Positions 1 to 34,380 of a stretch of 34,380 nucleotides of DNA are shown here, one piece after another; within the stretch, counting starts at the first letter, position 1, and the number at the start of each line of letters is the position of its first letter. Source of the DNA: Chloroflexaceae bacterium (GTDB lineage Bacteria > Chloroflexota > Chloroflexia > Chloroflexales > Chloroflexaceae); contig JAAUTZ010000038.1 in the NCBI GenBank assembly GCA_012031225.1, positions 1 through 34,380 of the forward strand. The letters run 5' to 3'. The translations under genes and the position numbers were made by a program. The notes beneath the pieces were generated by a model. It saw only the letters and a list, made by a program, of their open reading frames with translations, did not search any database and was not told the DNA's origin.

Positions 1-174
1 TTTGCGAAGCGATCTTAATGACACGCCCTTCGCCGAATGGTTCCACCGGAGCCGCGCCCGTGCCCGCTTCCGGGGCTGGTGCGGCTGTTGGGGCGGGGCT
101 GGGCCACCACCACAAGCAGAAACCACAACACTCAGCATCACGACGAGCGAAAGCATACTCAACAGTCGTTTCAT
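1..174 (-). CDS. ABC transporter substrate-binding lipoprotein, 5' end, frameshifted and cut by window edge
   Basis: Translation from the ATG at 174 gives a textbook lipoprotein signal: MKRLLSML, a hydrophobic core, then the lipobox VVSAC with Cys encoded at 114-112, followed by Gly residues. A strong ribosome site (AAGGAGG, minus strand, 187-193) precedes it. In that frame the sequence then turns Arg-rich (PAPPQQPHQPRKRAR), which is implausible. In the frame starting at 100 it reads SPAPTAAPAPEAGTGAAP and then GEGRVIKIASQ, the usual Ala/Pro/Gly linker and first strand of a branched-chain amino-acid type (periplasmic binding protein family 6) receptor. The two halves join with one base missing near 100-105. 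The ligand is inferred from family resemblance only; the rest of the gene lies outside the window. The leader is about 300 nt long, with its own promoter. Confidence 0.72.
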   Translation of the reverse strand, partial: MKRLLSMLSLVVMLSVVVSACGGGPAPPQQPHQPRKRARARLRWNHSAKGVSLRSLRK

Positions 175-288
175 ACGGGTTTCTTTCCTCCTTGCAAACC
201 AAACATTGGGTTGGCTTTTGATACAGACATTTACGCAGCACCACTGTCTTGTTCGTCGCATTGAAGTCTGCTGAGAATGTGTAGGGTG

Positions 289-341
289 ATCTGGTACAGC
301 GATGCTGTTTCCGTGAGGATGGTGCTAACTTCGCACCAGAT
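289..341 (-). ncRNA. Candidate structured leader RNA (three-way junction)
   Basis: Read on the minus strand, ATCTGG and CCAGAT (336-341 and 289-294) close a domain holding two hairpins: GGTGC/GCACC with a 7-base loop (321-337, sharing its end with the outer stem) and ACAGC/GCTGT with a 3-base loop (296-308). It lies within the long leader of the lipoprotein gene. I do not recognise it as a known riboswitch class. The rest of 175-609 holds the promoter at 482-510 and nothing else I can support. Confidence 0.35.
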
Positions 342-481
342 ACCTATTGGGAGCGCAAATTCTAAGAGACACTATCAGCAGATATTAGGTAGAGTCTTGC
401 CGTGATTATGCAAGATGGAACGTCGCTCTTCATCGCTAGAAAGTAGATGCTATCATATAGCGTGGTTGCGTAATACAGAGT

Positions 482-510
482 AGTCTAATGGATAGCCCTC
501 TATTTGTCAA
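482..510 (-). promoter_or_regulatory. Sigma70-type promoter for the lipoprotein gene
   Basis: On the minus strand a perfect TTGACA (505-510) is separated by 17 bases from TAGACT (482-487). The expected transcription start is near 475, which gives a leader of about 300 nt before the ATG at 174. No other good promoter was seen nearer the gene. Confidence 0.55.
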
Positions 511-609
511 GCAAATCTTAAGATGGACCGTCAGTCCCGCATGGCAGGACGGGGCAGGGGGATCGGGGCAGGGGCTAGGCAGCAGGGGCAAGCCCCTAGC
601 ACCCGCCCC

Positions 610-1518
610 CTAATCCACCGCTACCCCTGCAAACAGATCGTGCTGCACATTGGCGGGCGGCTCCGGCACGGCTTGCATAAACGTTTCGCCGCCCGCCAGC
701 AAGCGCGACAGTAGCCCAATCACACTCTGGGCAAGGGTTGGGTTAACGATCTGGCTGGCGTGGCACTGCACCGCCGCCGTCCGTTGCCGCCCGACCACGC
801 GGTAGTCAATCCGCGCATGCACCGGAAACGATGTATCCACCAAGCGCGTCAGATCGAGATCATGGTTGCGCCCAAAGCGGCGTGGGTCGTTGCCAAAGAG
901 CGGCATCAGCTTGACGAACAGGCGCAGCAGCGCACGCGGAAAGACCACGTAATACAGCTTCTGCGGCTGATAGGGGGGCAACCCAGCCGGATCACTGATC
1001 CGCGCATCGCCCGCCGCATGGAATGCCTGCACCGTCGCTCGATGCGTCGCAATATGATCGGGGTGACGGTAGCCGCCAATCGGATCAAAGGTTAGCACCA
1101 CCTGCGGGCGCACGCGGCGGATTGTCTGCGTGATCTGGGCTGCGAGCGTATCGAGCGGAGCCTGCACCAGCGCGTGCGGGTGCTGATTATCCGGTGCGCC
1201 TTCCATCCCCGAATCGCGGTAGCCCAGCAACTCCACCTCCGCCAAGCCGAGCTTCCGCGCCGCGCACTGCAATTCAGCCACCCGCACCGCCCGTTCCGTG
1301 CCATATTGAGCGAGAAATTCAGGGTCAATCACGCCCGCCTCGCCGCCCGTTGTACACACCAGATACACCGCCGCCCCCGCCCAACTATACAGCGCAAGCG
1401 TGCCGCCGGGCCCAAACGCCTCATCATCGGGGTGGGCAAACACCGCCAGCAAACGCGGGCGGGCAGTTGCATCAAGCTCGCGCCGATGGATGATTTCCGT
1501 CCCTAAAGGGCTTGTCAT
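610..1518 (-). CDS. PIG-L/LmbE family deacetylase
   Basis: A 302-residue protein of the PIG-L (GlcNAc-PI de-N-acetylase) family. These are zinc-dependent enzymes that remove acetyl from N-acetylglucosamine-type substrates such as those of mycothiol or bacillithiol. The zinc-site signature AHPDDE is at residues 28-33 and the second metal motif HPDH at 152-155, in the context GGYRHPDHIATH. No signal peptide is visible, so it is probably cytosolic. An in-frame ATG eight codons upstream (1542) exists, but the ATG at 1518 has AAGGGA nine bases before it and is preferred. It is divergent from the hydrolase at 1609. The substrate cannot be read from the sequence; thiol-cofactor, glycan or antibiotic deacetylation are all possible. 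Confidence 0.88.
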   Translation of the reverse strand: MTSPLGTEIIHRRELDATARPRLLAVFAHPDDEAFGPGGTLALYSWAGAAVYLVCTTGGEAGVIDPEFLAQYGTERAVRVAELQCAARKLGLAEVELLGYRDSGMEGAPDNQHPHALVQAPLDTLAAQITQTIRRVRPQVVLTFDPIGGYRHPDHIATHRATVQAFHAAGDARISDPAGLPPYQPQKLYYVVFPRALLRLFVKLMPLFGNDPRRFGRNHDLDLTRLVDTSFPVHARIDYRVVGRQRTAAVQCHASQIVNPTLAQSVIGLLSRLLAGGETFMQAVPEPPANVQHDLFAGVAVD

Positions 1519-1565
1519 AGGATTGCATCCCTTACAGATCATTTCAACATCAGTCTATCCTCTGG

Positions 1566-1571
1566 TATACT
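1566..1571 (+). promoter_or_regulatory. Putative -10 box of the hydrolase/AddB-like operon
   Basis: TATACT lies 37 bases before the hydrolase ATG at 1609. The -35 region (around 1543-1548, TTCAAC) is weak, so only the -10 element is proposed. Confidence 0.35.
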
Positions 1572-1608
1572 ATAGCATAGAGCAACCGCACCGACAGGAG
1601 CAAACCCG

Positions 1609-2514
1609 ATGGGAACCTATGCCTACACCCTGCGCCGCATGTACAATGCCCTGCTGCTGCCCTACCTCCAGCGCACCCCACACAGTGGCCCCACTGAGGC
1701 AATCACGATCCAGACCAGCGACGGGGTGCCGCTTGCCGCGATGCTGCTGCCCCGTGGCAAGCCCGATCTGCTCGTGATCTGTCACGGCTTTGCCGCCAGC
1801 AAGCACTACATGGGCATTGTGTGGCTAGCCGAAGCACTCGTTGGGGAATGGGATGTGCTGACCTTCGACTGGCGCGGCTACGGCGAAAGTGGCGGGCGGG
1901 CTAGTCTCGGAGGCGATGAAGCCCACGACTTGATCGCCGTGCTGCGCTACGCCCGTGAGCGGGGCTACCGTCACGTTGGCTTGATTGCCGAGAGCATGGG
2001 CGGCTTGATCGCCCTGCACACGATTGGCACGGCAATGCAGCAAGGCTTGCCCTACCCCGACTTCCCCTATCCCGAACGGATGGCAACGCTCGCTGCCCCC
2101 GCCGATCTTGCCCTGACAACTGGCCCGCGCCCTTTGCTCGTTGAACATCTTGCGCCGCAGACGTGGGCCCATCCGGTGACCCGGCTGATGGGCTTCAAAA
2201 TGGGCCGCCCCAACATTGCCCGCCCGCTCGATGTCGTCAGCGCAATTCGCATCCCGCTACTCGTGCTGCACGGCGATGCCGATACAACGGTGCTGGTTGC
2301 GAATGCCTATGCGATCAAGCAGCGCAACCCACAGGCACGGCTGAAGATCTACCCCGGCGTAGATCACGGCGTAACCTTTATGCGTAGCCACGTCGGGCGC
2401 GAACTGGTGCAGGACTTGACCGACTTCTTCCACGCCATGCCCACGGATACGCTGCCCAGTCTACCGCTCCCGCTTGAGCTTGCGCCCCCGTTGGCTAGCG
2501 AGCTGCCCATATGA
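1609..2514 (+). CDS. Alpha/beta hydrolase
   Basis: A 301-residue alpha/beta-hydrolase fold protein. The oxyanion-hole region is VICHGFAASK, followed by the strand FDWRGYGES typical of lysophospholipase-like and dienelactone-hydrolase-like members. The nucleophile elbow is AESMGG (Ser in a G-x-S-x-G variant with Ala first). The likely acid is in LHGDADTTV and the catalytic His in GVDHGVTF, both near the C-terminus, so the triad is complete. There is no clear signal peptide. A ribosome site (AGGAG) precedes the ATG. Its TGA overlaps the ATG of the next gene (ATGA at 2511-2514), so the two are translationally coupled, although a functional link to a DNA-repair nuclease is not obvious. The substrate is unknown. 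Confidence 0.88.
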   Translation: MGTYAYTLRRMYNALLLPYLQRTPHSGPTEAITIQTSDGVPLAAMLLPRGKPDLLVICHGFAASKHYMGIVWLAEALVGEWDVLTFDWRGYGESGGRASLGGDEAHDLIAVLRYARERGYRHVGLIAESMGGLIALHTIGTAMQQGLPYPDFPYPERMATLAAPADLALTTGPRPLLVEHLAPQTWAHPVTRLMGFKMGRPNIARPLDVVSAIRIPLLVLHGDADTTVLVANAYAIKQRNPQARLKIYPGVDHGVTFMRSHVGRELVQDLTDFFHAMPTDTLPSLPLPLELAPPLASELPI

Positions 2515-3392
2515 GCCACACCCCAGACCCGGCTGCCCGGTCCACCGCCCCGATCACCCTGCTGGTGGGGCCGGTGGCTAGCGCAAAAACCCAGCACGCC
2601 CGCGCCGCATTCGCTGCTGTCGCCACCGGGCGGGCGGTGCTGATCCTGCCCGAACGCACCCAGCGCGATGACATGCAAGCCCAACTCGCCCAAGCCGGCG
2701 AGCTTGACCGCCGCACCGTGCTAACGCTTGAGCAGTTTGTGCGCCGGATCGTCGCCGACGCGCACCTACCCGATCTACCCATCGCCGGGATTGTGCGGGC
2801 CCTGCAAATCCGGGCGACAGTCCGCGAGCTGCTCGCCGCCGAACAATTGCCCACCCTGCACGCCGTTGCGTTGAAGCCGGGCATGCTCGCCAACCTGAGC
2901 TACCTCCTGCACGACCTTGCCAGCAGCCAGACCGCCCCCGCCCACCTCGCGCACGCCGCCCTCTTTGCCTACGACAGCGAACTCAGTGCGCTGGCCCAAG
3001 CCTACACCGCCCGTCTGCAAGCGCAAGGCTTAGCCGATGATGATCGGCTGCTCGACCTCGCAATCAGCACGGTTGCCGCCTATCCGCGCCTTGTGCAGCA
3101 CCTCGAACTGGTGATCCTCGACAGCTTCGATCAGTTCACGCCCGCCCAGATCGCGCTGCTGCTAACCCTCGCCCGGCACGGCATCCGCATCCTGATCACC
3201 CTCACGGGCGAAGCACAGCCGCGTCCAGCGTTGGTGCGTTTCGAGCGCACGCGGGCTACGCTCGGGGAGGCATGTGCGGCGGCAAGCATCGCCTGTGCCG
3301 TGCAGCACCTGCCTGCGCCCGACCCCACCCCCCGACCATCCCGTGCAACACCTGCGAGCGCACCTGTTTGCGCTCACCCCGCCCGTACCTAG
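2511..3392 (+). CDS. AddB-like helicase/nuclease, N-terminal fragment
   Basis: The first 293 codons of what should be one gene continuing to 5772. The N-terminus has a degenerate Walker A loop (GPVASAKT, residues 20-27, with Ala replacing the usual second Gly) and then LILPERTQ, as in the inactivated UvrD-like helicase domain of AddB. FDQFTPAQIALL in LVILDSFDQFT corresponds to the region following the degenerate Walker B. From about 3334 this frame degrades to Pro/Arg-rich sequence and stops at 3392, while the +1 frame resumes AddB-like sequence. The break lies at a run of six C (3328-3333) just after a run of four C. In AddAB-type systems AddB pairs with AddA to process double-strand breaks; no addA is in the window. 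Confidence 0.78.
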   Translation: MSHTPDPAARSTAPITLLVGPVASAKTQHARAAFAAVATGRAVLILPERTQRDDMQAQLAQAGELDRRTVLTLEQFVRRIVADAHLPDLPIAGIVRALQIRATVRELLAAEQLPTLHAVALKPGMLANLSYLLHDLASSQTAPAHLAHAALFAYDSELSALAQAYTARLQAQGLADDDRLLDLAISTVAAYPRLVQHLELVILDSFDQFTPAQIALLLTLARHGIRILITLTGEAQPRPALVRFERTRATLGEACAAASIACAVQHLPAPDPTPRPSRATPASAPVCAHPART

Positions 3393-5772
3393 CGCGGCTG
3401 ATGGCTTCCTCACCTGCATCAGTGCCGCCGACCGCGAGCGCGAAGTACGCGCTGTGTTGCGCCACGTTGCGGCGTGGCTGGCACAGGGCATGCCCGCCAA
3501 CCAGATTGGCATCGTTGTGCGCCAGCGTGGAACAGTCTACACCCCCTTGCTGCGCGAGGTTGCCAGTGAGTACGGCATTCCCCTGCACGTTGTTGCCGGA
3601 CGACCACTGCTTGAACTACCCGCCCTTGTCGCCCGCATGAACGTGTTGCGCCTGCCATTGGAGCGGTGGCATCCGGCGAGCGTGGCGGAGGTGTGGCGCA
3701 GCATCACCGATGGGCGTGTGCCGTTTGACATGTTGCCCCCTGCGTGCCAGACCATCCCCGCCCCCTTGACGAGCTACGAGCAGCTTGCAAGCATGCTTGA
3801 TCGGCTGGTGTGGCTGCACGGCACGCATAGTATCGCGCACGTCGAGCGGGTCCTGCACGAGCTAGCCACGCAAGCCGCCGTCGTGCCTGACCCCGCCGCG
3901 AGTGCTGATGCGCTTGAAGCCGAAGACGAAGATCACCCGGAGCGCAACCTTGCCCTCAATCCGGCACAGGCTACCGCCCTGCTCGCAGTGATAGCGGCGT
4001 TTCAGGCGTGGCTTCAGCCGCCGCCCCACGCGGGCTACGCTGCACGCACGCAATGGGCCATTGCGCGGACCGTCACACCAATTGACCTCGATAGCTTGAG
4101 CGATGCCGAGCGGCAAGCGTGGCAACAACACCTCCGTGCCGATGACCCGGCCCTGCATGCGTGGTATACCAGCCTGATGCAGCTGAGCGAAGCCGCCGAG
4201 CTTGCCGAAGAACCCGACCCAGACTACCCCACCTTCATCAGTGAGCTAGCCGCCGTAGTACGCGCCAGCAGTGCACCCGACAATCAGCCCGACGCGGTGC
4301 AGGTGCTGACCACCACCGCGATTCGGGGGCGCGTGTTTGCGGGCGTGGCGATGCTCGGCTTGGTAGATGGCGACTATCCCCAAACGCCAAGCGAGCTACC
4401 CTTCTACACCCGTAGCGAGCGGGCGATGCTCCGGCGCGACGGCATCACCCTGCCGATGCCCCACCCCGCCGATGAGCGCACCCTGTTTTACGAAGCCGTG
4501 ACCCGCGCCAATGCCCACCTCATCCTAAGCCGCCCCTACCTCGATGAGCGCGGCAACATCCTGCCCGCCTCGCCCTACCTGCACGCCGTCGAGCAACTCT
4601 ACCACGCCGCCAGTATCACCTACGAACGCATCACCGCTGGCGCACTGCCCACCGCCGCTACCGCCCAATCGTTGCCCGAAGCGTGGATCGCCCTGCTTTC
4701 GACGGACCCTGCCGACCTCCCCGATCCACTGCCAGCACCATTGGCACAGGCCCGCGATCAAACAGGTGCGCCGCAGCTTGCGCTGCTGCGGCAGGCGGTA
4801 GCGATTGAGCAGCACCGCGAAGGCACGGCGGCGTATGGGCCCCACGAGGGCAAGCTGGATGATGCCGACCTGATCGCCGCCCTCGCCGAACTGTACGGCG
4901 CAGGGCATGCGTGGAGCGTGACCCAACTGAACGACTACATCACCTGCCCGTTTCGGTTTGTGGCGGGGCATCTCCTGCGCCTGAGCTACCGCCACAACCC
5001 TAGCGAGGGGTTAGATCGGGCGGGCGTGGGGCGGCTGTACCACGCGATCTTGCAGCAGGCGGGAGCAGCGTGGCGACGCGATCAGCTAGCATTGACTGCC
5101 GACCACAGCCCAGCGATCCTTGCCGCGCTCGAAACCGCCATTGCCGATGTGCTAGCGCGTGCGCCCACCGATTACGGCTTCGAGCCGGGCGTATTCTGGG
5201 CGTGGGAGCGGCAGGACGTGCAACGCCGCCTGACGCGGGCCGTCGGGCGTATGCTCAACAGCAAGCACCCCTATGGCGCACCCCAGATCGCCGCCGTAGA
5301 GCAGACCTTTGGCATGGGGCAAGGTGTGCCGGCCCTGCACCTCGCTACGCCGCATGGTGCGGTGCGCCTGCGCGGGCGCATAGACCGCATAGATCAGTTC
5401 CCCGATCAGAGCCTCGCCGTGATAGATTACAAAAGCAGCAGTACCCCGCGCAAGCCTGAGGATCTCGTTCGTGCGCGGGATGTGCAAGCGGGGGTGTATC
5501 TGCTGGCGGCACAGGCCCTGTTTGCGCCCAATCAGCAGGCAGTGCGCGAAGCCCGCTTCTTCCATCTTGGCAGCGGACGGTTTAGTGCCGCGTTGGAGGC
5601 GGACCCTGACGCAGAGGTTGTATTGCGCGAGCGGATCGGGGCAGTGCTAGCAGGGGTGCAGGCCGGTGATTTCAGCGTGCGCCCCACCGATGAGTGCCCG
5701 CCGACATGCGCGTACATGGCGATCTGCCGCCGCAACCTCGCCAAGCGCGACGCACATGCCGAGCAAGAATAG
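3274..5772 (+). CDS. AddB-like helicase/nuclease, C-terminal part with PD-(D/E)XK nuclease and Fe-S cysteines
   Basis: This frame carries the remainder of the AddB-like protein; true coding probably begins near 3334, where it takes over from the upstream frame, so the ATG at 3274 is unlikely to be a real start. VQVLTTTAIRGRVFAGVAMLGLVDGDYP and RTLFYEAVTRA match the C-terminal helicase-like motifs of the UvrD/RecC/AddB fold. The C-terminal nuclease has LAVIDYKSSS (the D-x-K core of PD-(D/E)XK). The four cysteines of the AddB iron-sulfur cluster are apparent: one in YITCPFRF before the nuclease domain and three at C808, C812 and C818 of this frame (CPPTCAYMAIC). Both ends of the protein are intact apart from the frameshift. 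The expected role is double-strand-break end resection. Confidence 0.82.
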   Translation: MRRQASPVPCSTCLRPTPPPDHPVQHLRAHLFALTPPVPSAADGFLTCISAADREREVRAVLRHVAAWLAQGMPANQIGIVVRQRGTVYTPLLREVASEYGIPLHVVAGRPLLELPALVARMNVLRLPLERWHPASVAEVWRSITDGRVPFDMLPPACQTIPAPLTSYEQLASMLDRLVWLHGTHSIAHVERVLHELATQAAVVPDPAASADALEAEDEDHPERNLALNPAQATALLAVIAAFQAWLQPPPHAGYAARTQWAIARTVTPIDLDSLSDAERQAWQQHLRADDPALHAWYTSLMQLSEAAELAEEPDPDYPTFISELAAVVRASSAPDNQPDAVQVLTTTAIRGRVFAGVAMLGLVDGDYPQTPSELPFYTRSERAMLRRDGITLPMPHPADERTLFYEAVTRANAHLILSRPYLDERGNILPASPYLHAVEQLYHAASITYERITAGALPTAATAQSLPEAWIALLSTDPADLPDPLPAPLAQARDQTGAPQLALLRQAVAIEQHREGTAAYGPHEGKLDDADLIAALAELYGAGHAWSVTQLNDYITCPFRFVAGHLLRLSYRHNPSEGLDRAGVGRLYHAILQQAGAAWRRDQLALTADHSPAILAALETAIADVLARAPTDYGFEPGVFWAWERQDVQRRLTRAVGRMLNSKHPYGAPQIAAVEQTFGMGQGVPALHLATPHGAVRLRGRIDRIDQFPDQSLAVIDYKSSSTPRKPEDLVRARDVQAGVYLLAAQALFAPNQQAVREARFFHLGSGRFSAALEADPDAEVVLRERIGAVLAGVQAGDFSVRPTDECPPTCAYMAICRRNLAKRDAHAEQE

Positions 5773-5777
5773 ATGTG

Positions 5778-5845
5778 AGGTATCAGGTATCAGGGGCTAG
5801 CAGTTACCACTTGCCGCAAAGCCTGACACCTAGTACCTGATACCT
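5778..5845. repeat. Inverted repeat between convergent genes, probable bidirectional terminator
   Basis: AGGTATCAGGTA (5778-5789) and TACCTGATACCT (5834-5845) are perfect 12-base complements around a loop of about 44 bases, which itself holds related TCAGG and CCTGA words. It sits just after the AddB-like stop and before the end of the minus-strand small gene. No U-run follows. It belongs to a TCAGGT/CCTGA intergenic repeat family seen again at 9517-9579, 19980-20047 and 33137-33179. Confidence 0.55.
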
Positions 5846-5859
5846 ACCCCCTAGCCCGC

Positions 5860-6093
5860 TCAGGGTTTGCTGGTTTCGCGGCGGCGCGTGCGGATCGTGC
5901 GCTCAATCTCGCGCCCCGTGTCGCGCTGCCGTTGGCGACGCACCCGCTGCGTCTCCTCGCGGGTACTCACCTCACGCGGCTGCCGCCGGATCGGAGTCAC
6001 TTCTTCTAGCTCTTCAAGTTCATCCCAATCTTCAAGCTCTTCGTGCCATTGCTTCATGACGTGGGGGGCAACCATTCTTTGCTTCTTTGCCAT
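5860..6093 (-). CDS. Small highly charged hypothetical protein
   Basis: A 77-residue protein of unknown function. It starts MAKKQRMVAPHVMKQW, then has an acidic stretch (EELEDWDELEELEEV), then a strongly basic Arg/Thr/Glu-rich tail (RRQRQRDTGREIERTIRTRRRE). It has no membrane segment, no cysteine and no recognised domain, and is likely part disordered and part helical. A weak ribosome site (GAGGGA) lies about 15 bases before the ATG. It is convergent with the AddB-like gene. The acidic-then-basic layout could suit a nucleic-acid or ribosome partner, but that is a guess; it could also be a non-coding stretch, although the composition is not that of a typical shadow frame. Confidence 0.5.
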   Translation of the reverse strand: MAKKQRMVAPHVMKQWHEELEDWDELEELEEVTPIRRQPREVSTREETQRVRRQRQRDTGREIERTIRTRRRETSKP

Positions 6094-6455
6094 TGTTTCT
6101 ACTGTCCCTCAACCTTGCTTCATAAAGGCTAGTAACGATAACCTGCACAGACTAGTCCGAGTGGAATCGGGTGCAAGTCTGCCTGCACACATCCTTGTGG
6201 CTAACGTATCGCCGGAAGGACTCACACACACGCGGGGGTTGCGAGCGAGGCGGCAAGCATGAACCGATGAAAACATGAACCTTCTTTGGTGTGGCTAAAC
6301 ATCGTGTACACCCTGCTACGATTAGGGGTTACTCTTCTTGATAGACCGAGTATAGCATATCCTCAAACGTGTGTCAATATGATTGCAAAGGGATAGAGTC
6401 AAGAACATTTGACACCGCTTGCACAGCCTGCTACACTAGCAGCTAATCTACACCC
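6094..6455. other. Intergenic region with possible folded RNA segment
   Basis: Between the small minus-strand gene and the cobalamin aptamer. At 6154-6222 AGTCC and GGACT could close a domain containing a GTGCA/TGCAC hairpin (6171-6188), and GGAATCGGGTGCAA (6163-6176) faintly resembles the GGAA...GGTG box of cobalamin riboswitches. The rest of the cobalamin consensus is not met. The remainder (6250-6430) is AT-richer and presumably holds the promoter for the riboswitch transcript; no clear -35/-10 pair was seen. Confidence 0.3.
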
Positions 6456-6547
6456 CCAACCGATGCAGGGGAAGTCCGGTGCAATTCCGGCACTGTCGCG
6501 CAACGGTAACGTTCGCTGAACGAAGTCCGAATACCTGCCCGTGTTGG
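6456..6547 (+). promoter_or_regulatory. Cobalamin riboswitch aptamer
   Basis: The B12-box core is present: GGGGAAGTCCGGTGCAATTC (6468-6487), then GGCACTGTCGCGCAACGGTAA, and the 3' box AGTCCGAATACCTGCC (6524-6539). CCAAC (6456-6460) and GTTGG (6543-6547) form the closing stem. The peripheral CCACTG domain of the large class is missing, as in shorter variants. It controls the FecCD permease immediately downstream. Confidence 0.88.
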
Positions 6548-6557
6548 ATGTGTTCGT

Positions 6558-6661
6558 TTGCACCCTCGCGGAAAGGGGCAACGGGCAAGCGCACCGCCAC
6601 CGCACAAATCTGACGGTGTGGCATGCAGAGAGATGGCTCCGCACGGCAGTCGTCTTTTTTT
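6558..6661 (+). terminator. Riboswitch expression platform with intrinsic terminator
   Basis: A first hairpin, TTGC-A-CCCT with AGGG-GCAA (6558-6581), follows the aptamer. A terminator hairpin then pairs CTGACGGTGTGG (6610-6621) with CCGCACGGCAG (6639-6649), with one bulge and one mismatch, and is followed by TTTTTTT (6655-6661). An alternative stem CCGCAC/GTGTGG (6599-6604 with 6616-6621) would compete with it. The arrangement fits B12-dependent transcription termination ahead of the permease gene. Confidence 0.65.
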
Positions 6662-6679
6662 GTTGCAATGCGGACAGGT

Positions 6680-7741
6680 ATGGCACATACAGAATTCACG
6701 CTAGGGCATCGGGTGTGGGCGTGGTGGCAAAAGCCCTCGCCGATGCGCGTGTCGCTCACCTTTGGCGGCTTACTGGCAATTTTGGCGGGCGCGTTCCTGC
6801 TCAGCCTCGTGGCTGGCTCAGTGCCTATTCCGCTCGATGCGGTGCTGACGATCCTGCTGGGTGGGCGAGCCGAGCGGGCTGTGTGGGCGACTATCGTGCT
6901 GGATGTACGCCTGCCGCGTGCGATCACTGCGACGCTCGCCGGAGCCGCGCTGGCCGTGAGTGGGGTGCAGATGCAAACCCTCTTTCGCAATCCGCTTGCC
7001 GATCCATATGTGCTGGGGGTCAGCTCTGGCGCGAGTCTCGGCGTTGCGCTCGTGGTGCTCGGCGTGGGCGCAGCGAGCAGCACGGCGTTGCTGAGTGTGG
7101 CTGGCTGGCTCAACAATGTGAGTATTACGCTGGCCGCTGTGCTGGGCGCAACGACGGTGCTGCTACTCGTGCTGCTCGTCTCACGCCACATCCGCAGCAC
7201 CGTTACCCTGCTCATTCTAGGGCTGATGCTGGGCTACCTGACGAGTGCCATCGTCAGCCTGCTGATGGCATTCAGCCTCAGCGAACGGATGCAAGCCTAT
7301 ATTGCGTGGACGTTCGGTAGCTTTGGCGGGGTGACGTGGGGGCAGATGCCGATCTTTGCGCCAACGATCCTGCTCGGCTTGGGGCTAGCCCTGCTGCACA
7401 CCAAAGCCCTGAATGCGCTGCTACTCGGCGAAGCCTACGCGAGCAGCATGGGCTTGGCGGTGGCTCCGGCGCGGCGCAGGGTCATCGTAAGCGCAGCCGT
7501 CCTCGCCGGAACCGTCACCGCCTTTTGTGGGCCTATCGGCTTTCTCGGCATTGCCGTACCGCACTTCTGCCGCGCCCTGCTGCACACCGCCGATCATCGC
7601 GTGCTATTGCCCGCCACGATCACGCTCGGCGCAAGCTGTGCCTTGCTTGTAGATGTGATCGCGCAGCTGCCCGGCAGCAACACCGTGCTGCCCCTCAATG
7701 CGATGCTGGCTTTGATTGGTGCGCCAGTTGTCGATGGGTGA
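6680..7741 (+). CDS. FecCD-family permease, B12-regulated (BtuC-like), frameshifted at its C-terminus
   Basis: A membrane permease of the FecCD/BtuC family, about 353 residues with roughly ten hydrophobic segments. The hallmarks are GVQMQTLFRNPLADPYVLGV (first conserved loop) and GPIGFLGIAVPHFCRAL (second). The cobalamin riboswitch makes corrinoid the most likely cargo, with iron-siderophore the main alternative. ATGs at 6668 and 6680 are both possible; 6680 (MAHTEF) has GGACAGG close upstream, whereas the ATG at 6623 lies inside the terminator hairpin. The frame stops early after LIGAPVVDG. One missing base near 7733 would give GAPVV-x-WVIFQRSRTSAGL ending at 7776, which is the usual C-terminal shape and makes TGATG with the next start. 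Confidence 0.88.
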   Translation: MAHTEFTLGHRVWAWWQKPSPMRVSLTFGGLLAILAGAFLLSLVAGSVPIPLDAVLTILLGGRAERAVWATIVLDVRLPRAITATLAGAALAVSGVQMQTLFRNPLADPYVLGVSSGASLGVALVVLGVGAASSTALLSVAGWLNNVSITLAAVLGATTVLLLVLLVSRHIRSTVTLLILGLMLGYLTSAIVSLLMAFSLSERMQAYIAWTFGSFGGVTWGQMPIFAPTILLGLGLALLHTKALNALLLGEAYASSMGLAVAPARRRVIVSAAVLAGTVTAFCGPIGFLGIAVPHFCRALLHTADHRVLLPATITLGASCALLVDVIAQLPGSNTVLPLNAMLALIGAPVVDG

Positions 7742-7775
7742 TCTTCCAACGCAGCCGCACCAGTGCCGGACTCTG

Positions 7776-8828
7776 ATGCCGCCTCCCCCCGCCCCAATCC
7801 TGCACGCCACCGATCTATGCATTGGCTATGCGGGTACGCCGCCGCGCACAGTTGCCAGTGGCTTGCAGCTGCGCCTGCACGCCGGCGAATTGGTTGCCCT
7901 CCTAGGCCCCAACGGAGCGGGCAAATCCACACTGATCCGCACGCTGGCGGGCATGCAGCCCCCGCTGGCCGGCACGGTGCAGCTTGATGGGGTTGATCTC
8001 ACGGCACTGCCTGCCCGCGAACGCGCCCGCCGCCTGAGTGTCGTGCTGACCGAACGTCCGGCGGTGGAGCAACTGCTTGTGCGTGATCTGGTGGCATTGG
8101 GGCGCCACCCCTACACCGATTGGTTTGGCAACCTTAGGGCGGCAGACCATATCACGATTGAACAATCGCTGGTGGCCGTGGCGGCTCTCGAATTGGCAGA
8201 TCGCCCCTTCCACACCTTGAGTGACGGCGAACGCCAGCGCGTGCTGATTGCACGGGCACTGGCCCAAGAGCCGCGCCTGCTGATCCTCGATGAGCCAACC
8301 GCCTTTCTCGATTTGCCGCGCCGCGTGAGTATGCTGCATTTGTTGCGCCGCTTGGCCCACCGCACACGGCGGGCGATTCTGCTCTCAACCCACGATCTGG
8401 AACTCGCCCTGCACACCGCCGATCTGCTCTGGCTGCTGGATGAGGACGGCACCCTGTACACTGGCGCACCCGAAGATTTGGTGCTAGCGGGCACACTGGC
8501 GCGGGTATTTGCCCGCGATGGGGTGGTGTTTGATGGGCAGAGCGGGAGCTTTCGTAGCCCCGCGAGTAGCCACAGCACAGCCCACCTGCACGCGCAGGCG
8601 GTGCCCGCATTGTGGCAAATCTGGACCGAGCGGGCTTTGCAGCGCGGCGGGGTGCAGGTAGTAGCCGCCCAGACCCCCGCCGCATGGCAGATTACGCTTG
8701 TGCCGAGCGACACCGCGCCTGATGCGATGGTCTGGCGGGTACAGCCCACCACCGCCGCCGCGCCCCCCGTGACGTGCGCCTCGCTGTATGCGCTGGTGCG
8801 GCATGTCGTTGGGCGAGATGCGCCCTAG
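7776..8828 (+). CDS. ABC transporter ATP-binding protein, BtuD/FepC-like, with C-terminal extension
   Basis: A 350-residue ATPase partner of the upstream permease. Walker A is GPNGAGKS (residues 44-51), the signature is LSDGERQRV, Walker B is RLLILDEPTAF, and the switch His is in LLSTHDLE. The normal FepC-type domain ends near VFDGQSGSFRSP (about residue 260). About 90 further residues follow (HAQAVPALWQIWTERAL to VRHVVGRDAP) with no domain I recognise. The ATG at 7776 is chosen because it would overlap the repaired permease stop; the in-frame codon at 7716 would overlap the permease by 26 bases even as it stands. No substrate-binding protein gene is adjacent. Confidence 0.9.
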   Translation: MPPPPAPILHATDLCIGYAGTPPRTVASGLQLRLHAGELVALLGPNGAGKSTLIRTLAGMQPPLAGTVQLDGVDLTALPARERARRLSVVLTERPAVEQLLVRDLVALGRHPYTDWFGNLRAADHITIEQSLVAVAALELADRPFHTLSDGERQRVLIARALAQEPRLLILDEPTAFLDLPRRVSMLHLLRRLAHRTRRAILLSTHDLELALHTADLLWLLDEDGTLYTGAPEDLVLAGTLARVFARDGVVFDGQSGSFRSPASSHSTAHLHAQAVPALWQIWTERALQRGGVQVVAAQTPAAWQITLVPSDTAPDAMVWRVQPTTAAAPPVTCASLYALVRHVVGRDAP

Positions 8829-8902
8829 CCCCCTGTGCTATACTGCATGATAGCGGCGAGCCAAGCTGATATACGGCGGCCCACCGCCTCAAGGAGCAGC
8901 CG

Positions 8903-9511
8903 ATGGCAACCAACGAGACGTACCAACTCGCGCATGCCCTCGCCGATGTGCTACCAGCGCAGGGCACATGGACGGCGGCGGACTATTGCTGGCTCACGGA
9001 GCGCACCAACCGCCTGATTGAATTGGCAGATGGGCGTTTGGAGGTGTTACCGATGCCGACTGAACAGCACCAACGGATCGTGCTGGCCCTGTACCGCCTG
9101 CTCTATGCCTACATCCTCGCCACCCACCCGCACGGCATCCTGCTGGTGGCTCCGCTGCGGCTGCGGCTTAGCCCGCACCGCTACCGTGAGCCAGACCTGC
9201 TCTACCTGCACGCGCCCGACGATCCGCGCCGCACCGACACCCACTGGGATGGGGCGGATCTGGTGCTTGAGGTGGTTAGTCCGAGCAATGCCGAGCTGGA
9301 TCAGGTGACGAAGCGACGCGAGTATGCCGCGCACGGTATTCCCGAATATTGGATTGTAGACCCGCTCGCAGCCACGTTGACGGTGCTGGTACTGCCCGAT
9401 CAGCAGCACGCCTACAGCGAACATGGCTGCTTTCGCCCCGGTATGCTCGCCACCTCGCCAACATTCGCCGGACTACAGCTAGATGTGCAGACGGTATTCG
9501 GTGGGGCGTAG
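8903..9511 (+). CDS. Uma2 family protein (DUF820, PD-(D/E)XK fold)
   Basis: A 202-residue Uma2-family protein, a group with a restriction-endonuclease-like fold that is highly multiplied in Cyanobacteria and Chloroflexota and whose function remains uncertain. The family pattern is clear: IELADGRLEVLP near the start, REPDLLYL, then DLVLEVVSPSN, and KRREYAAHGIPEYWIVDP. The acidic residues of REPD and LVLEVVSPSN would form the nuclease-like active site. A ribosome site (AAGGAG) precedes the ATG by a normal distance. It starts 74 bases after the ATPase gene and may have its own promoter (TATACT at 8839-8844). No toxin or antitoxin partner is next to it. Confidence 0.88.
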   Translation: MATNETYQLAHALADVLPAQGTWTAADYCWLTERTNRLIELADGRLEVLPMPTEQHQRIVLALYRLLYAYILATHPHGILLVAPLRLRLSPHRYREPDLLYLHAPDDPRRTDTHWDGADLVLEVVSPSNAELDQVTKRREYAAHGIPEYWIVDPLAATLTVLVLPDQQHAYSEHGCFRPGMLATSPTFAGLQLDVQTVFGGA

Positions 9512-9516
9512 GCGTT

Positions 9517-9579
9517 GGGGTCAGGTGCTAGGGATCAGGGGTCAGGTGCTAGGGGTCAGGGGTCAGGTGCTAGAGGTCA
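9517..9579. repeat. Three tandem 21-bp repeats
   Basis: Three head-to-tail copies (9517-9537, 9538-9558, 9559-9579) with core GGTCAGGTGCTAGG. Copies 1 and 2 differ at one base and copy 3 differs from copy 2 at one base. They lie just downstream of the Uma2 stop. Confidence 0.9.
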
Positions 9580-9595
9580 GATCAGGCAGAGGAGC

Positions 9596-9631
9596 GGGGA
9601 TAGGGTACAAAGCTGCCATAGCCCTGTCCCC
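9596..9631. terminator. Hairpin between convergent Uma2 and DJ-1 genes
   Basis: GGGGATAGGG (9596-9605) pairs with CCCTGTCCCC (9622-9631), ten pairs with one G-U wobble and a 16-base loop. An alternative uses AGCGGGG/CCCCGCT (9593-9599, 9634-9640). It probably acts as a terminator or transcript-end stabiliser for both genes; no U-run follows. Confidence 0.45.
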
Positions 9632-9657
9632 TGCCCCGCTTGCTGAACACGAGCCGC

Positions 9658-10239
9658 CTATAGCTCGATGCGTGTACCGAGCAGCTTGAGGAACTGATTG
9701 ATGAGGTCGGGATGGGTGGGCCATGCTGGGCCACTCACGAGATTGCCTTCAGTGTGGGCTTGGCTCGCGGGGATGTCTACGAACTTGCCGCCCGCACGGG
9801 TGACATCGGGGCCGCAGGCGGGATAGGCGGAACACTCGCGCCCTTCGAGTACGCCTGCCGCCGCAAGCACTTGGGCCCCGTGGCAGATCGAGGCGACGGG
9901 CTTGTTGGTCTCAAAGAAGTAGCGCACCATCTCCAGCACACGCGGGTTCAGGCGGATGTACTCCGGCGCACGCCCACCGGGAATCACGAGTGCGTCGTAA
10001 TCTTCCGCCCGTATCTCATCGAAGTTGGCATTCAAGACAAAGTTGTGACCGGGCTTCTCGCTGTAGGTTTGGTCGCCCTCGAAATCGTGAACAGCCGTGC
10101 GGACGAACTGGCCACTGGTTTTTTCGGGGCAGACGGCGTGGCACACATGCCCCACCGCTTGCAGCGTCTGGAAGGGAACCATCACTTCGTAGTCTTCGAC
10201 ATAATCACCGACGATAAACAGGATGTTTTTGGCAGCCAT
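9658..10239 (-). CDS. DJ-1/PfpI family protein
   Basis: A 193-residue member of the DJ-1/PfpI (class I glutamine-amidotransferase-like) superfamily. Members act as proteases, glyoxalase/deglycase-type stress proteins or chaperones. The nucleophile elbow is [10 protein letters not shown], with Cys119 followed by His120, and the upstream Glu/Asp region is [12 protein letters not shown] (Glu near residue 15-18). [15 protein letters not shown] is also typical of the PfpI branch. The ATG at 10239 ([12 protein letters not shown]) is preceded by AGAGGAG and is preferred to an in-frame codon at 10299. No signal peptide is present. Substrate or stress role cannot be decided from sequence. Confidence 0.9.
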
Positions 10240-10327
10240 TGGCACATCTCCTCTTGGTGGTCTTACATTGATACACCGCATTGGGCCAGTGCTATTCATA
10301 GCGCACTAGCATTACTTTCATAGTGCT

Positions 10328-10339
10328 TTTAGTATACCA
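10328..10339 (-). promoter_or_regulatory. Extended -10 promoter for the DJ-1/PfpI gene
   Basis: On the minus strand TGGTATACT reads as an extended -10 (TGn-TATACT; the hexamer is 10331-10336). No good -35 is visible, as is usual for extended -10 promoters. The start codon lies about 90 bases downstream. Confidence 0.4.
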
Positions 10340-10485
10340 TACGAATGAGGCAGGTGAGGGGCGGACTTGGGCAACCGAGCCGCACGAAACGCGGCTGGTT
10401 GCGAAATATCCGTGAACTAGCCGTACCGGTTACGCGCCTGCCCTCCCCCCTGCGAATTGCACTAGGCAGGGTGAGGAGAATGTAG

Positions 10486-10491
10486 TATAAT
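10486..10491 (+). promoter_or_regulatory. -10 box placing the dehydratase transcript start at its ATG
   Basis: A perfect TATAAT ends six bases before the ATG at 10498, so transcription should begin at or within a base or two of the start codon. The only ribosome-site-like word (AGGAG, 10474-10478) lies upstream of the -10 box and would not be in the mRNA. Confidence 0.6.
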
Positions 10492-10497
10492 CATCAG

Positions 10498-11481
10498 ATG
10501 ACAGAAACACCGTTCACCCTTGACAGGTTTGCTGCTGCCCGCCAGCGCATTGCGCCCTATGTGCGCCATACGCCCATGCTGCCTGCACCCTTGCTGCACC
10601 ACGATAGCCCGCATGGGCTACAGCTCAAGCTCGAAAATATGCAGATCGCGGGGTCGTTCAAGGTACGCGGCGCATTTAATACCCTGCTCAGCCTTGAACC
10701 CGAACAGCAGCAGCGTGGGGTCGTCGCGTCGTCGGGCGGCAATCATGGGCTAGCGGTGGCGTGTGCCGCGCAACGCTTGGGGATCCCCGCCACGATCTAC
10801 CTGCCTGCCACAGCCACCCCAGATCGGGTTGCCCGCATTCACCAATTCGGGGTTGATCTGGTCACGCACGGCACATCATGGGATGAAGCCCACGCCCGCG
10901 CCCTTGCCCACGCCGAAGCAGATGGGCTGGCGTATGTGCATCCGTTTGACGATCCCCGCACTGTGATCGGGCAGGGCACGCTGGCGCTGGAACTGCTCGA
11001 TGATCTACCCGATCTGGATTGCGTGGTGATTGCGATTGGGGGAGGCGGCTTAATCGCAGGCATGGCGGCCGTGCTGAAGCAGAGCCGCCCGCAGATCCGC
11101 ATCATTGGGGTCGAGCCGAAGGGCGCGGCAAGTATGCACCACAGCCTGCAACGCGGCTTTGCCGAGCGGCTGCCGGAGCCATCCAACACGATTGCCGATA
11201 CGCTCGCGCCGCGCAAAGTGGGGGATTATACCTTTGCGTTGGCGCAACAGTATGTGGATACGGTGGTGCAAGTAGACGATCTGGCAATGGTGCATGCGAT
11301 GCGCTGGCTGTGGCGCGAGTGCAACCAGCTGGTTGAGCCAGCTGGGGTAGCGGTCATCGCCGCCCTGCATAGCGGTGTCGCCGATCTGCACGGGGCGGTT
11401 GCGCCGGTTGCTGTAATCTGTGGCGGCAACGCAGCAGCGGGCAGCGTGTTCGAGCTGTACCAGCAGGCGATTCGGAGCTGA
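10498..11481 (+). CDS. Threonine/serine dehydratase (PLP, fold type II)
   Basis: A 327-residue pyridoxal-phosphate enzyme of the threonine dehydratase / serine racemase family. It deaminates L-threonine to 2-oxobutanoate, and/or serine to pyruvate. The Schiff-base lysine is K55 in GSFKVRGA, the cofactor-binding loop is SSGGNHG (78-84), and the phosphate-cradle Gly loop is GGGG (181-184). There is no C-terminal ACT regulatory domain, so it resembles the short catabolic type rather than the isoleucine-feedback-controlled IlvA. Near the C-terminus VICGGNAA fills the usual SGGN position with Cys for Ser. It is followed after 20 bases by the M20 peptidase gene. The transcript appears leaderless. 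Confidence 0.9.
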   Translation: MTETPFTLDRFAAARQRIAPYVRHTPMLPAPLLHHDSPHGLQLKLENMQIAGSFKVRGAFNTLLSLEPEQQQRGVVASSGGNHGLAVACAAQRLGIPATIYLPATATPDRVARIHQFGVDLVTHGTSWDEAHARALAHAEADGLAYVHPFDDPRTVIGQGTLALELLDDLPDLDCVVIAIGGGGLIAGMAAVLKQSRPQIRIIGVEPKGAASMHHSLQRGFAERLPEPSNTIADTLAPRKVGDYTFALAQQYVDTVVQVDDLAMVHAMRWLWRECNQLVEPAGVAVIAALHSGVADLHGAVAPVAVICGGNAAAGSVFELYQQAIRS

Positions 11482-11501
11482 ACAGGTAGGATACGCCACG
11501 C

Positions 11502-12866
11502 ATGCCCGGACACCTCAGTGCGAGCCAGATCACCCCGCACCGTGATCGCTACATCCACGAACTGCTCACCTTCTGCCGCCAGCGCAGCATCTCTAGCACC
11601 GGCGAAGGCATGACCGCCATGAGTCAGATGGTGATTGAGCGGCTGCAACGGCTCGGCGCACGCACGAGCGTCTACACCGTTGGGCAGAGCTACCCCTTCA
11701 TTTTTGCCGAGATTGGGCACGGCCCACGCACGCTCCTGCTCTACAATCACTATGATGTGCAGCCTGCCCGCCGTGAAGATGGCTGGCAGCACGACCCCTT
11801 CGAGCCGGAGATTCGAGATGGGCGCGTGTATGCGCGGGGCGTTGCCGATAACAAAGCCAACCTGCTGTTCCGCATCCAGAGCATCGAAGCCTACCTCAAG
11901 GCCCACGGCGAACTGCCGCTGCGGGTGTGTTTTCTGATCGAAGGGGAGGAGGAGATCGGTAGCCCCCACATCGAACGCTTTGTGCAGCAGCACCGCGAGT
12001 TGATCGCGGCCGATGGCTGTATCTGGGAGGTGGGGCGCAGAGGCTTTGACAATCGCCCGTTGATCTATCTCGGGATGCGCGGCATCCTGATGGTGGAACT
12101 GAGCCTGATGGCCGCCGCCAACGAGATCCATTCGTCGTGGGCCAATATTGTCGAGAACCCCGCCAACGCGCTGCTGGATCGGCTGCGGGCGGTGCTGGAT
12201 ACGCTGAGCGACTCCGCCGGAAGGCCGACCTTCGGCGGCTTGCTCGATGAACTGCCCCAACCATCCGCCACCGATCTGGAGTTGATTGAGCGCATCCCGT
12301 TCGATCTGGCCACGTTTCAGGTCGAGCGCGATGTGTTGCTCCGGGCCGATGTGAGCGATCCGCGTGATGCCTTGCGCCGCCTGTTCTTCGAGCCAACCTG
12401 CAACCTGTGTGGCTTGAGTGTGGGGCACGGTGCGCTCGGCATTAAGACCGTTGTGCCCAACCGGGCCGTGGCAAAGCTCGACCTGCGCCTGCCACTCGGA
12501 CTCACCCCAGATCTCGTCGAAGCTCGGCTCCGCACGCACCTGCACACACACGGCTTCGATGATGTGCATGTGCAACGTTTGGGCGCGTTGCAACCCGCCC
12601 GCACCAATCCCGATGCCGAGATCGTGCGCGTGACGAGCGCAGCTGTCCAGACGGTGTACGGGGTGGAGCCGATCATCTACCCCACCATGCCTGCTTCGGG
12701 GCCAATGTACGAGCTGTGCCACGCACAGGGCATTCCCGCGCTGACATTTGGGGCGGGGCACGCGGGTGATAATGTGCATGCCGCCAATGAGAATATCTAC
12801 CTCGATGATTACTTTCAGGCGCTCCAAGCCTTTGGCGATCTGCTCTGGCGGTTCGGGCAGAGCTAG
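11502..12866 (+). CDS. M20 family metallopeptidase (dipeptidase/deacylase-like)
   Basis: A 454-residue M20 (ArgE/DapE/carboxypeptidase G2-like) zinc hydrolase. Metal-site residues are visible in order: His83 and Asp85 in NHYDVQP, Asp116 in GVADNKAN, and the Glu pair 149-150 in EGEEEIGS; the last His is expected in FGAGHAGDNVHA. The lid domain follows the first metal cluster, as usual for the family. The family hydrolyses dipeptides, N-acyl amino acids or carbamoyl groups; NHYDVQP and the length favour the dipeptidase branch. The ribosome site is weak (TAGGA about 12 bases before the ATG). It lies 20 bases after the dehydratase and is probably co-transcribed, suggesting amino-acid catabolism. 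Confidence 0.9.
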   Translation: MPGHLSASQITPHRDRYIHELLTFCRQRSISSTGEGMTAMSQMVIERLQRLGARTSVYTVGQSYPFIFAEIGHGPRTLLLYNHYDVQPARREDGWQHDPFEPEIRDGRVYARGVADNKANLLFRIQSIEAYLKAHGELPLRVCFLIEGEEEIGSPHIERFVQQHRELIAADGCIWEVGRRGFDNRPLIYLGMRGILMVELSLMAAANEIHSSWANIVENPANALLDRLRAVLDTLSDSAGRPTFGGLLDELPQPSATDLELIERIPFDLATFQVERDVLLRADVSDPRDALRRLFFEPTCNLCGLSVGHGALGIKTVVPNRAVAKLDLRLPLGLTPDLVEARLRTHLHTHGFDDVHVQRLGALQPARTNPDAEIVRVTSAAVQTVYGVEPIIYPTMPASGPMYELCHAQGIPALTFGAGHAGDNVHAANENIYLDDYFQALQAFGDLLWRFGQS

Positions 12867-12952
12867 CGCGGCACAGTAGCCCGATCCCCGTTCGCCCCCT
12901 ACCTACGGCGTGCTCGTGCAGCTTCAGCCCTGCCGCGTATTGCAGCTCCCCC

Positions 12953-12981
12953 TTGACAATCGTTGATTGATCACGTATTAT
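12953..12981 (+). promoter_or_regulatory. Sigma70-type promoter for the VOC gene
   Basis: A perfect TTGACA (12953-12958), 17 bases, then TATTAT (12976-12981). It gives a leader of about 40 nt with a strong ribosome site AGGAGGGAG (13018-13026) before the ATG at 13029. Confidence 0.75.
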
Positions 12982-13028
12982 AAGAACATAAGTTCAGGTG
13001 GTTTATTACTCACGCATAGGAGGGAGCA

Positions 13029-13430
13029 ATGGCGAATCGGATTAGTCACGTCACCTTATACGTCCACGATCAGGATGAAGCAGCGGCTTTTTACACCGAG
13101 AAGATGGGCTTCAAGAAGCTTTTTGACGAACCGATGAGTGAGGATCTCCGTTGGGTTACGGTAGGGTTGCCGGGCGACTCTGTGGAACTCGTGTTTGAGC
13201 CGCTGGCGTGGCGTGCAGATGATGCAGAATTTGTTCGGCGTGCAACTGACATCATCGGCTATCAAGAGCTTCTTCTTCACGTAGATGATTGCCACGCGCT
13301 GTGTGCGGAGCTACAAGAACGCGGGATACCGGCAGAACTGACTGAGGAGCCGTGGGGTATTCAGGCTACGGTGCGGGATCTGTATGGTAATATGATTACG
13401 CTTATCCAACCTCCGCAGATGGATGCCTAA
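13029..13430 (+). CDS. VOC superfamily (glyoxalase/dioxygenase-like) protein
   Basis: A 133-residue single-module VOC protein. The two beta-alpha-beta-beta-beta repeats are visible: ISHVTLYVHDQDEAAAFYTEKMGFKKL and then ELLLHVDDCHALCAELQERGI ending in DLYGNMITLIQPP. Potential metal ligands are the His of SHVTLYV, the Glu of VELVFEP and the His of LLLHVDD, with Gln rather than Glu at the last site (TLIQ). The reaction is not predictable; resistance-type thiol transfer, lyase and dioxygenase activities all occur in this fold. Its base composition is visibly more AT-rich than its neighbours, and its promoter and ribosome site are unusually strong, so recent acquisition or high expression is possible. 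Confidence 0.85.
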   Translation: MANRISHVTLYVHDQDEAAAFYTEKMGFKKLFDEPMSEDLRWVTVGLPGDSVELVFEPLAWRADDAEFVRRATDIIGYQELLLHVDDCHALCAELQERGIPAELTEEPWGIQATVRDLYGNMITLIQPPQMDA

Positions 13431-13503
13431 CACCTGCATTCCGTTTGTTTGATGCTTCATGACGCTACCTTGCAGGCCTGCCCTGCACTTCCAATTCCAC
13501 CAG

Positions 13504-13529
13504 AGAGCCGTGCTTAATAGTACGGCTCT
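13504..13529 (+). terminator. Hairpin after the VOC gene
   Basis: AGAGCCGT (13504-13511) pairs perfectly with ACGGCTCT (13522-13529) around a ten-base loop, about 75 bases after the VOC stop. Only a short T/A stretch follows, so it is a weak terminator candidate. Confidence 0.45.
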
Positions 13530-13559
13530 TATCAAACTCGCGCCACAGCCCCGCGCCTC

Positions 13560-13588
13560 TTGACAAACCGACAGTTTAGTGCTAAACT
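13560..13588 (+). promoter_or_regulatory. MarR promoter with overlapping palindromic operator
   Basis: TTGACA (13560-13565), 17 bases, TAAACT (13583-13588). The perfect palindrome AGTTTAG-TG-CTAAACT (13573-13588) covers the end of the spacer and the whole -10 box, the expected position for a self-repressing MarR-type operator. The -10 ends seven bases before the ATG at 13596. Confidence 0.7.
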
Positions 13589-13595
13589 TCAGCCT

Positions 13596-14051
13596 ATGGA
13601 TGAATATCATGAACATAGCCCCCACTTGAAGCGCGGCGTGCGGCTGGCGAGCGTCTTGGCATGGGTGCGGCTGGCGCGGGTGTTCCAGAAGATCAGCGCG
13701 ATCTCGGCCCGGCAATTCCGCGAATTTGACCTGAGCCAAGCCCAATTCGATGTGCTGGCCCAGATCGGCCCAGCCGAAGGGCTGACCCAGCAGGAGCTAG
13801 CCCGTAAGCTCCTCGTGACCAAAGGCAATATCTCGCAACTGCTGGCCCGCATGGAGCAACACGGCTTGATCGAGCGTGTGCAGGATGGCCGCTGCAACGG
13901 ACTGCACCTGACGGCCACCGGACGCGAGCTAGCCCACACCGTTGTGCCGCAGCACGAAGCCCTGATTAGCGGACTGCTTGCCCCCCTGAGCGAAGACGAG
14001 CAGCGCGAGTTGCTGCGCCTGCTCCGCAAGCTGGATCGCGGGCTGGCGTGA
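13596..14051 (+). CDS. MarR family transcriptional regulator
   Basis: A 151-residue winged-helix regulator. Helices before the DNA-binding part (VLAWVRLARVFQKISAISARQF) form the dimer region. The winged helix follows: LSQAQFDVLAQIGPAEGLTQQELARKLLVTKGNISQLLARMEQHGLIERVQD, the standard MarR pattern with recognition helix NISQLLARMEQ and wing ERVQDGRCNGLHLTATG. An in-frame TTG at 13560 coincides with the -35 box and cannot be the start; the ATG at 13596 (MDEYHEHSP) is chosen. No ribosome site is present and the mRNA should be leaderless. It faces the methyltransferase gene. The upstream VOC gene could be part of its regulon, but only its own operator is seen. Confidence 0.9.
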   Translation: MDEYHEHSPHLKRGVRLASVLAWVRLARVFQKISAISARQFREFDLSQAQFDVLAQIGPAEGLTQQELARKLLVTKGNISQLLARMEQHGLIERVQDGRCNGLHLTATGRELAHTVVPQHEALISGLLAPLSEDEQRELLRLLRKLDRGLA

Positions 14052-14120
14052 TCGGGGGATCGGGGGATTGGGCGGCGGCTGACAGCCCGCACCAGTAACG
14101 AGCATGGCCATAGCTTGGGG

Positions 14121-15251
14121 CTAAACGTTCTGGAACACGAAGATGTACTCGTGCTTGAAGATGTAGAAGCCGCCCATCAATGCCCGATACCGCCAGAGCT
14201 GCTGCTGCGTGCGTTTGCCCGTTGTCTCCTCGAAATTCTTCACCACGATGCTCTTGAGCATAAAACCCTGCTGCTGCACCGCTTGCATCGTCTGAAAGCC
14301 GAGCGGGACCCACTCGCCCTTCACATACTTGTCGCCAATCACCAGTGCAAGGTAACGGCCCCGTTCGAGCACGGGCTGCACCTGTGCTGCAAGCTGGCTC
14401 ATGCGCTCCAGAAAAGCATCGAGCGAGGCCGCATTGGACAAGTCGTGTGGATCCTCGCTGAACTTGATAATGTCGAAGTAGGGCGGGTGCATCAGCACCA
14501 GCTGCACCGTCTCGCGCCCATACGCCCGCAGCAGGGCGGGGTAATCTGTGCGGGTGCTATCGCCCACGACAATCTCGGCCTGTGTGCCATATGGGTTTGG
14601 CTCGGAGGCAATCCGCTGGCGCGCCGCCGCCGCCACAGATGCTTGCAGTTCGATGCCGAGCGTATTGCGCCCAAGCCGTTGCCCCTCGATCAACGTTGTG
14701 CCTGATCCCGCAAAGGGATCCAAGACCCAATCGCCCAGCTTGGTGTAGCGGCGCATCATCTGGTGCGGAATCTGCGGGATGAAGTTGCCCCAGTAATCTG
14801 CCATATGTGCGCCCGATGAGTCACGCCGATCAATGACCCACAGGCTATCGGTGAGAATATCATCGTACTCTTTCCACCGATTCAGATTGATGTCGTTGAT
14901 TGCTGAGGTACGTTCCTCGCTGATGCTTTTGACCAGCCGCTCAATGTAGTAGTGGGCGCGTTCCGTAGTGTGCGCGGCGACAATCTGATCGAGGGCTTCG
15001 TGCAGGTGTGTACGCAGCATGGCAATCATCGCGGGCGAATTGGCTGCGGCGGGCGGCGGGGTTGTCGCTTGATCGAGGGCGGCCCGGATGCGCTCAATCT
15101 GGGCGGACACGGCCGCCTGCGTGGTTTCGGCCAGTGCTTGCACCAGTTCATCGAGCAGGGCGGCACGCGGCAGGTACAGCAGATCGGGCACGGGGGAAGC
15201 GGCGGGCTGCACCAATTCATCAAACAGTGGTATCGGGTCTTGTGTTTCCAT
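14121..15251 (-). CDS. Site-specific DNA methyltransferase (N4-cytosine/N6-adenine type)
   Basis: A 376-residue amino-methyltransferase. The AdoMet-binding motif I is DPFAGSG (178-184) followed by RLGRNTLGIEL, and the catalytic motif IV is HPPY (255-258), a variant of the usual (D/N/S)PP(Y/F). Motif I precedes motif IV. A conserved block NRWKEYDDILTDSLWVI and YWGNFIPQIPHQ lies just before motif I. The first 110 residues are helical and Ala/Gln-rich, possibly for dimerisation or target recognition. The ATG at 15251 has AGAAGGGA upstream; longer in-frame extensions to 15434 have poor composition. No restriction endonuclease is recognised nearby, so it looks like a solitary methyltransferase. 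The target sequence is unknown. Confidence 0.85.
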   Translation of the reverse strand: METQDPIPLFDELVQPAASPVPDLLYLPRAALLDELVQALAETTQAAVSAQIERIRAALDQATTPPPAAANSPAMIAMLRTHLHEALDQIVAAHTTERAHYYIERLVKSISEERTSAINDINLNRWKEYDDILTDSLWVIDRRDSSGAHMADYWGNFIPQIPHQMMRRYTKLGDWVLDPFAGSGTTLIEGQRLGRNTLGIELQASVAAAARQRIASEPNPYGTQAEIVVGDSTRTDYPALLRAYGRETVQLVLMHPPYFDIIKFSEDPHDLSNAASLDAFLERMSQLAAQVQPVLERGRYLALVIGDKYVKGEWVPLGFQTMQAVQQQGFMLKSIVVKNFEETTGKRTQQQLWRYRALMGGFYIFKHEYIFVFQNV

Positions 15252-15497
15252 TGTTCCCTTCTCGCTCGTGGGCAGGTCTCGAAGTATTGTAGCATGGGCT
15301 ACGATATATAGCACACCCTTACGCCTTGTATTTTGCCGCGCCATAGCCACCACACGCCACGCCCAAACCGCTTGCGCGATCCTAAAAAACACAGCGGTCC
15401 CGCGCTTGCCCAAGAGAAGCCATAGATGCGCCATCCGTGTCAGGAGAATATGCTATACTACACAAGCAAGAAAACTTATAAACATCGTCCGTATTGA

Positions 15498-15503
15498 TAT
15501 AAT
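15498..15503 (+). promoter_or_regulatory. Putative -10 box of the unrecognised gene at 15527
   Basis: A perfect TATAAT 24 bases before the ATG at 15527; the -35 region (CTTATA, 15475-15480) is poor. AGGGGA precedes the ATG as a ribosome site. Confidence 0.4.
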
Positions 15504-15526
15504 TCGCAACATGTAGGGGATGCCGT

Positions 15527-16207
15527 ATGCTAGGGAGCGAAACCCAACAACGGGTGCGCGAAGCACTTCGTCAGCTAGACCACGCTTTGATTGAAGAGGC
15601 GGCTTTGGAGAACACAATTCGCAAAAACGCACAACAGTTCCGCGAGGTATTCTTCAGTGCCTTTGGCTTTGTAGAGCAAGAGAGCCTACAGATGCAAGAG
15701 ATTCTGGTGAAGCTGAATCGCCCCGAAGCCAATCAGTTGCAAGTGCTTCCGCGTGGGCGGGCCCATTTTGCGATCCACCTTGATCCAGAGCTAGCCTTTG
15801 AGCATAAGCCCCACGCGGCTTCACGCGGCTTCACCCAGACCCTGCAATCGCGCACACCTGAACTGAGTGCGCGGTTCTTTGCACTGTTTCTGCCCCCGCG
15901 CACAGGCTTGCTGCGATCCTACACAATCTTTGCCGATGGCACTTGGAAGCGCACCACCTATACGTTGTTTGATGGGCAGGTGAAAGCCAAGAGTACCCTT
16001 GTGCCTCGTTTTAATGCCGAGATGCTCACGATGGAAGCGGTTGATCTCGTCGGCTATGCCTGCCTCGTGCATCCGATCTGGTCGCCACTGGCTGAACTTG
16101 CAGCGACAATAACGGCGGAGATGCTGAAGGATCGCACCCGCATCAAGTCGCACCTGATCCACCGCATACAGGCGCAGCGCGTCGGAGCCGTACCCGTCCA
16201 CGAATAA
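15527..16207 (+). CDS. Hypothetical protein divergent from the methyltransferase
   Basis: A 226-residue protein I do not recognise. The first 45 residues are amphipathic and charged (TQQRVREALRQLDHALIEEAALENTIRKNAQQFREVF) and could form a coiled coil. The middle has beta-type segments (SYTIFADGTWKRTTYTLFDGQVKAKST). The C-terminal third is helical and ends basic. There is no signal peptide, membrane segment or clear nuclease motif. It starts 275 bases from the methyltransferase start on the opposite strand. A cognate restriction enzyme would be the obvious alternative, but no PD-(D/E)XK, HNH or phospholipase-D-type motif is visible, so that is not claimed. Confidence 0.72.
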   Translation: MLGSETQQRVREALRQLDHALIEEAALENTIRKNAQQFREVFFSAFGFVEQESLQMQEILVKLNRPEANQLQVLPRGRAHFAIHLDPELAFEHKPHAASRGFTQTLQSRTPELSARFFALFLPPRTGLLRSYTIFADGTWKRTTYTLFDGQVKAKSTLVPRFNAEMLTMEAVDLVGYACLVHPIWSPLAELAATITAEMLKDRTRIKSHLIHRIQAQRVGAVPVHE

Positions 16208-16345
16208 CCCCACCTGCGCCATGCCCGTTGCGGCGCGGACGAAGACATTGCCCTACGAAGCGCGGCCCGCCATCATTGCCGAAGCAGACGGCAGAGCAGG
16301 TAGTGATGCCGGGCGCAGGTTGTTAGCAGTTTGTTAACTGATACC

Positions 16346-16738
16346 ATGCACGAACTACCCGTCACACAAGGTATACTGAGTATTGTGCTAGAAGCTGCCG
16401 AGCAAGCAGGCAGCTACCCCGTGCAGCGGATTGATCTTGTGATCGGTACGCTCAGCAGCATCGTAGATGATTCGGTACAGTTTTATTTCGATGCGCTCAG
16501 TGCGGGCACGCTCGCCCAAGGCGCACAGCTCAGCTTTCGGCGCGTGCTAGCCACGCTGACGTGCGGGGCGTGCGGCTATCAGGCGCAGGTGATCGCGCCG
16601 CTACCGGATTGTTGTGCGGCGTGTGGCAGCACCGAAGTATTGGTCGAAGATGGGATGGAGTTCTACGTCGAAGCTATCGAAGTGGAGGAGCCGAACAATG
16701 CATGTTCCAATTGTGAAATCAATCCTGACGAGCAATGA
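16346..16738 (+). CDS. hypA: Hydrogenase nickel-insertion protein HypA
   Basis: A 130-residue HypA. It starts MHELPVTQGIL, giving the invariant N-terminal Met-His-Glu nickel site, so the ATG at 16346 is chosen over the in-frame codon at 16331. The zinc site is made of two CxxC pairs (CGACGY and CAACGS). HypA delivers Ni to the hydrogenase large subunit together with HypB. It is about 15 residues longer than most HypA proteins, with a tail containing another CSNC; this tail is encoded by the 41 bases overlapping hypB and may be non-essential. It is the first gene of hypABCDE. No strong promoter is evident in the 138 bases upstream. Confidence 0.92.
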   Translation: MHELPVTQGILSIVLEAAEQAGSYPVQRIDLVIGTLSSIVDDSVQFYFDALSAGTLAQGAQLSFRRVLATLTCGACGYQAQVIAPLPDCCAACGSTEVLVEDGMEFYVEAIEVEEPNNACSNCEINPDEQ

Positions 16739-17363
16739 CCAGATCGCCGCCGAGAACAAAGCCGTGCTGGATCAGCACGGGGTCGTCGCGGTCAACCTGA
16801 TGGCATCGCCGGGGGCCGGCAAAACGAGCCTGATCCTAGCTACGGCGCGCTCCCTTCCGGCTGCGTTACGCCCAGCCGTGATTGAGGGCGATCTCGCATC
16901 CAGTATTGATGCCGAACTGATGGCGAAAAACGGGATTCCGGTGGTGCAGATCAACACCGGCGGCAACTGCCACCTCGATGCGCCGATGATCCGCTCGGCT
17001 TTCCCGCACCTACCCTTCGGCGAGTTTGAGCTACTGCTGATCGAGAATGTCGGCAACCTTGTGTGCCCCGCCAACTTTGCGCTGGGAGCGCACCTTGCGC
17101 TGGTTGTGGCGAGTGTGCCCGAAGGCCATGATAAGCCCTACAAGTATCCGGGCATGTTTGCCGCCGCCGATGTGGTCGTGCTGAATAAGGTTGAGCTGAA
17201 AGAGGTCTTTGAATTTGATCCGGATTACTTCTGGCGCGGCGTGCAGATGCTCAAGCCCGAAGCCCCGATCTTTGAGGTCTCGTGCCGCACCGGAGCCGGT
17301 GTGGCAGAATGGGCGGCGTGGCTTGCCCAGCATGTGGCAGGCGTAGCCACCCAGAACACATAA
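16698..17363 (+). CDS. hypB: Hydrogenase nickel-incorporation GTPase HypB
   Basis: A 221-residue SIMIBI-class GTPase. The P-loop is MASPGAGKTS, followed by EGDLASSIDA, the switch-like INTGGNCHLDA and the metal-site motif ENVGNLVCPANF, and the guanine-specificity motif NKVEL. It hydrolyses GTP to drive nickel transfer from HypA to the hydrogenase large subunit. It lacks the His-rich nickel-storage stretch found at the N-terminus of some HypB proteins. The ATG at 16698 (MHVPIVKS) is preferred over the upstream in-frame codon because GGAGG lies just before it. The gene overlaps hypA by 41 bases in another frame and is followed after 30 bases by hypC. Confidence 0.94.
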   Translation: MHVPIVKSILTSNDQIAAENKAVLDQHGVVAVNLMASPGAGKTSLILATARSLPAALRPAVIEGDLASSIDAELMAKNGIPVVQINTGGNCHLDAPMIRSAFPHLPFGEFELLLIENVGNLVCPANFALGAHLALVVASVPEGHDKPYKYPGMFAAADVVVLNKVELKEVFEFDPDYFWRGVQMLKPEAPIFEVSCRTGAGVAEWAAWLAQHVAGVATQNT

Positions 17364-17393
17364 CACGCACAGAGCGCAAGAAAGGAACCGGCA

Positions 17394-17681
17394 ATGTGTC
17401 TCGGCGTACCGGGTAAGGTGTTGACCTTGGATGAGAACTCCTTCGGCATAACGATGGGGCGCGTCAGCTTTGGTGGGATTGTTAAGGAAGTTTGCTTGGC
17501 GTATGTGCCAGAGGTGCAGGTGGGCGATTTCGTGGTGGTGCATGTCGGCTTTGCGATCAGCACGATTGATGAGCAGGAGGCGATCAAGGTGTTCGCGTTG
17601 CTGCGTGATATGGGTGAATTGGATGAGCTAGAGATCGCGCAGCCTACCGCGAGCCTGCCGCCCACCGTGCCCGCCCCGTGA
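17394..17681 (+). CDS. hypC: Hydrogenase maturation chaperone HypC
   Basis: A 95-residue HypC/HupF protein beginning MCLGVPGKV. Cys2 carries the Fe(CN)2CO unit with HypD and later contacts the hydrogenase large subunit. The OB-like core follows (VKEVCLAYVPEVQVGDFVVVHVGFAISTIDEQEA), with the conserved HVGFA. The C-terminal 15 residues are Pro/Ala-rich and not conserved in the family. AAGGA precedes the ATG. It is spaced 30 bases from both hypB and hypD. Confidence 0.95.
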   Translation: MCLGVPGKVLTLDENSFGITMGRVSFGGIVKEVCLAYVPEVQVGDFVVVHVGFAISTIDEQEAIKVFALLRDMGELDELEIAQPTASLPPTVPAP

Positions 17682-17711
17682 GCGATCAGCCCCAATCCAG
17701 AAGGAGCGACG

Positions 17712-18830
17712 ATGAAGTTTGTAGATGAATATCGTAGCGAAGCTGATGCACAGCGATTTGTCCAACTCATCAAACAGACCGCGACCCGGGAGTGGACGCT
17801 GATGGAGATTTGCGGGGGGCAAACCCACACCCTGATTAAATCCGGCATTGACCAACTCCTGCCGGATGCGATCACATTGGTGCATGGGCCCGGCTGCCCG
17901 GTATGTGTCACGCCGCTGGAGATGATTGATCGGGCGATTGCGATTGCCCGCCGCCCCGAAGTGATCCTGACCTCATTTGGCGATATGCTGCGGGTGCCCG
18001 GCTCGGCAACCGATCTGCTCAGGGTCAAGGCCAGCGGCGGCGATGTGCGGATCGTCTACTCGCCGCTTGATGCCGTCAAGCTCGCCCAGCAGCACCCAGA
18101 GCGGCAGGTCGTCTTTTTTGCCGTCGGCTTTGAAACGACGGCTCCCGCCAATGCGATGGCGGTCTGGTCGGCGGCCCGGCAGGGCCTAGCGAACTTCTCG
18201 ATCCTCTGCTCGCATGTGCTTGTGCCGCCCGCAATGGAAGCCCTGCTCAGCTCGCCCGATACCCTGATTGACGGCTTCCTTGCGGCGGGGCATGTGTGCG
18301 CCGTGATGGGCTATGCGGAGTATGAGCCACTGGCCGAGAAGCACCAGATCCCGATTGTGGTGACGGGCTTTGAGCCACTCGATCTGCTCGAAGGGATCTA
18401 TCGCACGGTGCTCGCACTGGAAGAAAACCGCGCCGAAGTGGAGAACCAGTATGTACGCGCCGTGACCCGCAGCGGCAACCGAGCCGCCCAGAATCTAGTG
18501 CAGCAGGTGTTTATGGTCTGTGATCGGCAGTGGCGCGGGATCGGCATGATCCCCCAGAGTGGCTACTGCCTGCGCCCCGAATATGCCCGCTACAACGCCG
18601 AGCTACGCTTTCAGGTGGGCAACCTGACCGCGCAAGAATCGCCGTTGTGCATCTCCGGCTTGATTATGCAGGGGCGGGCCAAGCCCTGCGACTGTAGCGC
18701 ATTTGGCACGCTCTGCACGCCGGAGCAACCGCTCGGTGCGCCGATGGTCTCATCTGAAGGAGCCTGCGCCGCCTACTACCACTACGGCACCCACCGTGAG
18801 GAGCAACCCCATGAGCCAGCCCCCGCTTGA
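17712..18830 (+). CDS. hypD: Hydrogenase iron-cofactor assembly protein HypD
   Basis: A 372-residue HypD, the scaffold with a [4Fe-4S] cluster on which the Fe(CN)2CO group is built with HypC and HypE. Conserved blocks are [50 protein letters not shown], the [10 protein letters not shown] region, and the late cysteine block [31 protein letters not shown]. Full length for the family. A strong ribosome site (GAAGGAG) precedes the ATG. It overlaps hypE by 20 bases, suggesting coupled translation. Confidence 0.96.
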
Positions 18831-19932
18831 TCCAACCCTTGCGCTAGCTGATGTCGGGGCAGCCTTGCTAGCCCAGCAATGCCCCTTCCCCATCAGCGAT
18901 TACCCACAGGTGCTGATGGCGCACGGCGGCGGTGGGCGGCTCACCCAGCAATTGATCGAGCGGATGTTCGTGCCCGCCTTCCGCAACCCGCAGCTCGAAG
19001 GGCTGCACGATGGGGCCGTGCTAACGGTGGGCAACACGCCGGATGATCCGACACAAGGCACGCGCTTGGCGTTCTCCACCGACTCGTATGTGATCCAGCC
19101 GTTGTTCTTTCCGGGCGGCGATATTGGCGCATTAGCCGTGCATGGCACAGTCAACGATCTGGCGATGTGTGGAGCCCAGCCGCTTGCGCTCTCCTCTGCG
19201 CTGATCCTCGAAGAGGGCTTGCCAATGGCCGATCTCTGGCGCATCGTGCAATCTATGCAGCAGGCTGCCCAGCACGTCGGGGTGCCCATTGTCACCGGCG
19301 ATACAAAGGTGGTGGATCGCGGCAAAGGCGATGGCGTGTTTATCAATACGGCGGGGATCGGCGTAATTCCGGCGGGCGTGCAGCTTGGCCCCAGCCGCGC
19401 CCGCGCCGGCGATGTGGTGATCGTGAGTGGGGCCATTGCCGTACACGGGATTGCGATTATGTCGGTACGCGAGGGGCTAGCCTTCGAGACCACCCTTGCC
19501 AGCGACACTGCGCCCCTGCATACGCTGGTTGCCGATCTGCTGGCGGCGGGCGGCGCGGCGGTGCATGTCCTGCGCGACCCGACCCGCGGCGGGCTAGCCA
19601 GTGCCCTAAATGAGATTGCGGCGCAGGCACGGGTAGGCATCCGCCTTGATGAAGCCAGCATCCCGCTGGCCGAAGAGGTGCGCGGCGCGTGCGAGATATT
19701 GGGGCTAGACCCGCTGTATGTAGCGAACGAGGGCAAGTGCCTTGTGATCGTAGCCCACGACGCGGCAGATGCTGTGCTCGCGGCGATGCACGCCAACCCG
19801 GATGGTGCGGAGGCGGCGGTGATTGGCACGGTGGTAGCCGAGCATGCCGGCACGGTGGTAATTCGTAGCCGCATCGGAGGCACGCGGGTGGTGGATATGC
19901 TCAGTGGCGAGCAGCTGCCGCGTATTTGCTAA
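18811..19932 (+). CDS. hypE: Carbamoyl dehydratase HypE
   Basis: A 373-residue HypE, a PurM/AIR-synthase-fold enzyme that converts the carbamoyl group placed on its C-terminal cysteine into thiocyanate for the hydrogenase cyanide ligands. The C-terminus reads EQLPRIC, so the essential terminal Cys is intact. Other family blocks are [47 protein letters not shown] and [15 protein letters not shown]. The ATG at 18811 (MSQPPLDP) has AGGAG at a normal distance; the upstream in-frame codon at 18703 lies deep inside hypD. HypF, which supplies the carbamoyl group, is not in the window. Confidence 0.95.
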
Positions 19933-19979
19933 GGGCGCGTGTCAGGCAAGATCTGCCCGAAAACCATACCGGACATACA

Positions 19980-20047
19980 AACCTACCCCCTAAACATATA
20001 TGCACTGAAACCTGAACCCTGAAACCTAATCGCTGAGACCTGACCCA
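19980..20047. repeat. CCTGA-type intergenic repeat cluster
   Basis: Irregular direct repeats of ACCTGA, CCCTGA and ACCTAA after hypE, the complement of the TCAGGT words seen in the other intergenic repeats of this window. No strong hairpin was found here. Confidence 0.4.
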
Positions 20048-20057
20048 TCCCATGCTT

Positions 20058-20086
20058 TTGCGTCATTGCACACTACCCGCTATAAT
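20058..20086 (+). promoter_or_regulatory. Promoter for the histidine kinase gene
   Basis: TTGCGT (20058-20063), 17 bases, TATAAT (20081-20086). The expected start near 20093 lies downstream of the first in-frame codons and so supports 20211 as the translation start. The leader of about 118 nt contains the hairpin TGTGTG-TTCG-CACACA (20168-20183). Confidence 0.55.
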
Positions 20087-20210
20087 GACACAACAGGTAT
20101 TTCCTGTGGGTAATTGGTACGTGTGCAAGGATTGCACCGCGAAACGTTTAATTAACAGGATTTTGTTTGTGTGTTCGCACACAGCAGTAGGTATCACGAC
20201 CGGGAGCCAC

Positions 20211-22436
20211 ATGTCGTTAGGACAGCTTACATCTGAACAGATCCAAGCTACGCCGATCCCCCAGCCTGAAACGGTGGATCAGGTGTTGCTGCGTGTGATG
20301 AGTGCCATTGAGACGGCAACGACCCTCGATGAACTGCTCCTGCTTGCGCTGAACGAGATCGGGCGGACTGTCAATGGGCAGCCCACGATGATGGCTTTGC
20401 TCGCGGATGATGGGGCCCACATCGAGATTGTCAATAGCTTCCCGCCGCGCATCGTGCCGATCCGTGCGATTGCCCTGCACGACGCGCCCTACCTCCAGCA
20501 GGTTGTCCAGACGCGCCAGCCGCTTCAGCTCACCAATCTTGATCCCGTTGCACTGCACCCGGAAATGGTGAAAGTCTTTCGTGACGGTGAAATCCAAACG
20601 CTGCTGTTGATGCCCCTGATCGCACAGGATCGGGTCATTAGCCTGCTTGGGCTAGCAGGGGAAGGTACCCCGCGCTCCTTCAGCGAGGATGAACTCCAGC
20701 TACTGCGGATCCTGATGGTTCCGCTCGCTTCAGCATTGGCCGCATTCCTGACCACCGAAGCCGCCCGCCGCCGCCGCCGTGAGCTAGATACCTTGAATGA
20801 GATTGCCGCCACAATCACGTCCTCGCTTGATGCGCGAGATGTCTACCACGAAGTTGTGCGGCACATCAATGAGTATTTTGAGGTGGATGCCGGTTCGCTC
20901 CTCCTACAGGATGAGACCAACGGCGATCTCGTATTTGTGATGACGCTTGAATCCCACAAAGAAAAGCTGGCGGGGGTGCGTGTTCCGCGTGGGCAGGGCG
21001 TGGTGGGGCACGTCGCTGAGACACAGCGGTATGAGATTGTGCTGGATGCCCAGAACGACCCGCGCTTCTACCGCGAAGTCAGCGAGTCCATCGGCTACGT
21101 GACGCGCTCGATCCTGTGCGTGCCCATGGTTATCAAGGGGCGCACGATTGGCGTGATCGAGCTACTCAACAAGATGGACGGGCAATTTACCGATGAGGAC
21201 GCGCAACGCTTGATGAGCATGGCCGCAACGATTGCCGTAGCGATTGAGAATGCCCGCCTGTTCCAAGAAGTCAACATGGGCCGCAATCGCTTTGAGGCAA
21301 TTCTCAACTCGACCACCGAAGCAATCTTGATGGCAAACATGCACGGCATCATCGTCACCGCGAACACCACCGCCGCCCGCATCTTCCGGGTGAGCGACAA
21401 AGCCGCACTGGTGGGGGGCACCACCGATGAGTTGCTGCGCGGGCTGCGCGAACGGGCCCACGAGGTTAGCTCACCGGCGTGGCTCAATGAGGACGAAGCC
21501 AACCGCAGCCTGTCGGCCGTTGTCGAATTTGAACTACACGATGTCCAACCGGCGTACTGGCGGCATCTCTCGTTGCCCGTGTTTAGCAGCAATGACAATG
21601 AGCAGGTGATCGGGCAGCTCTACCTGTTCCGCGATATTTCGCACGAACGCGAGCTAGCCCAACTCCGCGACGACTACACCGGCATGCTCGTGCATGATCT
21701 GCGTGCGCCGCTCACGGCGATTATGAATGGGATCACGATGGTGCGGCGGGGCTTGGGCGGGCCCGTCTCGGAGCAGCAGCAGGAGTTGCTCGGCATCTCG
21801 CTCAACAGCAGCCAAATCATGCTGGAGATGGTCAACACGCTGCTGGATATTGCGCGGATGGAGCAAGGCCGCCTGCCGCTCGACATTGTACCGATCTCGA
21901 TCTATGCGCTTAGCGATGAAGCCCTTGCCCGCCTCCGCGCATCTGCCCACGATAACGATATAGATCTGGCTTTGCAATTGCCAATCGGGTTGCCGCCCTT
22001 CGAGGCCGACCGCGATAAGCTCTTCCGCATCTTGCAGAACCTGCTGGACAATGCGATCAAGTTCTCGCCCTTGAAATCGCAGATCATTCTCGGTGCGGCG
22101 TTGCTTCGGATACAGGCCGGGCAGAGTAGCTGGTGCGTTGCGCCGACACCTACCGGTGAGGCTCCGCAGACGTTCCCCACAATGGACGATGGCGATTGGA
22201 TCGTGATTTGGGTCACGGATCACGGGGTTGGTATTCCCAAGCAATACCACGAGAAGATCTTCGAGAAGTTTGGGCAGGTGCGCGGCAAGAAGGTGCGGGG
22301 CACGGGGCTGGGGCTAACCTTCTGCAAATTGGCCACCGAGTCGCACGGCGGGCATATTTGGGTCGAGAGTGTGGAAGGCAAAGGCAGTACCTTCGCGCTA
22401 GCCCTGCCCTTCAGCCGCGAGTATGAGCAGGGCTAG
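20211..22436 (+). CDS. Soluble sensor histidine kinase (GAF-GAF-PAS-HisKA-HATPase)
   Basis: A 741-residue sensor kinase without membrane segments, so it senses cytoplasmic signals. Two GAF domains occupy roughly residues 20-175 and 190-340 (the second contains VPRGQGVVGHVAETQ and RSILCVPMVIKGRTIGVIELLN). A PAS domain follows at about 360-480 (FEAILNSTTEAILMANMHGIIVTAN). The phospho-accepting His is in LVHDLRAPLTAI. The ATPase domain has N box NLLDNAIKFSP, G1 DHGVGIP, F box FEKFGQV and G2 GTGLGL, with an insertion of about 25 residues before G1. The ATG at 20211 has GGGAG upstream. There is no adjacent response regulator, so it is an orphan kinase. It converges on the DUF1294 gene with seven bases between. 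Confidence 0.92.
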   Translation: MSLGQLTSEQIQATPIPQPETVDQVLLRVMSAIETATTLDELLLLALNEIGRTVNGQPTMMALLADDGAHIEIVNSFPPRIVPIRAIALHDAPYLQQVVQTRQPLQLTNLDPVALHPEMVKVFRDGEIQTLLLMPLIAQDRVISLLGLAGEGTPRSFSEDELQLLRILMVPLASALAAFLTTEAARRRRRELDTLNEIAATITSSLDARDVYHEVVRHINEYFEVDAGSLLLQDETNGDLVFVMTLESHKEKLAGVRVPRGQGVVGHVAETQRYEIVLDAQNDPRFYREVSESIGYVTRSILCVPMVIKGRTIGVIELLNKMDGQFTDEDAQRLMSMAATIAVAIENARLFQEVNMGRNRFEAILNSTTEAILMANMHGIIVTANTTAARIFRVSDKAALVGGTTDELLRGLRERAHEVSSPAWLNEDEANRSLSAVVEFELHDVQPAYWRHLSLPVFSSNDNEQVIGQLYLFRDISHERELAQLRDDYTGMLVHDLRAPLTAIMNGITMVRRGLGGPVSEQQQELLGISLNSSQIMLEMVNTLLDIARMEQGRLPLDIVPISIYALSDEALARLRASAHDNDIDLALQLPIGLPPFEADRDKLFRILQNLLDNAIKFSPLKSQIILGAALLRIQAGQSSWCVAPTPTGEAPQTFPTMDDGDWIVIWVTDHGVGIPKQYHEKIFEKFGQVRGKKVRGTGLGLTFCKLATESHGGHIWVESVEGKGSTFALALPFSREYEQG

Positions 22437-22443
22437 CTGCGGC

Positions 22444-22848
22444 CTAGTTGCCGTATCGCCCTAGCAGCAGCCACCACGCCACCCCAACGTGCAGCAGCAC
22501 AAACAGCGGTACGGCGATGACGAAGGCGGTGGTGCGGATTTTGTGCCGAAAGATAATCATCCCCGCTAGCCCGCCAAATGCCCCCCCGATCAAGCTCAGC
22601 AGCAGCAATGCCCGTTCGGGCACGCGCCCGCGCCCACTGCGCCCCGTATCGCGTTTCGCCTGTAGCTTATCGAAGCCGAACATGGCAAACGTTGCGAGGG
22701 TTCCGCCGAGGAGCCACGCCGGATAGAGGGCCAGCCCCAGCGCAAATACCAAGCTCGCAGTCGTGCCGCCCCACAGGGTTATGCCCGTCACCATGGCCCG
22801 ATTGGTGTGTGACCCACGTCGCTTACGCTGAGTGATCCGAGCGGGCAT
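22444..22848 (-). CDS. DUF1294 family membrane protein
   Basis: A 134-residue protein with about four hydrophobic segments. The DUF1294 signature is clear: FGFDKLQAKRDTGRSGRGRVPE, LLSLIGGAFGGLAGM, then FRHKIRTTAF. It has a basic N-terminus (MPARITQRKRRGSH). The family function is unknown. The ATG at 22848 follows AAGGAA and is preferred over the in-frame codon at 22932. It overlaps the end of the ArsR-ArsC gene by 26 bases, so it is the last gene of that operon. Confidence 0.85.
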   Translation of the reverse strand: MPARITQRKRRGSHTNRAMVTGITLWGGTTASLVFALGLALYPAWLLGGTLATFAMFGFDKLQAKRDTGRSGRGRVPERALLLLSLIGGAFGGLAGMIIFRHKIRTTAFVIAVPLFVLLHVGVAWWLLLGRYGN

Positions 22849-23647
22849 AGCCGATTCCTTCCTGTAAGGTATATTGGGCAACGAGCGTGGGGAGCAGGCT
22901 AAACAGGCCTTCCACGCGCTCCCGGATAGCATCCCGCAACCCGCGAAACACCTCTAGCTCGGAGCTTCCGCTCTGGCGGCGCAGGCGTTCGGGCTGGGGA
23001 ATGCTCCAGTGCAACAGCACGGGCACATGCAGAAAGGTGGGGCAATCCTCGCGGGCGAAATCGCACACACTCACGCCGATCTGGGCGGGAAAGTGTTGCA
23101 GCACCTCAATCCCTTTGGGCGTGTGCTGGCTCAAATCCAAGCCAACTTCCTGCATCACAACATAGGTGAGGGGGTGAATTTGCTGTGGGCGATTGCCTGC
23201 ACTCCGCACGGGAATCCGCCCGCCGCTCAGGTGGCGCACCCACGCTTCCGCCATTTGCGAGCGGATGCTGTTGCCCGTACACAGGAACAGGATCGGCACC
23301 GCCGGCAGGCTTGCCGGATCGGGGATGGGCAGCTGCAACGCCGCTGCCACCTGCGCTAGCCCGATCCGAAGCTGGGTGTGGCTCAGGCTATAGAATAGGA
23401 CGCGCCCATCGGCATCGCTGCGGTGCAATTGCACAAAGCCGGACTGCCGCAAGATGCCCAAATGGTACGAGATTAAATTTTGGGGCTGCTGCAATAGCTC
23501 AACCAACTCGCTAACTTGATGATCGCTAAAGCGCAGCGTGTGGATGATGCGCCAGCGTGTATCATCGGCGAGTACCTTAAGCAGGCTCAGCGCATCTGCC
23601 TGCGCTAGATCAGGGGTGAGGAGGGTAATCGGGCGGGCTGTAGCCAT
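22823..23647 (-). CDS. ArsR-type regulator fused to arsenate-reductase/LMW-phosphatase domain
   Basis: A 274-residue two-domain protein. Residues about 10-105 form an ArsR-like winged helix (LLKVLADDTRWRIIHTLRFSDHQVSELVELLQQPQNLISYHLGILRQSGFV). The usual metal-sensing CxC of ArsR is absent from the recognition helix. Residues 118-270 form a low-molecular-weight phosphatase / ArsC domain: P-loop CTGNSIR (Cys123, Arg129), then Cys195 and Cys202 in VCDFAREDC, the three-cysteine layout of thioredoxin-linked arsenate reductases. The ATG at 23647 (MATARPITLL) is chosen; longer in-frame sequence runs antisense-like through the kinase gene. No clear ribosome site is seen. It lies 20 bases after the ROK gene. 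Confidence 0.88.
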   Translation of the reverse strand: MATARPITLLTPDLAQADALSLLKVLADDTRWRIIHTLRFSDHQVSELVELLQQPQNLISYHLGILRQSGFVQLHRSDADGRVLFYSLSHTQLRIGLAQVAAALQLPIPDPASLPAVPILFLCTGNSIRSQMAEAWVRHLSGGRIPVRSAGNRPQQIHPLTYVVMQEVGLDLSQHTPKGIEVLQHFPAQIGVSVCDFAREDCPTFLHVPVLLHWSIPQPERLRRQSGSSELEVFRGLRDAIRERVEGLFSLLPTLVAQYTLQEGIGYARSDHSA

Positions 23648-23667
23648 ATGCTCAAAACCGTTTCTGT

Positions 23668-24585
23668 TTATGCATGCGCGGCGGGTAGGGCTTGCTGGGC
23701 AAGGGCGATGGCTCCTAGCACCCCCGCTTGATTGCCCAATCGCGGCGCAACAATATAGTCGGCAAGGCCGCCTTCCTGTAGGGCGGCGGCTTGGATATAG
23801 CCGTTCAAGTAGCGTTGCACGTTGGTGCGGATCATGGGCAGCAGGTGCGGCTGAGCCATCACGCCACCGCCCATGATGATGCGCTGCGGCGAAAGCGTGC
23901 AGATGAAGCTCTGCAACGCGAGCGCAAGGTAGTGCGCCTGCAACGCCCACGCCGGATGTTCGGGCGACAGGTGCTGCGCGGGCACGCCCCACCGCACCGC
24001 CAGTGCAGGCCCACAGGTCAGCCCTTCGAGGCAATCGCCATGAAACGGGCAATGCCCAGCATACGGATCAGCCGCCGGATCACGCGGCAGGCGGATGTGC
24101 CCTAGCTCCGGATGTACCAAGCCGTGCAGCAAGCTGCCATTGACCATCACGCCACCGCCTACGCCCGTGCCAATCGTGAGGTAGATGAAGGTGGCCACAT
24201 CTTGGGCGGCTCCCCAGCGATGCTCGCCTAATGCTGCGCCATTTACATCGGTGTCAAAGGCAATCGGTACACCGAGTGCTGCACCGAGCATACCCGCGAC
24301 ATTGGTGTGCTGCCAGCCGGGTTTGGGCGTGGTGGTGATGTAGCCATAGGTAGGCGAGGCTGGGTGCGGGTCAGCTGGGCCAAAGGCGGCCACACCGATT
24401 GCCCCAAGCTGCCCGTAGCAGGCTTGCTGTTCCTGAAAAAAGGTGATCGCGTGAGCGAGGGTTTCAGCCGGCGTTGTCGTCGGGAAGCGCACCTCTGCGC
24501 GAATATCATCAGGGGCAGTGCCGACGGCACACACAAATTTCGTCCCCCCAGCTTCGATTCCCCCTACCAGCAGCGATGCGTGCAT
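23668..24585 (-). CDS. ROK family sugar kinase (fructokinase-like)
   Basis: A 305-residue ROK kinase that phosphorylates a hexose with ATP. The N-terminal phosphate loop [13 protein letters not shown] is characteristic of the bacterial fructokinase branch. [20 protein letters not shown] and the zinc site [10 protein letters not shown] with [16 protein letters not shown] follow. The second phosphate motif is [14 protein letters not shown] lies before the ATG. It is the first gene of a minus-strand operon with ArsR-ArsC and DUF1294; the link between sugar phosphorylation and the arsenate module is unclear. Fructose is the best guess for substrate, with glucose or mannose possible. Confidence 0.9.
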
Positions 24586-24633
24586 TGGGTTATCCTTTGG
24601 CTACAGCTAGCTACAGCTTTCTCTTATCTTTGT

Positions 24634-24662
24634 ATTGTCCCTGAGACGGGCCTGTCTGTCAA
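24634..24662 (-). promoter_or_regulatory. Promoter for the ROK operon
   Basis: On the minus strand TTGACA (24657-24662), 17 bases, GACAAT (24634-24639). It gives a leader of about 40 nt before the ATG at 24585. Confidence 0.6.
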
Positions 24663-24744
24663 CTCTTACGCGCAACCGCGAGACTGGCGGGCATCAACCA
24701 ATAGCCGAACGAGTTGTCCGGTGAGCTTCCCTGACACCTAGCCC

Positions 24745-26748
24745 CTAGCGCACCTGCACCTCTGCCAGCACCAGCGCATCGGTGCCGCTTAGGGCGGGAT
24801 CGGCGGGCACGCCCCCCACGAGCGGCAGGCGTTGCCCTGTCGTGGGGTCGTACCAGCCGATCAGGATGCGGTACGTACCTGTTTGCGCGGGTAGCTCGAG
24901 CGGAATCTCAAGCGGCATATACCGCCCCACTTGCCATGTGCTGGTGGGGTAGGGCAGATCAAGCTGGGCAACTCGTTGGCCCTGCCCATCCACCACATGC
25001 ACAAACAGCCAATCATCGTGGGGCAGCGGCGCACGCACCAGCCAATGGCACGTCAGCGTCAGGCGGGTGGCCGGCGCAAGCTGATCGAGCGCAGGAGCGG
25101 CATTGCAGCCGTGCAAGCCCAGCACAGCGCCAAAGGTTACAGGGGCGCGTGTCGGCTGTATTGCTACCTCTGGCGGCACATCGTAAATCCACGCATAGTC
25201 TACGCCGTGAATGGTGACAACATGGAGGGGCGGAACCTGCCCATAGAAGCGGTCAGAAGGGGGCAGCGGCGCACCGCCTTGGACCTCGCTCAGATAGACA
25301 ACCAGATAGCCCGCATTGCGGCGTAGCTCGCCCTCACGCGGAAAGAAGGCTTGGGCCCCCGCTTTCATGTATGGGTTGAGCGAGGTAATCATGCGGCTGA
25401 CGGTGAGAACACCGGTAATATCCTCTTGCTGATTCAGCCAATCCGCCACCAGATTGAAGCCCTCGCCCCAGCCCGCACTCAGGGTGCGGGCCCCCATCGG
25501 CGCACCACCGAGCAGTTGATTGAAGGCGGCGATGCTGTAGGGGTGCCAGAGCGCAATGTTGAGCGTTGCGAGGAGTGCAAGCAGAGCCACGCCCCCACGC
25601 TGCCACAGGCGGGCTGCCGCAGGGCGGAGGCGGGCGGTTGCCCCAGCGAGCAAGCCGCCCCAGCCGGCCGCCGCCAGCACATCCAGCAACGGAAACACCG
25701 GCAAGATGTAGCGGTTGAACTGCTTGGCAAACAGGCTCATCGCACATACAAACAGCACCACAAAGACGATCAGGAGCAGCAGCGTGGGGCGGGCGGGGCG
25801 CACCACCGGCTGCCGCCACACCACCGGCAGGAGCAGCAGGCCCAGCATAGTGAGCGGCGTGAGCCGGAGCGCAATTGCCACCGGATAGTGCAGCACGCCC
25901 GGCACGTCGGTGCGCTGCCCCAGAAAGAAGTTACCACTCTGATGGGGTTGGATGCCCTCCGCTGTCACCCCCACCTTGAACAGTTCCAGCACCTGTAGCG
26001 GCGCAGCCCACAGAGCCGGATAGAGCAGCAGCAGCACGCCAAGATAGACCCCGCCCCAGATCAGCGCATCGGAGCTTGCCTGCCGCAGCCACTGCCGCCC
26101 GCAGCGTTCCTGCCAGCGCACCGCCCCGATCACCAGCAGGCTAAACGGTATAAGGATCACGCCCGGCGACTTGCTCAGCACGGCAAACGCCGCCCCCGCT
26201 GCCGCCAGTGCCAGCCAGTGCGGGCGATGGAGCGGGCTGTGCCGCCAGCTTGCCAGTGCCACAAGGCTGAGCAGCACGCCACTACTCAGCAGCGCATCTA
26301 CGTGTAGCAGGCGGCTGTAAGCGACGAAGAATGGATCGGTTGCCCAGAACACCGCTGCCAGCACTGCTATCGGGAGCCAGATCAGGCGGCGCAAGAGCGC
26401 AAACGCTACAAGCAGGATGGCCGTGTGCATCAGGACAACAGCGAGCCGCGCCGATGCGAGCAACAGCGCGAACGAGTCCGTCGGCAGGATGCCCGCCCGC
26501 AACAGCCCCTCGCGCACCGACGTGCCAATCGCACCGAGCCACATCGTCGTTACGCCGGGGTGCGGGGTGATCGCTGTGCCCGCCGGATCGCCGGCTTGCA
26601 GGGCTTGCAGGAACAGCTTGCTGCGCCGTAGCCAGAACTCGGCTTCATCGTGGGTGACAAACAAGCCCAAGTTTAACACACGCGGAAGCAGGAATAGCAA
26701 CGCCAACCCTAGCCACAGCCCTAGTGTTTGCAACCTGCGCCACTGCAC
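24745..26748 (-). CDS. Family-39 glycosyltransferase paralogue 1 (last gene of array)
   Basis: A 667-residue member of the same family as the three genes upstream. The acidic pair after the first membrane segment is FVTHDEAEFW, followed by the shared PHPGVTTMWLG. It is the most divergent copy: AKQFNRY replaces PKKFNRY, and it lacks the PDAGGNALLLP C-terminus common to the other three, ending instead SGTDALVLAEVQVR. The C-terminal beta-rich domain (RLTLTCHWLVRAPLPHDDWLFVHVVD...) is retained. It begins with GTG two bases after the previous stop, with GAAGGGA upstream as the ribosome site. No signal peptide other than the first membrane segment. Confidence 0.87.
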   Translation of the reverse strand: MQWRRLQTLGLWLGLALLFLLPRVLNLGLFVTHDEAEFWLRRSKLFLQALQAGDPAGTAITPHPGVTTMWLGAIGTSVREGLLRAGILPTDSFALLLASARLAVVLMHTAILLVAFALLRRLIWLPIAVLAAVFWATDPFFVAYSRLLHVDALLSSGVLLSLVALASWRHSPLHRPHWLALAAAGAAFAVLSKSPGVILIPFSLLVIGAVRWQERCGRQWLRQASSDALIWGGVYLGVLLLLYPALWAAPLQVLELFKVGVTAEGIQPHQSGNFFLGQRTDVPGVLHYPVAIALRLTPLTMLGLLLLPVVWRQPVVRPARPTLLLLIVFVVLFVCAMSLFAKQFNRYILPVFPLLDVLAAAGWGGLLAGATARLRPAAARLWQRGGVALLALLATLNIALWHPYSIAAFNQLLGGAPMGARTLSAGWGEGFNLVADWLNQQEDITGVLTVSRMITSLNPYMKAGAQAFFPREGELRRNAGYLVVYLSEVQGGAPLPPSDRFYGQVPPLHVVTIHGVDYAWIYDVPPEVAIQPTRAPVTFGAVLGLHGCNAAPALDQLAPATRLTLTCHWLVRAPLPHDDWLFVHVVDGQGQRVAQLDLPYPTSTWQVGRYMPLEIPLELPAQTGTYRILIGWYDPTTGQRLPLVGGVPADPALSGTDALVLAEVQVR

Positions 26749-26750
26749 GG

Positions 26751-28865
26751 CTAGCGCATCCCTTCAGGGGCGGGCGGCTCCGGTGCGCCCAGCGTCATCG
26801 GGAGTAGCAGCGCATTGCCGCCCGCATCCGGTGCGTCGGGCGGTGGCGGCGTAGCAACGGGCAGCCGCGCAAAGGTTGCCGGATCGTACAGCCCTAGGGC
26901 CAGCCAATACGCGCCGTCGGCTAGATCGGGCGGGAGCGGCAGCACATGCCGCCATGTGTAGACCCGCGCAGCTTGCCATGTTGCGAGCGGTGCGCTCAGT
27001 CCGGCGGGCGGCACATCGGCTTGGGCAAGGCGGTTGCCCTGCTGATCGAGCAGGTGCAGAAACAGGAGCGGCTCCGGCAGGGGCGGGCTAGCACTGTGCC
27101 ATTGCAGCGTCACATCGAGCTGATCGGCGGTGGGGCGGGCAAGGCTGTAGCCCCGTAGCGTGACGGTATGCGGCGCAGCCCCAAACTGGTCAGCGCGTTC
27201 GTGCTGCATGCGCGGCGGGATCTGGTAGATCCGGGCGTGCGGCACGCCATGCAACGTAACCGTATGCACAGGCGTAGCACGCGGGTAGAATTGATCGAAG
27301 GGCGGAAAGACGATCCCCTGCGTCTGGTAGATGTAGACCACCGCGTAGCCCGCCTGATCGGGGATGGTGCTGCCGCGTGGCGTGATGATCTGTGCGCCGT
27401 GTTGCAAGTAAGGCCCCACAACATTCGCTTTGATCGAGAGGGTCAGCACGCCCGTAATATCCTCCTGCTGATTCAGCCACGCCGCCACTTGGTCGTAGCC
27501 TTCGCCCCACCCAGAGGAGAACATCCACGTTCCGGCGCGGGTTCCGCCCAACAGTTGGTTGAACGCAACAATCGCATACGGATGCCAGAAGGCGGCATTC
27601 AGCGCGGCGAGGGCAATCAGCGTAGTGAGGGTTGCCTGTTGCACCAGCGTGTGCAGGCGCGGCTGAACAGTGCGCGTGAGCCACGCCATCCCACCGACGA
27701 TGCCCGCCGCCGCGAGGATGTTCAGAGCGGGAAAGACGGGCACGATATAACGGTTGAACTTCTTGGGGAAGCCGCTCATAGCGAGCGTGAACAGCAGCAC
27801 AAACAGCCCCAAGATCAGCAGGGTGCGCTGGAATGGCTGCACCTGAGGCTGCCGCCACACCACCGGCAGCAGCAGCAAGCCCAGCAGCATGTGGGGTGTG
27901 GTTCGCATAAGGATAGCCATCAGGTAGAAATCCCAGCCCGGCACCGGATTGACGCGCCCCATGTAGTAGTTGCCAACTTGGTGGGGCTGTGCGCCTTCCG
28001 CCGTCACCCCCGTTGTAAACAGTGCGAGCACTTGCAATGGAGCGGCCCACAGCGCGGGGTAGAGCAGGAGCAAGGTGAGGGCATAGGCACTGCCCCAGAC
28101 CACCCCCGCCCGCACTGCCTGCATCAGCCAGCCGCGCCAGCCCTGCGGCGCAAGGCGGGCCTGCCAATACGCATATAGCACCACCACCCCCGCAAACGGC
28201 ACAAGCATGATGCCGGGCGATTTGCTCAATACGGCAAACGCCGCAGCAACGCCCGATGCCACCAGCCAGTAGGGGCGGATGTGCGGGCGCGGATCATCGA
28301 GCCAACACGCCAGCGCGAGGATGCTCAACGTTGCGCCAGTCATCAGCAGCGCATCCACATGCAGCAGGCGGCTGTAGGCAATCACAAACGGATCGGCGGC
28401 CCAAAACACCGCACCGAGCAGGGCAATCGGCGGCTCGACGAGGCGCAGCAGCATGGCATAGCCCAGCAAGATCGCGGCGGTATGTGCGAGCGCAAGTGGC
28501 AGACGCATCAACGCCATCTGCGTGGCATAGTCCATATTCGCCACCATGCCGCTGGACTCTACCGCCTGCCGCAGCAGGATGCCCGCACTGCCTAGCCACA
28601 TCGTCGTTACGCCGGGGTGGGTCGAGATTGCGGTATCGCCGAAGTTGCCCGTGCTTAGGGCGTTCAGGAAGATCAGCGAGCGGCGCGTCCAGAAATTGAC
28701 TTCATCGTCGGTGACAAACTGCCCCAGATTCAACACACGCGGCAAGAGGGCAATCAAGCCGACGGTGAGCCACAGCACCGCCGGATGCAGCGCAACGTGA
28801 ACCAGCGCAGGTGTGGGCACAGGGCTAACGAGGGGAGCTGGGCGGGTCGAACTGGTCTCGCTCAC
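26751..28865 (-). CDS. Family-39 glycosyltransferase paralogue 2
   Basis: 704 residues. The GTG at 28865 (VSETSSTRPAP) is chosen: AGGAG lies eight bases before it and it overlaps the preceding stop as GTGA, whereas the in-frame codon at 29084 lies far inside the upstream gene. The first membrane segment is followed by the catalytic-type FVTDDEVNFW and by HPGVTTMWLGSAG. FPKKFNRYIVPVFPALN marks the conserved basic loop, and GWGEGYDQVAAWLNQQEDITGVL begins the extracytoplasmic part. The tail carries LQWHSASPPLPEPLLFLHLLDQQGNRLAQADVP and ends with PDAGGNALLLP, closely matching paralogue 3, so these two are probably the most recent duplicates. Confidence 0.88.
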   Translation of the reverse strand: MSETSSTRPAPLVSPVPTPALVHVALHPAVLWLTVGLIALLPRVLNLGQFVTDDEVNFWTRRSLIFLNALSTGNFGDTAISTHPGVTTMWLGSAGILLRQAVESSGMVANMDYATQMALMRLPLALAHTAAILLGYAMLLRLVEPPIALLGAVFWAADPFVIAYSRLLHVDALLMTGATLSILALACWLDDPRPHIRPYWLVASGVAAAFAVLSKSPGIMLVPFAGVVVLYAYWQARLAPQGWRGWLMQAVRAGVVWGSAYALTLLLLYPALWAAPLQVLALFTTGVTAEGAQPHQVGNYYMGRVNPVPGWDFYLMAILMRTTPHMLLGLLLLPVVWRQPQVQPFQRTLLILGLFVLLFTLAMSGFPKKFNRYIVPVFPALNILAAAGIVGGMAWLTRTVQPRLHTLVQQATLTTLIALAALNAAFWHPYAIVAFNQLLGGTRAGTWMFSSGWGEGYDQVAAWLNQQEDITGVLTLSIKANVVGPYLQHGAQIITPRGSTIPDQAGYAVVYIYQTQGIVFPPFDQFYPRATPVHTVTLHGVPHARIYQIPPRMQHERADQFGAAPHTVTLRGYSLARPTADQLDVTLQWHSASPPLPEPLLFLHLLDQQGNRLAQADVPPAGLSAPLATWQAARVYTWRHVLPLPPDLADGAYWLALGLYDPATFARLPVATPPPPDAPDAGGNALLLPMTLGAPEPPAPEGMR

Positions 28866-30940
28866 GGGGTTGGCTCCTGTGCGCTCGCAGTACCCAACTC
28901 GATAGGCAACAGCAGCGCATTGCCGCCCGCATTTGGTGCATCGGGTGGAGGTGGAGGAGCGACGGGCAGCCGCCCCAATGTTGCCGGATCGTACAGCCCC
29001 ACTGCCAACCAATACGGGCCCGGCGGCAGATCGGCAGGAAGCAACAGCGGGTGCGTCCATGTGTAGGTGCGGCGCGGGGACCACGCGGCGAGCGGCAAGC
29101 TATCGCCAAGCAGGGGGACATCGGCTTGGGCAAGGCGGTTGCCAGCCGCATCAAGCAGGTGCAAGAACAGCAACGGCTCCGGCTGCGGGCGGGCAGGCGT
29201 GGGCAGCTGCCATTGCAGGGTAACGCTGAGTGCGCTGGTGGTATGCGCGAGGCTATAGCCGCGTAGCACGAGCGGTGCATTAGGCAGGCCAAACTGATCG
29301 TTGCGGGCGACATCTACGGGTGGCGGAACATGGTAGATCCACGCATACGCAACGCCGTGAATGGTGACGGTATGCACGGGAAGTTCGCGCCCATAGAAGG
29401 CATCGAAGGGCGGGCGTAGGCGTTCGCGCTGCGGTGCGGCAACATCTATCACAACGTAGCCCGTCTGCGCTGGCAACACGCCTTGCTCGGCGGCGGTGGT
29501 TTGGGCACCATACACAAGGTAGGGCTGCAATGGGCGGCGGAGCGTGCTTGCAATTCGCACACCGGTAATCTCTGGTTGTTGGTTTAGCCACGCCGCCACC
29601 TGCTCCATGCCCTCGCCCCAGCTAATCACAAAGGTGCGTGCGCCCATCGGTGCGCCACCGAGTGCCTGATTAAACGCGGCTATGTGATAGGGGTGCCACC
29701 ACCACCCATTGAGGAGGGCGAGCGCGGCAATCGTGGCCGCCCCCAATGGCAGGGCCCGGGCCGGCGCGGGGGGCTGCCGCAGGCGGGCAAGCCATGTCAC
29801 GGCGGCACTGAGCGCAACCGCCGCAAGGATGTTGACGGCGGGAAAGACCATCACGAGGTAGCGGTTGAACTTCTTCGGGAAAAGGCTCATTGCCAGCGTG
29901 AACAGCAGGATAAACACGACGAGCACAAGCAGGCTGCGGCGGGCAGCAGGCGTTAGCCCCAGCAGTGGCTCCAGCCGCAACCACACCAATGGCAACAGCA
30001 GTAGCCCCAGCAGGCTGATCGGGGTGGTGCGGAGGGCGAGCGCAACTGGATAGAACAGCATACCCGGCGTATCCAGCACTTGCCCCAGAAAGAAGTTACC
30101 CTGCATATGTGGTACGGCTCCTTCTGCCTCCACCCCAAAGCGCAACCAGCCATACACTCCCAGCGGATCGGACCATACGGCGGGATAGACCACCACAAGT
30201 GTCAGCAGGAATGTGCCCCCCCACGCCGCGCCCGTTGTGAGGATGTGGCGCACGGGGTTGCCTGTTGCGGGCGCGGCAAGGATCGCCATGCCTGCAATGA
30301 TTGGCAGCAGCACCAGTGCGGGCGATTTGCTGAGGACGGCAAGTCCGGCGCACACTGCCGAGAGCAGCAGATAGCCCCATTGCGGGCGGTGCTGCCAGTA
30401 GATACATGCCGCCAAGAGGCTGAGTGTAGCCAAACTTGTCATCAGCCCATCTACGTGCAAGATCCGGCTGAACGCCAACACAAACGGATCGGTAGCCCAC
30501 AACACCGCCGCGAGCAGCGCAACCGCAAATGGCAACATGCGCTGCAAGAGTACGAAGCCCAGCACAATTGCCCCCGTATGCACCAGCGCGGCAGGCAGGC
30601 GATAGAACAGCACCAGCGTGGCATAGTCGGGGTTGGGGAGCCAGCCCGCCGCCGCCACGCTATCCCGGAGCCACAGCCCCGCCGCACCGAGCCACATCGT
30701 CGTGACACCCGGATGCGAGCTGATCGCCGTAGCCGCATAGTCACCCATGCGGATCGCCTCACGGAAGCGTTGCGAACGCTCAAACCAGAATGTCACCTCA
30801 TCGAGCGTGACAAAGCCGCCCAAGCTGTGCAAGCGTAGGGGCAGGGCAATCGCTACGAGCAGCAGCAGGGACCACCCGTGCCGGGCACGAAAGCGCAAGC
30901 GAGATTGTTCATTGGGCAGCGTTTGCAAGATGTGCATCAT
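28862..30940 (-). CDS. Family-39 glycosyltransferase paralogue 3
   Basis: 692 residues. It begins MMHILQTLPNEQ, four bases after the stop of paralogue 4; the next codon is also ATG, and the ribosome site is weak (AGG within TTAGGTAA). FVTLDEVTFW supplies the acidic pair and SHPGVTTMWLGAAG the next conserved loop. ATDPFVLAFSRILHVDGLM and FPKKFNRYLVMVFPAVN match the corresponding blocks of the other copies. The C-terminal domain is VTLQWQLPTPARPQPEPLLFLHLLDAAGNRLAQADVPLLG, ending PNAGGNALLLPIELG. Confidence 0.88.
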   Translation of the reverse strand: MMHILQTLPNEQSRLRFRARHGWSLLLLVAIALPLRLHSLGGFVTLDEVTFWFERSQRFREAIRMGDYAATAISSHPGVTTMWLGAAGLWLRDSVAAAGWLPNPDYATLVLFYRLPAALVHTGAIVLGFVLLQRMLPFAVALLAAVLWATDPFVLAFSRILHVDGLMTSLATLSLLAACIYWQHRPQWGYLLLSAVCAGLAVLSKSPALVLLPIIAGMAILAAPATGNPVRHILTTGAAWGGTFLLTLVVVYPAVWSDPLGVYGWLRFGVEAEGAVPHMQGNFFLGQVLDTPGMLFYPVALALRTTPISLLGLLLLPLVWLRLEPLLGLTPAARRSLLVLVVFILLFTLAMSLFPKKFNRYLVMVFPAVNILAAVALSAAVTWLARLRQPPAPARALPLGAATIAALALLNGWWWHPYHIAAFNQALGGAPMGARTFVISWGEGMEQVAAWLNQQPEITGVRIASTLRRPLQPYLVYGAQTTAAEQGVLPAQTGYVVIDVAAPQRERLRPPFDAFYGRELPVHTVTIHGVAYAWIYHVPPPVDVARNDQFGLPNAPLVLRGYSLAHTTSALSVTLQWQLPTPARPQPEPLLFLHLLDAAGNRLAQADVPLLGDSLPLAAWSPRRTYTWTHPLLLPADLPPGPYWLAVGLYDPATLGRLPVAPPPPPDAPNAGGNALLLPIELGTASAQEPTP

Positions 30941-30944
30941 TTAC

Positions 30945-33053
30945 CTAACGCACCACAAGCGGCAACAGCAGCGCATTGCCGCCCGCATCAGGGGCTATGG
31001 GCGGCGCAGGCGTGGCTACCGACAGGCGGGCAAATGTTACTGGATTGTACAGCCCGATAGCCAGCCAGTACGTATCCGGCGGCAGATCGGCGGGCACGGG
31101 CAGGGGATGCGCCCACGTCAGGGTGCGCCCTACTTGCCATGACGTTGGGGGCTGGGCGGTTCCGGCGGGCGACACGTCAATCTGGGCCACTTTCTGCCCC
31201 TGTGGATCCAGCACATGCACAAACATCAGGTACTCCTGCATCGGTGGCTGCTGGGCCTGCCACTGCACCGTCAAGGTGATGCCGTGCCCGCCGCGCAAGC
31301 CCTCCAGATCGGTCTGGGTGCCGCGTAGGGTCAGGGCATCGCCGAAGGTTGCATTGTGCAGATCGGCGATGGGCGGCGCAAGCTGATATACAGATGCGAG
31401 TGTTACGCCATGTGCCTGCACGGTATAGACAGGCGTTTGGTTGGCATACACGGCTCCAAATGGCGCGGCGGGTATGCCCCGTTGGGTATGGCGCACGTAG
31501 ATCAGGGCGTAGCCATCCTGCACCGCGAATTGCCCATTGCGCGGCGTGCTACTCTGTGCGCCACGCATCAGGAAGGGTTGTAGCGAGTTAATCATGGTGC
31601 TGGACACGCGCACCCCCGTAATATCGGGCTGCCCATTCAGCCAACGCGCTGCCTCGCCTAGCCCCTCGCCATCGCCGATCAGGAAGGTACGCTCGGCGCG
31701 AGGTGCGCCCCCGACGATCTGATTATAGGCGATCACGCCGTAGGGGTGCCACCAGAGCATATTCAGCGCGGCGAGGCTAATCAATGCCGCCACCCCGAAC
31801 GGCAACACTCGCGCTGCAAGCGGAACAGCCCCACCGCGCAGATCACGCAGGCGCAGCAAGGCCCACACCCAGCCCGTCGCAGCGAGGATGTCGAGGGCGG
31901 GAAACACAGGCACACTGTAGCGGTTGAGCTTTTTAGGGAATAGGCTCATCGCAAGTACAAATACTAAGATGTAGGCGGCCAACAACGCCAGCATGCGCCG
32001 CGTGCTAGCACTGTCAGCATCGCGCCGCCACACGAACGGCAGCAACAGCAATCCGATCAGCGTGAGTGGGGTTGTCCGCATGAGCAGTGCAACCGGATAG
32101 TAACGAGCATCGGGGGTATCGGTTGCTTGCCCCAAGAAGAAGTTGCCGATCACATGCGGGCTTGCGCCTTCAATTTCCACGCCGACCCGCATTTGCTGCC
32201 ACGCCCGCGCCGGATCCACCCATAACGCCGGATAACACAGCCACAGCGTTAGGGCGAAGGTGGCTGCCCACGCCCCTAGCGCAAGCAGCACGCGACGCAG
32301 GGGCATGCCGTCGTAGTGCCATGCCGCAATCCCCGCCAAGCCAATGATCGGGATCACGGCCACGCCGGGCGATTTGCTCAAGGTGGCCAGTGCGCCTGCC
32401 CCCGCCGAGAGCAGCAGATATGCCGGATGCCCGCCGCGCACCCAGAAGATGCCGCCGGCCAACAGGCTGAGCGTAGCAAAGGTGGTCGTCAAGCCATCTA
32501 CGTGGAGGATGCGGGCATAGGCAACAACAAACGGATCCGTTGCCCAGAATGCCGCCGCCAACAGCGCAAGCGCGACTCCGCCCGGCTCTGGACTGCGGGT
32601 GGCAAACAGGCGATGCAGCAGCAGATAGCCGAGCAGCACCCCGCAGGTATGCACCAGCGCAATTGGCAGGCGCGAGAGGGTCAGGCTGAGCGGGAAGGGG
32701 ACATCGGCCAGCACGCCCGCCGCGACGAGGCTGTCGCGCAGGAGAATGCCCGCGCTGCCCAGCCACATCGTGGTTACGCCGGGGTGGGTAGACTGCGCGG
32801 TCTCAGCAAAATTGCCGCTCTGCATGGCATCAAGGAAGCGCATCGAGCGCGGCATCCAGAAGTTGATCTCATCGCTATCGAGGAACAGGTGCAGCGTTAG
32901 CAGGCGCGGCACGCCCGCTAGCAGCAACACGCCCACCAACAGGAGCAGGCGCACAGCGAGGCGCACCCCGCGTGCTGCTGGTGCGCTCGTAGTGGGGGCT
33001 GCGCTCGACGGGGCTGCGGCTGATGGAGATAGCATACGCTCGTGTGCTGACAT
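30945..33053 (-). CDS. Family-39 glycosyltransferase paralogue 4 (first gene of array)
   Basis: A 702-residue integral membrane glycosyltransferase of the PMT/ArnT-like family 39 superfamily. These enzymes take a sugar from a polyprenyl-phosphate carrier and transfer it to a protein, lipid or glycan outside the membrane. After a short Ser/Ala-rich cytoplasmic start and the first membrane segment comes FLDSDEINFW, the position of the catalytic acid in the first extracytoplasmic loop. Other blocks are STHPGVTTMWLG, ATDPFVVAYARILHVDGL and FPKKLNRYSVPVFPALD. About ten membrane segments precede a C-terminal domain of about 200 residues rich in beta strands (ITLTVQWQAQQPPMQEYLMFVHVLD). The ATG at 33053 has no ribosome site; the ATG at 33035 is an alternative. 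The sugar and acceptor are unknown. Confidence 0.88.
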   Translation of the reverse strand: MSAHERMLSPSAAAPSSAAPTTSAPAARGVRLAVRLLLLVGVLLLAGVPRLLTLHLFLDSDEINFWMPRSMRFLDAMQSGNFAETAQSTHPGVTTMWLGSAGILLRDSLVAAGVLADVPFPLSLTLSRLPIALVHTCGVLLGYLLLHRLFATRSPEPGGVALALLAAAFWATDPFVVAYARILHVDGLTTTFATLSLLAGGIFWVRGGHPAYLLLSAGAGALATLSKSPGVAVIPIIGLAGIAAWHYDGMPLRRVLLALGAWAATFALTLWLCYPALWVDPARAWQQMRVGVEIEGASPHVIGNFFLGQATDTPDARYYPVALLMRTTPLTLIGLLLLPFVWRRDADSASTRRMLALLAAYILVFVLAMSLFPKKLNRYSVPVFPALDILAATGWVWALLRLRDLRGGAVPLAARVLPFGVAALISLAALNMLWWHPYGVIAYNQIVGGAPRAERTFLIGDGEGLGEAARWLNGQPDITGVRVSSTMINSLQPFLMRGAQSSTPRNGQFAVQDGYALIYVRHTQRGIPAAPFGAVYANQTPVYTVQAHGVTLASVYQLAPPIADLHNATFGDALTLRGTQTDLEGLRGGHGITLTVQWQAQQPPMQEYLMFVHVLDPQGQKVAQIDVSPAGTAQPPTSWQVGRTLTWAHPLPVPADLPPDTYWLAIGLYNPVTFARLSVATPAPPIAPDAGGNALLLPLVVR

Positions 33054-33077
33054 ATTTTTTGGCTGTGCCTCGTGTGT

Positions 33078-33106
33078 ATCCTAGCACAGGACGGCGTGCG
33101 GTGCAA
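33078..33106 (-). promoter_or_regulatory. Possible promoter of the glycosyltransferase operon
   Basis: On the minus strand TTGCAC (33101-33106), 17 bases, TAGGAT (33078-33083), with the start expected about 20 bases before the ATG at 33053. Both hexamers are imperfect. Confidence 0.4.
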
Positions 33107-33136
33107 TGTGAAGGAGGTGATAGGGATTAGGTGGGC

Positions 33137-33179
33137 GGGGATCAGGTGGCAGCGAATCCTGATCTGCCACCTGATCCCC
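33137..33179. terminator. Perfect 16-bp hairpin downstream of the sortase gene
   Basis: GGGGATCAGGTGGCAG (33137-33152) and CTGCCACCTGATCCCC (33164-33179) are exact complements around an 11-base loop, five bases after the sortase stop. It probably ends sortase transcription or insulates the glycosyltransferase operon promoter. It uses the same GATCAGGTG words as the other intergenic repeats of the window. No U-run follows on either strand. Confidence 0.7.
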
Positions 33180-33183
33180 GTTG

Positions 33184-33855
33184 CTACTCTGGTAGGGCAA
33201 TCGTGATCAAGCGGTGGCTCATATCCACCGTATTATCCACGACAATCTTGTCGCCGATGCACGAGACTAGCGTGAGTTGCTCGCGCCCCTGTGGGAGAAT
33301 GAAGTTGACCTGATCCGGCGTAACCCAAAGTTGCTCGGCAACGCGGTAGGTAAACACCTGCCCGGCCTCATTGTGCAGCGCAATCGTGGCACCCACCTGA
33401 AGTTCGTGCAGCCGCGCAAACGGCGCGGGAATCTCCGGCGCATCGCGGAAGCGCAGCACATGCCCCCACAGCACGACATTCTCACCTGCGCCGGGCAGGG
33501 CACTGTAGAAGTACCAGCCAATATCATGCTTGGGCACAATCGGCACGCGCTCGGTATCTAAGCCCACTGGCACAAGCGGCTGATCAACGGCAATTGCATC
33601 AATCACGACCCGGATCGGATCACCCGCCAGAACCGCCGGTTGGGGCACAGCTGTCACGGCAATCCGTGGCTCGGCGGCGGCATCTAGCTCCGGCAGATCG
33701 AGCGGCACATCCGGCGCACGCGCAGGCTGCACAGGCACCCCAACGGTTGCTGTTGCGAGGGGCACGGGTACAGTCGGCAAGGGTTGCCCGCTTGCACCAC
33801 AGCCCTGTATGAAGAATATGCTTCCGAATAGCAGGATAAGCCAACGTTGAAACAT
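33184..33855 (-). CDS. Sortase-family transpeptidase with lipoprotein signal
   Basis: A 223-residue sortase. The N-terminus MFQRWLILLFGSIFFIQGCGASG is a lipoprotein signal with lipobox FIQGC (Cys19), so the enzyme should be lipid-anchored outside the cytoplasmic membrane rather than held by a membrane helix. A Pro/Val/Ala-rich spacer (about 25-75) follows. The catalytic core has His132 in LWGHV, Cys199 in LTLVSC and Arg215 in SHRLI, all three catalytic positions. Sortases cut a C-terminal sorting signal and join the protein to a surface amine. The ATG at 33855 is preceded by GAGAGGAG; further upstream in-frame sequence runs into the divergent gene. It is divergent from a secreted Thr/Pro-rich protein, a natural candidate partner. 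Confidence 0.87.
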   Translation of the reverse strand: MFQRWLILLFGSIFFIQGCGASGQPLPTVPVPLATATVGVPVQPARAPDVPLDLPELDAAAEPRIAVTAVPQPAVLAGDPIRVVIDAIAVDQPLVPVGLDTERVPIVPKHDIGWYFYSALPGAGENVVLWGHVLRFRDAPEIPAPFARLHELQVGATIALHNEAGQVFTYRVAEQLWVTPDQVNFILPQGREQLTLVSCIGDKIVVDNTVDMSHRLITIALPE

Positions 33856-33991
33856 TCCTGTAACTCCTCTCATCAGACTTGCCAATATAGTATATAATAG
33901 AATCACAATAATTCGCTCTACGTCTCCAACGTAATTGTTAACATTGCGGCGAACATCAGGGGGATGGTTGCCCGCAGGGGAGAAGTGTCGT
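33856..33991. promoter_or_regulatory. AT-rich divergent promoter region
   Basis: The stretch around 33885-33935 is the most AT-rich of this part of the window and offers TATAAT on the plus strand (33893-33898) and TATTAT/TATACT on the minus strand. No -35 partner at 17 bases is convincing for either direction, so exact promoters are left open. Confidence 0.4.
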
Positions 33992-34380
33992 ATGCACAAG
34001 CCACATCGAACGCGGCTGTACTTTATTGCCTTTGTTGCCAGCATCGGAGCTACGCTGCTCGTGCTGTTTGGTTCTGCCCATGCGCCAATGCTGCGCTCCG
34101 TCGCCGCCCAGACCGTCATCACCCCAACAGTAACGGCGCAGCCAATTGCGACGAACACGCCTACACCCGAAGTGGGTGGCCCAACACCAACCGCTACGCC
34201 GCCTAGTGTCGCCACACCTACACCCGAAGGCGGCGACCCAACACCAACCGTTACCCGCATTCCAGTTACCTTCGTTCCGGCTAGCCCTACGGCTACGCCC
34301 GAAGTGGGCGGCCCAACACCAACCGCTACGCCGCCTAGTGCTGCCACACCTACACCACCGAAGGCCCGAAGGGCCGGCCC
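33992..34380 (+). CDS. Secreted Thr/Pro-rich repeat protein, 5' end
   Basis: Only the first 129 codons are in the window. The ATG at 33992 has AGGGGAGA upstream. The N-terminus MHKPHRTRLYFIAFVASIG with a hydrophobic core ending near SVAAQT is a signal peptide. What follows is low-complexity: TNTPTPEVGGPTPTATPPS, repeated with variation about three times (two near-identical copies at 34159-34211 and 34297-34343, and a looser one between them). Such Thr/Pro linkers are typical of Chloroflexota surface proteins and are usual sites of O-glycosylation and wall-spanning. No domain or sorting motif is visible yet because the C-terminus is missing. The last 25 bases depart from the repeat (KARRAGP), possibly another base error or the contig end. 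Confidence 0.75.
   Translation, partial: MHKPHRTRLYFIAFVASIGATLLVLFGSAHAPMLRSVAAQTVITPTVTAQPIATNTPTPEVGGPTPTATPPSVATPTPEGGDPTPTVTRIPVTFVPASPTATPEVGGPTPTATPPSAATPTPPKARRAG
34159..34343 (+). repeat. Degenerate Thr/Pro-coding repeats
   Basis: The segments CCCGAAGTGGG(T/C)GGCCC followed by AACACCAACCGCTACG and CCGCCTAGTG occur at 34159-34211 and again at 34297-34343, with a partial copy (CCCGAAGGCGGCGACCC and AACACCAACCG) at 34224-34255. They encode the PEVGGPTPTATPPS repeat of the secreted protein. Confidence 0.75.

Follow-up and report, generated by a model that had tools for sequence, protein, structure and literature searches.

Four tandem PMT/ArnT-type GT-C transferase genes in a Chloroflexaceae bacterium, with envelope protein O-glycosylation as a candidate role

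The stretch of DNA analyzed here (the window, 34,380 nt) is from contig JAAUTZ010000038.1 of assembly GCA_012031225.1, a Chloroflexaceae bacterium (Chloroflexales). By ORF calling, positions 24745-33053 are occupied by four complete GT-C genes in tandem on the minus strand, transcribed in the order copy 4, copy 3, copy 2, copy 1. The array and its neighbours are laid out as follows.

33992..34380, plus strand: secreted Thr/Pro-rich protein, truncated where the contig stops and divergent from the sortase gene
33184..33855, minus strand: sortase, class F-like, with a lipobox-like N-terminus (223 aa, counted from the ATG at 33855; PF04203, 62.6 bits)
33137..33181, minus strand: 17-bp perfect hairpin between the sortase gene and the array (fold z-score -5.9), a dispersed genomic repeat
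33054..33125, minus strand: region upstream of the array, carrying a TTGCAC-17-TAGGAT block conserved in a sibling species, a candidate promoter
30945..33053, minus strand: GT-C copy 4, transcribed first (702 aa; ORF)
28862..30940, minus strand: GT-C copy 3 (692 aa; ORF)
26751..28865, minus strand: GT-C copy 2 (704 aa; GTG start within the GTGA overlap with copy 3)
26766..27284, minus strand: predicted Ig-like beta-sandwich of copy 2 (residues 528-700; AF2 pLDDT 93.7), with equivalents in the other copies
24745..26748, minus strand: GT-C copy 1, last gene of the array (667 aa; divergent C-terminal domain)
23668..24585, minus strand: ROK-family sugar kinase, downstream of the array (PF00480, 221 bits; fructokinase-like)

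The original prediction had placed four paralogous family-39 glycosyltransferases here, and its coordinates, its lengths of 667-704 residues and its junctions of 4, -4 and 2 bases were right. Read directly at the gene ends, these junctions are a 4-nt gap between copies 4 and 3, a 4-nt GTGA overlap between copies 3 and 2, and a 2-nt gap between copies 2 and 1. The overlap, which has an AGGAG upstream of it, suggests coupled translation of copies 3 and 2, and it is plausible that the four genes form one transcription unit. Four open frames of about 700 codons, each under purifying selection (omega 0.14-0.15), would not occur by chance. The TTGCAC-17-TAGGAT block was not listed by a simple promoter scan. 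The ROK kinase gene is possibly its own transcription unit; a promoter-like site precedes it (24662-24634), at a level expected by chance for the scan. The 15-base arm of the hairpin has 18 matches in the genome at up to one mismatch, and its reversed control has none. Elsewhere in the window, a cobalamin riboswitch (RF01482, 55.1 bits) lies at 6442-6587 on the plus strand, directly before a FecCD-type transporter gene and an ABC ATPase gene, and the genes at 16614-19932 (plus strand), encoding a CobW/HypB-type GTPase, HypD and an AIR-synthase-like (HypE-type) protein, are likely a hydrogenase maturation set.

The same four GT-C genes, in the same order, are found in a sibling species (genome G001, contig CALCJV010000064.1, locus L102), where the region beyond the array is complete. 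The sortase, which scores 53.9 bits against the class F model, under its cut-off, has an orthologue there (omega 0.12). The Thr/Pro-rich protein is encoded in full at 8947-9786 of the sibling locus and is followed by a TMEM260-like (PF11028) gene at 9868-11373. On the window side, the C-terminal part of the Thr/Pro-rich protein is found on another contig (C157, locus L130), followed by a TMEM260-like GT-C gene and then by a large GT-C-like gene. Since this order matches the complete order of the sibling, C157 probably adjoins the window contig (C74), with the break inside the Thr/Pro-repeat gene. Joined in this way, the sortase, Thr/Pro-rich protein and TMEM260-like genes occur in the same order in both species, a context that suggests glycosylation of a secreted Thr-rich protein. 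We also considered canonical LPXTG anchoring of the Thr/Pro-rich protein. The pentapeptide is present (LPDTG/LPETG), but there is no hydrophobic tail, and the protein is therefore not a canonical sortase substrate. Nor was a functional neighbourhood conserved across Chloroflexota found: homologues of the three genes adjoin the array only within the genus, the sole exception being one weak TMEM260-like match at locus L090. As the sortase and Thr/Pro-rich neighbourhood was not found at the more distant arrays, the link to a protein acceptor is at the genus level only. No GtrA/DPMS_TM domain was found in the genome of the window or in that of the sibling.

Thirteen positions are invariant across 63 homologues, and conservation is 90% or higher at more than 60 further positions. 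By alignment, all four copies keep the 13 invariant residues, together with the DE pair, HPGVTT and the HxD. The DE pair, kept in 98-100% of the homologues, is D54 E55 in copy 2 and lies between model helices 28-44 and 53-72, i.e. in the TM1-TM2 loop; this first external loop is well conserved between the copies (53-65% identity). D171 of copy 2 lies 117 residues after D54, close to the D84-D197 spacing of ctPmt4, and the catalytic DE motif of PMTs is in the TM1-TM2 loop as well (PMC12705809). In the C. glutamicum PMT, replacement of the DE pair abolished complementation (PMC11727336).

The assignment to family 39 stood only in part. The PMT profile (PF02366, curated cut-off 22.7 bits) matches copy 1 at 27.5 bits and copy 2 at 37.6 bits, but in the same Pfam scan it does not match copies 3 and 4, and neither the MIR domain nor the PMT_4TMC C-terminal TM domain was found in any of the four copies up to an E of 1. 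PMT_2 is matched by all four, with copy 3 at 42.2 bits and copy 4 at 20.7 bits, under the cut-off. Among NCBIfam models, the best for every copy is Agl23 (TIGR03663), at 17.4-32.9 bits, none of which reaches the curated cut-off of 126.25 bits. A single-sequence search found no solved relative, and a profile search with 63 rows reached Pmt1 at an E of 0.0002. Copy 2, modelled by AF2 with 63 homologues, takes the fold of a GT-C membrane enzyme at a pLDDT of 93.4. The top matches of the model by VIA-align are effectively tied: Pmt2 (Z 27.5, 388 residues aligned, 3.7 A), Pmt4 (Z 27.2) and ArnT (5f15; Z 26.5, 432 aligned, 6.4 A, with 16% identity in the alignment). With ArnT within 1 Z of Pmt2, the fold does not point to GT39 in particular. 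The matches also include ALG9/ALG12 and Emb/Aft, and enzymes of the ArnT and ALG type, whose acceptors are lipids or glycans, would fit the modelled fold almost equally well.

The last ~170 residues of copy 2 are predicted to fold on their own as an Ig-like beta-sandwich, which answers the call of the original prediction for a model of this domain. Its expectation that all four copies keep the DE pair, HPGVTTMWLG and a beta-rich C-terminal domain held in the alignment, the beta fold itself being predicted for copy 2 only. The tail said to be shared by three copies was found as PDAGGNALLLP in copies 2 and 4 and as PNAGGNALLLP in copy 3, and the divergent one is SGTDALVL in copy 1, whose C-terminal domain is the most divergent of the four (37-41% identity to the others). 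The nearest fold is the Ig-like domain of a GH2 enzyme (Z 10.2 by VIA, 103 residues, 2.2 A), a likeness of predicted fold to which we attach no function. A carbohydrate-binding module was considered and is unsupported, as Foldseek returned weak matches (NPC2, GH2 and the Wzt C-domain; best E 0.003) and the GH2 match was the best by VIA at a Z of ~10.

The copies are old and have diverged without decay. Each one pairs in the tree with its own orthologue in the sibling species (support 100/100), at 91% identity for copy 1 (573 codons, omega 0.152), copy 2 (omega 0.138) and copy 3 (omega 0.138), and at 92% for copy 4 (omega 0.144). The duplications, which the original prediction had proposed to date by phylogeny, are thus older than the split of the two species, and would also predate the genus split. 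In a third genus (genome G011, locus L108), a 59% relative of copy 4 precedes a relative of copies 1 and 2. Within the window set, the pairing of copies 1 and 2 as sisters is firm (support 100/99), and holding all four window copies as one clade gives an AU p of 0.156. Among themselves the four copies share 44-52% identity, far from the near-identical copies that simple dosage would call for. The absence of decay claimed earlier was borne out: the open frames and the omega of each copy give no sign of untranslated or decaying copies. Copies that are old, diverged and all conserved speak for neither dosage nor decay, and a separate role for each would be the best reading of them. A further family member (locus L099, 4769-6978, contig C82 of genome G000) is split over two overlapping frames, by either a frameshift or a sequencing error; it is intact in the sibling (locus L103, 7550-9694).

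Tandem arrangement of this family is not unusual in Chloroflexota. Tandem members were found at 26 of the 61 loci examined, with 35 lacking a close tandem neighbour, although the loci were mostly drawn by motif search and 26/61 is not an unbiased rate. For example, the cassettes at three loci (L066, L085 and L135) have four paralogues ordered full-short-short-full, the short ones lacking the C-terminal domain. Genes at matching positions of the cassettes group together in the tree, first with first, second with second and so on, with one additional copy at position 1 in L066. With the further PMT-family genes that flank them, these cassettes stand in rows of six or more; L085 and L135 each have six, and the L085 row has a sulfatase and genes for sulfate activation beside it. 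The pairs seen in Anaerolineae and in family f9 follow the same position-matched order. The Chloroflexales clade to which the window copies belong does not include these expansions. As position-matched paralogues are orthologous between genomes in several lineages, ordered arrays formed more than once and were retained afterwards, a pattern that would be best explained by division of labour, which may run by acceptor, by sugar or by successive steps. It is conceivable, and we put it forward tentatively, that Chloroflexota assembled ordered tandem sets of 2-6 PMT-like enzymes on repeated, independent occasions, that the order was kept as each position is a fixed step in one surface glycan or glycoprotein coat, and that the window set is the Chloroflexales version. 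Nothing relevant on tandem PMT-like arrays in Chloroflexota was found in the literature searched. An unusual mixed array was seen in Chloroflexaceae UBA1466 (genome G008, locus L105, 1859-18616), where genes for Ser/Thr protein kinases, a PrsW protease and a caspase-domain protein are interspersed among five GT-C copies; of the kinases, one has WD40 repeats, one has a zinc ribbon and one is fused to thioredoxin.

On balance, we lean towards reading the array as four active, non-redundant PMT/ArnT-type GT-C transferases, each with its own role in the surface coat and with an O-glycan on Ser/Thr-rich secreted proteins as the most likely product. We infer that the four copies are active and that they use a lipid-phosphate-sugar donor and a protein acceptor, as well as how exactly they divide the work. 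Each enzyme would draw its sugar from a polyprenyl-phosphate carrier and carry out the transfer on the outward-facing side of the membrane, making use of the DE pair in its first external loop and of another acidic residue, that of the HxD. Tandem duplication before the genus split would have been followed by retention of every copy in its own role. The neighbouring Thr/Pro-rich protein would be the first candidate acceptor, and the adjoining sortase, this protein and the TMEM260-like enzyme of the sibling make envelope protein O-glycosylation the leading, if unproven, role.

The main rival is an assembly line on a single glycan, in which the four enzymes would act in succession on one growing lipid-linked or surface glycan and add one residue each, like ALG3/9/12 or Emb/Aft. 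The presence of ALG9/ALG12 and Emb/Aft among the fold matches, the ordered cassettes kept between genomes and the rows of six PMT-family genes are consistent with it, and the sulfate-activation genes and sulfatase of L085 would suit a complex surface glycan. However, the neighbours of the window array are a sortase and a Thr/Pro-rich protein instead of polysaccharide export or nucleotide-sugar genes, and the order of steps is not readable from sequence. We regard successive action as a real but rather unlikely alternative.

We find hetero-complexes, which the original prediction had also suggested, improbable; in these, the paralogues would pair with one another as Pmt1 and Pmt2 do, and the set would yield different dimers. 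PMTs of matching fold are obligate dimers (PMC12705809). The tight packing of the genes, with an overlap suggesting coupled translation, would suit such complexes, but family loci without a close tandem neighbour are common (35/61). None of the four copies has a MIR domain, the domain that acts across the dimer of Pmt1 and Pmt2. It is very unlikely that some copies are catalytically dead, or are donor-lipid flippases or regulators instead of transferases: the sub-threshold match to TIGR03663, named 'flippase activity-associated protein Agl23' (17-33 bits vs 126), is weak, and every copy keeps every invariant residue, DE and HxD included. Simple dosage, with extra copies giving more of one activity, would fit a single transcription unit but is disfavoured to the point of being barely credible by copy-specific orthologues, equal purifying selection and homogenisation that was not seen, and in the form of near-identical copies it is ruled out by the level of identity and the separate orthologues.

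Taken alone, the locus exemplifies a common arrangement in Chloroflexota, where protein and envelope glycosylation seems little studied. The array offers a limited set of paralogues whose active sites are intact, together with matched sibling orthologues and an adjoining candidate acceptor, which makes work-sharing among duplicated GT-C enzymes testable.

Among known systems, the Agl23 family (TIGR03663) is the best NCBIfam model for all four copies, although far under its cut-off. TMEM260-like (PF11028) proteins are of GT-C type too and are encoded beside the array in the sibling and on C157, but as a separate gene and family distinct from the four copies. ArnT (GT83), which uses a polyprenyl-phosphate-sugar as donor, is bacterial and shares the GT-C core (Z 26.5 over 432 residues). 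In contrast to the proposed protein acceptor, the acceptor of ArnT is lipid A; its C-terminal domain differs, identity in the structural alignment is low, and no arn-type genes are among the Pfam-scanned genes of the window. From the GT39 PMTs (yeast Pmt1/2/4 and the actinobacterial PMT), the window copies differ in having an Ig-like C-terminal domain instead of a match to PMT_4TMC or to MIR, a domain of the eukaryotic members, in forming four tandem paralogues, and in that copies 3 and 4 match the wider PMT_2 only (copy 4 under the cut-off). What they share with these PMTs is the GT-C core (Z 27 over ~385 residues) and a first external loop with the DE motif; copies 1 and 2 also share the PF02366 match above the cut-off.
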